64,000 bases of DNA. Source: Thiomonas sp. FB-Cd (GTDB lineage Bacteria; Pseudomonadota; Gammaproteobacteria; Burkholderiales; Burkholderiaceae_C). This document shows positions 1-64,000 of this stretch, one piece after another. The stretch spans positions 1,674,001 to 1,738,000 of the forward strand of contig NZ_JPOE01000002.1 of assembly GCF_000733775.1 (NCBI RefSeq), in the 5' to 3' direction. A model generated the notes under the pieces. It was given only the letters and a program-made list of their open reading frames with translations. It was not told the origin of the DNA and made no database searches. Both the position numbers and the translations under genes were made by a program. How positions within the stretch are numbered: position 1 is the stretch's first letter; each line of letters opens with the position of its first letter.

Positions 1-1
1 T

Positions 2-1336
2 GACCGAGACACTGCCTACCTCCTGCCGCCATCGGTGGACGAGTGGTTGCCGCAGGATCACTTGGCACGGTTCGTTGTGGAAGTCATCGATCGCCTTGAT
101 CTGGACGATCTGGTCAAGCAGTATGCGGGGCGCGGATCGGCGGCGCATCACCCTGCCGTGCTGCTGGGGCTGCTGATCTACGGCTACGCCAACGGCGTGC
201 ATTCGAGCCGCAAGATTGAGCGCGCGACCTACGACTCGGTGGCGTTTCGCTTTGTTGCCGCCAATACCCACCCCGATCACGACACGCTGGCGACGTTCCG
301 CCACCGCTTCCTCAAGGAAGTCGAGTCCCTGTTTGTGCAGGTGCTGGTGCTCGCACGCGAGATGAAGCTGCTCAAACTCGGACACATTGCGCTGGACGGC
401 ACCAAGATCGACGCCAACGCCAGCAAGCACAAGGCGCTGTCGTGGGCGCATGCCAACAAGATTGAGGCGCAGTTGCGCGAGGAAGTCCAGGGCCTGCTGG
501 CGCTGGCGGAGACGAGCGATCGCGCCAGCGCGCCCGACGGCATGGATGTGCCCGCCGAGATCGCCCGGCGGGAGGATCGCCTCAGAGCCATTGCGCAGGC
601 CAAGGCCAAGATCGCGCAGCGCGCAGCCGAACGCTTCAAGACGGAGCAGCAGGAGTTCGAGGCCAAGCAGGCCAAGCGCCAGGCCCAGCGCGACGCGGGC
701 AAGAAACCCCGCGGCAAGGACCCCGAGCCGCCCCAGGCGGGTCCCATGGACAGCGACCAAGTCAACCTCACGGATGAGGAGTCACGCATCATGCCCGTGT
801 CGGGCGGGAGCTTCGAGCAGAGTTACAACGCCCAAGCCGGCGTGGACACCCAGACGATGATGGTGATCACCCGGCATGTGAGCCAGGCGCCCAACGACAA
901 GCGCGAAGTCGTGCCCACGCTGGAGCAGATTGTGGCGTTGCCTGCGGTGCTGGGCGAGGTGCAGTCCCTGATTGCGGACAACGGCTACTGCAGCCAGGCC
1001 AACGTGATCGCCTGCGGCGATGCCGGGGTCGAGCCGCTGCTGGCGCTCAAGAGGCAGTCGCATCACACGCCCGTGATGGAGCGCTTCGCATCCGATGCGC
1101 CCGACCCTCAGACGACGGATGCGGTGGAGCGGATGGCGCACCGGCTGCGCACACAGGCTGGGCGAGCCCTCTACAGCTTGCGCAAGCAGACGGTGGAGCC
1201 GGTGTTCGGCATCATCAAGCGGGTGATGGGCTGGCGCCAGATGAGCCTGCGTGGGCTGGCCAAAGCGCAAGGCGAGTGGAGCTTGGTGACCATGGCCTGG
1301 AACATCAAGCGCATGTACGTGCTGCGCGCGGCGTGA
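2..1336 (+). CDS. IS1182-family transposase, 5' partial
   Basis: This is a DDE transposase of an insertion sequence, cut by the left window edge. The frame stays open upstream of the first possible start (GTG at 35), and the residues before it (DRDTAYLLPPSVDEWLP) match the usual N-terminus of IS1182-type transposases, so the true start lies outside the window. Catalytic acidic residues are likely in LDGTKIDANA, IADNGYCS and TVEPVFGIIK; the last is the typical DDE glutamate context. A lysine/alanine-rich linker is followed by the conserved block EQSYNAQAGVDTQ. The reading frame is intact up to its stop, so the element may still be functional. The family assignment is from recognition and was not searched. 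Confidence 0.88.
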   Translation, partial: DRDTAYLLPPSVDEWLPQDHLARFVVEVIDRLDLDDLVKQYAGRGSAAHHPAVLLGLLIYGYANGVHSSRKIERATYDSVAFRFVAANTHPDHDTLATFRHRFLKEVESLFVQVLVLAREMKLLKLGHIALDGTKIDANASKHKALSWAHANKIEAQLREEVQGLLALAETSDRASAPDGMDVPAEIARREDRLRAIAQAKAKIAQRAAERFKTEQQEFEAKQAKRQAQRDAGKKPRGKDPEPPQAGPMDSDQVNLTDEESRIMPVSGGSFEQSYNAQAGVDTQTMMVITRHVSQAPNDKREVVPTLEQIVALPAVLGEVQSLIADNGYCSQANVIACGDAGVEPLLALKRQSHHTPVMERFASDAPDPQTTDAVERMAHRLRTQAGRALYSLRKQTVEPVFGIIKRVMGWRQMSLRGLAKAQGEWSLVTMAWNIKRMYVLRAA

Positions 1337-1504
1337 GGGAAAATGCGCCCCAATCACGCTAAAACCGAGTCCTCAGGCGGCCTCATGCCCCCTCACTGCG
1401 CCGCCTGAACCCTCCAGAACACTCGATCAGCGCGCCGCCGTCCAAAAAAACGCGCCGCACTGATTATCCGGGTTCGCTCGAACTCAAGTCCGACAGACTC
1501 CTAG
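1337..1504. mobile_element. Probable 3' flank and right end of the IS1182-type element
   Basis: Non-coding sequence follows the transposase stop. The string TCCGACAGACTCCTAG at 1489-1504 looks like the terminal inverted repeat of IS1182-type elements; its complement starts CTAGGAGTCTGTCGG. The matching left end is outside the window, so the boundary is inferred. Confidence 0.45.
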
Positions 1505-1933
1505 GCAAAACCGAGCCATAAGCGTGCGAACCGAGAATGTTGAGCATCAGCTTCTCGCGTTTGGAATTGGCTATTGAGACAGGTTTCCGAAAACCATCAG
1601 GAAGCCATCGGAAGCGCGCCACACAGCGCCCTTCCAATCGTCGTCATTCGTGCCGCCGGCAGACGAATAACTGGCGTGGTTCACGACTCAAACAATTTCT
1701 CGGCGGATGTATCAATAATGTTCCGCACGCTCTTACCTTCGGCTCTATAATTTTCTTGTGTAATCATTGTGTCGGCGGTGCAATGCGAGATAGACGCAAG
1801 GATTACCGGTATAATTTGCTTTTGATGGGATCTTCTGCACCCTCAAATCTTTTGTGGATGCAACAATGTTGAATCTTGAGAAGATCTCGCATCGCACGAT
1901 AATCTTGTTCCCCAACGATCTAAAGGTGACAGC
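1505..1933. other. AT-richer gene-free stretch upstream of hns
   Basis: No convincing gene is present. The stretch is visibly richer in A and T than its surroundings. It holds two TATAAT strings on the plus strand, at 1746-1751 and 1810-1815, without good -35 partners. They are candidate promoter elements for the H-NS gene that starts at 1934. Confidence 0.4.
1810..1815 (+). promoter_or_regulatory. Candidate -10 element upstream of hns
   Basis: A perfect TATAAT lies about 120 bp before the hns start in an AT-rich stretch. No clear -35 hexamer is found at 16-18 bp spacing, so this is only a candidate. Confidence 0.25.
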
Positions 1934-2230
1934 ATGGCAACATATGCAGAGCTTCAAGCGCAAATCGCCGCTTTGACGGCCCAAGCCGAGGCGGCTCGGA
2001 AGGCTGAGCTTAATAGCGTGATCGCCGACATCAAAAAGAAAATGGCCGACTACGGTTTAACCGTGCACGACTTGGATGGCAGGGCTTCAAGCCTGAAAGG
2101 GTCCAAAGTCGCTCCCAAATATCGGAACCCGAAAACGGGCGCAACATGGTCCGGCAGAGGCAAGCGTCCCAATTGGCTGGATGAGGCCATTGCCGAAGGC
2201 AACGACATCTCCGCGTTTTTTATTGGCTAA
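1934..2230 (+). CDS. hns: H-NS family nucleoid-associated protein
   Basis: This is a 98-residue histone-like protein that binds curved, AT-rich DNA and usually silences acquired genes. Residues 1-45 form an Ala/Glu/Lys-rich helical oligomerisation segment. The C-terminal part carries the H-NS DNA-binding loop, here TWSGRGKRPNWL at about 73-84, preceded by the typical KYRNPKTG. It has an ATG start with a good upstream AAAGGTGA. It is monocistronic, lying between an IS element and the nickel transporter at the edge of the hydrogenase block. Silencing of the neighbouring acquired genes is inferred from context. Confidence 0.92.
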   Translation: MATYAELQAQIAALTAQAEAARKAELNSVIADIKKKMADYGLTVHDLDGRASSLKGSKVAPKYRNPKTGATWSGRGKRPNWLDEAIAEGNDISAFFIG

Positions 2231-2279
2231 AGTGCGGCAGGCGTGACTGAGGCCAGAAGGGTATAGCTGACCCTGACGA

Positions 2280-2308
2280 GAACCCTGTGACGATCGGGGA
2301 CAGGGTTC
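2280..2308 (+). terminator. Possible hairpin terminator after hns
   Basis: A 9-bp perfect inverted repeat (2280-2288 with 2300-2308, stem GAACCCTGT) surrounds an 11-nt loop 50 bp after the hns stop. It is followed only by CTTGAAATTT, so there is no strong U-run. Confidence 0.4.
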
Positions 2309-2697
2309 CTTGAAATTTCTGACTTCAGTCACGACAGGCAGTTGAATATCGCGCGTCTCGCCTGTCGGTTCCACGTGGGTTGCGCAGACGCACGCGAAAC
2401 CGGCCGGCACGGCAAAATGGGGGGACATTGGCCGCGTCAGAGTCTCGCCCCGGAAGCGCGATGCTTCTTGTGCGCAGATTGGCGAGGTCAGCATAGGCGG
2501 CTTGCCCTTATCACATGCCGCCTTCAAAAAACTGAACCCCACGGTGAACTGAGATCGTTGCCCGGTTCACGATCGGAGTAATCAACCGTCGACAGGGCTC
2601 CGGCTGTCGGCTTCCTTGATTCTTGCTACCCGCCCTTGTTTGAACGGCCAGCGCATTGAGTCGCCTTTTCCCTGTCCTACGAAGCCGAGCATGACTT
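2309..2697. other. Gene-free region between hns and the nickel transporter
   Basis: I find no coding region with a recognisable product on either strand. The open frames here are short, lack ribosome binding sites and show no family features. The stretch may be decayed sequence left by past insertions. Confidence 0.4.
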
Positions 2698-3834
2698 TCA
2701 CCGCCCCACCGGCGGGCAGCCACCTTTGATGGGATCGCTCGCGTGCAGCGAAGGCTCTAGAGCGCTACCCTGGCCGAATCGGCCGAGTTTCCAGACCAGC
2801 ACGGAGATACCCCAAGCCAGCATGAACAGAAACACGATGAGATAGCCGAATGATCCGAACTGCAGGGACATGATCGTATGGGCTACGGGCCCCTTCCAGT
2901 GCATCGAAGGAATGAGTATTTGCAACAGCTCGATCGTGCCCAGAACGAGCGCCACAAGCACAGAGAGACCTGTCGTGGTGAGGTTGTAGAAGATCTTTCG
3001 CACTGGATTCACAAAGGCCCAGCCGTAGGCTTTCGTCATCAACACCCCATCGGTGGTGTCCATGGCCGACATTCCGGCCGTGAAAAGAATCGGCAGCGAA
3101 ATCACCGCCCAGACAGGCAGGTTTCCTGTCGCAGCTCCAGCGGTCATCGCAAGCAAGCCAATTTCCGAGGCTGTATCGAATCCGAGACCAAAGAGCAAAC
3201 CCACGGGATACATCTGCCAGCTTTCGTGGACCACCCTTTGCAGGCGAGAGCCGAAAAGCCGGTTGAGCAGTCCACGTTGCCCAAGCACCCGGTCCAGGTG
3301 CTCATGATCATGGCCACCACGAAGGGCGTGCTTCCACCCCTTGAGCAAATCCAGTAAAACCAGCAGATTCAGCACGCCGACGACCCAGAGGAATAGACCT
3401 GAGACGCCCGTGCCGACCATGGCACCCACATGCTGCATTTCAGGCAGCGCGTGTTTCACCGCAGACATCATGAGCGCTGTGAAGACCGCGAGGACAAAGA
3501 CAACCGTTGAATGTCCGAGCGAAAAGAAAAATCCCACGCCGAGAGGCACCTTACCTTTCTGCATGAGATAACGCACCGTATCGTCCACGGCCGCGATGTG
3601 ATCGGCATCAAAAGCGTGCCGCAAGCCAAACAAATACGCGGCCAGGCCGAGTCCGAGCATGGCGGGATACCGCGCCGCATAATGCAGATACAACCCCCAG
3701 CCCACGACATGCAAGAGCACAATCACGCCGTAGTAGGCAGCAATGCGCCGCCATTCGTCCTCTGTAAACCACAGGTCAGGGAAAGCTGCCGACCACGGTG
3801 CATCCTGCACAACAAGATCTGTCTGGCTTTTCAT
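2698..3834 (-). CDS. hoxN: NiCoT-family nickel/cobalt transporter (HoxN/NixA type)
   Basis: This is an integral inner-membrane permease of 378 residues, about the usual NiCoT length, with around eight hydrophobic segments. The family signature HAFDADHI is at 73-80 in the second membrane segment, and the second signature LFGLGFDTASEIGLLA is also present. His/Asp residues in these motifs bind the metal. It imports Ni(II) with high affinity. It stands upstream of and divergent from hypC, so its likely job is to feed nickel to HypA/HypB for the two hydrogenases encoded nearby. A cytoplasmic loop has a short His-containing stretch (GGHDHEH). Nickel rather than cobalt specificity is inferred from the neighbours. 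Confidence 0.93.
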   Translation of the reverse strand: MKSQTDLVVQDAPWSAAFPDLWFTEDEWRRIAAYYGVIVLLHVVGWGLYLHYAARYPAMLGLGLAAYLFGLRHAFDADHIAAVDDTVRYLMQKGKVPLGVGFFFSLGHSTVVFVLAVFTALMMSAVKHALPEMQHVGAMVGTGVSGLFLWVVGVLNLLVLLDLLKGWKHALRGGHDHEHLDRVLGQRGLLNRLFGSRLQRVVHESWQMYPVGLLFGLGFDTASEIGLLAMTAGAATGNLPVWAVISLPILFTAGMSAMDTTDGVLMTKAYGWAFVNPVRKIFYNLTTTGLSVLVALVLGTIELLQILIPSMHWKGPVAHTIMSLQFGSFGYLIVFLFMLAWGISVLVWKLGRFGQGSALEPSLHASDPIKGGCPPVGR

Positions 3835-3972
3835 TGATCCTCTGCTCCGTAACGTGGTGAGCGTGCCACCATAATTCTCCCACTTTGACGGCCCATGCGG
3901 CCTACACTAGAGGAACGATCAACTTACTCCCGGCGGCACGCACGAGTGGCCGTTTACAAGGAGCGCATCATC

Positions 3973-4254
3973 ATGTGCCTTGGTATCCCTGGACGCATCG
4001 TCGAAATCGTCGACCCGGACAACCGACTGGCGAAAGTGGAGATTTCTGGGGTCAGGAGACTGGTCAACATCGCGTGCATCACGGACGACACGAGCCCGAT
4101 TGCGTCCTGCGTTGGCCAGTGGGTATTGGTTCATGTTGGCTTCGCCATGAGCCGCATCGACGAGGTCGAGGCGCGCAACACACTGGAATTGCTTAAGGCA
4201 CTCGAAGATATCGATGACAGATCGACGCTGCTGGGTGAAGCTGGGGGGGCCTGA
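3973..4254 (+). CDS. hypC: Hydrogenase maturation chaperone HypC
   Basis: This is a small (93-residue) chaperone that, with HypD, carries the Fe(CN)2CO group to the apo large subunit. The start was set at ATG 3973 because HypC needs its second residue, Cys2 (MCLGIPGR), exposed after Met removal; a longer frame upstream would bury it. AAGGAG at 3957-3962 supports this start. It is the first gene of hypC-hypD-hypE. It is one of two hypC-type genes in the window (the other ends the hup operon at 17320), so this copy may serve the group 3b-type enzyme or both enzymes. Confidence 0.93.
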   Translation: MCLGIPGRIVEIVDPDNRLAKVEISGVRRLVNIACITDDTSPIASCVGQWVLVHVGFAMSRIDEVEARNTLELLKALEDIDDRSTLLGEAGGA

Positions 4255-4418
4255 CATGCGAGCGCATCGCCCGCTCAGACAACTCGACCACCGCATGGTC
4301 GCGACGACCAACACCGTCTTTCGCCGGGAGGGACTGCACCCGCGCCGATCGCACAGGCTCACCCGCACACTCCACATCCAACTGACTAGCCAGCCAAGGC
4401 AACCCGTCGGGAGCCCGC

Positions 4419-5570
4419 ATGCAATACGTTGACGAATTCCGTGACCCCCACAAAGCACGGGCGCTGTCCCGGCAAATTGGAGCGTTGCTCGACCGCATTG
4501 GCCCGGCTGGCCATAAGCCGTTGCAAATCATGGAATTCTGTGGCGGTCATACCCACACCATTTTTCGCTACGGTCTTGAGCAGATGCTCCCCGAGCGCAT
4601 CGAGATGGTTCACGGCCCCGGCTGTCCGGTATGCGTGCTGCCGATGGGCCGGGTGGACGACTGCATCGCCATCGCACAACGCCCGGAGGTGATCTTCGCC
4701 ACTTTCGGCGACGCCATGCGCGTGCCCGGCTCGCAGAAGAGCCTGCTGCAGGCCAAGGCCGACGGCGCCGACGTGCGCATGGTGTATTCCCCGCTGGACG
4801 CCCTGGATCTCGCCCGCCGCAACCCGGACCGCGAGGTGGTGTTCTTCGCCCTGGGTTTCGAGACCACCATGCCCAGCACTGCGCTCACGGTGATCCAGGC
4901 TGAACGCGACGGGATTGGCAATTTCTCACTGTTTTGCAACCATATAACGACCGCACCAACGCTGAAGGCGATTCTTGATGCGCCCGACATGCAGATTGAT
5001 GCATTCCTCGCCCCGGGTCATGTCAGCATGGTCATCGGGGAGGAACCATTCGCGTTCGTCGCCCGCGACTATCGGCGGCCGATCGTCATTACCGGCTTCG
5101 AACCGCTCGACATTCTGCAGTCGCTGTGGATGGTGGTTAAACAGCTGGCCGATGGTCGCTGTGTGGTCGAGAATCAGTATGCGCGAGTCGTGGCCCCAGG
5201 TGGCAACCGCGCCGGACTCGACGCGATGACTCAGGTGTTCGAACAGCGGGAGTTCTTTGAATTGCGGGGGCTCGGCTCGATCGATCACTCGGGCGTGCGC
5301 ATGCGCGAGCGCTATGCCGCCTTTGATGCCGAGCGCAAGTTTGCCGTTCCGAACCTAACGGTCGCCGACCCGCAGTCATGCCAATGCGGTGAAGTGCTCA
5401 AGGGCGCGATACGCCCGTGGGAATGCAAGGTTTACGACAAACCGTGCAGCCCGCAGACGCCGCTTGGTGCGTTGATGGTGTCCTCCGAGGGCGCCTGCGC
5501 CGCCCATTACAGCTACGGCAGCGTGCGGCCTCCTGCCCAGCGCAATGCGTCCGATCTGGAGAAGATCTGA
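4419..5570 (+). CDS. hypD: Hydrogenase maturation protein HypD
   Basis: This [4Fe-4S] protein of 383 residues is the scaffold on which the Fe(CN)2CO unit is assembled with HypC and HypE. The conserved motifs are intact: FCGGHTHTI with Cys41, HGPGCPVCVLP with Cys69 and Cys72, TFGDAMRVPGS, and the C-terminal cluster-binding Cys region (SCQCGEVLKG through SSEGACAAHYSYG). The start ATG has GGAG 5-8 bases upstream. A 164-bp spacer separates it from hypC, longer than usual inside a hyp operon, and I see no gene there. The stop overlaps the hypE start as TGATG. Confidence 0.96.
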   Translation: MQYVDEFRDPHKARALSRQIGALLDRIGPAGHKPLQIMEFCGGHTHTIFRYGLEQMLPERIEMVHGPGCPVCVLPMGRVDDCIAIAQRPEVIFATFGDAMRVPGSQKSLLQAKADGADVRMVYSPLDALDLARRNPDREVVFFALGFETTMPSTALTVIQAERDGIGNFSLFCNHITTAPTLKAILDAPDMQIDAFLAPGHVSMVIGEEPFAFVARDYRRPIVITGFEPLDILQSLWMVVKQLADGRCVVENQYARVVAPGGNRAGLDAMTQVFEQREFFELRGLGSIDHSGVRMRERYAAFDAERKFAVPNLTVADPQSCQCGEVLKGAIRPWECKVYDKPCSPQTPLGALMVSSEGACAAHYSYGSVRPPAQRNASDLEKI

Positions 5571-6637
5571 TGAGTGTGCCCGTTCGTGCGCTGCGTCGGC
5601 GTTCCGGCAAAGTTGGGGAAGAACTCATCACGCTCGCCCATGGCAGCGGTGGCAAGGCAATGCGCGACTTGATCGACGATATTTTCGTCGGGACTTTTGA
5701 CAATCCCCTGCTGAGCCAGCTCGAAGACCAAGCCCGCCTCAACCTTGATGGCTTGCTTGGGCATGGCAGTCGCCTTGCTTTAACAACGGACTCATACGTT
5801 GTCACCCCATTGTTTTTTCCCGGCGGTGACATCGGCAAGCTCGCCGTTGCCGGCACCGTCAACGATCTGGCTGTGGGCGGCGCAACGGCCCTTTATCTGA
5901 CCTGCGGCATGATCATTGAAGAAGGCTTCCCCCTCGCAGCGTTACGCCGCGTGGCAACGTCGATGAAGGCCACGGCCGACGCCGCCGGGGTGTCGATCGT
6001 CACCGGCGATACCAAGGTCGTGCAGCGGGGCTCCGCCGATAAGCTCTTCATCAACACCGCAGGCGTCGGCGTGATTCCCGCACATGTAGACATTCGCGCC
6101 GAGCGTGCGCGTGCCGGCGACGTCATCATCGTCAATGGTTTCATTGGAGATCACGGCGCCGCCATTGTCGATGCGCGTGGCGAACTGGCATTGGAAAGCA
6201 GCGTGCAGTCCGACTGCCAACCCCTCAACGGCCTGATCGCTGCCATGTTGAAGGTGTGCCCCGATATCCACTGCATGCGCGATGCCACGCGCGGTGGCGT
6301 GGCCACGGTACTCAATGAGTTCGCTGTCGCCAGTAACTGCTGCATTCGGATGGATGAATCCGCGCTGCCGATTCGCGACGAGGTTCGTGGCATCTGCGAA
6401 ATCCTGGGGCTTGATCCTCTGTACCTCGCCAATGAGGGCAAGCTCATCGCGGTCGTGGCAGCAGAAGGGGCTGACGCACTGCTCGAGGCGATGCGAGCCC
6501 ACCCAGCCGGGCACAACGCGCAGGTGATCGGCGAGGTCCGGCAAGAGCCCGCCGGAATGGTTGTCATGGCAACCCGATTCGGCGGCGACCGCCTCATTGA
6601 CATGCTCGTGGGTGACCAGCTACCGCGGATCTGCTGA
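5570..6637 (+). CDS. hypE: Hydrogenase maturation protein HypE
   Basis: This is an ATP-dependent dehydratase (355 residues, AIR-synthase fold) that turns the carbamoyl group delivered by HypF into the thiocyanate donating the CN ligands of the active site. The hallmark C-terminus PRIC, whose Cys is the modified residue, is present (QLPRIC). The N-terminal ITLAHGSGGKAMRDLI is the conserved HypE start region. The start is the ATG at 5570, which overlaps the hypD stop; longer in-frame starts would run deep into hypD. The last 18 bases overlap tail-to-tail with the maturation protease gene on the other strand. Confidence 0.96.
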   Translation: MSVPVRALRRRSGKVGEELITLAHGSGGKAMRDLIDDIFVGTFDNPLLSQLEDQARLNLDGLLGHGSRLALTTDSYVVTPLFFPGGDIGKLAVAGTVNDLAVGGATALYLTCGMIIEEGFPLAALRRVATSMKATADAAGVSIVTGDTKVVQRGSADKLFINTAGVGVIPAHVDIRAERARAGDVIIVNGFIGDHGAAIVDARGELALESSVQSDCQPLNGLIAAMLKVCPDIHCMRDATRGGVATVLNEFAVASNCCIRMDESALPIRDEVRGICEILGLDPLYLANEGKLIAVVAAEGADALLEAMRAHPAGHNAQVIGEVRQEPAGMVVMATRFGGDRLIDMLVGDQLPRIC

Positions 6638-7111
6638 ACGCTGGCGCAGTCCCTGGACTTCCTGAGCGACTTGCTCGACTAACCGCGTGGCGGCCGCAGC
6701 AACGGCCGGACTCAGTCCTGCGCCCAGATCGAATCGACAACCCTCGACGGCGTAAAAAACAATGTCCGCAGGCGCGTTGCCCAGAGCGCGCGCCAGCTCG
6801 ATCGCGGTGGTTATGCCGAGCGTATGACTTGATGCTGGAAGAAGCAGCTCACGCGGCAACTCTTGCACGGCCAGATCGATGCGATGCACATGTCCGGGCG
6901 CAGCTGCAGGTGCCGCGCAATCCACGCAAACCCAGGCTTCAAAGCCCGCACAGTCATCGACAATCCCCACGATGTCGCCCGCGCAGGTACGCACCTCGCA
7001 CCCGGGTGCAAGGCGATCCCGCAAGCGGTGCACGACGAAAGCACCGACGCCGTCGTCGCCCCGGTCAGGGTTGCCAATGCCCAGCACCAGCACACGCCGC
7101 GCACCACTCAT
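6620..7111 (-). CDS. Hydrogenase maturation protease (HyaD/HybD family, for the group 3b-type enzyme)
   Basis: This nickel-dependent endopeptidase of 163 residues should clip the C-terminal tail of a hydrogenase large subunit after metal insertion. It has the family N-terminus VLVLGIGNPDRGDDGVG with the Ni-sensing Asp/Glu-type position, a further acidic region (CVDCAAP) and the SHTLG His motif. The start at 7111 is set by an ATGA overlap with the hydA stop, which also shows translational coupling and assigns it to that hydrogenase. It differs clearly from HupD at 19732. It is the last gene of the 3b-type operon, and its 3' end overlaps hypE by 18 bp. Confidence 0.9.
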   Translation of the reverse strand: MSGARRVLVLGIGNPDRGDDGVGAFVVHRLRDRLAPGCEVRTCAGDIVGIVDDCAGFEAWVCVDCAAPAAAPGHVHRIDLAVQELPRELLLPASSHTLGITTAIELARALGNAPADIVFYAVEGCRFDLGAGLSPAVAAAATRLVEQVAQEVQGLRQRSADPR

Positions 7112-8397
7112 TCCCGAACCACCGATAACCTCAGGAAGTGGGTCGAGCAGGATATGCACGGATCATAGTTGCGGATGCTTTGCTCGCAGCGCGCTTGGAT
7201 GGCGTCGTCTGGCTCGTCCACCATCGCGCCTGCAACGCTCGCAAGGTCTGCCTCCATACTCGGCTGGTTCTGCGAAGTCGGCGGTACGATGCGCGCGGTT
7301 TCAACGGTACCATCGGCGCCAAAAGTGTATCGATGCCAGCATATGCCACGTGGCGCCTCCGTGCACCCAAAGCCAACCCCGGCACGCGGCACCAGCGTGA
7401 GCGCAGCGTCCTGCGGCGGCTCATACGCGTCAATGATGCGCAGCGCCTCCTCGCAAGCATAGGCAACTTCAATCGCACGCACGACGACGCTACGGAACGG
7501 GTTGTTGCATACCGTGCCAAGTCCAGCTTGGCGCGCTAGAGCCTGAACGGTTGGCGGCAGCCGGTCAAAATTCAATGCGTAGCGCGCCAAAGGCCCTACC
7601 AGATAGGCGCCGCGCCGCTTCAGCAGCGAGTGCAACGCCGTCGAATCCGCGACCTGGCGCTCCTCAAATTCGCTCTCATAGTCAGCGACGTCAATGTCGA
7701 TGCCCCGACTGGACACCAGCCGTCCTTCATTGAGCGGGTACTCGCACGGGTGGCGCAGCGCGACAAATTCATAGTCACGGGTGTAATCAGGAAAATCGAA
7801 GCCTGCGACCCAATGCACCAACTCGACCGCAATGTCTCGCACACGCTCAAGATTGCTCACCATCGCGGTCAACTCTGCGCGGCTAGGCACGCGGTAAAAG
7901 CCACCCGGCTTGACACTCACGGGATGGATTTCGCGTCCGCCGAGCACCCGAATCAGCTCGTTACCGGCCTTCTTCAAAGTCAGCGCATCTCGTACCTTGT
8001 CACCATGCACGCTCGCCATGCGAATCGCATCGGGAAAGCCCAGAAAATCCGGAGCATGCAACATGACGACATGCAATGCATGGCTTTCGATCCACTCGCC
8101 ACAATACATGAGCCTGCGCAGGGCTCGAAGTTGCCCCTGCACCGTCACGCCAAAAGCCCTCTCAATCGCGTGCACAGCGCTCATTTGATAAGCCACCGGG
8201 CAGATGCCGCAGATGCGTGCGACGATATCAGGAAGTTCAGCGTAGCTGCGCCCACGCAAAAGGGCCTCAAAAAAGCGGGGCGGCTCCATGATCTTGAGTT
8301 TTGCCGCCGTCACGTGCCCGTCACTGATACGCAACTCGAGTGCACCCTCGCCTTCCACACGGGTCAGGTTGTCAACCTTGATCGTCCTAATCGCCAT
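7108..8397 (-). CDS. hydA: Group 3b-type [NiFe]-hydrogenase large (alpha) subunit
   Basis: This is the catalytic Ni-Fe subunit (429 residues) of a soluble NAD(P)-linked bidirectional hydrogenase (sulfhydrogenase type). The L1 motif [11 protein letters not shown] supplies Cys63 and Cys66. The L2 motif DPCISCSTH supplies Cys414 and Cys417. Nine residues follow His420 and form the tail removed by the protease encoded next. The start at 8397 gives the expected N-terminus ([18 protein letters not shown]); an upstream extension would run through hydD. It overlaps hydD by 11 bp. The 3b assignment rests on the accompanying FAD/NAD-binding and dicluster ferredoxin subunits. Confidence 0.93.
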
Positions 8398-9157
8398 GGG
8401 CCTGGCTCTCTTTAAGAAATGGCTCGGCGCCCGTATTGAATGTACGAAGAGCGCGCTGTATCTCGCGCGGCGCTGCACCGAGCGCCAGCCACGCATCGGC
8501 CAGCGCTGGCATGTTGGGCGTCTCCATGGGGCCATAGCAGCCGTAACAGCCGCGGTGATAGGCAGGACAGATGGCGCCACACCCCGCATGGGTCACCGGG
8601 CCCAGACAAGGCGTGCCCTGCACCATCACGCACACCGCACCGCGACGCTTGCACTCGATGCACACGCTATGCGCGGAGATGGCCGGCTTGCGCCGGGCCA
8701 GGAAGGCCGCGATCACTTCAAGCAGTTGCGCCTTGTTGACCGGGCACCCATGCAACTCATAATCGACCGTGACATGGGCAGAGATTGGAGTCGACGTTTC
8801 CAGCGTGCTGATGTACTGCGGCGATGCATAGACCGCAGCGACAAAGTCATCGATGGCTGCCAGATTCCGCAACGCCTGGATCCCGCCAGCGGTCGCACAG
8901 GCACCGATTGACACCAGAAGCCGTGACTGGCGGCGCACTTCAAGGATGCGCTCGGCGTCCTGTGGCGTGGTGATTGACCCCTCGACCAAGGACAGGTCGT
9001 AAGGACCATCAAGAATGAGGCTCGTGGCTTCGGGAAAATTCGCAATCTGCACCGCGCCGGCCAGCGTCAGCAATTCGTCTTCGCAGTCGAGCAAAGAGAG
9101 TTGACAGCCGTCGCAGGAGGCAAATTTCCATACGGCCAGGCGCGGCTTCTCGTCCAT
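8387..9157 (-). CDS. hydD: Group 3b-type [NiFe]-hydrogenase small (delta) subunit
   Basis: This electron-transfer subunit (256 residues) resembles NADH:quinone oxidoreductase 20-kDa-like small subunits. It binds the proximal cluster via CDGC (Cys15, Cys18), GACATAGG and HGCPVN. A C-terminal Cys-rich region ([31 protein letters not shown]) should hold two more Fe-S clusters. There is no twin-arginine signal, consistent with a cytoplasmic enzyme. The start at 9157 follows the hydG stop by one base; an upstream extension has no homologous features. Confidence 0.92.
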
Positions 9158-9158
9158 A

Positions 9159-10013
9159 TCAGACCTCACGCACCGCAAGAATGTCAGCGACAGCGTCCAA
9201 TCGCATGACAGGGCCGTCCTTGCAGACAAATGCCGATCCGAACTGGCAGTGGCCGCATAGGCCGATCGCGCATTTCATATTGCGCTCCATCGACAGGTAG
9301 ATGCGTTGGGCTGCGACCCCGGCATCGCGCAACGCGCCAACTGTGAAACGCATCATGATTTCGGGTCCGCACACAAATGCGGTGGCCCGCTGTGGGTCAA
9401 AGCCGGCTCGGGCAATCAGCGACGGCACCACTCCGACGTGACCGTGCCACTGGGCATCGGCGTGATCAACGGTCACCTCGACCTCAACATCAAGCCGTTG
9501 GCGCCAGCTCTCAAGTTCATGGCGATAAAGCAGTTCGACCGGGCTGCGCGTGCCAAACAAAACCGCGATCCGGTTGTAGCGATTGCGATCGCTCAAGATG
9601 GCGTGAATCACTGGGCGCAGGGGCGCCAACCCGAGGCCACCGGCGACGATCACGACGTCCCCGCCGACCGCAGACAGGAAAGGCCAGCCCACCCCGAAAG
9701 GGCCGCGCAGTCCAAGCATGGCGCCCACGCCAAGCCGCGCGATCGCACCGCTCACGGCGCCGACCTCACGAACTGTATGCACGAATGCGCCATTGCCAGC
9801 GCCCCCCGCACTGATGCTGATTGCCGCCTCACCGACACCAAAGGCATAAAGCATGTTGAACTGCCCCGGCACGAATGCTGGCCGCGCGCCATCGACGGGG
9901 GCGAGCGTCAGCGTCACCGTATCGGAGAGCTCGCGCTGCACGTGCTCCACCCGGTAGCGCCGTGGCGTAAAGGGACTGATCAGCTCCACCACCTTAGCGT
10001 TTTCCGTAGACAT
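9159..10013 (-). CDS. hydG: Group 3b-type hydrogenase FAD/NAD(P)-binding (gamma) subunit
   Basis: This is a ferredoxin-NADP reductase-like flavoprotein of 284 residues that exchanges electrons with NAD(P)H. The N-terminal beta-barrel has the flavin-binding stretch [11 protein letters not shown]. The Rossmann part contains [14 protein letters not shown] and CGPEIMM. The C-terminal Cys248, Cys253, Cys256 and Cys264 (pattern [10 protein letters not shown] then FVC) bind a [2Fe-2S] cluster, as in dihydroorotate dehydrogenase electron-transfer subunits. The start overlaps the upstream cNMP-domain gene by 20 bp. Confidence 0.93.
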
Positions 10014-10452
10014 CGAGGAGCTGTAGCCGCGTCGCGTGCAAGCGGTTGACCAGAATCGGCAGGAAGCGGGTCATCATCGCATACCCGAGATCGTGGTCAA
10101 CGTCGCATTTGCAGCGCAGGCAAGACGCATCGATACCGATTGCACGTGTGACCTCGAGCGCCCGCGCGTCGAAGTTCCAACGGTACGGTGATACGAGCCA
10201 TGAGGCGCCCACGATATCCCCGGCCCCAAGGGTTGCAATGACGATGGATGCATGCCCGGGCGAAGCGATCTCAAGCGCGACCCGGCCGTGCCGAATGAGG
10301 AAAAATTCGTCGGCTGACTCGCCTTCCCGGAACAGGTACCGCCCCGCATCGAATCGGTGGTTGCGAGCGCAGCCCGCCACCAAATGGCGATGCGCAGATT
10401 CAAACCCAGCGAAAAATGGATGCTCCGCCAGAATCTGTTCAAGTTCCTGCAT
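9994..10452 (-). CDS. Stand-alone cyclic-nucleotide-binding-domain protein inside the hydrogenase operon
   Basis: This 152-residue protein consists of one Crp-like jelly-roll domain, with no room for a helix-turn-helix. [20 protein letters not shown] and GRVALEIAS fit the fold. In the phosphate cassette ([15 protein letters not shown]) the glutamate that contacts the ribose in CRP is replaced, so cAMP binding is doubtful. A cysteine group, Cys111, Cys114 and Cys116 (CLRCKC), lies near the C-terminus. The start at 10452 overlaps the hydB stop by 14 bp and the 3' end overlaps hydG, so it is tightly coupled to the hydrogenase subunits. A role as a regulatory or redox-sensing subunit is inference. 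Confidence 0.82.
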
Positions 10453-11599
10453 CTGCGGCGCTCCCCGTGCCTTGGACGTCGGCGCGAATCGCCGCAACCT
10501 CCGCAGTGATGTCGATGCCAACCGGACACCACGTGATACACCGGCCGCAGCCGACGCAACCCGAGGTGCCGAACTGATCAATCCAGTTCGCAAGCTTGTG
10601 TGTCATCCACTGTCGGTAGCGCGCAGCCGCTGAATGCCGCACACTGCCACCGTGGATATAGGAAAACTCCATCGTGAAGCACGAGTCCCATTTGCGCACG
10701 CGCCGCGCGGTTTCCCCAGCCAGATCGCCGACCTCATCCACGGATGTGCAAAAGCAGGTTGGACAGACCATCGTGCAGTTACCGCAGCTTAGGCAACGCT
10801 TCCCTAGTGCCTCCCATTGCGAGTGGTTTGGGTTGGCCTGAAGCAAATTCTTGATCCCGTCGGTCTGCAGGTGACGTCCCATGCGGGTTGCCGCGGCCGC
10901 GACAACCTGCCGTGCGGCCTCGACTTCACCGGGCGCTGCCGGGCGCTGCGCCACCTTGGCAAGCAGTGCAGCCCCAGCCGCACTGCCAATTTCCACAACA
11001 AAGACAGCATCGCCCTCAAGCAGCTCTGTCAACGCCAAATCGAAGCCCTGCTGTGCCCTGGGCCCGGTTTGCATCGATGCGCAAAAGCAGGTGCCCCCCG
11101 GCTCTGCGCAGTTGACAGCAACGATGAAGCTCTTCCGCCGCCGCTCTGCATAAGCTTGATCATGGAACGGACCTTGGCAGAAAACACGATCCTGGATGGC
11201 GATCGCCTGCAACTCGCAAGCCCGAACACCGATAAAGGCAAAGGGGGTCGAAGGTTCCGGGGGCGCGGTGAACTCGATGCCGTCGCCTTCCCGATGTGCG
11301 CTCCATAGCGTCTCCAGCGGAGGATGCAGGAATCGCTTCCACGAGTGCGGCCCGACAGCAAAGCTGAAAAACGCGTCATCACCGCGCCGTTCCAAGCGGT
11401 ATGCTCCGGCCTCCTGCCGGTCCGTCCAGCCAGCGGGAAGCTCGCTCAAGCCCGAAATATGGTCGTAGACGATCGCGCCATCGCGCACAGTCGGCCCGAC
11501 GACTTCATAACCCGTCTCGATGAGCATGTCGATAAGCGTTTGCAGGGCGCCACGGGCCATGACAACCGGCGCCTTCGCTGCCGGCAAGGACTCGGCCAT
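10439..11599 (-). CDS. hydB: Group 3b-type hydrogenase iron-sulfur (beta) subunit
   Basis: This is a dicluster ferredoxin-type subunit (386 residues, anaerobic sulfite reductase subunit A family) that passes electrons between the small subunit and the flavoprotein. Two [4Fe-4S] motifs are visible: [11 protein letters not shown] (Cys269, 272, 275, 279) and [11 protein letters not shown] (Cys348, 351, 354, 358). Additional conserved Cys residues lie in GVRACEL and [11 protein letters not shown]. The start at 11599 leaves 2 bp after the uspA stop. It shares an operon with hydG, hydD and hydA. Confidence 0.93.
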
Positions 11600-11601
11600 G
11601 G

Positions 11602-12045
11602 TCAGACCCAATGCCGCACGGTCAACACGTCGCAATGGGCACGATTAGCCACTGCGCTTGCCGTGGATCCGAGCTGGGCAGCCACACCGTGCCAGCCGTG
11701 ACTGCCCAGAACGATAAGATCCGTCCCGTTGGCGCCTGCAAGACGCACGATCTCATGCCAGGCCGAGTGCGGGCTGACCAGTACCGACTGATGCGCCGCT
11801 GCGCAGCCCAGGCTCGACGTGAGTGCGGCCAAGCGGGCGCGCGCCTTGTCTGACTCATATCCAGCGGGATCGACATCCTCGGGTGGAATGCGCTCGTTCG
11901 ATCGCTCCCCAGGGAAATATTCGACGACATGCACGAAGCTCAGATGCTGAGGATTGTGCTCAGCCAGCACCAAGGCGCGCTGGCAGGCCTCGCCGCTGAG
12001 CGATGAAAAATCCACAGCGCAAAGGATGCGTTGATAGACAGGCAT
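11602..12045 (-). CDS. Universal stress protein (UspA family)
   Basis: This is a 147-residue single-domain Usp. It starts MPVYQRILCAVDFS, the common Usp strand-1/Asp motif, and ends with the LIVLGSHGWHG nucleotide-binding loop; the spacing to the next Gly-Ser looks one residue short of the usual GX2GX9GS. The start at 12045 has a strong GAGGGGG upstream. It is the first gene of the group 3b-type hydrogenase operon, only 2 bp before hydB, so it is co-transcribed. Its role there is unknown; stress or hypoxia responsiveness would be a reasonable inference. Confidence 0.88.
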   Translation of the reverse strand: MPVYQRILCAVDFSSLSGEACQRALVLAEHNPQHLSFVHVVEYFPGERSNERIPPEDVDPAGYESDKARARLAALTSSLGCAAAHQSVLVSPHSAWHEIVRLAGANGTDLIVLGSHGWHGVAAQLGSTASAVANRAHCDVLTVRHWV

Positions 12046-12557
12046 ATCGAACCCCCTCGCCTTCCGCTTTGGGCTTGTTGTAGCACGAAAACACGATCGG
12101 GAAAACCCCAAGGAAGATCGGCAAATGACCATCTTTGCCCACGCACAGGCTCCGAGGGTGATGCCCGGCACGGCATTGACGCGCAGGCGCCTCGCCCTTC
12201 AACCCCTGCACCCGAACCGGGCCTGAGCGTTCGCCTCGTCGCAGAGAAAGAAGATCTCCGCCAAGCGGGAGTTCAATCGATGGGGAAGGGCTTCCCCTGA
12301 ACAACTTGCGCACCGGTCTGCGTCGAGTCGCGGCAGCAAATCACGGGCCACGAGGTTCGCATCGGCGGCCACAGGACCGCCGATGCATCAGAAACGGGGC
12401 TTACCCCCTTGCTGGCGATCAGCCCGCGACGCGCCGACTGCTGCGTGTGAAGGCCGTGCTGGCATGCTTGTCTGCGGCGGATCAAGCTCTGAGCGCGCGG
12501 GCCCCTCGCGCCACGTCCTAGACCGGCGTATCCTTGGATTCTGGCTTCGGAGGCTTC
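12046..12557. other. Divergent intergenic region between uspA and hupK
   Basis: About 510 bp with no supportable gene. It must carry the promoters for the group 3b-type hydrogenase operon (minus) and for hupK-hypABF (plus). I looked for FNR boxes and sigma-54 -24/-12 elements and found none convincing. The minus strand has a weak TACAAC about 30 bp before uspA. Confidence 0.5.
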
Positions 12558-13736
12558 ATGAATGCCGCGCACGGTCACCTCACAAGCAAGGGCGCGAGCG
12601 GGTCGCAGCCTGCTTTCGACTACCGGCTTTGCATCACATTACGCCCGGGCACAGAGCGGGGCATGCAGGTGCATATCGACTCATCGCGCCCCTTATTTGC
12701 CGCGCGATTGTTCGAAGGCAAGACCCCGGAACAGGCACTGGCCATTCTCCCGACATTGTTCAATGTCTGTGGACGCGCCCACCAGGCCGCAGCAGCAGGC
12801 GCCTTCGACAGCCTGCTCAACGCCGACCTTGAAGAATCCAACCGGCATCGCACGCGCAGGCGTGCCGTTTTGACGGAGAGTCTGCGGGAGCATTTGTTGC
12901 GGCTGTATCTCGACTGGCCACAGCTCATGGGCGCCGCACTTGATTTTGATGCGCTTGGGCAAATCAATCGCGTGTGTGCCGCTCTCATGCAGCCAGAGCC
13001 GCACGCGCAGGCTGCTTGGGCCTTGCGCGAATTCATCGAACGCCGCGTTCTGACAATGCCGGCCAGTGAATTCCGCCGCATTGACAGTGGCCAGGCGCTG
13101 CTGCGCTGGGCGCGGCGCAGCGATGGCGCGCCGGCGCGTTTCATCACCTGGCTGAGTCAGCACGATGCGCTTGTGCCGAGGGCGATGCCGGCACCGCTCG
13201 AAGATCTCGATGCGGTGGGCCTGACGCATTATCTGGACGCCGAGAACTGGGCCGAATTTGTCGCCCGCCCCCGCTGGGAGGACCAATGCCGTGAAACCGG
13301 GCCATTCGCGCGACAGGCCGAGCATCCCATGATCCGAGACCTGGAGGCGCGTCGCGGCGGTGGGTTTATGGCGCGTTATGCCGCGCGTCTGCTTGATGCT
13401 GCCGAAACCACGCACGAACTTCTTGACCCGGACCACGAGCGGCCGTGGGGGCGCGCGCAGGCTGGGCTGGCCATGGTTGAGGCGTCGCGCGGAACCCTTG
13501 TGCATCGCGTTGTGCTCGACGCTCACAGGCGCATCAGCAGGTATCGCATCTTGGCACCCACCGAGTGGAACTTTCATCCGGAAGGCGCCGCCGTCCGCCT
13601 CCTTGAGGCGATCCCGTGCACGCCAGAGACCGACCTCTCGCTCCTGGCCCGGCTCGCGGTGCATGCGGTCGACCCCTGTGTCGGCTTCGACCTGCGGCTG
13701 CCGGGCGTGACACGCGAGGAGCCTGTCCATGCATGA
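12558..13736 (+). CDS. hupK: HupK/HoxV-type hydrogenase assembly scaffold
   Basis: This 392-residue protein is related to hydrogenase large subunits but catalytically empty. It is thought to act as a platform for the Fe(CN)2CO cofactor of membrane-bound hydrogenases. Two relic ligand motifs are visible: VCGRAHQ near residue 70, where L1 would have a second Cys, and DPCVGFDLRLPG near the C-terminus, where the second L2 Cys is Phe. Each pair therefore keeps one Cys. The ATG at 12558 is preferred over the upstream in-frame TTG at 12534 because GGAGG lies 4 bases before it. The stop overlaps hypA by 8 bp. Confidence 0.87.
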   Translation: MNAAHGHLTSKGASGSQPAFDYRLCITLRPGTERGMQVHIDSSRPLFAARLFEGKTPEQALAILPTLFNVCGRAHQAAAAGAFDSLLNADLEESNRHRTRRRAVLTESLREHLLRLYLDWPQLMGAALDFDALGQINRVCAALMQPEPHAQAAWALREFIERRVLTMPASEFRRIDSGQALLRWARRSDGAPARFITWLSQHDALVPRAMPAPLEDLDAVGLTHYLDAENWAEFVARPRWEDQCRETGPFARQAEHPMIRDLEARRGGGFMARYAARLLDAAETTHELLDPDHERPWGRAQAGLAMVEASRGTLVHRVVLDAHRRISRYRILAPTEWNFHPEGAAVRLLEAIPCTPETDLSLLARLAVHAVDPCVGFDLRLPGVTREEPVHA

Positions 13737-14070
13737 GATGTCCTTGTGCGAGGGTATTCTGCAGATTTTGCAGGACGAGGCTGTGGCGCAGTCCTTCAGG
13801 CGCGTCAGGATGGTGTGCCTGGACATCGGCGAGCTTGCTGCGGTCGAGGTTGACGCGCTGCGCTTTTGCTTCGATGTGGTGTGTCGCGACAGTTTGGCTG
13901 AGGGCGCAATCCTGCGCATTGAGCGCAGCCCCGGGCGGGGCTGGTGCATGGCATGCGGTGACAGCATTGCGGTCGCCAGCCGCCTCGACGCATGCCCCGT
14001 GTGCGGAAGTCACCAGGTGCAAGTCACGGGTGGCGAGACAATGCGCATCAAGGAACTGGAGGTGGATTAA
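13729..14070 (+). CDS. hypA: Hydrogenase nickel incorporation protein HypA
   Basis: This nickel metallochaperone of 113 residues works with HypB to insert Ni into the large subunit. The N-terminal MHEMS with His2 is the Ni site. The zinc site is formed by CMAC and CPVC. It overlaps the hupK stop and is followed 2 bp later by hypB. As the only hypA in the window it probably serves both hydrogenases. Confidence 0.95.
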
Positions 14071-14072
14071 TC

Positions 14073-14936
14073 ATGTGCACAGAATGCGGATGTGGAGAAG
14101 GTGCGGTCCGGATCGAAGGCCACGAGCACAGTCATGATGATGCTCACCATCATGAACATGAACATGTTCATGTTCATGAGCACGGGCAGGCTCAGCACGC
14201 GCACGCAGCCGGTCTGCAGCCGGATCGCAAGGTGCGGGTGGAACGCGACATTCTGGCGAAGAACGACAGCTACGCGGCTGTCAACCGCAGTTGGCTGGCC
14301 GAGCGCGGCATCCTTGCCCTGAACCTCGTGTCGAGTCCAGGCTCGGGCAAGACCACGGTGCTCACGCGGACGGTTGCTGCGTTGAAGAGCGAAATGCCCG
14401 TGTCCGTCATGGAAGGGGACCAGGAAACGAGCCTGGACGCCGAACGCATTCGGGCCACAGGCGTGCCGGCGGTACAAATCAACACGGGCAAGGGCTGCCA
14501 CCTCGATGCACACATGGTGGGTCACGCGCTGCACGCGCTCTTACCGGCCGAGGCGTCGGTGCTGTTTATTGAAAACGTGGGCAACCTCGTATGCCCCGCG
14601 GCCTTCGATCTTGGCGAGGCTGCCAAAGTGGCCATCCTGTCCGTCACTGAAGGCGAGGATAAGCCGCTGAAATACCCGGACATGTTTCACGCCGCCCAAC
14701 TTGTGCTCATCAACAAGATTGATCTGCTGCCTCATGTCGACTTCAGCGTCGAGCGCTGCGTCGAGTATGCACGGCGGGTGAATCCCGGGGTGCAAATCCT
14801 GTTGTTGTCGGCACGAACCGGTGAAGGGATGGAGGCGTGGTACGAATGGCTGCGCCTGACGCGGCGTTCGCGGCTCCTTGGCCGGCGGAGCGCAGCGCAT
14901 CAGACAGCCGAACCGTCTGGCGTGACGCTCACCTGA
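14073..14936 (+). CDS. hypB: Hydrogenase nickel GTPase HypB with His-rich nickel-storage region
   Basis: This GTPase of 287 residues drives Ni delivery to hydrogenases. Its N-terminus has the CxxCGC high-affinity Ni site (MCTECGCG). A region with 13 histidines follows between residues 17 and 44, alternating with Glu, Val and Asp, and could store nickel. The P-loop is SSPGSGKTT (88-96). [12 protein letters not shown] carries the metal/switch cysteine, and NKIDLL is the guanine-specificity motif. The start at 14073 follows hypA by 2 bp; the longer frame overlaps hypA. The DNA encoding the His stretch forms a perfect 30-bp palindrome (14150-14179). Confidence 0.95.
14150..14179. repeat. Perfect 30-bp palindrome within hypB
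   Basis: Positions 14150-14179 read identically on both strands, centred between 14164 and 14165, and are built from CATGAA/TTCATG units. It encodes part of the His/Glu/Val alternation of HypB. It could form a hairpin in the mRNA or a cruciform in DNA, or arise simply from codon repeats. Confidence 0.9.
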
Positions 14937-14949
14937 CACTTGCCCCTCG

Positions 14950-17313
14950 ATGCCATCGCCCGAGCATGCAGCGCGCCGCAGCGCGCACAGCTCATCTGTG
15001 GCTGCGCGCGAGATCCGCGTGCGCGGCATTGTCCAGGGCGTCGGATTCCGCCCGACGGTGTGGCGCTTGGCGCATCAGCACGCCCTGGCCGGAACCGTGC
15101 GCAACGACGCCGACGGCGTGCTCATTCGCGCGTGGGGAGATCCCCGCAACCTCGATGCCTTCATCGATGCCTTGCGCGCGCAAGCTCCGCCGCTGGCACG
15201 CATTGACCGCATCGACGTCGTTGTGCTGGATCTGGTGGCACCCGCAACCGGCTTCACGATCGAGGCGAGCCCGCTCGAAGGCGGCGCACGCACCTTCGTT
15301 TCGCCCGACGCCGCGACATGCGAAGCCTGCATGGGCGAAGTGTTCAATCCTGCGGATCGCCGCGCAGGCTACGCCTTCACCAACTGCACGCACTGCGGCC
15401 CACGACTGTCGATCATTCGGGCGATTCCTTACGACCGTGCCAACACCAGCATGGCCGCATTTCCCCTCTGCGCCTCATGCCGCCGCGAGTATGACGATCC
15501 AACCGATCGACGCTTTCACGCCCAGCCCAACGCCTGCCCCACCTGCGGGCCACGATTGTGGCTCGAGGACGGCGCTGGCGAGATCGCGGCCGGCGATCCC
15601 ATTGCAGCCGCGGCTGAACGGCTGCGTGCCGGAGAGATCGTGGCGATCAAGGGTATCGGGGGCTTCCATCTCGCTGTCGACGCGACCAACGCGCAGGCCG
15701 TGCGGCGTCTGCGTCTGCGCAAGTTCAGGCCCGACAAGCCGCTGGCACTGATCGCGCGTGACCTTGACGTCGTGCGCCGCTGGCGTGACGTCAATCAGGC
15801 CGAGGCGGCCGCTTTGACCAACCGCGCAGCGCCGATTGTGCTGCTTGAACGCGCAGGCCCGCAAACCCTACCCGATGTCATCGCCCCGGGAAGCGGCATA
15901 CTCGGCTTCATGCTGCCCATGAGCGCCCTGCACCATCTGCTGCTGGTTGGATTTGAACACCCTTTGGTGTTGACGTCCGGGAACGTTTCGGGGAACCCCC
16001 AGTGCACGGATAACGCCGACGCGCGTGAGCACCTCGCGCGGATCGCCGATGTCTTCCTCATGCACGATCGAGAGATCGTGAACCGTCTCGACGACTCCGT
16101 CCTGCGTCCGATGGCTGGCCGCGCTCGTGTCTTGCGACGCAGCCGTGGCTTCGCGCCCGAGCCACTGATGCTACCGCCCGGTGTCGATGGGTCGCGTCGG
16201 ATCATCGCGCTTGGAGGTGAGCTGAAAAACACTTTCTGCCTGATTCGTGCCGGTCAGGCCTTGCTGTCGCAGCACATCGGCGATCTCGAAAACGTGCCGA
16301 CACAAACCGACTATAGAAAGGCCCTCGGTCTGTATCAACAGCTTTTCGACCAGGCACCCGAAGCGCTGGCGATTGACCTGCACCCGGACTACGCGGCGAG
16401 CAAACTTGGACGGGCCTGGGCGGCCGCCGATGGACTTCAGCTCATCGAGGTGCAGCACCATCATGCGCACATCGCCGCATGCCTGGCCGAGCAAGGCTAC
16501 CCGGCGCACCTTGGGCCCGTGCTGGGCGTCGCGCTCGACGGACTTGGCTATGGCGACGACGGCGCTCTGTGGGGAGGCGAATTGCTTCTCGCGGATTACC
16601 GCGAAGCAAGGAGGCTCGCACGCCTGCAGCCTGTTGCCTTGGCCGGTGGCGGGTCGGCGATGCGTGAGCCATGGCGCAACCTGGCGGCGCAGCTCTTGGC
16701 TTTACCGGATTGGGATCATCTGCGTGAGCGTCACGCCTCGCTGCCGCTGTTTCAGCGCCTTGCAGCCAAGCCCCTGGGAACGCTCCAACGCATGATCGCC
16801 CATCGCATCAACGCCCCCGCCGCCTCGTCATGCGGCAGGCTTTTTGACGCAGTAGCAGCGGCGCTGGGACTGAACTTTGATTACCAGACATACGAAGGTC
16901 AGGCTGCAACGGCCCTCGAACAACTGGCATGGCGCAGCTGCGATGGCGGCGCGTACCCATTCGACCTGGTGGCGCTTGATGGAATGATCGAGTTGCAACC
17001 GGCCCCGATGTGGCGCTCGCTGCTGGACGACATGGCACGCGGCGTCGAGCTGGCCGCCATTGCGCGGCGATTCCACAGCGGGCTTGCGCAAGCTTGGAGC
17101 GCGTGCATCGAAACAGCTGCACAGCGCTGGGGCTGCCAGCACTGCGCGCTGACTGGGGGTGTCTTCCAAAATCGCATGCTCTTTGAGGCCATGCACAGCC
17201 GGCTCGAGGGTCTGGGACTGAACGTGTTGTCACACCAGCATGTTCCGGCAAACGACGGCGGATTGGCACTGGGCCAGGCAATCATCGCCGCCGTGCGTGG
17301 CAGCTCCGCCTAG
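14950..17313 (+). CDS. hypF: Carbamoyltransferase HypF
   Basis: This large maturase (787 residues) converts carbamoyl phosphate to the carbamoyl group passed to HypE for CN ligand synthesis. Domains in order: an acylphosphatase-like domain from about residue 20 (VRGIVQGVGFRP); a zinc-binding domain with Cys124/127, 146/149, 174/177 and 196/199; a YrdC-like domain from about 215 (IKGIGGFHLAVDA); and a Kae1-like transferase domain with HHHAHIAACL and GGVFQNRML. The ATG lies 13 bp after the hypB stop. It ends hupK-hypABF and converges on the hup operon, whose hypC2 stop is only 6 bp away. Confidence 0.96.
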   Translation: MPSPEHAARRSAHSSSVAAREIRVRGIVQGVGFRPTVWRLAHQHALAGTVRNDADGVLIRAWGDPRNLDAFIDALRAQAPPLARIDRIDVVVLDLVAPATGFTIEASPLEGGARTFVSPDAATCEACMGEVFNPADRRAGYAFTNCTHCGPRLSIIRAIPYDRANTSMAAFPLCASCRREYDDPTDRRFHAQPNACPTCGPRLWLEDGAGEIAAGDPIAAAAERLRAGEIVAIKGIGGFHLAVDATNAQAVRRLRLRKFRPDKPLALIARDLDVVRRWRDVNQAEAAALTNRAAPIVLLERAGPQTLPDVIAPGSGILGFMLPMSALHHLLLVGFEHPLVLTSGNVSGNPQCTDNADAREHLARIADVFLMHDREIVNRLDDSVLRPMAGRARVLRRSRGFAPEPLMLPPGVDGSRRIIALGGELKNTFCLIRAGQALLSQHIGDLENVPTQTDYRKALGLYQQLFDQAPEALAIDLHPDYAASKLGRAWAAADGLQLIEVQHHHAHIAACLAEQGYPAHLGPVLGVALDGLGYGDDGALWGGELLLADYREARRLARLQPVALAGGGSAMREPWRNLAAQLLALPDWDHLRERHASLPLFQRLAAKPLGTLQRMIAHRINAPAASSCGRLFDAVAAALGLNFDYQTYEGQAATALEQLAWRSCDGGAYPFDLVALDGMIELQPAPMWRSLLDDMARGVELAAIARRFHSGLAQAWSACIETAAQRWGCQHCALTGGVFQNRMLFEAMHSRLEGLGLNVLSHQHVPANDGGLALGQAIIAAVRGSSA

Positions 17314-17319
17314 CCAGCA

Positions 17320-17601
17320 TCACTGGGGCGGTGCCGGTGCATTCCCAAGGTCGGGAAAATACGCTGCCAAATCGGTTTCCCCCCGCAACGCCGCCTCAAC
17401 ACCATCCAGTGCCAAGTCGATGCGCCGCGCCTCCTCGGCGTCAAGCACCTCGCGCGCTGCATCCTGGAGGACCAGCAGCCACACTCCTGTCGGCTGCTCA
17501 CCTACGAGTGCCAGATTCACCGTGCGCCTCACCCCCCGCCCCTCGCACAGCGCGACCAGGTTGGCGCTCTCGACAATTTGCATCGGTATGCCCAAGCACA
17601 T
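17320..17601 (-). CDS. hupF: Second HypC-family chaperone (HupF type)
   Basis: A 93-residue HypC paralogue with the exposed Cys2 in MCLGIPMQI. Such paralogues (HupF) commonly bind the membrane-bound hydrogenase large subunit during assembly or under oxygen. It is the last gene of the hup operon, 24 bp after the DUF6969-like gene. Apart from the N-terminal motif it has diverged from the other HypC (3973), which suggests specialisation for HupL; this is inferred from gene location. Confidence 0.9.
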   Translation of the reverse strand: MCLGIPMQIVESANLVALCEGRGVRRTVNLALVGEQPTGVWLLVLQDAAREVLDAEEARRIDLALDGVEAALRGETDLAAYFPDLGNAPAPPQ

Positions 17602-17625
17602 TTCGCCATGCTCCCTTGGTGTTCA

Positions 17626-18273
17626 CTACATCGTCACGCATCCAAGCGCGCGGAGGCGACGCGGGAGATTCACCGGCCTCTGGCTCGGGATCCGCAGTCG
17701 ATAATCATCGAACCTTGTGACCGGATCGATGCCTGTCGCGCCGGCCAGCCGTCTGTCGCGCGCTTGCAAGAGCAATTCCACGTCATCCGCGAAGATGATC
17801 AGCAGATTCTCGAGCCAGCGCGCCACATCGGAAGGCTCGGCATGCCGTAGCCGCGGTCTTTTGAGTCGTGCATGCAGCGCGGGGGCGGCCTGCCAGACCT
17901 CATCGGTCACCCAGCGGTTGGTTGTGAAAAGACGAAAGGGCAATCCCCTCACATCAACCGACAGCCCGATGAGATGGGAAAACTGCGGCGTGCCGCTTCC
18001 CCGGGTTGCGCCATAAGGCACGAAAATATGAAAGTGTCCGTGCTCCGCGCGGGGCCGCTGGCTGGCAACGTGCGCGTGGTAGTAGAACTTCCAGCCTGAC
18101 TCGTGATCAACCGAATCAGGCTGCGGATAATGGGCCCATTCCACGAATCCCCTTGCAACCCCAAGGAGCCGTGCGGGCGCGCTCAGGCCTTGTCCCGCCC
18201 AGTCGGCGATTTGTTGGGCAACCGCGATGCCCGCGTGCGCGGCCTCGCTCGCAGACGAAGCCGTATCAGCCAT
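17626..18273 (-). CDS. DUF6969-like protein within the hup operon
   Basis: This 215-residue soluble protein resembles the uncharacterised DUF6969 family. The visible hallmarks are two His clusters, YYHAH (64-68) and EHGHFHIF (77-84), followed by FSHLIGLSVD and LFTTNRWVTDE. The pattern suggests a metal-binding cupin- or hydrolase-like core, but no function is known to me. The start at 18273 overlaps the hupI stop by 8 bp, so it is translated with the hydrogenase genes. In the hup gene order this slot is where hupJ/hybE-type chaperones often sit, and I do not see hallmarks of that family here. Confidence 0.7.
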   Translation of the reverse strand: MADTASSASEAAHAGIAVAQQIADWAGQGLSAPARLLGVARGFVEWAHYPQPDSVDHESGWKFYYHAHVASQRPRAEHGHFHIFVPYGATRGSGTPQFSHLIGLSVDVRGLPFRLFTTNRWVTDEVWQAAPALHARLKRPRLRHAEPSDVARWLENLLIIFADDVELLLQARDRRLAGATGIDPVTRFDDYRLRIPSQRPVNLPRRLRALGCVTM

Positions 18274-18472
18274 CACGACGCTCCTCGGTCTCAACACGGA
18301 TGAACTGCCCCTTTGCGGCGTCGCAGTTGGGGCAACTCCAGTCGTCAGGCAGATCCTCGAACGCCGTGCCTGGTGGAATCTGGCGGACCACGTCTCCCGT
18401 CTCGGGCGCATAGACTGTCCAGCAGATTCGACATTCATAATGCAGAGCTGCCATAGCTGCGGGGTGTGTCAT
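18266..18472 (-). CDS. hupI: Rubredoxin HupI
   Basis: This 68-residue rubredoxin has two CxxC iron knuckles: Cys14/Cys17 (CRIC) and Cys47/Cys50 (CPNC). HupI-type rubredoxins are needed for assembly of oxygen-exposed membrane-bound hydrogenases, probably protecting or loading Fe-S clusters of HupS. The start at 18472 forms an ATGA overlap with the hupH stop. A second in-frame Met six codons later is possible. Confidence 0.92.
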   Translation of the reverse strand: MTHPAAMAALHYECRICWTVYAPETGDVVRQIPPGTAFEDLPDDWSCPNCDAAKGQFIRVETEERRDG

Positions 18473-19308
18473 AAATCGAGTGTATGCAATGCATGCAACC
18501 GCTGGGCGGACTCGGCAATATCGTCGTCCGCCGCGCAAGCGACCGCCGGAATACCGATGACCTCGATCGAGTTGAGGATCAGCATGTCGCTTGAATTGAA
18601 ATATTGCACCCACCATGTCGCGGCAAGCCGAGTGCTGCGGATACGGCAGGCTCCATAGCCCGACGACAAGATCACGACTGGCCCCTCGCCAAGGGTCTGC
18701 ACGAGCCATCCCAGTTCCGCATCACTCATCGGCACGAGGTCCAGATTGATCATGTGCCCCCCTGCCCCAGCCTGGAATGCCCGGCTTCGCGCAATCAACT
18801 CGGCGAGAATATGGGGTGCATTGACCACGTCGGACGTGATCCCATCGCGCAATGGCATGTCCATTGGCGCACTCGCCTGGCGGGCCCTCGTGATAAGTAC
18901 CTCCGGGGCGTCAGCCACTTCAAGCGCGTCGCTCACCACTCGGCCGTCGGCACTGATCCGCTGAATCCGCCAAAGACCAGGAAACACCGATTCCTGGATA
19001 CGCAACTCCGGCTCGCCAAGCACGACCGCGCTAACCTCGCCACGTCCAAGCAGATCATCGAGAAATCGCCGCTCCGTCGCCGCGGTCTCATCGAGGTCGA
19101 AGCGCGGGCTCGGCATGCCGATCCGATAGGCGGCGAGCGCCGAACTCAATAACGCCGGCCATGCTTTGCCGGCCTGGCGAAGCTCGGGGTCGTCGGGCAG
19201 CGCCGGCGGGCTGAATACAGCCATCTCCTTGGGCAACTGCAGATATCCCGGCCCACCATCAAGGGAAGCCGGTCTCGGGCCGTGCAGCAACGTGCGACGA
19301 TCGGTCAT
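18469..19308 (-). CDS. hupH: Hydrogenase expression/formation protein HupH (HyaF family)
   Basis: This 279-residue protein of the HupH/HyaF family is an accessory factor for maturation of the small subunit of aerobic uptake hydrogenases. The family features I recognise are GEVSAVVLG, LRIQESVFPGLWRIQ, the NAPHILAELI stretch and the C-terminal WWVQYFNSSDMLILNSIEV. The start at 19308 is one base past the hupG stop. It is followed directly by hupI, the usual order. Confidence 0.9.
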   Translation of the reverse strand: MTDRRTLLHGPRPASLDGGPGYLQLPKEMAVFSPPALPDDPELRQAGKAWPALLSSALAAYRIGMPSPRFDLDETAATERRFLDDLLGRGEVSAVVLGEPELRIQESVFPGLWRIQRISADGRVVSDALEVADAPEVLITRARQASAPMDMPLRDGITSDVVNAPHILAELIARSRAFQAGAGGHMINLDLVPMSDAELGWLVQTLGEGPVVILSSGYGACRIRSTRLAATWWVQYFNSSDMLILNSIEVIGIPAVACAADDDIAESAQRLHALHTLDL

Positions 19309-19309
19309 C

Positions 19310-19735
19310 TCATGTATCTCCCAAGCCGGTGGATGGGCCAGCGTACGGACCTCCGGTGTTGACTGGATCGGCCACAATTGCGGCGATCTCGGCGAGATAG
19401 ACGGCCCAATCACGCATGCGCCCAATCGATCCCAGCACAGCACCGTCGCGCAAGAAGACGAGAGTCGGGCGAACGTTGACGCCAAAGCGCTGCGCCGCGG
19501 TGCGATCGACGTCAGGGTCAACCACACCCACGCGGAAGCGCCCGGCGAATGCGGTCATCAACTCGGGAAGCACGGCAGCGACGTCGTCGATTTCCGGATA
19601 ACGCCTGCTGTTGCCCGTAAAAAACAACACACGCGTACCCGTGGCAGCGAAGGCATCAACCGCGTCGCCCGCGAGCTGTTCGACGTCGGGCCGTGCCAGA
19701 AGTCGCTGAAACACACCACTCGTGGCATTGGTCAT
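19310..19735 (-). CDS. hupG: Thioredoxin-like hydrogenase accessory protein HupG (HyaE family)
   Basis: This 141-residue protein has a thioredoxin fold (VLFFTGNS, VGVVDPDVDR, FGVNVRPTLVFLRDG) but no CxxC redox pair at the normal active site, as expected for HyaE/HupG. These proteins act as chaperones for the twin-arginine-exported small subunit. The start at 19735 is defined by ATGA overlap with hupD. Confidence 0.88.
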   Translation of the reverse strand: MTNATSGVFQRLLARPDVEQLAGDAVDAFAATGTRVLFFTGNSRRYPEIDDVAAVLPELMTAFAGRFRVGVVDPDVDRTAAQRFGVNVRPTLVFLRDGAVLGSIGRMRDWAVYLAEIAAIVADPVNTGGPYAGPSTGLGDT

Positions 19736-20328
19736 GAAGACGCCTTCGATCCAGGCGTTGCCTGGGGCCGCCCCCGCTCGTACGGCTGCTTCGCCACGGA
19801 TGCCGGACCCAACGGGTCCCCAGCAGTGCCACAAGGCAAAGCCTCGGCGCGGAGCCCCGCCTGTGCAAGAAACGCAATCCCGGCTGCGATCGCGGCATCA
19901 ATTTGCCCATCAACAGGTCCCGACAGGCTTCCGCCGTAGGACTCGAGGTCCAGCGGTTGCACACCGACCAGACGCATTCGCGTCGGCTGACGCCCCGAGA
20001 GGGCGGCGAGCGCCAGCACGTCCTGAAAATTTGTCTGGTGAAGGCTCATTTTTTTCGCTGTGAGGTAACGCGGCACGTCGGCATCGTCGATCAGGCGTAA
20101 CGAACCAGCGGGAAGGCCATAATCAATCGCGTCGAAAATCAACAAGACATCGGCATCCTCAATCCAGGGCAACAGTCCCAGGCCCAGCGTGCCGCCATCG
20201 ACAAGCTTCACATTGGAGCCGAAACGATAGCGCTCGTGCATCGCTTCAACCACACGCACGCCGAAGCCTTCGTCGGCCCACAGGATGTTGCCAATGCCAA
20301 GGACAAGGACCGATCGCTCGGCGATCAT
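19732..20328 (-). CDS. hupD: Hydrogenase maturation protease HupD
   Basis: This nickel-dependent endopeptidase of 198 residues removes the C-terminal tail of HupL. It has the motif VLVLGIGNILWADEGFGV, with the conserved Glu and Asp that sense Ni, LLIFDAIDYG, and MSLHQTNFQDVLALA with the conserved His. It is longer at the C-terminus than typical HyaD proteins, with an uncharacterised tail of about 35 residues. The start at 20328 overlaps the hupC stop (ATGA). Confidence 0.95.
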   Translation of the reverse strand: MIAERSVLVLGIGNILWADEGFGVRVVEAMHERYRFGSNVKLVDGGTLGLGLLPWIEDADVLLIFDAIDYGLPAGSLRLIDDADVPRYLTAKKMSLHQTNFQDVLALAALSGRQPTRMRLVGVQPLDLESYGGSLSGPVDGQIDAAIAAGIAFLAQAGLRAEALPCGTAGDPLGPASVAKQPYERGRPQATPGSKASS

Positions 20329-21047
20329 GGGCGGCCGTCTTTGAAGTAACGCCAGCCATCGACCATTGTGCTGATCATGGTCTGGCGCGACATGATGTCC
20401 TCGCGAATCGCCATGTAGACGTGGACGATCACGAACATGATCAGGTACCACATGGCGAGATGGTGCCAAGTATGAACGGTCTGACTGCTGCCAAACAGCG
20501 GAATGACCCAACTCGTAAACAGATGATTGGACCAGGACCCATACCCTGTGCCTTCGCCATACAGCGCGAATCCGGTGATGATCTCGAACAGCACACCGAC
20601 CACGAACATGAACAACATCGCAAGCTGCGCTAACGGGTTATGGCCGGTCTCCTTGCCGGTTTCGCGTTCGATCAGGAGATACCAGCGCACCGTTCGAAAA
20701 AAGGCATGCCACCAATCCTTCGTCCAAACCCGCGGCACGAAGATCTCTCGGGCGTAGCGGTTGCCGACGAAAGTCCAATAGATTCGCACCATCATGCCCA
20801 GTGCCAGGACGTATCCGCTCAAAAAATGCGCCAGCCGAATGTCACCCATCAGGTAATGGTTGTAAGGCTGACCGAGAAAGAGCGGCCACGGCGGATTGCC
20901 AATGAGCCAACCGGTGATGGCGAGCACCGTGATCGCTGCAGCGACAAGCCAGTGCCAGATGCGCACCGGCAGTTCATAAACATAGACTGGCGCGGTCACT
21001 TGTGGCGATGCGACGCCGGTCCACGACAATTGCGATTGATCGGGCAT
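20325..21047 (-). CDS. hupC: Ni/Fe-hydrogenase b-type cytochrome HupC
   Basis: This diheme cytochrome b of 240 residues anchors HupSL to the membrane and passes electrons to quinone. Four membrane segments are visible. Haem-ligand candidates are His in YELPVRIWHWLV, the His of the NHYLMGDIRLAHF stretch and the cluster VHTWHHLAMWY with a further VHVYMA. Its place after hupL with a 27-bp gap is standard. Confidence 0.95.
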   Translation of the reverse strand: MPDQSQLSWTGVASPQVTAPVYVYELPVRIWHWLVAAAITVLAITGWLIGNPPWPLFLGQPYNHYLMGDIRLAHFLSGYVLALGMMVRIYWTFVGNRYAREIFVPRVWTKDWWHAFFRTVRWYLLIERETGKETGHNPLAQLAMLFMFVVGVLFEIITGFALYGEGTGYGSWSNHLFTSWVIPLFGSSQTVHTWHHLAMWYLIMFVIVHVYMAIREDIMSRQTMISTMVDGWRYFKDGRP

Positions 21048-21074
21048 GACGGATTCCCCGGTTAGCCGCAGGCT

Positions 21075-22871
21075 CTAACGCACCTCGGCGCGAACCAACT
21101 CGCCCCCATCCGGCGCAATGACATGAGTCGAACACGCAAGGCAGGGATCAAAGCTATGCAAGGTGCGAAGAATCTCCAGCGGCTGTGTTGCCTCGGCGAG
21201 CGGCGTGTTGAGTAGCGACGCCTCAAACGCACCAATGTTGCCCGCGGGATCCCGCGGCGAACCGTTCCAGGTCGTCGGCACGACGGCTTGATACGACTCG
21301 ATACGGGTGTTCTTGATGTGCACCCAGTGGCCCAGCGAGCCACGCGGAGCCTCAACGCGGCCGATGCCCTTGGTGTCGGCCGCCCAAGTGGACGGTTCCC
21401 ATTTCTCCGTGGATGCGGTGGCGAGGTCCCCTGCACGCAGGTTATCCATCAAGCGATCATGGAACGTGCGCATCTTGTGCGCCGCCCATGAAGCCTCGAG
21501 GCCGCGCGCAGCGGTGCGGCCCAGCGTTGTGAACAGTGCGTCGACCGGCAAACCCAGATCGCTGAGCAGCTTGTCCACCGGCTCCTTGAATTCGGGTATT
21601 CCCCGCGCGTAGCCCACTGTGAACCGGGAAAGCGGACCGACCTCCATCGCGTGCCCACGCCAGCGTGGCGCCTTGATGAACGAGTACTTGGCGGATTCAT
21701 CGAGCTGTTTGATATCCGTCTTCGTCCCCACCGTGTTGGGTCCAAGCTTGAAGTTCGGGTCGGTGATCCCAGCCCAGGGGTGAAGACCAACCGCCTCGTC
21801 CGGATAGCGATACCAAGAATGATCGACGAACTCCTGCACCTGCTGGGGGTCCCGAAGATCGACGTCCATCACGGCACCAAGCTTGCCACCGACGATGACT
21901 CCACTGGGGATCAGCATGTTGCCTTCCGACCAGTCATTCGCGTGCAGCGGAAATTCACCATAGGACATGACGTTTTGCCCCGCCAGCCCGCGCCCGTAGG
22001 TCCAGTTCTTGTAGAAGGAAGCGATCGCCTTGAGATCAGGCATATAGACCTGGTCGATAAAGTCAATGGTCCGGTCAATGATTGACGAGACGAGGTTGAG
22101 TTGCACCATATTGACCGGTGCGCCTGCCGCGAGCGCCTCATCCAGATTGATGGCACACGCCATGCCCCCGACAAGCCAATTCGGGTGGGGATTCTTGCCA
22201 CCGAACACCGTATGAATCTTGACGATCTCGCGTTGAAAATCGAGCGCTTCCAGATAGTGTGATACCGCCATCAAATTCGCTTCGGGCGGGAGCCGATAGG
22301 CCGGGTTACCCCAGTAGCCGTTCATGAATGGACCAAGTTGCCCGGAATTCACAAATTTCTGCAGCCGGGATTGCACATCCCGGAAATATCCCGGCGATGA
22401 ATTGGGCCACGGCGAAATGCTCTGTGCCAACGCGCTCGTCGCTTTCGGATCCGCCTTCAGCGAGTTGACCACGTCAACCCAGTCCAGCGCATGCAAATGG
22501 TAGAAATGAATCAAATGATCCTGCGCCCATTGCGTCGCAAGCATCAGATTGCGGATGGTGTTTGCATTTTCGGGGATCTTGATCCCGAGCGAGTCTTCCA
22601 CGGCGCGCACCGATGCGAGCGCGTGCACCCCGGTACACACGCCGCAGATACGCTCACAAAATGCCCAGGCATCACGTGGATCACGCCCTTTGAGAATGAC
22701 TTCAAGCCCACGCCACATGGTCCCGGACGACACTGCATTGCGAATGACATTGTTCGCATCGAGGTTGACTTCACAACGCAAATGCCCTTCGATCCGCGTG
22801 ACCGGATCCACAATCAGCCTGCGCCCGCTGTTGTCCAGGTTGAAGCCGTTCGGCGTCGTCACCGTGCTCAT
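21075..22871 (-). CDS. hupL: Uptake [NiFe]-hydrogenase large subunit HupL
   Basis: This is the catalytic subunit (598 residues) of a periplasm-facing membrane-bound H2-uptake hydrogenase. L1 is [17 protein letters not shown] with Cys76 and Cys79. L2 is DPCLACSTH with Cys577 and Cys580. HupD should cut after His583, releasing a 15-residue tail. N-terminal [12 protein letters not shown] is also canonical. There is no signal peptide; the protein is exported with HupS. It has an ATGA overlap with hupS. By overall motifs it resembles group 1d enzymes such as Ralstonia HoxG. Confidence 0.97.
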
Positions 22872-23986
22872 TGCTCGCCTCCGTCACCCATGTCGGACTG
22901 CTCAACCTTATCCTGGCGCTTCTTGCGCACCACCTTGACCACACTGGCCACGGCGTGCGCCGCGACCCCAGCGCCAACGACCGCGGCACCAGCACCACCG
23001 AATGCGTCGGCCGTCGCCTCGATCCCGAGTGCCGTTCCGATGTGGGACAGGCGTTGGTAGAACGGGCCGTTATCCCAGAAGTTTTCTTCGGAGCAGCCGA
23101 TGCAACCATGTCCAGCCTGAATTGGAAAGGAAACGCCCCCGTTCCAACGAATGGTCGAACAGGCGTTGTACGTGGTTGGTCCGCGGCAACCCATTTTGTA
23201 GAGACAATACCCCGAGCGCGCCCCTTCATCGTCCCATGACTCGACGAATTCACCCGCATCAAAGTGAGGTCGCCGGTAGCACTTATCGTGAATCCGTTGA
23301 CCATAGAACATCAGAGGCCTTCCACGATTATCCAGTTCGGGAAGTCGGTCGAATGTGACCATGTAGCTAATGACGCCCGTCATGACCTCGGCGATTGGCG
23401 GACAGCCCGGAACCTTGATGATGGGTTTGTCCGTGATCACTTTATCAATGGGCGTTGCCGCCGTTGGATTGGGCCGCGCGGCCTGCACGCATCCCCAAGA
23501 CGCACATGCGCCCCAGGCAATCACCGCCTTTGCATCGGCTGCGACCGACTTGAGTTTGTCGACGAAAGGCTTTCCACCCACGATGCAATACATGCCATCC
23601 TCGTTAAGCGGAGGATTTCCCTCGACAGCCAGGATGTATTGGCCCTTATATTTTTTGGGTATCTCGTCGAGGATCGCCTCGGCCTGCTCCCCGGCAGCCG
23701 CCATCAAGGTATCGTCGTAGTCGAGCGAGATCATCTTCAAAATGACGTCCTTCGCCAGCGGATGCCCGGACCGAATGAAGGATTCCGAGCAGCATGTGCA
23801 CTCAAGCCCATGCATCCAAAGCACGGGAATGCGCGGCTTGGTTTCCATGGCGTGCGCGATTTTCGACGCGTATATCGGCTCGAGGCCCAGCGCTGCGGCC
23901 GTCAGCGAACAGAACTTGAGAAAGGAACGTCGGCTTGTTCCCTGCGCGCGCATCAGCTCATAAAACGTCTGGTTCTCAGCCACCAT
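22868..23986 (-). CDS. hupS: Uptake [NiFe]-hydrogenase small subunit HupS, oxygen-tolerant type
   Basis: This is the Fe-S subunit (372 residues) carrying the proximal, medial and distal clusters. A twin-arginine signal (RRSFLK, Arg19-Arg20) directs export of the folded dimer. The proximal cluster ligands are Cys63, Cys66, Cys161 and Cys195, plus two supernumerary cysteines, Cys65 (in LECTCCSES) and Cys166 (GACASWGC). This six-Cys set builds the [4Fe-3S] cluster of oxygen-tolerant enzymes. Distal and medial ligands are in [17 protein letters not shown] and GCIGC. A C-terminal hydrophobic helix (about 326-351) anchors it. GAGGAG lies before the start. It is the first gene of the hup operon. Confidence 0.97.
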
Positions 23987-24558
23987 TTCCGTCTCCTCAC
24001 TTCAAGAGCGAACCAGCGCCGGGCTGGTCCTCTTGATCAACCAAGCTGCGCCTTCGCTTTCCCCATTAAGTTCAATCTAGGCAACTTTCAACGTGAATGC
24101 GATCCCGGATCCAGGCGCCTGATTGACCTTCATCAAGAATCCTTGCTTTAAATCTGTTCGAAGATGAAACATGAGCTCGGCGACACTGCGAAGCAGGCTT
24201 GCGCTGGCCATAAGCTTGCCTCGTCGGGTTGTAGCCATGCTGACTTCCGCATGCAGTCGGCCGCTGGCCGGTGATGGAGTCTGCCTCGCCATCAATGGAC
24301 CTGCGCTGCATGAACCGGAAGCCACCTGCGCGTGACTGCGTCTCTTCGTACCGTCGATCCATATCTCTGCCATGCGTTTCTGAAGCGTTGGCGCCAGGGA
24401 ACATGTTCACCTGCAAAATTGTCGCAATGCCCGCGCGCTGGATAATTCACAACAGGCGTTGCCATGCGCGAACATCAGGCGCCCGTGTGCCGCCAATGTT
24501 GATGATTGCGGCACCCCCTTGCGCCCACCTTTTCTTCTATAACGCCCGAGCCCCGCGC
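23987..24558. other. Upstream region of the hup operon
   Basis: About 570 bp between divergent hupS and the START-domain gene. No gene is supportable; a minus-strand frame ending near 24077 has a tail vaguely like a histidine kinase end but no kinase motifs. An FNR-like box lies at 24123-24136. Confidence 0.5.
24123..24136 (-). promoter_or_regulatory. FNR/ANR-like box upstream of hupS
   Basis: TTGAC-CTTC-ATCAA differs from the FNR consensus TTGAT-N4-ATCAA at one position. Its centre is about 143 bp upstream of the hupS start. A TAGATT hexamer (minus strand, 24079-24074) could be a -10 element that would place the box near -62, a class I activator position. The -35 is weak. Oxygen control of hup transcription is inferred. 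Confidence 0.5.
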
Positions 24559-25065
24559 ATGACTTCCTGCCGCGTCCAACGTGATCTCGCCGTTCCGAAC
24601 GACGCCTTGTTTGCACTGGTCGCCGACGTCGAGGCCTATCCCCGATACATGCCTGGATGGAAGGCCGTTCGGGTTCTCGCGCGAGCGGGTTCGTCCTGCC
24701 GGGTCGAGCAGACCATCAATCTCGTCGGCGCCGAAATCACGTTCGAGTCCATCGCAGAATGGGATCCGCCCCACCGTCTGGATATTCGGGCAACTGACAG
24801 CCCATCACAGCCCTTTCGCAAATTCCACTTGTGCTGGACCTTCACCCCGACTGGCCCACAACAAACGCTGCTTCAAGTCGAACTCGAATGTGAATTCCGT
24901 TCCGCGCTCCTGACCCATGTGGCACGCCGTATGAGTTGGATCTTGCTCAATCGCGCCATTGACGCCTTCGAGCGCAAGGCAACGCTGCTTATGGATAAGC
25001 CAGGCATTGACAGTCATGGCGGGTCCGCTGCGAGCACACTCTCCAATCACGATCCAAGCAGATAG
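24559..25065 (+). CDS. COQ10/RatA-like START-domain lipid-binding protein
   Basis: This 168-residue protein of the polyketide cyclase/START superfamily resembles ubiquinone-binding COQ10 and bacterial RatA. The features are ALFALVADVEAYPRYMPGW near the N-terminus, INLVGAEITFES in the strands and the C-terminal helix RMSWILLNRAIDAFERKA lining a lipid pocket. The start at 24559 (MTSCRVQRD) is where homology begins; the upstream frame is non-homologous. It is monocistronic and its end overlaps the prenyltransferase fusion gene by 19 bp tail-to-tail. It is not in the usual ratA context near smpB, so quinone binding rather than a toxin role is plausible but unproven. Confidence 0.8.
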   Translation: MTSCRVQRDLAVPNDALFALVADVEAYPRYMPGWKAVRVLARAGSSCRVEQTINLVGAEITFESIAEWDPPHRLDIRATDSPSQPFRKFHLCWTFTPTGPQQTLLQVELECEFRSALLTHVARRMSWILLNRAIDAFERKATLLMDKPGIDSHGGSAASTLSNHDPSR

Positions 25066-26609
25066 GCGAGCGCGAGGAGCGCGCCGGTTGACAAGTGAAG
25101 CAACACGGACATTGCGTTAACCTGCAACAGGTCAAATGGAAGGCGCTTGCGATCCTCGTTGGGGTCGCGCCAACGCTCCACCCAGCGACGGCCGAGGCGG
25201 TCGGCCCTGAAAAAGAGCGGGAACGGCAGAAGCGCGAGCCACGCATACGGGGTCGCCAAGCCTGGAGTGACCACACCAAGCACACCGAGCGCCACGATCA
25301 GCGTGAAGCCCACCAAGTTGAACAGGCGATAAATGCCGAATACGCGGTCATAGGTGAACGCCATGTCGCGATCTTGAGCGATGCGCACGACCCAGTTGCG
25401 TTTTCCGCTGATGGCATCGGCGGGCGCATCCTGAAACTGGTTGATCCAAAGCACGAGCAAGATGAACACGCTGACGGGCAGTGACGCAACAACACTGGCA
25501 AACACGGGCCATGGCGTCGCGCCACCTGCCGTCAAGACATAACTTGTCCCCAGGACGATGACGGGTCCAAAACCGACAGCCACCGCGACCTCACCAAATC
25601 CGCGGTAGCTCAGCGGAAATGGCCCCACCGTGTAGGCAACGCCCAGGGCACAGCCCAGAGCCCCGATCATCAGCAAAGGCGTCGGGGCAAACGCCGACCC
25701 GGCGATGAGCGCGTTGATGTGCAGCCCGATCCAAATCGTTGCCCCGAAACAGGCAATGCTGGCTGCCAGCACTTTCCACGGCGCCAGAAGCCCAAGCTGG
25801 ATCATCCGACTTCCACCAGTGAACGCATTGGCGCCCACCTGATTCTGATCGTCCGCCCCGCTGGTGTGATCTCCGTAGTCATTGATCAGATTGGTGCCAG
25901 CCGCAGCCAGCACCGCCCCGACCAATGCCCACACAAAAATGGCCCACGACCACTCCTGGCCTTCACCCGCACGCCGCATGGCATAGCTGGCAATGGCGCC
26001 CCCCAACAGCACAGGGACCAGGGCCGCGGTAAAAAACGGCGCACGAACGGCATGCACCCAAAGTCGCATCCAGCGACTCAGCGCCCGCAGCGCCTGCAAG
26101 GGGTGGCTGGGCTCGTTTTGTGGAAAGTCGCGCCACGCAAAACGCGGGATGGCCAAGGTGTCGACCAGTGCCGTGCGCGTCGGAGACAGCCGAAAGCAGC
26201 CAAACTCGCTGGGCACCTTGCCCGTGACATCATGGATCGCCTGTTGCGGCACATGAACCCCAGCTTGCAACAGGGCGACTGCGCGAATGCGACCTGCCTG
26301 ATCCAGAATCTCGCTGCAGTGCCCGCTGATTTCCACTCCGAGCTCACTGCCTTGTTCGCAGGGCCAGATCACAGCCTGCACCGACGAATTGGTCGCCACT
26401 TGGGCCGCGATTCGAGACGCCTTGCAACACACGAAGATCAAATCTTGGCCGTCGAGCACGAATTGAAGCGGAGCAGCCGAGCTGTTTCCGTCGACCGAGG
26501 TCGCAAGCACCATGCGGTTCGCGCCCGCCAGGACGTGCTCGAGCAGTGGCTGGTCGGCGGCCGCCAGTGTCAAATCGCCACCGAATTTCATCACGTCGGA
26601 TTGGTCCAT
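25047..26609 (-). CDS. Fusion of an FMN-type split-barrel domain with a UbiA/MenA-like prenyltransferase
   Basis: A 520-residue two-domain protein. Residues about 15-165 look like a pyridoxamine-phosphate-oxidase-type split barrel (MVLATSVDGNSSAAPLQFVL, LIFVCCKASRIAAQVATN, AVIWPC). Residues about 185-520 are an eight- to nine-helix UbiA-superfamily prenyltransferase with the Asp-rich motif NLINDYGDHTSGADD (240-254) and a second motif in QFQDAPADAISGKRN; these bind Mg-prenyl diphosphate. It resembles MenA most. MenA is normally about 300 residues without the N-terminal domain. The start at 26609 has GGAGAG upstream. It is the last gene of the psr-type operon. A role in making or modifying a quinone is inferred. 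Confidence 0.85.
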   Translation of the reverse strand: MDQSDVMKFGGDLTLAAADQPLLEHVLAGANRMVLATSVDGNSSAAPLQFVLDGQDLIFVCCKASRIAAQVATNSSVQAVIWPCEQGSELGVEISGHCSEILDQAGRIRAVALLQAGVHVPQQAIHDVTGKVPSEFGCFRLSPTRTALVDTLAIPRFAWRDFPQNEPSHPLQALRALSRWMRLWVHAVRAPFFTAALVPVLLGGAIASYAMRRAGEGQEWSWAIFVWALVGAVLAAAGTNLINDYGDHTSGADDQNQVGANAFTGGSRMIQLGLLAPWKVLAASIACFGATIWIGLHINALIAGSAFAPTPLLMIGALGCALGVAYTVGPFPLSYRGFGEVAVAVGFGPVIVLGTSYVLTAGGATPWPVFASVVASLPVSVFILLVLWINQFQDAPADAISGKRNWVVRIAQDRDMAFTYDRVFGIYRLFNLVGFTLIVALGVLGVVTPGLATPYAWLALLPFPLFFRADRLGRRWVERWRDPNEDRKRLPFDLLQVNAMSVLLHLSTGALLALAYLLGS

Positions 26610-26673
26610 TGGCTCTCCGAGGCACGGACGCACATGGGGCTAGGCGGCGAGATCGCCGCCGCCAGCGCGCTAC

Positions 26674-27333
26674 TCAGTTGCAGATCCCTTTCAGGTTGAT
26701 TCGCACGGGAACCTTCGGCATTGGTGCAACGGCCGCACCCGCGGCGGACGCAGCCTCTTGAGGCGACCCGATTTCGAGCATTGGAATCGGCGCAACACCG
26801 GCCTGTGGGCATGTGTTCAAGGCACGCACAATCTGAAATGTTTCGCGTTGAGAGGCCCACGCGTCAATCTTTTTGGCCCATGCACTCAGGCCCCCAGCCA
26901 GTCCGAGCGCCGGCACGCCCGCCACTCGCAGCAGTGTGGTGGCCTGCGCCTGCCTGTCGGTTGTTTCCGCATAGACAATCACCTGCGGCACGCGCCGCAG
27001 GCGCACAATTTCCGCCGGATCAAATAGCTTGGGCAACGGAATGTTCTGAGCACCTTGAATGTGGGCCTCAGCGAAGGCCCTGGCCGAGCGGATGTCGATC
27101 AACGTGAAATCCCCTCGATGCGCCAACATCAAGTTGCGCAAATGCTCGGGCGTGATCGCATCATCACCGCGCGCCACCGCTTGCGCCAGCGATTGAAGCG
27201 TGGCGTCCCGTGGCATCGCCGCCCAGACCACGTCAACGGGAGACAGTGCAGCGACGGCAGGAACGAGCAGCGGTATTGCACGCAGCGCAGCGGCCAGGCT
27301 TGGCCGTCGGATGCCGGAATTTCGCTTGGGCAT
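26674..27333 (-). CDS. Exported rhodanese-like protein lacking the catalytic cysteine
   Basis: This 219-residue protein has an N-terminal signal or anchor (hydrophobic residues about 11-39 ending VWAAMP) and one rhodanese domain (FTLIDIRSARAFAEAHIQGA, IVYAETTDRQ, LAGGLSAW). The usual active-site Cys after the IVY strand is Ala122, so it cannot form a persulfide there. Two other cysteines, Cys175 and Cys218 near the extreme C-terminus (KGICN), remain. The start at 27333 is supported by GAGGAA. It lies between the NrfD-like subunit and the prenyltransferase fusion, so it may bind or hand over sulfane sulfur or polysulfide to the complex in the periplasm. Confidence 0.82.
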   Translation of the reverse strand: MPKRNSGIRRPSLAAALRAIPLLVPAVAALSPVDVVWAAMPRDATLQSLAQAVARGDDAITPEHLRNLMLAHRGDFTLIDIRSARAFAEAHIQGAQNIPLPKLFDPAEIVRLRRVPQVIVYAETTDRQAQATTLLRVAGVPALGLAGGLSAWAKKIDAWASQRETFQIVRALNTCPQAGVAPIPMLEIGSPQEAASAAGAAVAPMPKVPVRINLKGICN

Positions 27334-27343
27334 GGTTTGTTCC

Positions 27344-28384
27344 TCAGAAACGACCATTAGGGTTTTCGCCGTCCTTGCGCAGGTCCTTCAGCAGGGACGC
27401 ATTGAACTGGTTGTCGAAATGGCTCCAACTGGTCTCTTGACCCGTTTTCACGACCACGTCACGTAACAAAAATCCACCAAACAAGACCAACACCGCCGCA
27501 ACGGCTGCAACGCTGACCATGGAGCGTCTCCATAAGACAAGCTCCAGCGCAAGCGGCAAAGCGAGCCCGGCGCCGATGAATCCGAGCCAGAACACCTGGG
27601 TGGCGCCACCACCGAGCACGTGTGCCGCAGCGTCGCGCTGCAGCGCGTTGCCGTTGAGCATATCAGCGAGAAACAAGCCTATCAGCGCGAGTTCCACCAA
27701 GATAAGACCCAGATCGATCCGTCCGAACAAATGCCTCTCACCGTCGGCTCCTGTGCCCAAGATCATCATCGCCGCGCCGGTTGACAGCCCGGAAGTGAGA
27801 AAGAGCGGGCCGAGAAGCGCCGAATGCCAGAATGGTCTCGCGTTGAATGCCGACAGCAAAACCCCGGTGTAAATGCCAAGGGCAATGCCCAAAGCGAAAT
27901 TCAGGACGGCCAGCTTGCGGCGCTGCATGACGCAGATTGCACTGATCGGTGCGATCAGGCGCGGACCGATTGCCGGCAGCCGGTCCAACCATGCCGAAAG
28001 TGCCGGAAACCCGCTGGGCAAGCCAGCCAGCGTCAGCAGCCCCAGTGCAGGGATGACCAACAGCAGCACCCAAGACCCCCATGACATCACCGAGGTCACG
28101 TGAAGTCCCGTATAGAAGCGCCAAACGTTGATCTTTTGCTCGAGATCGAGGAAAAGGGTCGTCATCCCGACCATCAATGCCACGAATCCGATCAGTGGCG
28201 CTTGGCCCGCGGCGAACGGCGCCTGGGCCTCGCGCCGCGCAAGCACCGCCCAAGCCGACAACACCATGAGCCCTGCGGCCAGGCCACCGAGAAAAAGATA
28301 GGTCGCAATTTGCCAGCCCCAGATCGCAAGCTGAGGCTCGACTTTTGCGTTGGCCAACACGCTGGCCAGAACTTCCTCGCGCAT
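27344..28384 (-). CDS. psrC: NrfD/PsrC-family membrane subunit
   Basis: This 346-residue integral membrane protein has about eight to ten helices and belongs to the polysulfide reductase NrfD family. It exchanges electrons with the quinone pool. The family features include an N-terminal helix with GWQIATYLFLGGLAAGL, DLEQKINVWRFYTG and WGSWVLLL. The start at 28384 has GGAGAGGAG upstream. It follows the ferredoxin-like subunit by 65 bp. The Psr naming is by family; substrate is not proven. Confidence 0.88.
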   Translation of the reverse strand: MREEVLASVLANAKVEPQLAIWGWQIATYLFLGGLAAGLMVLSAWAVLARREAQAPFAAGQAPLIGFVALMVGMTTLFLDLEQKINVWRFYTGLHVTSVMSWGSWVLLLVIPALGLLTLAGLPSGFPALSAWLDRLPAIGPRLIAPISAICVMQRRKLAVLNFALGIALGIYTGVLLSAFNARPFWHSALLGPLFLTSGLSTGAAMMILGTGADGERHLFGRIDLGLILVELALIGLFLADMLNGNALQRDAAAHVLGGGATQVFWLGFIGAGLALPLALELVLWRRSMVSVAAVAAVLVLFGGFLLRDVVVKTGQETSWSHFDNQFNASLLKDLRKDGENPNGRF

Positions 28385-28449
28385 GATCGTTGACTCCTCT
28401 CCCTGCGTCTTTTCGGTATTCGCAATTGGTGTCGAGCGCCTCCTGGCCC

Positions 28450-28992
28450 TCAACGCAGGTAAAACACGTTTGGCTCGTTGCCGCTCTCGGGATGCAGTGT
28501 GTAGTGTTTGCGGCTGGCGAGCAGTTGGCTGACCTCACTGGTCGGCTCGTCAACCAGCCCGAAATGCATCGCGCGCGTCGGACACACGGCTACACACGCG
28601 GGATCGTCGCCGACTTGGACTCGATGAACGCAGAACGTGCATTTGCCGATATAGCCCTGCGGCTGCATGATCAAACGCGCGTCGTAAGGGCAGGCGGCGA
28701 TGCAGGCCTTGCAGCCAGTGCAGCGCGTGGCATCCACGACCACGATATTGGTACCGTTCCAATATTGGCTCGCGCCAGTGGGGCAGACTTCGACGCAGGT
28801 TGCATGCGAGCAATGGTTGCACCGCTCGGAACGAAATTCAGTCGCCAAATCCGGATAGATCCCGGTGGTGACCTCAACCACCCAGTCGTAGCACAGCCCT
28901 TCGGGGACATCATTTTCCATGCGGCATGCATCAACGCATGCCGTGCAGCCCACGCAGGTCTTTGTGTCGATCACCATGGCATACCGCGTCAT
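28450..28992 (-). CDS. psrB: Four-cluster ferredoxin-type subunit (PsrB/PhsB type)
   Basis: This 180-residue electron-transfer subunit has four Cys groups for four [4Fe-4S] clusters: Cys13/16/19/23 (CVGCTACVDAC), Cys58/61/66/70, Cys91/94/97/101 (CTGCKACIAAC) and Cys118/121/133/137. It links the molybdopterin subunit to the NrfD-like membrane subunit. The start at 28992 forms an ATGA overlap with psrA. A long upstream frame continues antisense-free into psrA and is not used. Confidence 0.93.
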   Translation of the reverse strand: MTRYAMVIDTKTCVGCTACVDACRMENDVPEGLCYDWVVEVTTGIYPDLATEFRSERCNHCSHATCVEVCPTGASQYWNGTNIVVVDATRCTGCKACIAACPYDARLIMQPQGYIGKCTFCVHRVQVGDDPACVAVCPTRAMHFGLVDEPTSEVSQLLASRKHYTLHPESGNEPNVFYLR

Positions 28993-31187
28993 GACACCAC
29001 CTCCTTGCGGAATGTGACGAAATTTCCCCGCATCCCTGTGCCACCCATGATCGGATCGATCAGGACTCGGGTCATGAGCGCCGAATCGTCCGCTCCACGA
29101 CCAAACGCCAATTTGAGGCCGCTTGCAGTGTGGCCAAATCCATGGACGAGCCAAACCGAATCCGGCCGCGTGCGCTCGGTGACCCGCACCCGCACAGGGT
29201 TGCTGACAACGCCGTCCTGATTGACCAGCCGGACGTAGGTGGCATTGTCGATACCAAAGCGGCGCGCAGCCTGCGGGTGGATCCAGACCAGGTTTTCGGG
29301 CATCAGCTGAAAGAGGACCGGATTGTTCTGGGTCCTGCTGAAGCTGTGTTGCGGCGCACGGCCATAGTTCAGATGGAAATAGCCGTCGGACGGGGGCCGA
29401 GGCGGCGTGTAATGCGGCAGCGGCTCGAATCCCGAATCTCTCAGCAGAGTCGAATACAGCTCGATCTTTTCGCTGGGCGTTTTCCAAGGAATGTTTGCGC
29501 CCGCATCCCAATACAGCGGCGTGCGACGCGGGAACTTCTTGAGACCGATCTTCTGCATCTCGGCGAGAGAACTGCCGACCTGCTTCAACTGCCAGTCCAC
29601 CACTTCACTGTAGTCTTGCCACGGGAAATAACGCTCAAGCCCAAGCCTCTTGCCGAGCTCTTTCGCAATCCACCAGCCAGGCTTCGAATCGCCCCGAGGT
29701 GGCAGTGCCGGCGCGCGCAGGGCCACGCAAGGCTCACGTTCAGGCGAATTTCGCAACGGGTCGTAGCGCTCAAGATAGGAGCATTCGGGCAGCACCACGT
29801 CCGCATACCCCGTCATCTCTGACGGCTGCACATCAATGGCCACAATCAACTCAAGCGACTGGGATGCGGTGGCGAGCTTCTCCCGCACCCCCGGCATCGT
29901 CATCGGCAAATTGGTGTCGTAGACGATCAGCGCCTTGTAGTGGGCATCCTTGCCGAGGGCGTTATCGATAATGACATTCGTGACCGCTGCTCCCGCGAGC
30001 GGATACTTTTTCAGGGTGATGTCCCGCCACGACGCCTTCGGCGCGGGGTAAGCGGGAAGCGGGTAGCTTGGGAGCTCGACCGCCTCCGGTAGGTAATACC
30101 CGCCGCGTGCTCCCCAGATGCCTAGCAGTCCAGCCAGAATCGCCATCGCACGGGCGCGTTGCGTATCGTCACCCCACCAGGTCGAATGACGCCCAGGGTG
30201 AATGACGGTGGCGGGCGCCGCAGCGGCCATGATGCGCGCTGTACGGCGGATGAGCTCGGCGTCGACCCCGGTCTCGGGATAAGCCCACTCGGGTGTGAAC
30301 GGCGCGACGTGCTGCGCCAGCGCGTCGAAACCCAATGTGTTGCGCACAACATAATCGCGGCTATAAAGCTGCTCGGCCAAGATGACATTGATCCAAGCCA
30401 GCAGCAGGGCAATATCTGTACCCGGCCGGATCGGCAGCCAATGCTGGGATTTTCCGGCCGCCACCGAGAAACGCGGATCGACGGTAATAATGGTTGCATC
30501 GTTGCGTATGGCGTCCCCGAACGTCTGCACCTGACTGTTATGAAGGTTTTCGCCGATATGCGATCCAACCAGCACAATGCACCGCGCATTCTCCATGTCG
30601 GTCTGTTCGGGTGACTCCAACCCTTCGCCGAACGTCAGGAAAAATCCGGTGTCACGTGGCCCGCGGCACTGCGCAAATGCAGGCTGCGCGATGCTGTCGC
30701 TTCCGAAAGCGCGTACAAGGTGGTCAAAGTGTCCGGCGCCCGGGCCGTGGACAAGCGCCGCGACGCGATCGGCGCCGTGCTCGCGCGCGACTTTACTCAG
30801 TTTTTCGCTGATGAAGCCAAGCGCCACGTCCCAGCTGACCGGCTCGAAGCTCTGCTTCCCATTGCGCTGCACCCGCAACAGCGGCTTGACCAGCCGATTT
30901 GGATCGTAGTACGCGCCAACGCCGCCGGTTCCGCGCGTGCATAGCCGTCCGTTCGAATGCGGATCACCCGGCTGGCCCGTGATTTTCCAAAGCTCACCGT
31001 CTCGCGTATGCACACTTGCGGCACAACCCCAAAAGCAGATATTGCAGACCGTCGGGCTTTGCTTTGCAGGTGCTTGTGTCATCATCTTCTGCCATTCGGC
31101 AGGCTGGCTGCACCCTTCCAGCGTAGACCCCAGCAGCGCGACAGACCCCACTGCCGCGCTGACCTTCAAGAAGTCACGGCGCTGCAT
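28989..31187 (-). CDS. psrA: Molybdopterin oxidoreductase, polysulfide/thiosulfate reductase type
   Basis: This catalytic subunit (732 residues) of the DMSO reductase superfamily is exported by a twin-arginine signal (QRRDFLKVS). LEGCSQ near residue 26 looks like a lipobox. The N-terminal [4Fe-4S] ligands are Cys48, Cys51, Cys55 and Cys83 (CNICFWGC, LCTRG). Cys174 in FAQCRGPRDT is a good candidate Mo ligand, typical of sulfur-reducing members. The start at 31187 matches the signal peptide. With psrB and psrC it forms an ABC complex on the periplasmic side. Polysulfide, thiosulfate or tetrathionate are all possible; the hydrogenase and rhodanese neighbours favour sulfur or polysulfide. Confidence 0.88.
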   Translation of the reverse strand: MQRRDFLKVSAAVGSVALLGSTLEGCSQPAEWQKMMTQAPAKQSPTVCNICFWGCAASVHTRDGELWKITGQPGDPHSNGRLCTRGTGGVGAYYDPNRLVKPLLRVQRNGKQSFEPVSWDVALGFISEKLSKVAREHGADRVAALVHGPGAGHFDHLVRAFGSDSIAQPAFAQCRGPRDTGFFLTFGEGLESPEQTDMENARCIVLVGSHIGENLHNSQVQTFGDAIRNDATIITVDPRFSVAAGKSQHWLPIRPGTDIALLLAWINVILAEQLYSRDYVVRNTLGFDALAQHVAPFTPEWAYPETGVDAELIRRTARIMAAAAPATVIHPGRHSTWWGDDTQRARAMAILAGLLGIWGARGGYYLPEAVELPSYPLPAYPAPKASWRDITLKKYPLAGAAVTNVIIDNALGKDAHYKALIVYDTNLPMTMPGVREKLATASQSLELIVAIDVQPSEMTGYADVVLPECSYLERYDPLRNSPEREPCVALRAPALPPRGDSKPGWWIAKELGKRLGLERYFPWQDYSEVVDWQLKQVGSSLAEMQKIGLKKFPRRTPLYWDAGANIPWKTPSEKIELYSTLLRDSGFEPLPHYTPPRPPSDGYFHLNYGRAPQHSFSRTQNNPVLFQLMPENLVWIHPQAARRFGIDNATYVRLVNQDGVVSNPVRVRVTERTRPDSVWLVHGFGHTASGLKLAFGRGADDSALMTRVLIDPIMGGTGMRGNFVTFRKEVVS

Positions 31188-31613
31188 GTTCAATCCCCTA
31201 AGCCGCCACACCGCAAGGCGCCCAATGGTGACACCGCGGGATCGGCACCTCTTGCCGCAAATGCGCATCGGACCATGGGGTCACAAAACGTTGCATCCAT
31301 CGACTCACCTCCATTGTGAAGGCCCGCCTCGAAAGGCACGACCATCGTCGATACGGTGAAACCTTGCAAGCGCGTTGGCGTAATCGGGGCGAGTCAAGCG
31401 CCAGCTGAGGACCCAGCAACACACTATTTTCAGGCTAGTCGGAAATGTGCGCCTCGAACTTGATCCACGTCAAGACCGGGAGGTACGTCACCCCAGGCAT
31501 TCCCAGCCCCCTACCCTGCAATCTGCACGCAGCGCAGACCGCTCGGGACTATAGTTATCGCACAAGCTGGCGGAGTCCCGCGGACTGTAATTGCGCGCAA
31601 TGGAGAAAACGAA
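31188..31613. other. Divergent regulatory region between psrA and the radical SAM gene
   Basis: About 425 bp without a supportable gene. It contains an FNR-like box at 31460-31473 and a TATAGT string at 31550-31555 on the plus strand that could be a -10 for the radical SAM gene. Confidence 0.55.
31460..31473. promoter_or_regulatory. FNR/ANR-like box between psrA and the radical SAM gene
   Basis: TTGAT-CCAC-GTCAA matches the FNR/ANR consensus TTGAT-N4-ATCAA with one change. It is centred about 280 bp before psrA and 147 bp before the radical SAM start, so it could control either or both. Anaerobic activation is the expected effect. Confidence 0.6.
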
Positions 31614-33350
31614 TTGAAAAACGTGGACTTGCTGCTTCTCCATGCGCCGAGCGTGTATGACTTTCGCAAACATGCGATCCTTTATGGACCCGTGAGCGAC
31701 CTGATTCCGTCGTCAACGGTATTCGAGATGTATCCCCTCGGTTTCCTGACGATCGCGAGCTATCTTCGGCGGCAGGGAATGGAAGTGCGCATCGTCAATC
31801 TGGCGCTGCGCATGATCAATAGCCGCCGCTTCAGCGTTCCGCGCTTCCTTGCCAAAATTGCCAAGCCCGCGGCCATCGGGATCGATCTCCATTGGCTGCC
31901 ACATTGCCATGGCGCGCTGGAGGTGGCGCGCATCGCAAAGGAAATTCTGCCCGACACGCCAATCATCATGGGCGGCCTGTCGTCAAGTTACTTTCATGAG
32001 GAGCTGATCACCTATCCGCAGGTCGACTATGTCTTGCGGGGCGACAGCACCGAGCCGCCCCTGCACCAGTTGCTGCTTGCCTTGCGCGACGGAAGCGATC
32101 TCACCACCATTCCAAACCTTACGTGGAAAAAGGCCGGGGCAGTCCAGGTCAACCCGTATACCTTCATCCCGGCCACTCTCGATTACGCCGACTTGCGGCC
32201 GGACCTGATGGTCGAGATGGTTCTTCGCTATCGTGACTTGCAGAGCGTCACACCGTTCAACGGCTGGACCAAGAACCCCATCACCACCGTGTTCACGGTC
32301 AAGGGCTGTGCACACGACTGTGTCACGTGCGGCAGCTCGCACACAACCTGCACGCACCTGACGATGCGCGACAAACCCGTGTTCCGCAGCCCGGCAAGCC
32401 TGGTCGAGAACATGCAGGCCATCAGCCGTCTGACACGCGCTCCGATTTTCCTGGTCGGCGATCTGCTCCAAGCCGGCCCAATGCATGCCGCGGAAGTTCT
32501 CGAGCAGCTTCGGCTGGCCCGCATCAACAACGAAATCGTCTTCGAGTTTTTCACCGTGCCGCCGACCTCGGTGCTGCAAGCCATTGCTCGATCGACCAAA
32601 AACTGGAGCATGGAGTTCAGTCCTGAAAGCCATGACCGCGCGGTTCGCAATGCGCAAGGCGGAGGCGAAGGCGAATATGACAATACTGCGATGGAGTCGT
32701 TCTTTCAGGAGGCGCTAAGGCAGGGCTGCCACCGCATTGACGTATTTTTCATGATTGGCTTGCCGCAACAGACCGTACGCTCGGTCCATGAGACCATCGA
32801 TTACTGCGAACATCTCTTTGCCCTGGGTGACGCACGGCTGTCCTGCTTCATTTCACCCATGGGACCTTTCCTCGATCCGGGTAGCCGTGGCTTCGAAGAA
32901 CCGGAACGCCTCGGGTACCGCCTCTTCGCACGCACACTCGAAGAGCACCGGCAGCTGCTGATACAGCCAACCTGGGAGCGGATCCTCAATTACGAAACCC
33001 GGTGGATGAGTCGTACCGAGCTGGTCGACGTCACCTACGCGGCGGCTGAGCGTCTCAACGATCTAAAGGTTCGGCATGGCCGGATTTCACCGCGTCGCGG
33101 CCGAAAGGTGGCCAGCCAAATCAAGGAAGCGCGCGCCTTGCGCGCCAGACTGGACGCCGAGCTGGCCACCGGAAAGGCCTCTTCGGCCTACCAGAGTCTG
33201 GCGGGCGAGATATCACGATTCAGCATGGACACGGTTTGCGACAAGCGCGAACTGTTCTGGCCACGGCACGCCGTCAATTTCAAGGCCAAAGAGATTGTGC
33301 GCATTATTAAACGGTATCTTTCAGGCCAGATCGAGTCGCCCAACGCGTAG
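31614..33350 (+). CDS. B12-binding/radical SAM protein (Ta0216-like)
   Basis: This 578-residue protein has an N-terminal cobalamin-binding-type Rossmann domain (about 1-160, with IIMGGLSSSYFHEEL and VLRGDSTEPPLHQLL) and a radical SAM core with Cys232, Cys236 and Cys239 (CAHDCVTC, the Cx3Cx2C pattern). A C-terminal extension follows from about 450. The start is TTG at 31614 with GGAGA 7 bases upstream; no in-frame ATG upstream gives a better choice. It resembles the B12-binding/radical SAM family typified by Thermoplasma Ta0216, whose substrate is unknown. It is divergent from psrA and shares its FNR-like box. Confidence 0.83.
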   Translation: MKNVDLLLLHAPSVYDFRKHAILYGPVSDLIPSSTVFEMYPLGFLTIASYLRRQGMEVRIVNLALRMINSRRFSVPRFLAKIAKPAAIGIDLHWLPHCHGALEVARIAKEILPDTPIIMGGLSSSYFHEELITYPQVDYVLRGDSTEPPLHQLLLALRDGSDLTTIPNLTWKKAGAVQVNPYTFIPATLDYADLRPDLMVEMVLRYRDLQSVTPFNGWTKNPITTVFTVKGCAHDCVTCGSSHTTCTHLTMRDKPVFRSPASLVENMQAISRLTRAPIFLVGDLLQAGPMHAAEVLEQLRLARINNEIVFEFFTVPPTSVLQAIARSTKNWSMEFSPESHDRAVRNAQGGGEGEYDNTAMESFFQEALRQGCHRIDVFFMIGLPQQTVRSVHETIDYCEHLFALGDARLSCFISPMGPFLDPGSRGFEEPERLGYRLFARTLEEHRQLLIQPTWERILNYETRWMSRTELVDVTYAAAERLNDLKVRHGRISPRRGRKVASQIKEARALRARLDAELATGKASSAYQSLAGEISRFSMDTVCDKRELFWPRHAVNFKAKEIVRIIKRYLSGQIESPNA

Positions 33351-33673
33351 GCTTTCGCTTCGCGACCGTATAACGGCGCCGTGCGGTTTTGCGCGATGGC
33401 ACTTCCAAAACAAGTGCTTGTTGGATGCCCCTTCGATGCCAAGATCGTGCAGTCGCCACGTCAACGTCGCACCCGAATCATTGCGCCTCTGTTATTTTCG
33501 TTCGACACGGGATTATTTCGCCAGGCATCGAGTCTTCATATCGACCACAAACTCTCCTGTGCACGTTGCGCACTGAATCCCGTAATGGCCTCATTGAAGC
33601 CACCATTTGTGCTGATTCGCGATTGGATCCAAAGCCTACCTATTAAGAGTCCGCCAACAGCGAAAATTCATCG
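33351..33673. other. Gene-free spacer between convergent genes
   Basis: About 320 bp between the radical SAM stop and the sulfurtransferase stop. I see no gene and no convincing terminator hairpin. Confidence 0.45.
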
Positions 33674-34657
33674 CTAATCTGGCAAGCCGACAGTCGGATT
33701 TCCGAGATTCGTCCATTCGATCATGGATCCCGCATAGAGCTTCGAGTTTGGATTACCGACGATTTCGCTCATCACGAACCACGCACCGGAGGCAAAAAGC
33801 GCCGTATTGCAGTAGCTAATGGTCGGCACGTCCGGCCTGATATGGAATTGGGCCAAGATCATCTTGTAATCTCTTGCGCTCATAAATTCGTAGGCCGCGC
33901 CAATCGGCCTGACAATCGCGTCGGTCGGGAAGGACACGGCGCCCGCCAAGTGCCCTGGTGTTTTATCCACTGGACTCCTGACGACACCCAGGAACTGATC
34001 CACGGGACGGGCGTCGACGAACTGATACGAGCCTTCCCGCAACCCCACTTTGACCTGTTCCAAAGAGGCAAGGATTTTTTGGTCGGCGGGGCCGGCGGTC
34101 CAGTTTCCGGTTGCTGCGGCAATCTTGTCAACACTTACCGGATAGCCGTCTTGCAACCACGCGTTGAGGCCACCATTTAAAATGGCAATTTTGTCGCGGG
34201 GCTCACCGAAAAAGCGCAGCTGGAAATAAAGCCGGGTGGCCATATCCACGGACGAGACGCTGTCGCCGACCGAAACAATGACAATAGGCTTGTCGGACTT
34301 GTTCAGACCCGAATCATCCATAATCTTTGTAAAGCGCTGCGCGGTGGGCATTTGTGCCTGAATCTTCACCCCGTCGACGATCCGGTCAACCCGGATCTTG
34401 TTGAAATCGACAGCAATCGCATTGGCAATATGCCCGCCGGTCTGCAGCAAACTCTTTTTCCCACTGGCCGCGACACCCCCGAATTGTGGTTCTTGGGTCA
34501 AATTCTTCATGTCGTCGCGGATATCGACAACCGTAACCTCGTTGAGATGCCGGCTCAGCCATTGCGGAGTGACGAGCGCACCCGGCAGGCCAGAGGCCGA
34601 AGCGGCTTGAGCCACCACCCCAAGAACGCAAATTGCGAACAACAATTTCCCCTTCAT
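33674..34657 (-). CDS. Periplasmic two-domain rhodanese (thiosulfate/3-mercaptopyruvate sulfurtransferase type)
   Basis: This 327-residue protein has a Sec signal peptide (residues 1-21, ending SASA-type). It carries two rhodanese domains: one at about 30-175 (VVDIRDDM, NGGLNAWLQDGYPV) and one at about 200-327 (FVDARPVDQFLG, GHLAGAVSFP). The catalytic Cys283 is in ISYCNTALFAS, so it should form a persulfide. The loop after Cys (NTALFAS) differs from the usual CRxGxR of thiosulfate or CGSGVTA of mercaptopyruvate enzymes, so the donor is uncertain. It probably serves sulfane-sulfur handling near the psr module. Confidence 0.86.
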   Translation of the reverse strand: MKGKLLFAICVLGVVAQAASASGLPGALVTPQWLSRHLNEVTVVDIRDDMKNLTQEPQFGGVAASGKKSLLQTGGHIANAIAVDFNKIRVDRIVDGVKIQAQMPTAQRFTKIMDDSGLNKSDKPIVIVSVGDSVSSVDMATRLYFQLRFFGEPRDKIAILNGGLNAWLQDGYPVSVDKIAAATGNWTAGPADQKILASLEQVKVGLREGSYQFVDARPVDQFLGVVRSPVDKTPGHLAGAVSFPTDAIVRPIGAAYEFMSARDYKMILAQFHIRPDVPTISYCNTALFASGAWFVMSEIVGNPNSKLYAGSMIEWTNLGNPTVGLPD

Positions 34658-35515
34658 GCCCTTCTCCTCATATTGACGCCATCCCCCTCACCGATGCAGG
34701 CGCCGCCTGTAACGGTGAGGGGCTGTTGCTGAAAGAGCCTCCTGCGCTGAAGCGCCCTGACAGCCGGATTTATAGCGCGCTTTGCGGGTGCGCACAGGCC
34801 TGAGTTCCTGCGTCCCCGCGGCACTGCGTTCGCGCAGTTCGATTGTGCGGCATATGCAGCAGAAGCGATTCGCGCTTGCGGCCGTAGACACGACAGGATT
34901 TGGGATTGGGAGCTTGGCCGGCAGCGGCTAACCACGACGCACTGGAGCTCGTCACGCGCCACCTTGGACTCCAACATGGAACCAAACTCCCTGCAAGCAG
35001 CATTCGAAATGGAGCGCGCCAGACGATGATTGCTCCCGACCATCATGGAACCGTAAGACCAATGATGCATACCGTCTGGTTCTCACGAAAGATCGTCGTC
35101 GATGCCTTGTCGAGATGATCGCGCCGTGCGTCGCGCACGGCTGCGTGGACCTTCACAATGCGCCTAGAAGATTAACGCTGCCCACTGTACAAGGGTGGGG
35201 TGCGTGCGCCTTGGGGCCCAAACCGGCCTTGGCGGCCTCACGCTTGCCAGCGTCGGGTCGCAGCGGCGGGGGCGACGCATGTCTTCTTGGTAACGCATCC
35301 GGCCGTAGCGGGTCAAGCAACAGGACGATTTCAGCGTCCCTCGGAATTTTTCCGTCCACGTTAATGGGAATGTCTTCCGCGCATATGCCGTTAGACGTTT
35401 CTCGTCCCCTCCGTCAAGCATAAGGTGACCGCACTTCGAGTAGTGGCCGCAGTACGGGGCCGTTGCTGGGCGTTACGAACTCGGAGGCGGCTGTGTCTGA
35501 ATGGCGCCGGACAAC
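34658..35515. other. Gene-poor region before tRNA-Ser
   Basis: About 860 bp with only short overlapping frames on both strands. One minus-strand stretch around 35280-35350 reads EIVLLLDPLRPDALPR, protein-like, but is not open at either end. I recognise no family. It may hold degraded mobile DNA at the boundary between the accessory and core regions. Confidence 0.4.
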
Positions 35516-35549
35516 AAAAAGCCCACTTGGCCAAGACCCGTGGGCTTTT
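35516..35549 (-). terminator. Intrinsic terminator downstream of tRNA-Ser
   Basis: A GCCCAC/GTGGGC stem (35521-35526 with 35540-35545) is flanked by A5 on one side and T4 on the other. Read on the minus strand it ends in TTTTT about 130 bp after the tRNA. It could also work in the other direction. Confidence 0.75.
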
Positions 35550-35678
35550 CTAATGGACACCTATCACACAACAGCGATAACACAAAATGTGGCCCATCGG
35601 CAAATCAAGCATATCGTGCCCAGTCGGCCACTTTTTGCTTAACGGCACACGAGCGCTAACCCGTATGAATGCTACGGA

Positions 35679-35766
35679 TGGCGGAAGCGGTGAGATTCGA
35701 ACTCACGAACGGTTGCCCGTTGCCGGTTTTCAAGACCGGTGCAATCGACCACTCTGCCACGCTTCC
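35679..35766 (-). tRNA. serT: tRNA-Ser (UGA anticodon)
   Basis: An 88-nt class II tRNA including an encoded CCA. The acceptor stem pairs GGAAGCG with CGCTTCC, and the discriminator is G. The D-arm region AGAGTGGTCGATTGCA follows. The anticodon stem CCGGT/ACCGG encloses loop CTTGAAA, giving anticodon UGA. A long variable arm (CAACGGGCAACCGTTC region) is typical of tRNA-Ser. The T-arm has GTTCGAATC. The 3' end points left, toward the accessory hydrogenase block. Confidence 0.95.
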
Positions 35767-35797
35767 GAAGGATCGGCATTGTAGGTGAGGCTCGGAA

Positions 35798-37117
35798 CTA
35801 AATCGCATTTGACTGAATCGACCGCGGTTTGCGGTCCTGTTCAGAGGGGAGAAACAATGTCAGCACCTCATTGAGCAGATCCCAACCCCTGGGAGTTGCA
35901 GCGATGAATTCTCCCGTCTGCCTCACAAGCCCAAGCCGATTGGCTTTCTCGAGCCCTGCGCGCAACGTGGACAGGGGCAAGCCCGTACGCTGCGTGTAAA
36001 GCTCTGTCGCAAATCCTTCGCGCAGGCGCAGCGCGTTGAGAAGGAACTCAAATGGAAGCTCGCGCCTTGCGATTTCGGCTTCGGACTCGACCGGTGCGCC
36101 TTGCACGGCTTGCTGCATATAACGTTCAGGCTGCCGCCATCGGGTCTGGCGAATGATGCGATGCGCGAAACTCAGTTTGGAGTGCGCTCCGGCGCCGATG
36201 CCCAGGTAGTCGCCGAAATCCCAGTAGTTCCGGTTATGGCGGCAGGCGTGGCCCGGTCGCGCATAGGCGGAGACCTCATAGCGATCGAGTCCGTCAGCCT
36301 GAGCCAGATCGGCGACCGCCTGCTGCATGTCGGCGGCGAGATCGCCGTCGGGGAGATGCGCTGGGGGTCGCTTCGCAAATGCAGTCTGGGGCTCGATGGT
36401 GAGCTGGTAAAGCGACAGGTGCGCAGGCTGAAAAGCAAGTGCCTTCGCAACCTCGGCGCGCGCGTGCTCGACGGTCTGCCCTGGCAGGGCAAACATGAGA
36501 TCGATATTGAAGTTGGGCACGACGGTTTGGGCTTCCTCGATGGCAGCCCGCGCTTGCGCGGCGTCGTGGACACGCCCGAGCCTGCCGAGCATGTCATCGT
36601 CGAAGCTCTGCACGCCAATGGACAGGCGATTGACCCCCGCCTGGGCATAAGCCTTGAAACGCTCGCGCTCAAAGGTTCCAGGATTAGCCTCAAGGGTGAT
36701 CTCTGCGTCGGACGCCAGTTGCACGCGAGCGCGCACTTGGGCCAACAGAGCGTCGACGGCATCGGGCGAGAACAGGCTCGGAGTGCCTCCCCCGAAGAAG
36801 ATGCTCGTGACACGTCGACCCCAGATCAGTGGCAGCGCCGTTTCCAGATCAGCGACGAGCGCCTGCACGTAGCGCAGTTCGGGAATCCGGGGCTGCTCCC
36901 CCCGCCACTCATGCGAGTTGAAGTCACAATACGGACACTTGCGCAGGCACCAAGGCAGGTGCACGTAAAGACTGAGCGGCGGCAGCGCATGCAGTTGCAA
37001 CGTACCTGCCCGCATATAGTCAGGCATGCGAGCAGCAGCCTCGGCCAGTGCCATCTGCCCATGCTCAAGCGGCGTGTCGACGATGGGAATCACAGGCCCC
37101 GTCATGGCGATATCCAC
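35798..37117 (-). CDS. hemW: HemW-type radical SAM protein (heme chaperone family)
   Basis: This 439-residue relative of coproporphyrinogen dehydrogenase carries the radical SAM motif at Cys57, Cys61 and Cys64 (CLRKCPYCDF), FFGGGTPSL and the HemW-type C-terminal domain. It has an N-terminal extension of about 45 residues compared with most HemW proteins, so a later start cannot be excluded, though no internal Met is close to the domain. HemW binds heme and is proposed to insert it into respiratory enzymes. It follows rdgB by 19 bp, the usual order in this group. Confidence 0.92.
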   Translation of the reverse strand: MDIAMTGPVIPIVDTPLEHGQMALAEAAARMPDYMRAGTLQLHALPPLSLYVHLPWCLRKCPYCDFNSHEWRGEQPRIPELRYVQALVADLETALPLIWGRRVTSIFFGGGTPSLFSPDAVDALLAQVRARVQLASDAEITLEANPGTFERERFKAYAQAGVNRLSIGVQSFDDDMLGRLGRVHDAAQARAAIEEAQTVVPNFNIDLMFALPGQTVEHARAEVAKALAFQPAHLSLYQLTIEPQTAFAKRPPAHLPDGDLAADMQQAVADLAQADGLDRYEVSAYARPGHACRHNRNYWDFGDYLGIGAGAHSKLSFAHRIIRQTRWRQPERYMQQAVQGAPVESEAEIARRELPFEFLLNALRLREGFATELYTQRTGLPLSTLRAGLEKANRLGLVRQTGEFIAATPRGWDLLNEVLTLFLPSEQDRKPRSIQSNAI

Positions 37118-37136
37118 ATATTCGCTGGGAGAATCA

Positions 37137-37811
37137 TCAACGCTTCAAGTCGGCGCCAGGCTGCCGCTGCACGCCCCAAAAGGCCTGCAGCAGTTGCGCC
37201 ATCTGCCCTGCGGCGCGCGCACGATGACTGACACGATTCTTGTCCTCGGGCAGCAGCTGTGCGAGCGTCGCGCCGCTTTCGTTCAAGACGAACAGCGGGT
37301 CATAGCCGAAGCCACCGGATCCCGCCGGTCTCGTCGCAATGCGTCCGTGCAGCCATCCATGGGCAATCAGTGGTTCCGGATCGTCAGGCCGACGCACGGC
37401 AGCCAACACGCACACGAAATGGGCGCGGCGATCGGTACAAGCGTTCAGCTCACTGAGAAGTTTCGCGTTATTCAGCCCATCCTGCGTGGCACGGTCAGCC
37501 GCAGGGCCCCCTGCCGGTTGCGCATAGCGTGCCGACCACACCCCAGGCTCGCCACCGAGAGAGAACACACACAGACCCGAATCGTCAGCAAGTGCAGGCA
37601 AGGCTGTATGCGCCGATGCGTGGCGCGCCTTGGCCAGCGCATTTTCCACGAAGGTGCAGTGGGGTTCGGGGCACTCTGGCACCGCGTACTCCGACTGCGG
37701 AGCGATCTCGATCACCAGGTCACCGAAGAGCGCCTGGAATTCAGCGCACTTGCCAGGGTTGCCCGTCGCCAGAACCAACCGCGGATCATCGTCTAACGGC
37801 AGTTGCGTCAT
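37137..37811 (-). CDS. rdgB: XTP/dITP diphosphatase RdgB
   Basis: This 224-residue house-cleaning enzyme hydrolyses ITP, XTP and their deoxy forms. The features are the N-terminal [13 protein letters not shown], the catalytic ALADDSGL and [10 protein letters not shown] with the C-terminal SHRARA nucleotide motif. It overlaps the rph stop as ATGA. Confidence 0.96.
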
Positions 37812-38536
37812 GCCAGATCGAGGGCCTGCCTTTGCGCGCCAATCAGTTGTGCGATGCCCATCTGCGCCGCGTCAATGAGCGCGTCAAGCTGAGCGCGGTG
37901 AAACGGCTCTCCCTCGGCGGTGCCCTGCACCTCCACCAAAGCGCCCGATGCAGTGCCGACAACGTTCATATCGCAATCGCAGGTCGAGTCTTCCTCATAG
38001 GCCAGATCCAGCAACACCTCGCCACCAAGCAAACCAACGGAGACCGCCGCCACCAACTCTCGCATGGGATTGCACGCGACTTTCCCCTGCTTCTGCAGCC
38101 AGGTGCAGGCATCCCAGGCGGCGACGGCCGCTCCGGTGATGGCAGCGGTGCGGGTGCCTCCGTCGGCCTGGAGCACATCACAATCCAAGACGATCTGGCG
38201 CTCTCCGAGTGACGTGAAATCAAACACACTGCGAAGGCTACGCCCGATGAGTCGCTGGATTTCCTCGGTACGCCCCTGTGGCCGCCCACGCTTGACCTCA
38301 CGTTCGCTGCGCGTGTGCGTCGCACGCGGCAACATGCCATATTCGGCGGTCACCCAGCCTTGGCCTGTTCCCCTGCGATGCGGGGGAACACGCTCCTCGA
38401 TACTCGCCGTACACAACACGCGTGTGCGTCCCATCTCCACCAGGACTGAGCCCTCGGCATGACATGTGAACTGGCGCAGAAGACGCAGGGGACGCAGCGT
38501 TGCGGCTTGGCGGCCGTCGGAACGGGAATAAGGCAT
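37808..38536 (-). CDS. rph: Ribonuclease PH
   Basis: This phosphorolytic 3'-5' exoribonuclease of 242 residues trims tRNA 3' ends. The motifs are RSDGR at the N-terminus, [40 protein letters not shown] and CDCDMNVV. Length is normal (about 238). It is 5 bp from the PP2C gene stop and coupled to rdgB, so it lies in a kinase-phosphatase-rph-rdgB-hemW operon. Confidence 0.97.
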
Positions 38537-38541
38537 GAGAT

Positions 38542-39471
38542 CTATTTTTTGGCCGCGGCGCGGCGGATGGCTTCGTTAATTTCAGCAATGGATCGTTCGA
38601 TGGCAGCATCATCGAGTTCGTCCATCTGCATGTCCGGTAATCCCGACTGGAAGGTCGACGCGAAAACACCCGGACGGATGCCCTCGGTGCTCACGCCCTG
38701 TGTCGTTTCGTGCTCAGCCTCCGCCTCCCACTCCATCGCGAGCGCCGTGACGTTATCCGACTCAACAGCATTCTGCCGCAGTGCCAATTCCACCATCTCG
38801 GGCACGGCATCAGATAAAACGCGCTCGCTGAGCAGCCGTACGATCGTGGCCTCAGGCAGCTGGCTCCACAGACCGTCTGAACACAGCATCACCACGTCCC
38901 CTGAGCGCAGGCTCTGCGGCACACCGATTTCCACAAAAGGGAGTTGTGACGAACCCAGACAGGTATAGAGAACGTTGCGGTTGACGGGCCCGCCATCCAA
39001 TGTGGCATCCAGCGGGTTGTTTTCGCGCACCGCGCGCAGCATGCGCTGCTCGGCATGCGAATGGTCACGCGTGCGGGTGAGCAAAGCCCCGTTTCGCAGG
39101 TAGTACAGGCGGGAATCGCCAACATGCGCCCATTGTGCAACGCCCTTTTGCAGCACACACAAAACGACCGTGGTACGCGGATAATCGCTCAGCCCCTGCG
39201 TCTTGGCGTAGCGTTGAATCTGTTCGTGGGCCGTGAGAATCGCTCGGCGAAGGAACGCGCGCGCATCGTCCAGCGCTGGCTTGGCTTCACGCTGGAACAT
39301 GGCCGCAATGGTCTGCAGCGCGAGTTGCGCCGCCATATCGCCGCGCGGATGGCCACCCATTCCGTCGGCCAGCCCCAAAAGCACGCTGTCTTGCGTGTAA
39401 CAGTAACCCATACGGTCTTCATTCGCCAATCGCGCGCCGCGCCGGCTGACCTGGTAGATCGAGAACTTCAT
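38542..39471 (-). CDS. PP2C-family Ser/Thr phosphatase
   Basis: This 309-residue Mn/Mg-dependent phosphatase has the metal-binding motifs [41 protein letters not shown] and [11 protein letters not shown]-terminal acidic tail extends past the core. It overlaps the upstream kinase gene (ATGA), so the two form a reversible phosphorylation pair. The substrate is unknown; related pairs in Burkholderiales neighbour rph in the same way. Confidence 0.93.
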
Positions 39472-40556
39472 GGCTTATCCCGCCCTGACGGTGCCCTCTC
39501 GCGAGCACCACCGCCGGGGCCTATGCGCGTAGCCCCATTAACCCCCATACGCGTGGCCTGCTTGGCCTTGTCAACGCGGGATTTGGTGTCATGCACGAGC
39601 TCGTCGATTTGCATACGCAATTTTTCGCTCAGCGTGAGCTGTGTATAGCGGCGCGGATCTTCAGCGCCCAGCTCCTTTTGCAGATTGAACACACTTTGGG
39701 GGCGTGCCAAGGGATCCAGTGACATGCACCACTCCACGATTTCAATGAGGTTGTCCGAATAGATGCCGCGCAATTTTGATAGTTGCATCGGCAGCCGGTC
39801 CTTTTCCAGCCTCTGTGTGGCCTCATACGGGGGGTAACCCGTCATGCACGCGTAAATGCAGGAACCGACCGAGTAAATGTCGGTCCACGGACCAAATGAT
39901 GCATCACGCTTATACATTTCCGGGGCTGCAAAGCCCGGGGTATACATCGGCCGAAAGCGCTTGTCTTGCTGCCCCAGCACCTCGCGCGCTGCGCCGAAGT
40001 CGATAAGGATGGGCTTGTCGTCGTCGGTAATGAAGAGATTGGCCGGCTTGATGTCCAGGTGCAGCATCTTGTGCTGGTGCACCACGCGCAAGCCTTGGAG
40101 GATTTCGTCGTAAAGAGAACGGATGGTGGATTCGCGGAAGATCTTCTTGCGCTTGAGTTCGCGCGCCGTGATCACGAACTCCTGCAGTGATGAACCCTCC
40201 AGGTAATTCATCACCATGTAGACCGTTTCATTTTCCCGGAAGAAATTCAGCACACCAACGACACTGGGATGCGAGATCTGCGCCAGCGACCGGCCTTCTT
40301 CAAAGAAGCTCTTCAGCCCCAAGCGGTATAGCGCCAATTTCTCAGGGTGTGCAATGGGCACCATCTCGCCCGCCGCTCGCTCCACCAAGGATGCCGGCAA
40401 GTACTCCTTGATGGCCACGCGCTGGCCATCCGCCGTGAGGGCGAGGTAGACCACGCCAAATCCACCGCTGGCCAGCTTGCGCAAAATGCGGTAGCCCCCA
40501 ACCTGCGTATCGGGTTCAAGAGGTGCTGGCTTGGTTTTGGACATGTCGATTGACAA
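39468..40556 (-). CDS. Hanks-type serine/threonine protein kinase
   Basis: This 362-residue cytoplasmic kinase has a Gly-rich loop (LASGGFGVVY), the catalytic Lys in VAIKEYLP, HLDIKPANLF as catalytic loop, IDFGAAR as the DFG motif, and an APE-type FAAPEMYK. No membrane segment is evident; the C-terminal 70 residues are basic and glycine-rich. A second in-frame Met four codons in is an alternative start. It is coupled with the PP2C gene and divergent from yicC. Confidence 0.94.
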   Translation of the reverse strand: MSIDMSKTKPAPLEPDTQVGGYRILRKLASGGFGVVYLALTADGQRVAIKEYLPASLVERAAGEMVPIAHPEKLALYRLGLKSFFEEGRSLAQISHPSVVGVLNFFRENETVYMVMNYLEGSSLQEFVITARELKRKKIFRESTIRSLYDEILQGLRVVHQHKMLHLDIKPANLFITDDDKPILIDFGAAREVLGQQDKRFRPMYTPGFAAPEMYKRDASFGPWTDIYSVGSCIYACMTGYPPYEATQRLEKDRLPMQLSKLRGIYSDNLIEIVEWCMSLDPLARPQSVFNLQKELGAEDPRRYTQLTLSEKLRMQIDELVHDTKSRVDKAKQATRMGVNGATRIGPGGGARERAPSGRDKP

Positions 40557-40637
40557 TGGCAGGACTGCCCTGCGGAAGGAATGCTAGCTCGCGCGCCGCA
40601 TTATGAAAAAATGCGGCGTTCGACCAAGGAGCATCGA

Positions 40638-41543
40638 GTGAAATTACTTTATAGCATGACCGGTTACGCCGAGGTCGGCCTGCCCGTTTCGGGCTCAGCT
40701 ACACCCCTGACGATACGCGTCGAGTTGCGCAGTGTGAACAGCCGCTTTCTGGATTTGTTGCTCCGCCTGCCTGACGAACTGCGCGCAAGCGAAGCCAATG
40801 TCCGTGCATCGCTGACTCGCGAACTGCGCCGTGGCAAGGTGGAATGCCGGGTCAACCTGGACGAGGGCCAATCCGCGCAGATGCTGCCCGATCTGCAAAT
40901 TGTCGAGTCATTGCTTCACGCCGAAGCCGCCTTGCTGCAGCGCGCACCACACCTGCGCAGCCTCTCCGTGGCTGATGTATGGCGCCTTGGCGCGGCACAG
41001 CAGCAACAGCCCTCTAGGGATGCGACTGCATTGGCGAACACGTTGCAGCAGGCCCTCGAAGGGGCATTGCAGGGGCTTCAGAAGGCGCGCGCGGCCGAAG
41101 GGGATCGACTTCGCAGTTTCCTGCTGGAGCGTTGCGACCAATTGCAGCAATGGGCACGTGCAGCTGAAGGCGTGGCGCCGCAAGCCGTGCTTCGGCAGCA
41201 GGAACGCTTCATGACCCGTTGGAGGGACGCGCTGGCGACCCTGGGCGGAGGCGCAAATCCGGAGGCGGTCCAGGAGCGTCTTCTGCAGGAAACCACAGCG
41301 TTCGCTCTGCGCGTGGATGTGGCCGAGGAAATCAGCCGCCTACAATCCCATCTTGATGCCATACGCACGGTGCTCGAAACTGGTGGGGAAGTGGGCAAAC
41401 GGTTGGATTTTCTGATTCAGGAACTGCATCGGGAAGCCAATACCTTGGGCTCCAAATCCGCCGTGCTCGAACTCAGCGAGTTGGCAGTCAACATGAAGGT
41501 CTGCATCGAGCAAATGCGCGAGCAGGTGCAAAACCTCGAATAG
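40638..41543 (+). CDS. yicC: YicC family endoribonuclease-like protein
   Basis: This 301-residue YicC/YloC protein begins KLLYSMTGYA and ends VNMKVCIEQMREQVQNLE, both family hallmarks. E. coli YicC acts as an endoribonuclease and adaptor for small RNA decay. The start is GTG at 40638 with AAGGAG seven bases upstream; the upstream frame is not homologous. It stands in front of gmk, rpoZ and spoT as usual. Confidence 0.93.
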   Translation: MKLLYSMTGYAEVGLPVSGSATPLTIRVELRSVNSRFLDLLLRLPDELRASEANVRASLTRELRRGKVECRVNLDEGQSAQMLPDLQIVESLLHAEAALLQRAPHLRSLSVADVWRLGAAQQQQPSRDATALANTLQQALEGALQGLQKARAAEGDRLRSFLLERCDQLQQWARAAEGVAPQAVLRQQERFMTRWRDALATLGGGANPEAVQERLLQETTAFALRVDVAEEISRLQSHLDAIRTVLETGGEVGKRLDFLIQELHREANTLGSKSAVLELSELAVNMKVCIEQMREQVQNLE

Positions 41544-41636
41544 CAAGGCACCGGCAGCTCTGGCCGGACCAACACGTCTTCCTGTGGCCTCACAGCGCTT
41601 CCTCCGTTCTCAACCCTAGCCCCAATACGACAGCGC

Positions 41637-42257
41637 ATGGACTTCCCAGGCAATTTGTTCGTCGTCGCAGCTCCGAGTGGGGCCGGCAAATCCAGTCTGG
41701 TGTGCAAGCTGCTATCCAAGGACAAGGGCATTCAACTGTCCATCTCCTACACGACGCGTCCCCCGCGCGGACAGGAAGAGGATGGTCGAGAATATTGCTT
41801 CGTCGATCGTGACGAGTTCCAGCGTCGCATCGAGGCCGGCGACTTCCTCGAATGGGCGGAGGTCCACGGCAATCTGTATGGGACCTCGCGCCATTGGCTT
41901 CAGCAGCGCATGGCTCAGGGCGTGGACGTCATGCTGGAGATCGATTGGCAGGGCGCCGAACAGGTCAAGCGGCAATTCAGCAACGCAGTGAGCGTATTCA
42001 TCCTGCCGCCCTCGTTCGAAGAACTCGAAGCAAGGCTCAAACGCCGTGGCGAAGACGCCCCGGAGGTCATCGCCCGGCGTCTGCGCGAGGCTCGGGTCGA
42101 AACCCCGCATGCCTCGACGTTCGACTTTATAATCGTGAACCACGATATCTCCCACGCGCTGCGCGACTTGCAGGCCATCGTGGTCGCGCAACGGTTGCGC
42201 TACGCGGCACAGCACCGCGCTCATCCCGAAGTATTCAAGGCGCTCGGCATTTGTTGA
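41637..42257 (+). CDS. gmk: Guanylate kinase
   Basis: This 206-residue enzyme phosphorylates GMP/dGMP with ATP. Its P-loop is APSGAGKSS (12-20). The GMP-binding part contains [17 protein letters not shown] and [26 protein letters not shown] and the lid [14 protein letters not shown] follow. It is 93 bp after yicC and upstream of rpoZ. Confidence 0.97.
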
Positions 42258-42288
42258 GTCGCTTGCTCTGACTTTCACTGGAACTGCC

Positions 42289-42492
42289 ATGGCCCGTATC
42301 ACCGTCGAAGACTGTCTGGAAAAGATCCCCAACCGATTCCAACTCGTACTGGCTGCCACCTACCGGGCGCGGATGCTCGCGCAGGGTCACACACCCAAGG
42401 TTGATAGCCGCGACAAACCGGTGGTGACAGCGCTGCGTGAAATCGCTGCCGGTCAGATTGGCATTGAAATGCTCAAGCGCGTCCCCGCCTGA
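42289..42492 (+). CDS. rpoZ: RNA polymerase omega subunit
   Basis: This 67-residue subunit promotes assembly of RNA polymerase and, in Proteobacteria, takes part in ppGpp binding. It starts [17 protein letters not shown], the family hallmark, and has [11 protein letters not shown]. It lies between gmk and spoT, the standard stringent-response cluster. Confidence 0.97.
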
Positions 42493-42540
42493 GGGCGCCG
42501 ACGGCATCTGGGTGCGCGGTGTTCCTGATGACCCCACGTC

Positions 42541-44898
42541 ATGCAAAGCCGCCCACCCGTGACCGGCAGCAACCCGGCACCCCGCAACCGCCCCGTCGTC
42601 AGGCGCAAGCCTGCCCAGCACGCGGACGTGCCTCCGGATTTGGGCGCAGTCGCTGACACCGCGCTGAGCGCGCCGCTCGACAAGCCAGCTGCGGTCAGCC
42701 TGGCTGGATTGCTTGACAAGATATCGGCGTATTTGCCCGAGGGCGACCTGCAGTTGATCCGCAACGCGTATCGCTTTGCGGACGCGGCACACCTCGGACA
42801 ATACCGTGCAAGCGGTGAGCCTTACATTTCGCACCCGGTGGCGGTCGCTGAGATCTGCGCCGACTGGAAGCTTGACACCCAGGCCTTGATGGCCGCCCTG
42901 CTTCATGACACAGCCGAAGACAAGGGCATTACCCAAGCGGAACTCATCGAGCACTTTGGCGCGACTGTTGCCGTGCTGGTGGACGGGCTGACCAAGCTCG
43001 ACAAAATCCAGTTTTCCAACCGCGAGGAAAATCAGGCCGAAAGCTTTCGCAAGATGTTGCTGGCGATGGCGCGTGACATCCGCGTCATTCTGGTCAAGCT
43101 TGCCGACCGGCTGCACAACATGCGCACGCTGGCCGCCATGGCACCGGAGAAGCGCCGCCGCATCGCAAACGAAACGATGGATATCTACGCCCCCATCGCC
43201 TATCGGCTGGGGCTCAATCAGGTGTACCGCGAATTGCAGGATCTGGGTTTCCAACACAGTCACCCGATGCGCTATGCGGTGCTGAGTCAAGCGCTCAAGG
43301 TCGCCCGCGGCAATCGGCGCGACCTGATCGATAAGATCCTGGCTGCGACCACCAAGTCTTTTGCGGACGCCGGCATCTCCGTGCACCTGTACGGGCGCGA
43401 GAAGACCCTGTATTCCATTTACCGAAAGATGCAACGCAAGCATCGCTCCTTTGCGCATGTGCAAGACATCTTCGGTTTTCGCGTGATCGTGCCTGACGTC
43501 TTGGACTGCTATCGCGCCCTGGGCGTGCTGCATGCCCAGTACAAGCCCATGCCGGGCAAATTCGAAGACTTCATTGCCATTCCCAAGCTCAATGGCTACC
43601 AGTCGCTGCACACCACACTGATCGGCCCCACGGGCGCGCCAGTCGAGTTTCAGATTCGCACGGAGGCCATGCACCGTGTGGCGGAAAGCGGCGTGGCGGC
43701 ACACTGGTTGTACAAGACAAGCAATGGCCTGGAGGCCATTGCACAAGTCAGCACCGCGGCCTGGCTCCAGTCGCTTCTGGATATCCAAAATGAGAACCGC
43801 GACGCTGCCGAGTTCATTGAGACAGTAAAGGTTGATCTTGCGCCGGACGCCGTGTATGTGTTCACACCCAAATCGCGCATCCTGGCGTTGCCGCGCGGCG
43901 CCACGCCCGTGGACTTTTCATATGCCGTGCATACCGATCTTGGCAACCAGACGGTCGCCGCCAAGGTCAATGGGGAGTTGGTACCGTTGCGCACCGAGCT
44001 CCACAGCGGTGACGTCGTGGAAATTGTGACGGCACCGCATTCGCGGCCGAATCCAAATTGGCTGAGTTTCGTGCGCACGGGACGCGCCCGCTCGAAGATC
44101 CGGCATGAGCTCAAGGTTGGCCAGCAGGCCGAGTCGCAGGATCTTGGTAAGCGATTGCTCAGCCGCGCGTTGACACAACTGGGCCTGCGCCTCGAAGATT
44201 TAAGCGCCGCGAATTGGAGCCGGCTGCTGCATTGGAGCGGGAACAAGAGCCAGGAAGAACTCTTTGGCGATATCGGCTTGGGCAAGCGCGTAGCCGACAT
44301 CGTGGCGAAGCGCGTGCAGATGCAATACGGTGAAGCATACGGCGCGGCGAGTCCGCGCTCCCCGGACGAAGCGGGGTCCGCTTCGTCCCCCGCTTCCAAT
44401 GGCGGGGCGCATGGCGCCACTGAACCATTGACGCGCACTGCCCTCCAGCTCGATGGCACTGAGGGCACCTCGGTGCACTATGCCGATTGTTGCCACCCGA
44501 TACCTGGCGACGCCGTTCTCGGTTATCTCGGCAAAGGCGAAGGCCTCACCGTGCATCAGCAAGACTGCCCTCAAGCTCGCCGCCTGTTTCAGAAGCACCC
44601 ACGCAGCTGGATCGACCTCAGCTGGTCGTCAACAGTGACCGGCTTGTATCAGGTGGGGATGGCGGTTGTCGTCAGCAACGGAAAGGGCGTGCTGGCGAAG
44701 CTTGCGGCGGCCATCAGCGAACACGATGCCGACATCATCCACGTCACCATGGACGATGACGCGGGCCAACCGACCATTGAGTTGCGTTTCATCATCGCGG
44801 TGCGCGACCGCAAACATCTCGCCGATATTTTGCGCGCGGTGCGAGCTCACAAATTCGTCGTTCGCGCCTCCCGCGGCAAGGCGCGCAGCCCGCATTGA
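42541..44898 (+). CDS. spoT: Bifunctional (p)ppGpp synthetase/hydrolase SpoT/Rel
   Basis: This 785-residue alarmone enzyme has an intact HD hydrolase site (LLHDTAEDKG, His122-Asp123 and Glu126-Asp127), a synthetase domain (GREKTLYSIYRKM, FEDFIAIPKLNGYQSLHTT), a TGS domain (YVFTPKSRILALPRG) and a C-terminal ACT domain. A region of about 45 residues before the HD domain is poorly conserved, so the exact start is uncertain. With both active sites present it can make and degrade (p)ppGpp. Confidence 0.95.
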   Translation: MQSRPPVTGSNPAPRNRPVVRRKPAQHADVPPDLGAVADTALSAPLDKPAAVSLAGLLDKISAYLPEGDLQLIRNAYRFADAAHLGQYRASGEPYISHPVAVAEICADWKLDTQALMAALLHDTAEDKGITQAELIEHFGATVAVLVDGLTKLDKIQFSNREENQAESFRKMLLAMARDIRVILVKLADRLHNMRTLAAMAPEKRRRIANETMDIYAPIAYRLGLNQVYRELQDLGFQHSHPMRYAVLSQALKVARGNRRDLIDKILAATTKSFADAGISVHLYGREKTLYSIYRKMQRKHRSFAHVQDIFGFRVIVPDVLDCYRALGVLHAQYKPMPGKFEDFIAIPKLNGYQSLHTTLIGPTGAPVEFQIRTEAMHRVAESGVAAHWLYKTSNGLEAIAQVSTAAWLQSLLDIQNENRDAAEFIETVKVDLAPDAVYVFTPKSRILALPRGATPVDFSYAVHTDLGNQTVAAKVNGELVPLRTELHSGDVVEIVTAPHSRPNPNWLSFVRTGRARSKIRHELKVGQQAESQDLGKRLLSRALTQLGLRLEDLSAANWSRLLHWSGNKSQEELFGDIGLGKRVADIVAKRVQMQYGEAYGAASPRSPDEAGSASSPASNGGAHGATEPLTRTALQLDGTEGTSVHYADCCHPIPGDAVLGYLGKGEGLTVHQQDCPQARRLFQKHPRSWIDLSWSSTVTGLYQVGMAVVVSNGKGVLAKLAAAISEHDADIIHVTMDDDAGQPTIELRFIIAVRDRKHLADILRAVRAHKFVVRASRGKARSPH

Positions 44899-44914
44899 CC
44901 CGATGCGCGACAAG

Positions 44915-44934
44915 CCCCGCCGTTCAGGACGGGG
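44915..44934. repeat. IS605-type hairpin relic
   Basis: A CCCCG/CGGGG stem with a 10-nt loop containing CCGTTCAGGA, followed by AAGGAT. It resembles the right-end structure found downstream of tnpB genes and sits 17 bp after spoT. A second, longer right-end-like sequence lies at 45126-45184. Confidence 0.5.
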
Positions 44935-45002
44935 AAGGATAGCGCGGATGCCACAGGCATCCTTGTCAGACTTGCAGGGTGTTCTCTTGTGCTGTCTATG
45001 TA

Positions 45003-45116
45003 TCCTGCAATGAAGGGCGGGACACGCCCGGATCGCCTGCCAAGTGCGTGGTGCAGTTAGGCCGCCAGCAACAGGAACCCACCGAAGCGACTCTTCCCGG
45101 CTCGATGCAGGGGTGA
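45003..45116 (+). pseudogene. Remnant of the C-terminus of an IS200/IS605 TnpB
   Basis: The plus-strand frame ending at the TGA at 45114 reads ...NEGRDTPGSPAK, CVVQLGRQQQEPTEA and a few more residues. This is the typical C-terminal tail of IS1341/IS605-group TnpB proteins. The rest of the gene is missing. It is directly followed by a right-end-like sequence and abuts the 3' end of greB. Confidence 0.6.
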
Positions 45117-45123
45117 GCGCCGT

Positions 45124-45184
45124 AGGAATCTCTGCCCTTTCCGCGCAAGCGGTGGCGACAGCCAAGGGCGGTGAGGATGTCAAA
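45124..45184 (+). mobile_element. IS200/IS605 right-end-like sequence
   Basis: GGAATCTCTGCCCTTT, a long imperfect hairpin and GGGCGGTGAGGATGTCAA follow the TnpB remnant. This matches the general layout of IS605-group right ends (GAATC...AGGATGTCAA), which also encode the omega RNA scaffold. It is a solo relic here. Confidence 0.55.
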
Positions 45185-45188
45185 CGAC

Positions 45189-45746
45189 TTACGGTGCCGG
45201 GTAGCGCACGTCCACGACCTCAATCTGCAGCACGCCGCCGGGCGTGGGCAAACTGACAACATCACCCTCGCGAGCCTTGAGCAAGGCCCTGGCCACCGGC
45301 GAAACCCAGCTGATGTGCCCGCATTCGAGATCGACCTCGTCTGCGCCCACGATGGTGACCCGACGCTCGGCGCCGTTATCCTCGACGTACCGTACTGTGG
45401 CGCCGAAAAAAACCTGTGTGTTGCCATGCTGGCGCGATGGGTCGACCACCTCGGCCAGATCCAGGCGTTTGGTGAGGAAGCGAATGCGCCTGTCGATCTC
45501 GCGCAGGCGCTTCTTGCCGTAGATGTAATCGCCGTTTTCCGAGCGGTCACCATTGGACGCCGCCCATGACACGATTTCGACCACTTGGGGACGGTCGCGC
45601 TCGATCAACGCCTTGAGTTCATCGCGCAGGCGTGCGTAACCCGCCGGGGTGATGTAATTCTTGCTTCCTGGCGGTAGCTCCGGAAGGCGCGGCTCCTCGT
45701 CGTCTTGCTCCGTTGCGCTGTCTTCGCGTGTAAATGCCTTGTTCAT
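45189..45746 (-). CDS. greB: Transcription elongation factor GreB
   Basis: This 185-residue factor rescues backtracked RNA polymerase. It has the N-terminal coiled coil with NYITPAGYARLRDELKAL and the tip acidic residues in SWAASNGDRSENGDYIYGKKRLREID. It is followed by a C-terminal FKBP-like domain (VTIVGADEVD, SPVARALLKAREGD). The start at 45746 (MNKAFTRED) follows the GreB pattern, with an extra acidic stretch before the coiled coil. The 3' end borders the IS605 relic. Confidence 0.95.
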   Translation of the reverse strand: MNKAFTREDSATEQDDEEPRLPELPPGSKNYITPAGYARLRDELKALIERDRPQVVEIVSWAASNGDRSENGDYIYGKKRLREIDRRIRFLTKRLDLAEVVDPSRQHGNTQVFFGATVRYVEDNGAERRVTIVGADEVDLECGHISWVSPVARALLKAREGDVVSLPTPGGVLQIEVVDVRYPAP

Positions 45747-45778
45747 GATGTCCAACGCATGCTCTTGGGAATGCCAAT

Positions 45779-45803
45779 AAAAAAACGCCCCGGAAAGGGC
45801 GTT
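45779..45803 (-). terminator. Intrinsic terminator of the LivK-type gene
   Basis: Read on the minus strand, the stem AACGCCC/GGGCGTT (45803-45797 with 45790-45784, 6-nt loop) is followed by seven Ts. It lies about 65 bp after the stop of the binding-protein gene and before greB. Confidence 0.88.
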
Positions 45804-45820
45804 CGACACGTCAAAGCCAA

Positions 45821-45856
45821 GCTTGGGCCGGTGGCGCATGCACCACCGGCCCAAGC
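45821..45856. repeat. Strong 13-bp hairpin after the LivK-type gene
   Basis: A perfect 13-bp inverted repeat, GCTTGGGCCGGTG at 45821-45833 with its complement at 45844-45856, encloses a 10-nt loop. It begins 12 bp after the stop codon and precedes the U-rich terminator, so it probably protects the mRNA 3' end or assists termination. Confidence 0.85.
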
Positions 45857-45867
45857 GTGTAGCGGCT

Positions 45868-47004
45868 TTACTTCACGGATTCGACCGCAACCACCTTCTT
45901 CACGCCATTGTCGAACGTCGACAGGGTGATGGTCGGAGCAGCCAAATTGCCGTCAGCTTCGAAATGGATGTCCTTCTTGGTGACGCCGTTATAGTCGATC
46001 TTCTGAATGAAGGGCAGATATTTCGCCGGATCGACGGAATTGGCCTTCATCATGGCGTGCGCCAAAACCATCGTCCCATCATAGGAATAGGGCGAATAGA
46101 TCTGGAACGCGCTTGCCCCGAATTCGGCGTCATAACGCTTCTTCCATGCATCGCCACCAGGCATTTGCGAGATGGGCGAGCCGCCCTCGGCGCAGATGGT
46201 GATGTTGGCTGCGTCGCCAGCCAGCTTGGCCAGCTCGGGCGCGCAAATGCCATCGCCACCCATGAACTTGGCCTTGATGCCGAGCTGCTGGATCTGACGC
46301 AGCATGGGGCCGGCTTGGCTATACATGCCGCCATAGAAAATGACGTCGGGATTCATCGACTTGATCTTGGTCAGGATGGCCGAAAAATCCGTGGCCTTAT
46401 CGTTCGTGAACTCCCGATCGAGCACCTTCAGGCCGTCCTTCTTGGCCGTTTTGCTGAACACGTCGGCAACGCCTTGGCCGTAGGCCGTACGGTCGTCGAT
46501 CACAGCCACGGTCTTCGCCTTGAGTTCCGTCTTGGCGTAGTTGGCCAAGCCGGCGCCAAGTGCGTTGTCATTGGCAATGATGCGGAAGAAGGTCTTGAAG
46601 CCCTGCTGGGCGATCTTCGGATCGGTGGACGACGGCGTAATGTCCGGAATGCCCGCGTTGTTGTAAATCCGTGACGCTGGGTACGTGCAACCGGAGTTCA
46701 GGTGGCCCACGACGCCATTGACTTTTTCGTCCACGAACTTCTGTGCGATCGTCGTCGCCTGCTTCGGGTCCGCCTGGTCATCCTGAGCGTCGATTTTCCA
46801 GACCACCTTCTTGCCGCCGATCACGATGTTCTGCTTGTTCAGATCGTTGATGGCCATGCGCACACCATTGGTGTTGTCCTGGCCAAACGAAGCCTGCGGC
46901 CCGGACATCGGCGCTGCGCTGCCGATGGTTACGGTCACGTCGTCCGCCGCATACGCGGTGCCAATTGCCAGGGACAAGCCCAGAAGGGCATATTTCAGCT
47001 TCAT
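45868..47004 (-). CDS. livK: Branched-chain amino acid-type ABC transporter substrate-binding protein
   Basis: This 378-residue periplasmic binding protein has a Sec signal (residues 1-19, cleaved after GTAYA). It has a Leu/Ile/Val-binding-protein fold (VTIGSAAPMSGPQASFGQD, VVGHLNSGCTYPASRIYNNAGI, FFRIIANDNALG, YGGMYSQAGPML). GGAGG lies before the start. No permease or ATPase genes are adjacent, so it works with a transporter encoded elsewhere; solitary copies with strong terminators are often highly expressed. Ligand specificity is not certain. Confidence 0.92.
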   Translation of the reverse strand: MKLKYALLGLSLAIGTAYAADDVTVTIGSAAPMSGPQASFGQDNTNGVRMAINDLNKQNIVIGGKKVVWKIDAQDDQADPKQATTIAQKFVDEKVNGVVGHLNSGCTYPASRIYNNAGIPDITPSSTDPKIAQQGFKTFFRIIANDNALGAGLANYAKTELKAKTVAVIDDRTAYGQGVADVFSKTAKKDGLKVLDREFTNDKATDFSAILTKIKSMNPDVIFYGGMYSQAGPMLRQIQQLGIKAKFMGGDGICAPELAKLAGDAANITICAEGGSPISQMPGGDAWKKRYDAEFGASAFQIYSPYSYDGTMVLAHAMMKANSVDPAKYLPFIQKIDYNGVTKKDIHFEADGNLAAPTITLSTFDNGVKKVVAVESVK

Positions 47005-47298
47005 AAATGAGCCTCCAGAAAGGATATAAAAGTAGCTTTAAGTCGGGAATTCCCAACGGAGGCATACGTTAACGGAAACAAGCTGAAATGAACAGAGCAA
47101 TTTCGCGCCATGTTGCACCCTTTCGAAACCCCCGGAGACCGGGGCTTGCGCGGCCAACGTGCCCAGCTTACATGGAGGCGCGTGAGGTCGCAGGCAACAT
47201 CGGTAGCGACCGTTCGTTACAAAACTTGCAGATCAACAGAAACTTTTCTTCCACGCGCCGTATGCGCAAACCAACACTCGCACAGCCACCGATTGTGT
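47005..47298. other. Upstream region of the LivK-type gene
   Basis: About 290 bp that must hold the promoter of the minus-strand binding-protein gene. I see no gene and no promoter hexamers I would defend. Confidence 0.4.
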
Positions 47299-47796
47299 TC
47301 AGGGCTGTGCTTTTGAGGTTGGCGCCAGCACCGCGTCCACGGCCGCATGGGCCAAGTCGAGCAATGCAGGCTGGAGTTCGATGGCCAACTCTCGGGCGAG
47401 ATCATCGACCTTGTGAGCCAGCAAATCCCGGATCTGCAATTCAAGTTCGCGACCCAGGCGCTGCGCCAGATCGGCCTGCAACTGTTCCTGAAGCCGCGGC
47501 ACGCCAGCCGCGATCTGGGCGCGCAGGTGCGCAGCGACGACCTCATCTGGCCAACCACTTTGGAGCCAGTCGATTTCGGGCTTCAGGATCTCGCGTCGCG
47601 CTGCAGACTGCGAGATGGGGGACGCGGTTACCCCAGCCGATGGCGAAAACCCTGGTGCGACAGGGTTCAGTGCGCTCGCAGGGTGCTTCTCCTCGTCGGC
47701 TTGGCCCGCAATCACTGGCGACAAACAGGCGGGAGCCTCCTCGCCGTCGATGATGTCCGTCAAGACCGGCAGACGATCGGGAATTACGGGTGTCAT
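47299..47796 (-). CDS. DUF2486-like hypothetical protein
   Basis: This 165-residue protein of unknown function begins MTPVIPDRLPVLTDII, typical of the small Burkholderiales DUF2486-type proteins encoded beside holC. The N-terminal half looks disordered. The C-terminal half is an amphipathic helical region rich in Ala, Leu and Gln (LRAQIAAGVPRLQEQLQ onward) that may be a coiled coil. It overlaps holC by ATGA. Confidence 0.7.
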   Translation of the reverse strand: MTPVIPDRLPVLTDIIDGEEAPACLSPVIAGQADEEKHPASALNPVAPGFSPSAGVTASPISQSAARREILKPEIDWLQSGWPDEVVAAHLRAQIAAGVPRLQEQLQADLAQRLGRELELQIRDLLAHKVDDLARELAIELQPALLDLAHAAVDAVLAPTSKAQP

Positions 47797-48215
47797 ACAT
47801 CAACCTCCATGGTCGCGGGCTCGCAACCCCCACTCCGATAAGCGCGAAAGCGCTCGCGCCCGGCCTGCTTTTCAGCCGGCGTTGCACCAACCACTTCGAT
47901 GACTCGGGGCAGCGCCCGCCAGCCCCCGGCAGATGCCGCCGCAAGATTGACCAGACAATCACGCTCGCCAAAACGGGACACATCGGCCTCGTCGGTCAGC
48001 ACGATCGGGGTACGCGCCTCGAGCGGGTCCCCGGCTCGGCAATGCGGGAGGAAATCGAGCTGGGAAAAGGTCCACAGCCGCGCGTCCAGCGTATCGACCA
48101 GAGCCGGATCGACACGGACGACAAGTCTGGCCCCCTTCCCTGCCGCGACTCGCAAAAGACCGCAGACATAGGCCAAGGGGTCAGCCACGCCGACGCGGAA
48201 CTCCACTTGCGTCAT
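47793..48215 (-). CDS. holC: DNA polymerase III chi subunit
   Basis: This 140-residue clamp-loader accessory subunit links the loader to single-strand-binding protein. It starts MTQVEFRVGVADPLAYVCGLLR and has LWTFSQLDFLPHC and PIVLTDEAD, all typical of HolC. The start at 48215 forms an ATGA overlap with pepA, the usual pepA-holC pairing. Confidence 0.92.
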   Translation of the reverse strand: MTQVEFRVGVADPLAYVCGLLRVAAGKGARLVVRVDPALVDTLDARLWTFSQLDFLPHCRAGDPLEARTPIVLTDEADVSRFGERDCLVNLAAASAGGWRALPRVIEVVGATPAEKQAGRERFRAYRSGGCEPATMEVDV

Positions 48216-49690
48216 GCCTTGTTGTCCGGCTCGACGGTTCCGAGCAAATACCGCACGAGCAGCGGCACGGGGCGACCGGTCGCGCCCTTGGCCGCGCCAC
48301 TCTTCCAGGCTGTGCCTGCGATGTCCAGATGGGCCCAGCGGTAGTCCTTTGCAAAACGCTGCAGGAAGCAGGCCGCCGTAATGCTCCCCGCCGCACGACC
48401 GGCAACATTGGCGACGTCGGCGAAATGCGTCTTGAGCCCGTCTGCATAATCGTCGCCCAGGGGCATGCGCCAGCAACTGTCGTGAGCCAGTTTTCCCGCC
48501 TTGAGCAAAGATTCAGCCAGCGCGTCGTCCGGGCTGAACAAGCCGCTGTGCACGTGCCCGAGTGCGATGACGCAGGCTCCGGTGAGTGTGGCCACATCCA
48601 CCACGCTGGCGGGCTTGAAGCGCTCGGCGTACGTCAGCGCATCGCACAGAATCAGACGACCTTCGGCATCGGTATTCAGGATCTCGATGGTTTGCCCTGA
48701 CATGCTGGTGACCACGTCGCCCGGTTTGACTGCGCGCCCCCCGGGCATATTCTCGGTCGCCGGAATCAGGCCCACCAAATTAAGCTTCGGCCTCAGGCGG
48801 GCGATCGCCTCAAACGCACCCAGCACTGCGGCAGCACCCGACATGTCGAATTTCATCTCGTCCATCTCGGCAGCTGGCTTGATCGAGATGCCGCCCGTAT
48901 CGAACGTCACGCCCTTGCCCACCAGGACGTGCGGCGCATCCTTGCGGCCGGCACCGTCGTAGCGCAGCACGATGAAACGCAGCGGCTGATGCGATCCTTG
49001 AGCCACGGCAAGCAAAGCGCCCATCTTCAGCCGCTCGATGCTGGTGCGGGTCAACACCTCCACCTTGATTCCGTGGCGCTTGCCCAGATCCTGCGCGACC
49101 TTGGCAAGATGAGAAGGCGTGCAATAGTTGGCTGGCAAGTTGGCCAGGTTGCGTGTGAGCTCCACGCCCGCCTGAACGGCTTCAGCCCGCCCAAGCGCGG
49201 CTTTGAGTGTTGCCGCCTGGCGTGCGTGGCGTGACAGCAGATGCACGGCCTCGACCTTATAGGCCTTGGCGGGCTCGGGTTTGCGGGTCGCGGTGTATCG
49301 GTAGGCCGCATCTCCAAAGGCGCTCGGGACCAAGTCTGCCAGGCTCTGCTCCCCGTCGGCGGCAAGCAGATGGACCTGGTGGGCCCCAAGTGGCTTGAGC
49401 GCGCCGGCTGCGGCCTGCACCGCCTTGAGCCAGCCGGCTTGATCGACCGGCGCTGCACCCAGACCCACGAGCACGAGCCGCTTGGCTGCAAGCCCGGCGG
49501 GACGGCTACGCGTATAGGTGGCGCCCAGGCTGCCATTGAAGTCGCCGTCCTGCGCGGCTTCAGCGGCGATCTGGTCGACGGCATCGGCCTCGACCAAACC
49601 GCAGGACGTGCCGGGCTGGTGCACAAAGACGACGAGGGCATCAGTCTTTAAGGCGGCCAAAGCTTTCAGGGGGGCTATGCTAAATTTCAT
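48212..49690 (-). CDS. pepA: Leucyl aminopeptidase (M17)
   Basis: This 492-residue dizinc aminopeptidase removes N-terminal residues and in some species binds DNA. The catalytic signature NTDAEGRL is present, as are GKGVTFDTGGISIKP, DMSGAAAVLG and MPGGRAVKPGD. The start at 49690 (MKFSIAPLKAL) is the conserved N-terminus; the upstream extension lacks homology. It is divergent from lptF. Confidence 0.96.
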   Translation of the reverse strand: MKFSIAPLKALAALKTDALVVFVHQPGTSCGLVEADAVDQIAAEAAQDGDFNGSLGATYTRSRPAGLAAKRLVLVGLGAAPVDQAGWLKAVQAAAGALKPLGAHQVHLLAADGEQSLADLVPSAFGDAAYRYTATRKPEPAKAYKVEAVHLLSRHARQAATLKAALGRAEAVQAGVELTRNLANLPANYCTPSHLAKVAQDLGKRHGIKVEVLTRTSIERLKMGALLAVAQGSHQPLRFIVLRYDGAGRKDAPHVLVGKGVTFDTGGISIKPAAEMDEMKFDMSGAAAVLGAFEAIARLRPKLNLVGLIPATENMPGGRAVKPGDVVTSMSGQTIEILNTDAEGRLILCDALTYAERFKPASVVDVATLTGACVIALGHVHSGLFSPDDALAESLLKAGKLAHDSCWRMPLGDDYADGLKTHFADVANVAGRAAGSITAACFLQRFAKDYRWAHLDIAGTAWKSGAAKGATGRPVPLLVRYLLGTVEPDNKA

Positions 49691-49832
49691 AAGGGCTCCA
49701 GATGACGCTTTCATTATTCCACCGAGCCCACGCAAGCGTGCCGCCACACACGAATGCGACTACTGCGTGTACCCTCTGCGTGAACATTTCGCACACGCTT
49801 CGTGCACCTGATTGATCCTTTGCCCTCCGCTG

Positions 49833-50987
49833 ATGTTGTTGGACACCTCCCTGCGCCGCGAAATGGCCCGCAATTTCGGCGGCAGCTTCACCGTGTTGTT
49901 CTCGGTGGTGCTCACCCTCATGCTCATCCGCATCCTCGGCCAGGCGTCGGAAGGGCAGGCCAATCCTCAGGATCTGTTCCTGCTTATCGGTCTGGCAAGT
50001 CTGAGCTATCTGCAATTCATCCTGGGCCTGGCGCTGTTCATTGCGGTCCTCATGAGCTTCTCGCGCATGCATCGCGACTCGGAAATGGTGATTTGGTCGG
50101 GTGCGGGCGTGGCACCCCTGAAGTTTTTTGGCACGACGTTGCGCTTTTCCGCGCCGGTCATCCTGGCCATCGCGCTGCTGACCCTCATCGCCTGGCCTTG
50201 GGCCAACCAGCAAAATGCGGCCCTGCGCGAACGTTTCGAGCAGCGATCCGATCTGTCGCGCGTTGCGCCCGGTCAATTTCGCCAGTCCGCTTCAGGGCAG
50301 CGCGTTTTTTTCATTGGCAAAGGCGCCAACGCCCAGGGTCTCGCTCGCAACATCTTCATCCGCGACAAGGGCAACGGCAAGGAGACGATCACCCTGGCGC
50401 AGTCGGCCAAATTGCAGAACCATGACGGTTCGCGCTATCTGATGCTTGACAGCGGCCACCGCTACACCCACACGCCCGGGCAAGCCGATTACCAGATCAC
50501 CGGGTTTTCACAAATGGGCATACGCCTTTCGGCCATCGCCGCGCCACCGTCCGCAGCGTCAACGTTACCTGAGGCGGCACGCCTGGCCAACACCCCCAGC
50601 CGGGAGATCTCCACCCTGACCCTGGCCATGTCCCACATACCCGCCTGGCTCGGCGAGCTGTCATGGCGCATTGGCGTACCGATCTCCACGGTGCTTCTGG
50701 TTTTCATGGCCATTCCACTTTCCGCCACGAATCCCAGGGCAGGCCGCGCGTTGCAGCTCATCATGGCCATCCTCATCTACCTCACCTATTTGAACTTTCT
50801 CAACGCCGCGCAGGGGTGGATCGACCAGGGAAAGCTGAGCCTGGGTGCGGCACTGCTTATTTTGCATGGCACAGCTGCGTTCGTGCTGATCGCCCTTGCC
50901 TTCTACAAGGGACTGCTGACTTGGCGGCGCGGCCTCCAAGCGCGACCCTCGGCCAACCGATTGCAAGGGCCGACAGCGTCACACTGA
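49833..50987 (+). CDS. lptF: LPS export permease LptF
   Basis: This 384-residue inner-membrane subunit of the LptB2FG transporter extracts LPS for export. Hydrophobic segments near residues 17-37, 50-70 and 90-115 and in the last 110 residues flank a periplasmic beta-jellyroll domain. The start is ATG 49833 (MLLDTSLRREMARNF), matching the family; an upstream TTG is less likely. lptG follows 12 bp later. Confidence 0.95.
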   Translation: MLLDTSLRREMARNFGGSFTVLFSVVLTLMLIRILGQASEGQANPQDLFLLIGLASLSYLQFILGLALFIAVLMSFSRMHRDSEMVIWSGAGVAPLKFFGTTLRFSAPVILAIALLTLIAWPWANQQNAALRERFEQRSDLSRVAPGQFRQSASGQRVFFIGKGANAQGLARNIFIRDKGNGKETITLAQSAKLQNHDGSRYLMLDSGHRYTHTPGQADYQITGFSQMGIRLSAIAAPPSAASTLPEAARLANTPSREISTLTLAMSHIPAWLGELSWRIGVPISTVLLVFMAIPLSATNPRAGRALQLIMAILIYLTYLNFLNAAQGWIDQGKLSLGAALLILHGTAAFVLIALAFYKGLLTWRRGLQARPSANRLQGPTASH

Positions 50988-50999
50988 ACCTCGGCCACC

Positions 51000-52097
51000 A
51001 TGCGTACCCTGCGGCGTTACCTATTCCTGCAAATCGCGGCCGCCAGCGGCATCGTGCTGGTGGTGTTTCTCGGCTTGCTGTTTTTCCTTGATGTGATCAA
51101 CGAACTCAGCAATGCGGGAGCCACGCCTGCGCTGGGCCACATCCTGGTCATGGTCGCACTGCAACTGCCCAGTCGAGCCTATGAGCTGTTGCCGATCGCG
51201 GGGCTCACTGGCACGGTGTATGTGCTGGCCAGCCTTGCAGCCTCGAGCGAATTCACCGTCATGCGCATGTCGGGCCTGGGCCCGCGCCGCGCGCTCTTGG
51301 AATTGTTGGGACTCGGGCTGGTGTTCGCCGCGCTGATCTTTGCACTGGGTGAATTCGCCGCACCACGCGCCGAGCGTATTGCTGCGACATTGCAAGCCAA
51401 GGCCCAGGGCGGACAGTTTGGCACCCAACTCAGCTCGGGGCTTTGGCTTCGTAACCGCCAAGACGGGCAGAACGATCAGATGATCAATATTGGCAGTGTG
51501 TCGGCGGGGGGTGAATTGCGCGACGTGCACATCTATAAGCTCGACAGCGCCGCGCATCTCGTCGAGACCGTGCATGCCGCCGCAGCCGTCTATCGCAGTG
51601 GGGGGACTTGGCTGCTGCGGCGGGTCACTTCGATTAGCCTGCCAACCCAGTCTGGCGAAGCCTTGCAGATCCGGCACACGGCGGAATTGCCCTGGCGCAC
51701 CGCAATGTCGCCCACGGTACTCAACGTCCTTCTCCTCAGCCCGGAAAATATGTCAGTCGTCGATCTATGGCGCTACATCGACCATCTGCAGGCAAACGGC
51801 CAGGCTGTCCAGCGTGACGAAATTGCGCTGTGGCGCAAGCTCCTCTACCCCCTGAGCGCCGTGGTGATGATGATGCTCGCCTTACCCTTTGCCTATCTCC
51901 ACGCGCGCTCCGGTCAGATCAGCTGGAAGGTATTCGGTGGCATCATGCTGGGCATCAGCTTCATTCTCATGAACACCCTGACATCCAGGCTGGGCTTGGT
52001 GGCGAGTTGGCCCACTTGGGTTGCCGCCGCGCTGCCCTACCTTCTCTACGGCTCGGCAGCGCTCGTGTTTTTCGTCTGGCGCGTGCAATATCGCTGA
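51000..52097 (+). CDS. lptG: LPS export permease LptG
   Basis: This 365-residue partner of LptF in the LPS extraction complex starts MRTLRRYLFLQIAAASG and has FVFFLDVINEL-type first helix residues, PSRAYELLPIAGLTGTVY and the MRMSGLGPRR coupling-helix region. Membrane helices at both ends enclose the periplasmic domain. It forms a two-gene unit with lptF. Confidence 0.95.
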   Translation: MRTLRRYLFLQIAAASGIVLVVFLGLLFFLDVINELSNAGATPALGHILVMVALQLPSRAYELLPIAGLTGTVYVLASLAASSEFTVMRMSGLGPRRALLELLGLGLVFAALIFALGEFAAPRAERIAATLQAKAQGGQFGTQLSSGLWLRNRQDGQNDQMINIGSVSAGGELRDVHIYKLDSAAHLVETVHAAAAVYRSGGTWLLRRVTSISLPTQSGEALQIRHTAELPWRTAMSPTVLNVLLLSPENMSVVDLWRYIDHLQANGQAVQRDEIALWRKLLYPLSAVVMMMLALPFAYLHARSGQISWKVFGGIMLGISFILMNTLTSRLGLVASWPTWVAAALPYLLYGSAALVFFVWRVQYR

Positions 52098-52131
52098 AGA
52101 CACTTCAAGACGCTGAGTCGACCATCGGACC

Positions 52132-53076
52132 ATGAACCTTCATCAGTTCCGCTTCCTGCAGGAAGCCGTGCGCCGCAATTTCAACCTCACCGAGGCTGCG
52201 CGCGCCTTGTTCACCTCGCAGCCGGGTGTGTCCAAGGCCATCATCGAGCTTGAAGACGAGCTGGGGGTCGAGATTTTCAGCCGCCACGGCAAACGCATTC
52301 GCAAGCTCACCGCCCCCGGCGAGGAGGTGCTGCGCAGCGTCGATGTGATTTTGCGCGAAGTGAACAACCTCAAGCGCATCGGCCAGAACTATGCCGCGCA
52401 GGACAGCGGGGCGCTCACCATCGCGGCCACCCACACCCAGGCCCGCTACCGCCTACCGCACGTGATCGCTGAATTCCGCCGGCGCTTTCCGCGTGTTCAG
52501 GTTCACATGCTGCAAGGCAACCCCGATCAAGTCGCGCACGCCGTGTTGGAAGAACGCGCCGATTTGGGCTTGGCGACAGAAAGCCTGGCAGAACACGCCG
52601 ATCTCATCAGTCTGCCGTGCTACGAATGGCAGCATCTGGTGGTGACACCCCTGAACCATCCGCTGGCCGACCTCCCGGATCTTTCGCTCGCCGAGCTTGC
52701 GCGCTACCCCATCGTGACATACGACCCTGCGTTCACGGGTCGTCGACGCATCGACCACGCATTCGCCCAGCACGGTCTGCAGCCCGATATCGTGCTCGAG
52801 GCCATCGATTCGGACGTGCTCAAGACCTATGTGGAGTTGGAGCTGGGCGTGGGGTTGATCGCAGAGATGGCATTCAACCCGGAGCGAGACACGCAATTGC
52901 GTGCGCGCCCGGCGGGACATCTGTTCGGTCATAACCTCACGCGCGTGGCATTCAAGCGGGGCGTTTACCAGCGCGGTTTCGTCTACGTCCTCACTGAACT
53001 GCTCTCGCAACGCTTGTCGCGCAAACTGGTGGAACAGGTTTTGCGCGGTGAAACCAGCCCGGATTTTTCCATTTAA
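52132..53076 (+). CDS. cysB: LysR-type regulator CysB
   Basis: This 314-residue transcriptional regulator controls sulfate assimilation and cysteine biosynthesis. Its N-terminal helix-turn-helix is LTEAARALFTSQPGVSKAI. The effector domain has the CysB-type GALTIAATHTQARYRLP, in which Thr residues bind sulfate or N-acetylserine. It is located after lptG as in many Burkholderiales. No sulfate-assimilation genes are adjacent in this window. Confidence 0.94.
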   Translation: MNLHQFRFLQEAVRRNFNLTEAARALFTSQPGVSKAIIELEDELGVEIFSRHGKRIRKLTAPGEEVLRSVDVILREVNNLKRIGQNYAAQDSGALTIAATHTQARYRLPHVIAEFRRRFPRVQVHMLQGNPDQVAHAVLEERADLGLATESLAEHADLISLPCYEWQHLVVTPLNHPLADLPDLSLAELARYPIVTYDPAFTGRRRIDHAFAQHGLQPDIVLEAIDSDVLKTYVELELGVGLIAEMAFNPERDTQLRARPAGHLFGHNLTRVAFKRGVYQRGFVYVLTELLSQRLSRKLVEQVLRGETSPDFSI

Positions 53077-53109
53077 CGCCGCTTGCACTTCGCCCGAAGG
53101 CCACCAGCA

Positions 53110-54294
53110 ATGTCCACAGTCGAATCCGTCCCTGTGATCTCCCGCAGTCCCGCCCTGCATAGTCGCTTGCCTCACGTGGGCACCACGATTTTCACCGTGA
53201 TGTCCGCCTTGGCACAGCAGTGCGGCGCGATCAACCTGGGGCAGGGTTTTCCCGATTTCGACCCTGACCCCGAACTGGTCAATGCAGTGACTGCCGCAAT
53301 GCGCGCTGGGCACAACCAGTACCCGCCAATGGCGGGCCTGCCGGGCTTGCGTGAAGCCCTGGCCGACAAGATCTCAGCCCTCCACGGCAACCGATACGAC
53401 CCCGCTGAGGAAATCACGATCACTGCGGGGGCAACGCAGGCGCTGCTCACCGCCATTCTGGCCGTGGTCCATCCGGGCGATGAAGTCATCATCCTCACAC
53501 CAGCCTACGACAGCTACGCGCCAGCGATCGAGCTGGCCGGAGGCGTGCCCGTCTTCGTCCCTCTGGCTGCGGACTTCCGTCCTGACTTCGCTGCGATCGC
53601 GGCAGCCCTGACTTCGCGCACGCGTGCCATCCTGGTCAACTCGCCCCACAATCCCAGCGGCCGGGTGTGGAGCGCTGCCGACATGCGGCGCTTGGCTGCG
53701 TTGCTCGCTCCCACGGATACCCTGCTGATTGCCGATGAGGTGTATGAGCACATGGTGTTCGACGGCACCATGCACCAAAGTGCTGCCGCGTTTGCGGAGC
53801 TTGCCCAGCGCAGTTTCGTGGTCTCGAGTTTCGGGAAGACCTACCATGCCACGGGCTGGAAAGTGGGTATGGTGGCGGCGCCGCGCACCCTCATGCGTGA
53901 ATTCCGCAAGGTGCACCAGTTCAACGTGTTCACGGTCAACACGCCGATGCAGGCGGGACTGGCACATTACCTGCGCACACGGCCCGACGCACACCTAAAC
54001 CTGTCCGCCTTTTACCAAGCCAAACGCGACCGTTTCCGCTCGGGGTTGGCCGCCACGAGGCTAAGCTTGCTGCCTTGCGAGGGCACATATTTCCAGTGCG
54101 TGGACTACTCCGCTCTGGATGAGCGGTCTGAGGCCGAGTTCTGCGAGTGGCTAACGCGGGACGTGGGCGTCGCGGCGATTCCGTTGACGGCATTCGAACC
54201 CGCACCGAACGCGGCGCGCCGCTGCGTTCGCTTTTGCTTTGCCAAGCGTGAGGCCACACTTGACATGGCGCTGGATCGGCTGGCCAAGCTCTGA
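53110..54294 (+). CDS. Class I/II PLP-dependent aminotransferase (methionine aminotransferase-like)
   Basis: This 394-residue fold-type I aminotransferase resembles E. coli YbdL. It has NLGQGFPDFDP, GATQALLTAILA, NSPHNPSGRV, IADEVYEHMVF and the PLP-lysine motif SFGKTYHATGWKVG. YbdL-type enzymes prefer methionine, phenylalanine and histidine with keto acids. The start at 53110 (MSTVES) with GAAGG upstream is preferred over an upstream TTG. It follows cysB by 33 bp and may be co-transcribed. Confidence 0.9.
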   Translation: MSTVESVPVISRSPALHSRLPHVGTTIFTVMSALAQQCGAINLGQGFPDFDPDPELVNAVTAAMRAGHNQYPPMAGLPGLREALADKISALHGNRYDPAEEITITAGATQALLTAILAVVHPGDEVIILTPAYDSYAPAIELAGGVPVFVPLAADFRPDFAAIAAALTSRTRAILVNSPHNPSGRVWSAADMRRLAALLAPTDTLLIADEVYEHMVFDGTMHQSAAAFAELAQRSFVVSSFGKTYHATGWKVGMVAAPRTLMREFRKVHQFNVFTVNTPMQAGLAHYLRTRPDAHLNLSAFYQAKRDRFRSGLAATRLSLLPCEGTYFQCVDYSALDERSEAEFCEWLTRDVGVAAIPLTAFEPAPNAARRCVRFCFAKREATLDMALDRLAKL

Positions 54295-54436
54295 TCACAT
54301 GGCCGGTGATTCTCCTCGCGAGGCTGTGGGGTCGCCGCGCGGTCAGTTGCCGATTTCGTGAGCGATTTTGTAAAAATGGCGCTTCGGCGCCTAAAACCCA
54401 GCGCTCCCCCACACCTCGCCTGCACAACCGAAGCCG

Positions 54437-55174
54437 ATGTCCCCTCATTCGATGAACACGCCTGATCCAGGCGCCCGGGTCAGCATCCTGAACCTGCAAC
54501 TCGGCACGGCAAATAGCGTGATGACGCCGGCAATGGCACATGCGGGCATCGAAGCTCTGTCCACCGCGTTGCGCGATCCTGATATCCGGGTCATCGTCCT
54601 CACAGGCAGCGACGAGCAGTTCTGTCTCGGCGTTGGGGAGCAGACCAGGGGTGTTGCCGGCGCCGCACCGGCTCCTGCCGACACTGATGTCGCCTTCATC
54701 GACGCGTTGCACGACTGGTTGCTGGCGCTTCACGACAGCGACAAACCCGTCATCGCCGCAGTTGAAGGCGAGGCGCGAGGCGCAGGCCTGGCGCTTGCGC
54801 TGGCCTGCGACCTCATCGTTGCATCGCGCAACGCGCAATTCAGCTTGCCGGTTGCAGCACAACTATCCGGCCAAAGCGCAGGAGCGCTATGGTTTGCTGC
54901 GCAAAGGCTCGCGGCGCCGTCGTTGCTGAGCGAGCTGCTCCTGCTGGACACAGCGCTCGCGGGGGAACGCGCGCATCAGCTGGGCCTTGTTTGCCGTCTC
55001 GCCGATCCCGGTCTCGCCTTGCAAGATGCAGTCCAACTCGCCGAAGGCATGGCACGACACGCCCCGACAAGCTTTGCGGTGCTGAAGCAACAGATCCTGG
55101 ACGTTGCCGCGAGGCCCCTGCACGAGGCGCTCAGCGACGAGCGCAACCGCTGGCTCCAGTCGAATGCCTATTGA
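54437..55174 (+). CDS. Crotonase (enoyl-CoA hydratase/isomerase) family protein
   Basis: This 245-residue crotonase-fold protein has the oxyanion-hole segment KPVIAAVEGEARGAGLALAL and the helix NAQFSLPVAA. The two glutamates used by classical hydratases are not seen: the first position is Val in SLPV, and no Glu falls at the expected second position. It may be an isomerase, a thioesterase-like member or a non-hydratase. The start could also be the Met five codons downstream. It is monocistronic, upstream of a tnpB insertion. Confidence 0.82.
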   Translation: MSPHSMNTPDPGARVSILNLQLGTANSVMTPAMAHAGIEALSTALRDPDIRVIVLTGSDEQFCLGVGEQTRGVAGAAPAPADTDVAFIDALHDWLLALHDSDKPVIAAVEGEARGAGLALALACDLIVASRNAQFSLPVAAQLSGQSAGALWFAAQRLAAPSLLSELLLLDTALAGERAHQLGLVCRLADPGLALQDAVQLAEGMARHAPTSFAVLKQQILDVAARPLHEALSDERNRWLQSNAY

Positions 55175-55371
55175 CCGGAATGCGCGACGCACCTCTGTCG
55201 TGTCACGCCATCACGATTTCTGCCCATCCCCCCCTGAACAAATGCCCGCGCATTCCCCTTCCTCGCCCGGCCCGACGCACAGCGTCGCTCAGGCGAAGCC
55301 GTCCGGGCAGGAGGGGGTCAAGCGGGCGGGTTTCGCTTGTTGTTCCTTGCGAGGCTGGATAAAATACCAGC
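55175..55371. other. Left flank of the tnpB element
   Basis: Non-coding sequence between the crotonase gene and tnpB. GGATAAAATACCAGC just before the tnpB start is the typical left-end sequence of such elements and holds a -10-like TAAAAT. The exact left boundary of the element cannot be fixed by eye. Confidence 0.5.
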
Positions 55372-56661
55372 ATGCAACGGCGCAAAGTCACGCTCAAGCT
55401 GTATCCCAATGCCGCGCAGATGGCGCGGCTGAAGGCGTGGACGCGGCTGCACTGCGAGTTGTACAACGCGCCGCTCGAAGAGCGCATCGACGCCTGGCAC
55501 AAGGCCCGGAAGTCCATCTCTTACGACGAGCAGCAGAACGTCCTGCCGCAGATCAAGGCGGAGCGGCCTGAGTTCATGGAACTCGGTAGCCACGCGCTGC
55601 AGCAAACGCTGCGGCGGCTGGATCTCGCCTTTCAGTCGTTCTTTCGCCGGGTCAAAGCTGGTCAAACGCCCGGATTCCCGCGGTTCAAGGCCGCCAAGCG
55701 GTTCGCGGGCTTCGCGTATCCAGACCCGTCGGGATGGAAGCTCATGCAGCACGGCGGCCGTGGTGCCACGCTGCGCATCGGCAGTGGCGAGGCTGCGATG
55801 TCCATTCGGGCGCGCGGGCTGCACCGCTTCGGCGATCAGGCAAAACCCAACGACATCACGCTCACGCGCAAAGGTGGTGGGTGGTTCGTGTCGGTGACGC
55901 TGCGCGTGCCCGAGTCGGCCTGTGCGCGGCAGCGCACCGCCGGCATGCGGCGTGGCGTGGATTTCGGGATCACCGACTGGGCGACGTTCGATGATGGACG
56001 GACCATCGATAACCCGCGCTGGGTGCGCGAGGAACTGCCGCGCCTTGCCGCGCTGCAGCGGCAGCGCGCCAGGAAGAAGAAGGGATCGCTGCGCTTCAAA
56101 CGGCTCGGGCGCCGCATCGCCCGGCTGCACGAGCGTATCGGCAATCGGCGCCGGGACTTCGTGCACAAGGAAACGACCAGGATGGTGCGGCAATGCGCGG
56201 TGCTGGCGACCGAAGAACTCGCACCCAAGAACATGAGCCGCAGCGCGAAGGGCACGGTGGAGACACCGGGCCGTCGCGTGCGGCAAAAGGCCGGACTCAA
56301 CCGGGAGATCCTCTCGGCGGGGTTCGGCATGGCGCATCCGATGCTCGCGTACAAAGCGGAAGAAGCTGGTACGCGGCTGCATCTGAGCAATACGCGCCAG
56401 CTCAAACCGTCGCAACGCTGCGCGGCGTGCTGGGAGATTGTGCCCAAGACGCTCGCAGAGCGCATGCATGTCTGCCCGCACTGCGGGCATGTCATGCAAC
56501 GCGACCAAAACAGCGCGTTGGTGGTGCTCATCGACGCATTCAATACGCAGGACACGCCTGGGACGGGCGTGGCGGCGAGACCGAAACCTCTGCCACGGCA
56601 ACGGGGCAAGTCGAAGTCTGTGACCCGCGAAACCCCCACGACAACCGCGCAAGCGGTTTAG
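55372..56661 (+). CDS. tnpB: TnpB-type RNA-guided nuclease of the IS200/IS605 (IS1341) group
   Basis: This 429-residue OrfB-family protein has an N-terminal helix-turn-helix region, a RuvC-like nuclease domain with Asp197 (RGVDFGITDW), Glu281 or Glu282 (LATEELAPKNM) and Asp378 (MQRDQNSAL). Its zinc finger uses Cys350/Cys353 and Cys368/Cys371 (CAAC, CPHC). All three catalytic acidic residues are present, so it should be an active omega-RNA-guided nuclease. No tnpA transposase is adjacent. The stop lies only 27 bp before the next gene, leaving little space for the usual right end. Confidence 0.9.
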   Translation: MQRRKVTLKLYPNAAQMARLKAWTRLHCELYNAPLEERIDAWHKARKSISYDEQQNVLPQIKAERPEFMELGSHALQQTLRRLDLAFQSFFRRVKAGQTPGFPRFKAAKRFAGFAYPDPSGWKLMQHGGRGATLRIGSGEAAMSIRARGLHRFGDQAKPNDITLTRKGGGWFVSVTLRVPESACARQRTAGMRRGVDFGITDWATFDDGRTIDNPRWVREELPRLAALQRQRARKKKGSLRFKRLGRRIARLHERIGNRRRDFVHKETTRMVRQCAVLATEELAPKNMSRSAKGTVETPGRRVRQKAGLNREILSAGFGMAHPMLAYKAEEAGTRLHLSNTRQLKPSQRCAACWEIVPKTLAERMHVCPHCGHVMQRDQNSALVVLIDAFNTQDTPGTGVAARPKPLPRQRGKSKSVTRETPTTTAQAV

Positions 56662-56688
56662 TGGCGGGAGAGTTCATCTGGAGCTTTT

Positions 56689-57585
56689 ATGAAACTCGTC
56701 CGCTATGGCCCGTCTGGGCGTGAACAACCTGGCCTCATCGACGCCAAGGGGGTGCTGCGCAGCTTGCGCGGCGTTGTGGCTGACATCAGCCCCGACGTGT
56801 ATGCGCCAAAGGGGCAACGTGCCTTGCGCAAGTTGGACCCCGAAAGTCTCCCAATGGTGCGAGGCAACCCCCGGCTAGGCGTGCCGTTCGTCGGCATCAG
56901 CAAATACATCGCCATTGGTCTGAACTATCGCGACCATGCCGCCGAAGCGGGGCAAGCGCTGCCCAGCGAGCCCATCGTGTTCAATAAATGGACCACTTGC
57001 ATCAGCGGGCCCTTCGACCCTATCGAGCGTCCCCCGCATTCCACGCGCATGGACTGGGAGGTTGAACTCGGTGTGGTCATCGGGCGCGAGGCCCGCTATG
57101 CGTCGGTGGCTGATGCGCTTGGCCACGTCGCCGGCTATTGCACCTTGCACGACGTGTCGGAGCGACAGTTCCAGTTTGAGCGCGGTAGCCAGTGGGACAA
57201 GTCCAAGGGGCTGGACGGTTTCGGCCCGGTCGGCCCATGGCTCGTCACGGCTGATGAAGTCCCCGATCCGCAGAACCTGAACTTGCATTTGGATGTCAAC
57301 GGTCAGCGGATGCAGACCGGCAACACCCGAGACATGATTTTCAGCGTCGCGCAAATCGTGAGCTACCTCAGCCACTTCATGACGCTGCGTCCTGGAGACC
57401 TGATCGCGACCGGGACTCCCTCGGGCGTCGGATTGGGCCGCAAACCGCCACGTTTTCTGCAGGCCGGCGACGCCGTCGAACTCGAAGTCGAGGGGCTTGG
57501 CATGCAGAGGCAAACGATTGTGCCATCACGTGACAAAGTGGCCAGTGATGCAGGCCAGCTCATACTGCCGACTGAGCGTCGCTGA
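56689..57585 (+). CDS. Fumarylacetoacetate hydrolase family protein
   Basis: This 298-residue FAH-superfamily enzyme belongs to a group of C-C bond hydrolases or decarboxylases acting on aromatic breakdown products and related diketones. The metal-binding motif is DWEVELGVVIG, preceded by IGLNYRDHAAEAG. GDLIATGTPSGVGLG is also family-typical. The start has GGAG 7 bases upstream. tnpB sits directly upstream, so transcription may come from the element or from a promoter within its 3' end. The substrate is unknown. Confidence 0.9.
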   Translation: MKLVRYGPSGREQPGLIDAKGVLRSLRGVVADISPDVYAPKGQRALRKLDPESLPMVRGNPRLGVPFVGISKYIAIGLNYRDHAAEAGQALPSEPIVFNKWTTCISGPFDPIERPPHSTRMDWEVELGVVIGREARYASVADALGHVAGYCTLHDVSERQFQFERGSQWDKSKGLDGFGPVGPWLVTADEVPDPQNLNLHLDVNGQRMQTGNTRDMIFSVAQIVSYLSHFMTLRPGDLIATGTPSGVGLGRKPPRFLQAGDAVELEVEGLGMQRQTIVPSRDKVASDAGQLILPTERR

Positions 57586-57590
57586 AGCGC

Positions 57591-57616
57591 CGAAACCCGC
57601 CGCATGGCGGGTTTCG
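57591..57616. terminator. Bidirectional hairpin between the FAH gene and the permease gene
   Basis: A perfect 11-bp stem (CGAAACCCGCC with GGCGGGTTTCG) and a GCAT loop lie 5 bp after the FAH stop between convergent genes. There is no long U-run outside the stem. Confidence 0.8.
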
Positions 57617-57635
57617 TGCACCCGCACGCCGCACT

Positions 57636-59285
57636 TCAACTCGGGAGTTCGCGCGCACGCATTTCAGGGTCGGTCGCGAAAATCACGGCGCGTGCTTCCT
57701 CGGGCTCAGGCAGCCCTGTCATGACAGCCAGCGCCATCACGACCAGGCTCAGGACCGCCACGAGCCCCATCCCGGTGTAGAAGCCAAATGCACCGGCACC
57801 CCCGATGACCGCATCCGAAGGACCGTAATGCGTGATGGCCCACATGCCGACAAAGTAGGGAAGCAACCACGATGCCCCTTTCCACTCCAATTGCCCAAGG
57901 CGCCCACGCAAAGCCTGCGCGATCAGGTACAGCACAAAGATCACAAGCAACGCGCCGAAAAGAAAATCGTCGGTCGTCCTTCCCGACCAATAAATGATGA
58001 AGTTGGACACGATGAAAGCCAAGGGCGCCCACAGCCACGCGCCTTTGAGGGTAAAGGGGCGAGGATATTGCCCCGTGGGCAGCGTGCGACGCAGCGTCAA
58101 TAGCGTGACGGGCCCCACGCCGTAGCCAAGAACGGCCGCTGAAGAGATGAATGTCACAATCTTCTGCCAAGACGGGAATGGCAGGAAAAAGAACATCCCC
58201 ACGATCCAGGTGAGCCAAAGTCCTGCAGCGGGCACCCCCTTCTTGTTGAGCGAAGCAAGCCAGCTAAATGCCAGGCCGTCGTGTCCGGTGGCGTAGATCA
58301 CGCGCGCGGTGGTACCCCCGTAAACAAGCCCTGTGCCCGCCGGTGAGACGACGGCGTCAATGTAAAGCAGCACAGCAAGCCAGCTCATGCCGACCAGCAC
58401 TGCCAAGCCCGCAAATGGTCCGGCTGACCCGGCAAAATGCAGCTTGCCCCATCCCTGGGCCAGATCAGCCGGGTTCACTGCACCGACGAACGCCACCTCC
58501 AGACCAATGAAAAGAACAGCTGCGATCAGGACCGAGCCCAAGATGGCGATCGGCAGGTCGCGCTGAGGATTGCTCGCCTCCCCAGACAGCTCAATGGCCT
58601 GCCGGAACCCGAGGTAGCTGAACACGATGCCCGAGGCCGCCACCGCACCGACAATGCCCTGCATACCCATCGGTGCAAAGCCCTGGGCCGTGAAATTCTC
58701 ACCATGGAATGTGACGACAAGCAGCACGATGACCGTCAGGGCGGGCACAATGAGCTTCCAGATCATCACCGTATTCCCCACTCGCAGCAACGCCTTCACG
58801 CCAAGCGCATTGATCCCCACGAACGCCCCCAACAGCACCACACCAGCCATGAACCCAAATGGCGTGAGAAGATGGGTGTGCACGTGAACCAGACCGGGGA
58901 TGTAGTTGTTTGCATAGGTCACTACCGCCAGCACCTCAGCGGGCGCCACGCTGACGTAGCCCAGGAACACGACCCAACTCATCACCGCAGCCATGAGGCT
59001 GCCGTGGCTGAGCTTTGGAAACGTGATGACCGCACCCATGCGCGGAAAGGCCGTTGTCAACTCCGCGTTGACAAAGGCCAGGAGCAGGATCGCCACCGCG
59101 CCGATGACCCAAGACACGACGCTCGCTGGCCCGGCCTGCTGCGCCGCGTTCAGAGGCGCGAACAGCCAGCCCGACCCAACGATGGCGGTCAGGCTCGCGA
59201 ACAACAGACTCCAGATGCCGGCAACCTTGTGAACCTTACGCTGCGCGGCAGATGGGGTCACTCCCGCGACGGGAATACTGGCCAT
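57636..59285 (-). CDS. APC-superfamily amino acid permease
   Basis: This 549-residue secondary transporter has 12 or more membrane helices. The first helix carries the APC signature IVGSGWLFAPL. YLGFRQAIELSGEASNPQRDLP in the middle is typical of amino acid/polyamine permeases. The start at 59285 (MASIPVAG) has GAGAGGAG at the right spacing; an ATG two codons earlier would overlap it. The substrate cannot be told from sequence. It stands alone. Confidence 0.9.
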   Translation of the reverse strand: MASIPVAGVTPSAAQRKVHKVAGIWSLLFASLTAIVGSGWLFAPLNAAQQAGPASVVSWVIGAVAILLLAFVNAELTTAFPRMGAVITFPKLSHGSLMAAVMSWVVFLGYVSVAPAEVLAVVTYANNYIPGLVHVHTHLLTPFGFMAGVVLLGAFVGINALGVKALLRVGNTVMIWKLIVPALTVIVLLVVTFHGENFTAQGFAPMGMQGIVGAVAASGIVFSYLGFRQAIELSGEASNPQRDLPIAILGSVLIAAVLFIGLEVAFVGAVNPADLAQGWGKLHFAGSAGPFAGLAVLVGMSWLAVLLYIDAVVSPAGTGLVYGGTTARVIYATGHDGLAFSWLASLNKKGVPAAGLWLTWIVGMFFFLPFPSWQKIVTFISSAAVLGYGVGPVTLLTLRRTLPTGQYPRPFTLKGAWLWAPLAFIVSNFIIYWSGRTTDDFLFGALLVIFVLYLIAQALRGRLGQLEWKGASWLLPYFVGMWAITHYGPSDAVIGGAGAFGFYTGMGLVAVLSLVVMALAVMTGLPEPEEARAVIFATDPEMRARELPS

Positions 59286-59471
59286 GATCATCTCCTCTCA
59301 AGCGGTCGAATTGACCTTCGTCGCAAATTGGATTGCCACTCAACATTTTTAGTCTGTGCCGCACCGTTCGCCCGTGATCAAACGTAACCTCTGCAGCCGC
59401 ATGCATCCTCTCCGCCTCCGTGCATGCCCGCGTGCGGGGCACACGAACTGCGGAGTTGCTAGGCTTTCGGA

Positions 59472-61328
59472 ATGAACGCCAGCCCCAAACCCGCCATTAG
59501 CGCCGAACACCTTTTGCAACACATCTGGGGCTACCCCACCTTTCGCGGCATGCAGCGCGAGGTGATCGAACACGTCGTGCGTGGCGGCGATGCGCTGGTG
59601 CTGATGCCCACCGGTGGCGGCAAGTCGCTCTGCTACCAGATTCCGGCGTTACTCCGTCCCGGCATCGGCATTGTGGTGTCGCCCCTCATCGCGTTGATGC
59701 AGGACCAGGTCGTGGCATTGCGTGAACTTGGCATTCGCGCCGCCTTCCTCAACTCCACCCTGGATGCGCACGATGCACGCGAGGTGCAGGCAAGAGCGCG
59801 GCGCGGCGAACTGGATTTGCTGTACATGGCCCCCGAACGCCTGTTGAGTGAGTCCGGCCAGCGCCTCCTGGAGGCGTGCCGCATTGGGCTGTTCGCCATT
59901 GACGAGGCGCATTGCGTGTCCCAATGGGGGCACGACTTCCGCCCGGAATACGGTCAGCTTGCCATGCTGCGCGACCGCTGGCCGGACGTACCGCGCATTG
60001 CGCTGACCGCCACCGCAGACGTGCCCACCCGCAAGGAAATCGCGGACAAGCTGCTTCAGGACGGCCGCGCATTCGTGTCCAGCTTCGACCGGCCCAACAT
60101 CCGCTACCGCGTTGTCGAAAAGCGCGACGGCCGCGCGCAACTGCTCCAATTCATTCGCGGTGAGCATGCAGGCGACTGCGGCGTGGTGTACTGTCTTTCG
60201 CGCAACACTGTGGAGGAGGTGGCCATGATGCTGGCGGCACACGGGGTGAACGCGCTGCCCTACCACGCAGGTCTGCCCACTGAGACGCGCTCCCGCCACC
60301 TGCGCCGCTTTCTGGATGAGGACGGCATCGTGATGGTCGCCACAATCGCCTTTGGCATGGGCATTGACAAGCCGGACGTGCGCTTTGTCGCGCATCTGGA
60401 CATGCCGAAGTCCATTGAAGGCTATTTCCAGGAGACCGGGCGCGGCGGACGCGATGGCTTGCCGGCCCAAGCATGGATGGCCTATGGCCTTGCCGATGTG
60501 GTGCAACAGCGCCGGCTGATTGAACTCTCGGATGCGGACGACCCATACAAGCGCCTGTCCACGGGGAAACTTGACGCCATGCTGGCCTTGGCTGAAGCGG
60601 CGGACTGCCGACGCGTGCGCCTGCTGGCGTATTTTGACGAACCCAGCACGCCCTGCGGCAACTGCGACAACTGCTTGGCACCACCAGCTCTGGAGGACGC
60701 CACCGAAGCAGCACAAAAGCTGCTGTCGACGATCTACCGTTGCCGCCAGACCAGCGGCTCCAGCTTCGGTGTCACCCACATCATTGATGTGCTGCGGGGC
60801 AAGCGCACTGAAAAGGTGGAGCGTTACGGCCACCACGCGCTTTCCACTTTTGGCATTGGTGGCGATCTGTCCGAAGCTGATTGGCGCTCATTGCTGCGCC
60901 AACTCGCCGCCCAGCATCTTCTCGAGGTCGACGCCACTCACTTCAACGTGCTTCATCTCACCAACGCCAGCCGTGACGTGCTGCGCGGGCAGCGTCGCAT
61001 TCACCTCAAACGCAGGGAGCAGCCATCGGAGCGCAAACGCCGCACGAGTGCAACGACCACCGCACGCCAGTCCGTGCTTTCCGCGGGCGAATTCGCGCTC
61101 TTTGAAAGCCTGCGCACCTGGCGAAGCGGCGTCGCCAAGGAACACGGCGTGCCAGCCTATGTGGTGTTTCCAGACGCCACGCTGCAAGCCATCGCCCTGG
61201 CAAGGCCGCGCAACCTCGACCAGCTACGCGGCATCTCAGGGGTGGGTGACAAGAAGCGCGATGCCTATGGCGACGCCCTTCTGGATCTGATCCGCACACA
61301 TGTTGAAAGTGACGCCGTCTCCCACTGA
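59472..61328 (+). CDS. recQ: ATP-dependent DNA helicase RecQ
   Basis: This 618-residue 3'-5' helicase works in recombination and replication-fork repair. The motifs are PTGGGKS (46-52), DEAH (144-147), [15 protein letters not shown] and [13 protein letters not shown]. They are followed by a zinc-binding segment with CGNCDNC, the RQC winged-helix region and a C-terminal HRDC domain (about 535-610). Length is usual for RecQ. Confidence 0.97.
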
Positions 61329-61683
61329 ACTGGCCGCCGACTGGAGCCGGTGCGCACGCCCAATCCATGCCGCATGACCGTTTCTAAATGACAAGCGACT
61401 GAAGTCGCGGGCCTTATTGTGAAGCAGAGGCCTGCTCGCCCATCTCCATGATTCCGACATCTCGTCGATGGACAGCGGGCCTCGACCGGGGGGGTGCCGC
61501 ACGGCTATTCCACACCCGTTGTTCGAAACGGGGTGGGACAAATGTGCAGAGCGCCTTAGGCATGCCGGGCATGCTGGACGACCTGAGCGCGAAGGATCGA
61601 AAGGACCGATCCTCACGCACCTGCGCGTTGTCGATGCACCACGACGGGGCGTGGTCGCGAGCCGGGAAGGTGTGGCAACTCGT
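61329..61683. other. Gene-free region between recQ and the lipid-transport lipoprotein
   Basis: About 355 bp between convergent genes. Short frames exist on both strands but none has a recognisable product or ribosome binding site. I see no strong terminator. Confidence 0.45.
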
Positions 61684-62310
61684 TCATGACGCCACGCCAT
61701 GGACCACGGCACGCGCAACCTCTGTCACGATCTGCGCCACGGCTCGTTGGAGCAGACTTTGGGCAGCTTGCGCATAGTGCGCGGCATCGTTGACCCCAAG
61801 CACTTGTTGAGCATCCACGTGCCAATGCGCGAAGACGCGGCGGGGGATGGCCTGGACGAGCTGGCAGGTCATGTCCAGGTGCACGACACCGTGATCCGCA
61901 AAGACGTCATGCTCGAGTCGCACGAGCTCACAGTGGAGAGTCCAGTCGGCCGGTGCAAGCGGCGTCGCCTGCTCCACAGCGCTCACCCAGGACTGCCTGG
62001 ATAACGTCTGGGCAATAGCCGCGCGGATGAGGTCAGCAGGCGGCGCCACCCAGCGGCTATCCCGGTAAGGCTCGATCTGACCCGGCTGTGCGCTGTACAG
62101 CATGGCTGTGCCACCCAGACCAGGTGCTGCCCCCACCGCAAGCAGCCGAATCACCACCGGCTGCGCATTGGCTGGAACGACCACGGGCGCAGCCAACAGA
62201 CGGTACGTCGTCTGCGCCTGGGCGCCCGTTGCGGAAAGCGTGCATCCCGCACCCAGAGTGGCTGCCGCAAGCGCAAGGGCAAGCGCCAAGAAGCGAATCG
62301 CAAAGGTCAT
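61684..62310 (-). CDS. ABC-type transport auxiliary lipoprotein (PqiC/DUF330-like)
   Basis: This 208-residue lipoprotein has a signal peptide ending in the lipobox LGAGC (Cys23). The body (TTYRLLAAPV, PYRDSRWVAPPADLIRAAI) fits the auxiliary lipoprotein family found with MCE-protein transporters. It probably bridges the system to the outer membrane. The start is the ATG at 62310, overlapping the mce gene stop as TGATG; a TTG one codon upstream is less likely. Confidence 0.87.
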   Translation of the reverse strand: MTFAIRFLALALALAAATLGAGCTLSATGAQAQTTYRLLAAPVVVPANAQPVVIRLLAVGAAPGLGGTAMLYSAQPGQIEPYRDSRWVAPPADLIRAAIAQTLSRQSWVSAVEQATPLAPADWTLHCELVRLEHDVFADHGVVHLDMTCQLVQAIPRRVFAHWHVDAQQVLGVNDAAHYAQAAQSLLQRAVAQIVTEVARAVVHGVAS

Positions 62311-63278
62311 CAATGCTCTCCCGGACCGGCTGCTGGCTTGGGCGGGCCATAGAGCAACTGGCTTGGGTTGCCCTTGAGGCTGCGGATGAGTTCCGTGAGC
62401 TGGCTGCTGAGTTGTTCGAGGTTACCGGTGAGGCGGTCAAGCCCAGGAAGGGTGTTGTCATGCAACTGGTTGACTGCACGTGCTCCGGCCGCACCAAGGG
62501 TGACGGCGCCCTGCCCTGCCACGCGCCAAGTTCGAGCGGCCTCATCCATATCGCCCAGAGTCACTTGCAGTTGCTGGGTCGTGTCGCTCAACTGGCTAAG
62601 CAACTTGGCGCTCTGGGCGGTGAGTTGCTGTGCATTTGCCCCCATCGCAGACAGTTCCTGACTCGACTGGCGCAGATTCACTAACGTCTGCCCGAGATCC
62701 TGGCGGTGCGCATCCACCGTCTGCGTGACGCGGGCAACGTGTGCCAACGTCTGACTGAAGGCGCGCAGGTTCTCGTTGCTCAGCAGCAGGTCGAGGCGGT
62801 TGGCAATTTTCGACAGGACGACCGTCGCTTCGCTGATCCCTCCTTCCAAGCGCGAGAACACTGAGGGAGCATAAGGAATCACCGGATAAGCCTGGCCAGG
62901 TTTGGCCCGGAGCAACTCGCTGGAATGGCCGCCGGTGAGATTAATCACCGAAAGTCCTGTCACCCCTTGCGGACTCAGCTGTGCCACCGTGTCGGCCCGT
63001 ACCGGAACATCCTTGTCAATGTGCAATTTGATCCGGATGAGCGCCGGATTGGCCGGATCGATCTCGATGGAAGCGACTTTCCCGACTTGCACCCCGCGGT
63101 ACAACACGTTGCTTGCGTCGTTGAGCCCGTTGACATTGTCCGTCGCATAAACGAGGTAGGGCACGCTGTTGCCCTGTCGGCTGCCCGCTGCAAGCCACGC
63201 ACTCACACCGGCCAGCATCAAACCGAACAAGACGACGAACACGCCCACAGCGGTGTAGTTGACCTTGGATTCCATCAT
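62310..63278 (-). CDS. MlaD/MCE-domain lipid-binding protein
   Basis: This 322-residue protein has one N-terminal membrane helix (about 9-31), an MCE domain (about 38-115, VLYRGVQVGKVASIEID, QGVTGLSVINLTGG) and a long helical, coiled-coil-like C-terminal part rich in Gln and Leu. It binds phospholipids and forms a hexameric ring or tube in the periplasm. It is followed by the auxiliary lipoprotein and preceded by an ATPase gene, so it belongs to an Mla- or Pqi-type lipid transporter. Two adjacent ATGs allow a start one codon later. Confidence 0.92.
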   Translation of the reverse strand: MMESKVNYTAVGVFVVLFGLMLAGVSAWLAAGSRQGNSVPYLVYATDNVNGLNDASNVLYRGVQVGKVASIEIDPANPALIRIKLHIDKDVPVRADTVAQLSPQGVTGLSVINLTGGHSSELLRAKPGQAYPVIPYAPSVFSRLEGGISEATVVLSKIANRLDLLLSNENLRAFSQTLAHVARVTQTVDAHRQDLGQTLVNLRQSSQELSAMGANAQQLTAQSAKLLSQLSDTTQQLQVTLGDMDEAARTWRVAGQGAVTLGAAGARAVNQLHDNTLPGLDRLTGNLEQLSSQLTELIRSLKGNPSQLLYGPPKPAAGPGEH

Positions 63279-63320
63279 GCAACCTCAATCCTCATCGAAC
63301 CATACAGCAAAGATGCCCGT

Positions 63321-64000
63321 TCATGGCAAGCCAGCGTGGTGCGGCCTTGCTGCTTGCGCCTCATGCAAAAAAGCCAGGGATCGGCCCTCCCGGAAATAAG
63401 CTTTGAGTTCTGGCTCGTCGCGCTGCGCCAACTCGGCCGCGGAGCCGATCGCAAGCACGAGCTTGCGCGCGAGAAAGGCAACCAACTCGCTGCCATGCCA
63501 GATCGAGTCTAGATCGTGCGTCACCTGAAGGACGGTCAATCCAAGAAGGTCGCGTAACTCTCGGATGAGGTTGTCGAAACCCGCCGCGCCAACCGGATCC
63601 AATCCTGATGTGGGTTCGTCCAACACGAGCAATTCGGGGTCGAGGGCCAACGCGCGTGCCAATGCCGCACGCTTGACCATGCCTCCCGAGAGCTCCGATG
63701 GGTATTTGTGCGCCGCATCTGCCGGCAGTCCGGCCAGACGGATCTTGAGCATGCCAATATCGGACAGCAATCGACGGTCGACCGCGCCATGCTCGCGAAT
63801 GGGCAGCAGGACGTTTTCGAGCACCGTCAACCCCGTAAACAGCGCACCTCCCTGGAACAACACCCCAATGCGCTGGCGCAGGCGCTGGCGCGCGTCCGTG
63901 CTTGCGCCGCGAACGTCCTGTCCGAAAAGCTTCAGGCTTCCGGCCTGCGGTTCACGCAGCAGAATGAGCGTGCGAAGCAGTACTGTCTTTCCCGCTCCCG
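63321..64000 (-). CDS. MlaF-type ABC transporter ATPase, 5' partial
   Basis: The frame runs off the right window edge. At the edge it reads GAGKTVLLRTLILL, the end of the Walker A motif. Inside are the Q-loop (IGVLFQGGALF), the ABC signature LSGGMVKRAALARALA and Walker B VLDEPTSGLDP. The sequence is typical of MlaF-like ATPases of MCE-type lipid transporters. A permease (MlaE) gene is not between it and the MCE gene and is expected further upstream outside the window. Confidence 0.93.
   Translation of the reverse strand, partial: GAGKTVLLRTLILLREPQAGSLKLFGQDVRGASTDARQRLRQRIGVLFQGGALFTGLTVLENVLLPIREHGAVDRRLLSDIGMLKIRLAGLPADAAHKYPSELSGGMVKRAALARALALDPELLVLDEPTSGLDPVGAAGFDNLIRELRDLLGLTVLQVTHDLDSIWHGSELVAFLARKLVLAIGSAAELAQRDEPELKAYFREGRSLAFLHEAQAARPHHAGLP

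Follow-up and report, generated by a model that had tools for sequence, protein, structure and literature searches.

A gene in the 64,000-nucleotide stretch of DNA that was analysed (the window) encodes a 520-amino-acid protein (25047–26609, minus strand) in which a degenerate split barrel is joined to a MenA/UBIAD1-like prenyltransferase. This fusion gene arrangement is real, conserved and, as far as literature searches show, undescribed. Judging from sequence evidence, we put a probability of about 0.5 on the protein being a membrane-bound prenyltransferase that serves a single respiratory chain, where it would supply a low-potential quinone that carries electrons from the hydrogenase HupSL-HupC to a PsrABC-type reductase.

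The fusion is a single uninterrupted frame of 520 codons. Its start codon (ATG, 26609) is preceded by GGAGAG and lies 64 bases past the stop codon of a rhodanese-domain gene, rhod1. The domain searches called for by the original prediction matched residues 216–480 to PF01040 above its cut-off (70.8 bits) and residues 24–105 only marginally to PF01243 (28.9 bits against a cut-off of 28.1). In the AlphaFold model (pLDDT 89.5), residues 14–164 (26118–26570) resemble split barrels, and residues 177–520 (25050–26081) resemble UBIAD1 and archaeal UbiA structures; with the PF01040 match and the UbiA fold together, the C-terminal domain belongs to the UbiA superfamily. A profile of 38 fusion members gave UBIAD1 as its top match (1.5e-6), followed by stress protein 26, HutZ and PNP oxidases. 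Single-sequence PDB searches with record P0001 and with one N-terminal domain returned nothing at the thresholds used, the N-terminal domain of the window protein alone gave one match at E 0.67, and PHROGs gave no match. Between 24800 and 31700, terminator-like sites were at chance level (8 against 7.3 by chance) and no promoter-like sites were found.

At least 296 homologs passed E 1e-3 among the 8000 candidates scored. Of the best 120, with the query record included, 106 are of fusion length (470–560 aa), and they span several phyla. This rules out a frameshift artefact joining two genes and bears out the earlier claim of a true fusion in one frame. The sources among the homologs listed are Acidocella, Acidiphilium, Gammaproteobacteria, Calditrichota, KSB1 and Neomarinimicrobiota, and genome loci with family members further include Actinomarina, Chlorobiota and Bacteroidetes; among 300 genomes of the window's order, the fusion was found in the window's genome alone. 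These 106 homologs and 18 fusion rows from 49 loci (124 rows, some identical or nearly so, such as P0033/L008 and P0100/L022) were aligned with an outgroup of six single-domain rows, four from the listed homologs and two from the 49 loci; the ten shorter or longer homologs of the 120 were set aside. In the resulting quick tree, which carried warnings on composition and long branches, the fusions group together, separate from the outgroup (support 100), and 28 proteins of the window's clade lie on one side of a branch (support 99). Few relatives of the barrel have standalone length: 35 passed among 39 candidates, and 26 of those 35 sit on contigs shorter than 3 kb. Because fusion length is family-wide, the fusions group in the tree and relatives of standalone length are scarce, the fusion is old rather than a local accident. 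A JGI record names one family member (P0071) as MenA plus a NimA-like flavoprotein, and a literature search found no publication combining split barrel, prenyltransferase, menaquinone and FMN; among the titles listed by a further search, none deals with the fusion.

The prenyltransferase half is well preserved. Both Asp-rich motifs and a conserved Tyr are unchanged in 124/124 fusion rows, in agreement with the original description of a MenA-like enzyme with intact motifs. In motif 1, the third Asp falls two residues later than in NDxxDxxxD, a spacing (NDYxD...D) that we take to be shared by E. coli MenA. Roles for these motifs and the Tyr in the UbiA superfamily are given in the accessible text of PMC4106721. 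The best NCBIfam matches of the fusion are MenA models, but it scores below every curated MenA equivalog cut-off (125.4 against 264 bits; 88.3 against 102.15) and differs from MenA in its N-terminal split barrel. UBIAD1 is the vertebrate MK-4 synthase. Its structure (8djk) is the closest solved chain to the fusion by both profile and fold, at 18% identity, although UBIAD1 has no fused barrel. UbiA-superfamily enzymes also make archaeal lipids, heme O and chlorophyll, as textbooks describe, so the acceptor might be another lipid or heme with no quinone ring; we regard this as very improbable, since the nearest families are MenA and UBIAD1 and since UbiE-like and COQ10-like neighbors in two separate lineages, described below, point to quinones.

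The barrel has changed far more. It has the same fold as PNPOx, general stress protein 26 and HugZ, and in the profile alignment the family stretch vfftfnptrkaeqirlnp stands opposite vfyTnlgsRKahqienNP of E. coli PNP oxidase. We take T83, R88, K89 and Q111 of that enzyme to be its FMN-site residues, the names, the roles and the position of the Gln being assumed alike. Fusion rows outside the window's clade retain T in 96/96, R in 96/96, K in 95/96 and Q in 79/96 cases, whereas the 28 clade rows have T in none, R in 27, K in none and Q in none (E in 25). In the window protein the equivalent positions are C61, R66, I67 and E93. The domain thus has the fold of the PNPOx type and passes the PF01243 cut-off, but departs from PNPOx-type barrels in that Thr, Lys and Gln of the FMN site are replaced. 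Sequence change is also faster: for pairs with C-terminal domain identity of 0.55–0.65, mean N-terminal domain identity is 0.41 in the clade (200 pairs; mean C-terminal identity 0.62) and 0.63 elsewhere (2108 pairs; 0.59).

These comparisons indicate that the flavin site has been lost, with fast change, in the psr-linked lineage. FMN-site loss and rapid evolution of the barrel make a flavin role unlikely for the window protein, and the proposal that its barrel serves as a flavin sensor or reductase was not supported. The suggested structural check for an FMN or F420 site confirmed a split-barrel fold, but not a site: Thr, Lys and Gln of the FMN site are replaced, and F420 was rejected as a cofactor as the window genome has no MqnC/CofH-like match at E 1e-3. 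The barrel might instead be active with another ligand, such as heme or another nucleotide, and sense or reduce the ring; loss of the FMN-site Thr and Lys in 28/28 clade rows and the low identity of the N-terminal domain beside a better-conserved C-terminal domain make this unlikely. In the ancestral protein the barrel was probably a module resembling an FMN reductase and held the ring in its reduced state, and in the window's clade, with the flavin site gone, it may be at most structural.

The fusion lies in an operon on the minus strand that contains molybdopterin, 4Fe-4S and NrfD subunits, as in PsrABC-type reductases. The PsrA/PhsA-type molybdopterin subunit (28989–31268) has a Tat-like signal scoring just under the cut-off (22.6 against 22.7 bits); it reaches 435 bits against the PhsA model, below the cut-off of 694, so the substrate may be polysulfide or thiosulfate. 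The frame of the PsrB-type 4Fe-4S subunit, assigned by family matches, spans 28450–29511, but its true start is probably near 28990, because these matches begin near residue 174. The NrfD/PsrC-type membrane subunit (27344–28453; PF03916, 145 bits) and rhod1 (26674–27357) follow. A COQ10/RatA-like START-domain gene on the plus strand (24271–25065) converges on the fusion and overlaps its 3' end; its product scores 77.2 bits against PF03364 (START/Polyketide_cyc; cut-off 23.4) but misses the RatA equivalog (37.7 against 258). Beyond it, again on the minus strand, are genes for the NiFe hydrogenase small subunit HupS (22868–23986; TIGR00391, 552 bits), the large subunit HupL (21075–22871; family matches) and the b-type cytochrome HupC (20325–21047; TIGR02125, 223.6 bits against a cut-off of 121.5). 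A two-domain rhodanese, rhod2 (33674–34657, minus strand), has a relative (29%–50% identity) near psrA in all eight other clade loci.

Two further features of the window were recorded. Divergent from psrA is a gene for a TIGR04190 B12-binding radical SAM protein (31614–33350; 610.7 bits against 500), which was rejected as a member of the module since it had no match in 15 loci, in G557 or in 43 loci outside the clade. At 6620–11635 lies another set of NiFe hydrogenase genes. Its large subunit comes closest to sulfhydrogenase ShyA without reaching the cut-off (299 against 700), and the set also has an NAD-binding/DHODB-type subunit, a maturation protease and a Fer4_22 subunit.

Conservation of the locus was assessed by tblastn of the window genes against 15 loci, a stretch of G557 and a contig of G423. 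The order psrA-psrB-nrfD-rhod1-fusion was found in all nine clade loci (the window, L005, L006, L007, L008, L009, L013, G557 and G423), and rhod1 lies between nrfD and the fusion in each. These are not nine independent events, because descent or transfer links the loci, and two pairs among them (L006/L007 and L009/L013) are close. The COQ10-like protein that the original prediction saw facing the fusion has been kept, its gene converging on the fusion in 8/9 loci, with G423 as the one where the position is out of view. In G423 (L087:1–3380), the psrA match is in pieces with one internal stop, and the end of the contig truncates the fusion gene. Both hupS and hupL are present in 6/9 loci; they are missing within 10 kb in L008, and the DNA of L009 and G423 stops before they could be reached. 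The predicted co-occurrence with psr and hup genes therefore holds within the clade (psr in 9/9, hupSL in 6/9) but not beyond it: in the DNA examined, psrA, psrB, nrfD, rhod1, the COQ10-like gene, hupS and hupL had matches in 0/43 related loci outside the clade, 37 with a fusion and six with a single-domain relative. Among 299 genomes of the family of G009, four have the fusion and five have a PsrA of the same type, the fifth being G423 with its fusion cut by the contig end; G557 and G423 were new, and the other three were already among the initial loci. Fisher's test on the uncorrected 4/5 table gives 1.5e-8, a descriptive value only, and two distant PsrA relatives (32%–34% identity) occur in that family without the fusion. 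The RNase PH of the window shares 83% identity with the Thiomonas sp. X19 enzyme and 98% with one from an unplaced proteobacterial MAG. One clade locus (L005) is titled Acetobacteraceae and another (L013) Acidiphilium, whereas the host of the window is a Thiomonas-type betaproteobacterium, so the psr-fusion locus seems to have crossed bacterial classes.

The quinone biosynthesis genes of the host genomes bear on what the fusion prenylates. In the window genome (100% complete), the PF01040 proteins are two CtaB, one ubiquinone UbiA and the fusion. No MenD passed its cut-off in seven clade genomes or in 21 genomes overall, and no MenB in the same seven or in 23 overall, so the fusion differs from MenA in its partners too. 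It is likewise set apart from MqnP of the futalosine pathway, as the seven clade genomes had no match to MqnC or MqnA/D even at E 1e-3. These Men and futalosine tests cover seven clade genomes, those other than G557 and G423. Among 21 genomes, MqnC was over cut-off in one (G008) and MqnA/D was found in three (G006 to G008). HPPD had matches in 7/23 genomes, over cut-off in three (G002, G003 and G012, two of them clade genomes), with none in the window genome, and the homogentisate route was rejected on these counts. RquA was over cut-off in none of 12 genomes, and rhodoquinone was set aside, although the same cut-off was passed by no control genome. NuoH was present in 23/23 genomes.

The 14 control genomes gave over-cut-off matches to MenD in seven, MqnC in two, MqnA/D in four, MenB in seven, HPPD in one, NuoH in 11 and RquA in none, which makes RquA and MqnC strict tests. 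Apart from that of the window, the genomes come mostly from MAGs or single cells, and their completeness is not stated; one absence by itself is therefore weak evidence, and the joint pattern is stronger. Two proteins that fell short of the MenB cut-off, in G000 (293 bits) and in G004 (297 bits), were rejected as BadI (526 and 541 bits against a cut-off of 467.6). The window genome has a BadI gene (L090:9729–10511; 294 bits against MenB) that might be mistaken for one of menaquinone synthesis, and a like sequence occurs in L092.

A true UbiA in the window genome means that 4-hydroxybenzoate chemistry exists there, and the fusion might act in the ubiquinone pathway as an extra prenyltransferase for 4-hydroxybenzoate or an intermediate during anaerobic growth. 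Yeast Coq10p, in the accessible text of its source, is a ubiquinone-binding protein, which would suit the COQ10-like neighbor. We nevertheless find this doubtful: a UbiA is already present, the scores favor MenA models and no match to UbiA_proteo was listed for the fusion at E 0.01. Ubiquinone itself could in principle serve the same chain.

The dedicated, low-potential quinone is made more plausible by there being no Men, futalosine or RquA marker at threshold in the clade genomes tested. HupC and NrfD face the quinone in known systems. Together with the conserved COQ10-like gene, they fit a dedicated quinone between HupSLC and PsrABC. The fusion would attach a polyprenyl tail to a naphthoquinol-like ring, giving a low-potential quinone that HupSL-HupC would reduce with H2 and that the NrfD subunit would oxidize as polysulfide is reduced; the rhodaneses may feed polysulfide to the reductase, and the COQ10-like START protein is predicted to bind or deliver the quinone. 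The special quinone for H2-to-sulfur electron flow in the original prediction has accordingly gained ground through gene linkage and the missing ring markers, while its identity is something that we infer. Because no known ring pathway was found, the ring, perhaps a DHNA-type compound, is more likely to be taken up from neighbors than made.

The MenA of Streptococcus agalactiae, which is presumably single-domain, offers an analogy for uptake over unrecognised synthesis. According to the accessible text of PMC6030563, menA lies in a cydAB-ndh operon of that species, other men genes are missing and demethylmenaquinone is made from DHNA. The two cases share, as far as that text goes, a lone quinone prenyltransferase in a respiratory operon and a genome without other men genes; they differ in that the streptococcal enzyme serves an aerobic cytochrome bd chain and its substrate is known.

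The Actinomarina-type genomes, so called by title, tree place or shared gene order, raise a different explanation. The gene after the fusion belongs to one cluster in 32/33 of their loci, and its member in L016, where the prenyltransferase gene and the one after it lie at 9977–12121, is UbiE/MenG-like (PF01209, 86.6 bits), a further likeness to MenA systems. An Anaerolineae locus with a single-domain prenyltransferase (L046) also has a member of this cluster as the next gene. In 6/6 genomes there are only two PF01040 proteins, the fusion and one more, which is CtaB (heme O synthase) in 3/3 typed. NuoH (complex I) is present in 12/12, yet MenD is over cut-off in 0/6 and MenB in 0/12, MqnA/D has no match in 6/6, HPPD has none in 12/12 and no ubiquinone-UbiA marker was found at threshold. 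The fusion is thus the sole quinone-type prenyltransferase seen in these genomes, and a known ring pathway was not found. MqnC-like matches in 6/6 genomes (286–312 bits, below cut-off) were rejected as MqnC: in the one typed genome (L054) the match is CofH beside the F420 gene CofG. This CofH (L054:6427–8298; 623 aa) is extended at its N-terminus by about 250 aa for which Pfam gives no match.

The ring might therefore be made de novo by an unrecognised pathway, in which case the fusion would mark either a new quinone or one more bacterial route to quinones, and a free-living ocean bacterium wholly dependent on scavenged quinone would be unusual. We consider this possible at odds well short of even. 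Candidate ring genes were not found, the Actinomarina-type genomes are partial, the same facts agree with a salvage habit and in L016 the UbiE-like protein does not reach the NCBIfam cut-off of its subfamily (120.9 against 158.35). Moreover, in G008 the fusion occurs alongside an over-cut-off MqnC and two MqnA/D matches. That record is titled Caldisericaceae, yet its fusion groups with Calditrichota proteins; the gene (L012:10001–11539, L056) lies beside an AlaDh/PNT-type gene and 6–8 kb from MqnC and an MqnA/D-type gene. In the accessible text of PMC13386864, a survey of 26,264 genomes reports some that lack both menaquinone pathways, and for Gloeobacter-type cyanobacteria it suspects another route; the words fusion, pyridoxamine and Actinomarin are absent from its main text.

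The family exposes a gap in the widespread marine Actinomarina, which have complex I and one quinone-type prenyltransferase and in which a known ring pathway was not found. On a broader and more tentative reading, which we would not favor at present, the family may carry out the prenylation step of an unrecognised quinone system, with a ring that none of the Men, futalosine and ubiquinone routes supplies; its product would be the sole pool quinone of Actinomarina, and acid-mine proteobacteria would have captured the system as their own low-potential carrier from H2 to sulfur and then given up the flavin domain.

For the proteobacterial hosts, the dedicated prenyltransferase would address an energetic problem. 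The redox potential of sulfur is far below those of menaquinone and the high-potential quinones, and proteobacteria with ubiquinone alone should find sulfur reduction hard. The accessible text of PMC11707229 gives values of about −80 mV for menaquinone and about +100 mV for high-potential quinones. HGT-derived PsrABC and NiFe hydrogenase, the same two enzyme kinds in an acidophile, are described for Acidiphilium clade IV in the accessible text of PMC7677001, which there mentions neither a prenyltransferase fusion nor a special quinone. A portable, operon-borne quinone prenyltransferase would be a simple answer to this difficulty, with the prediction that particular strains contain a particular lipid.
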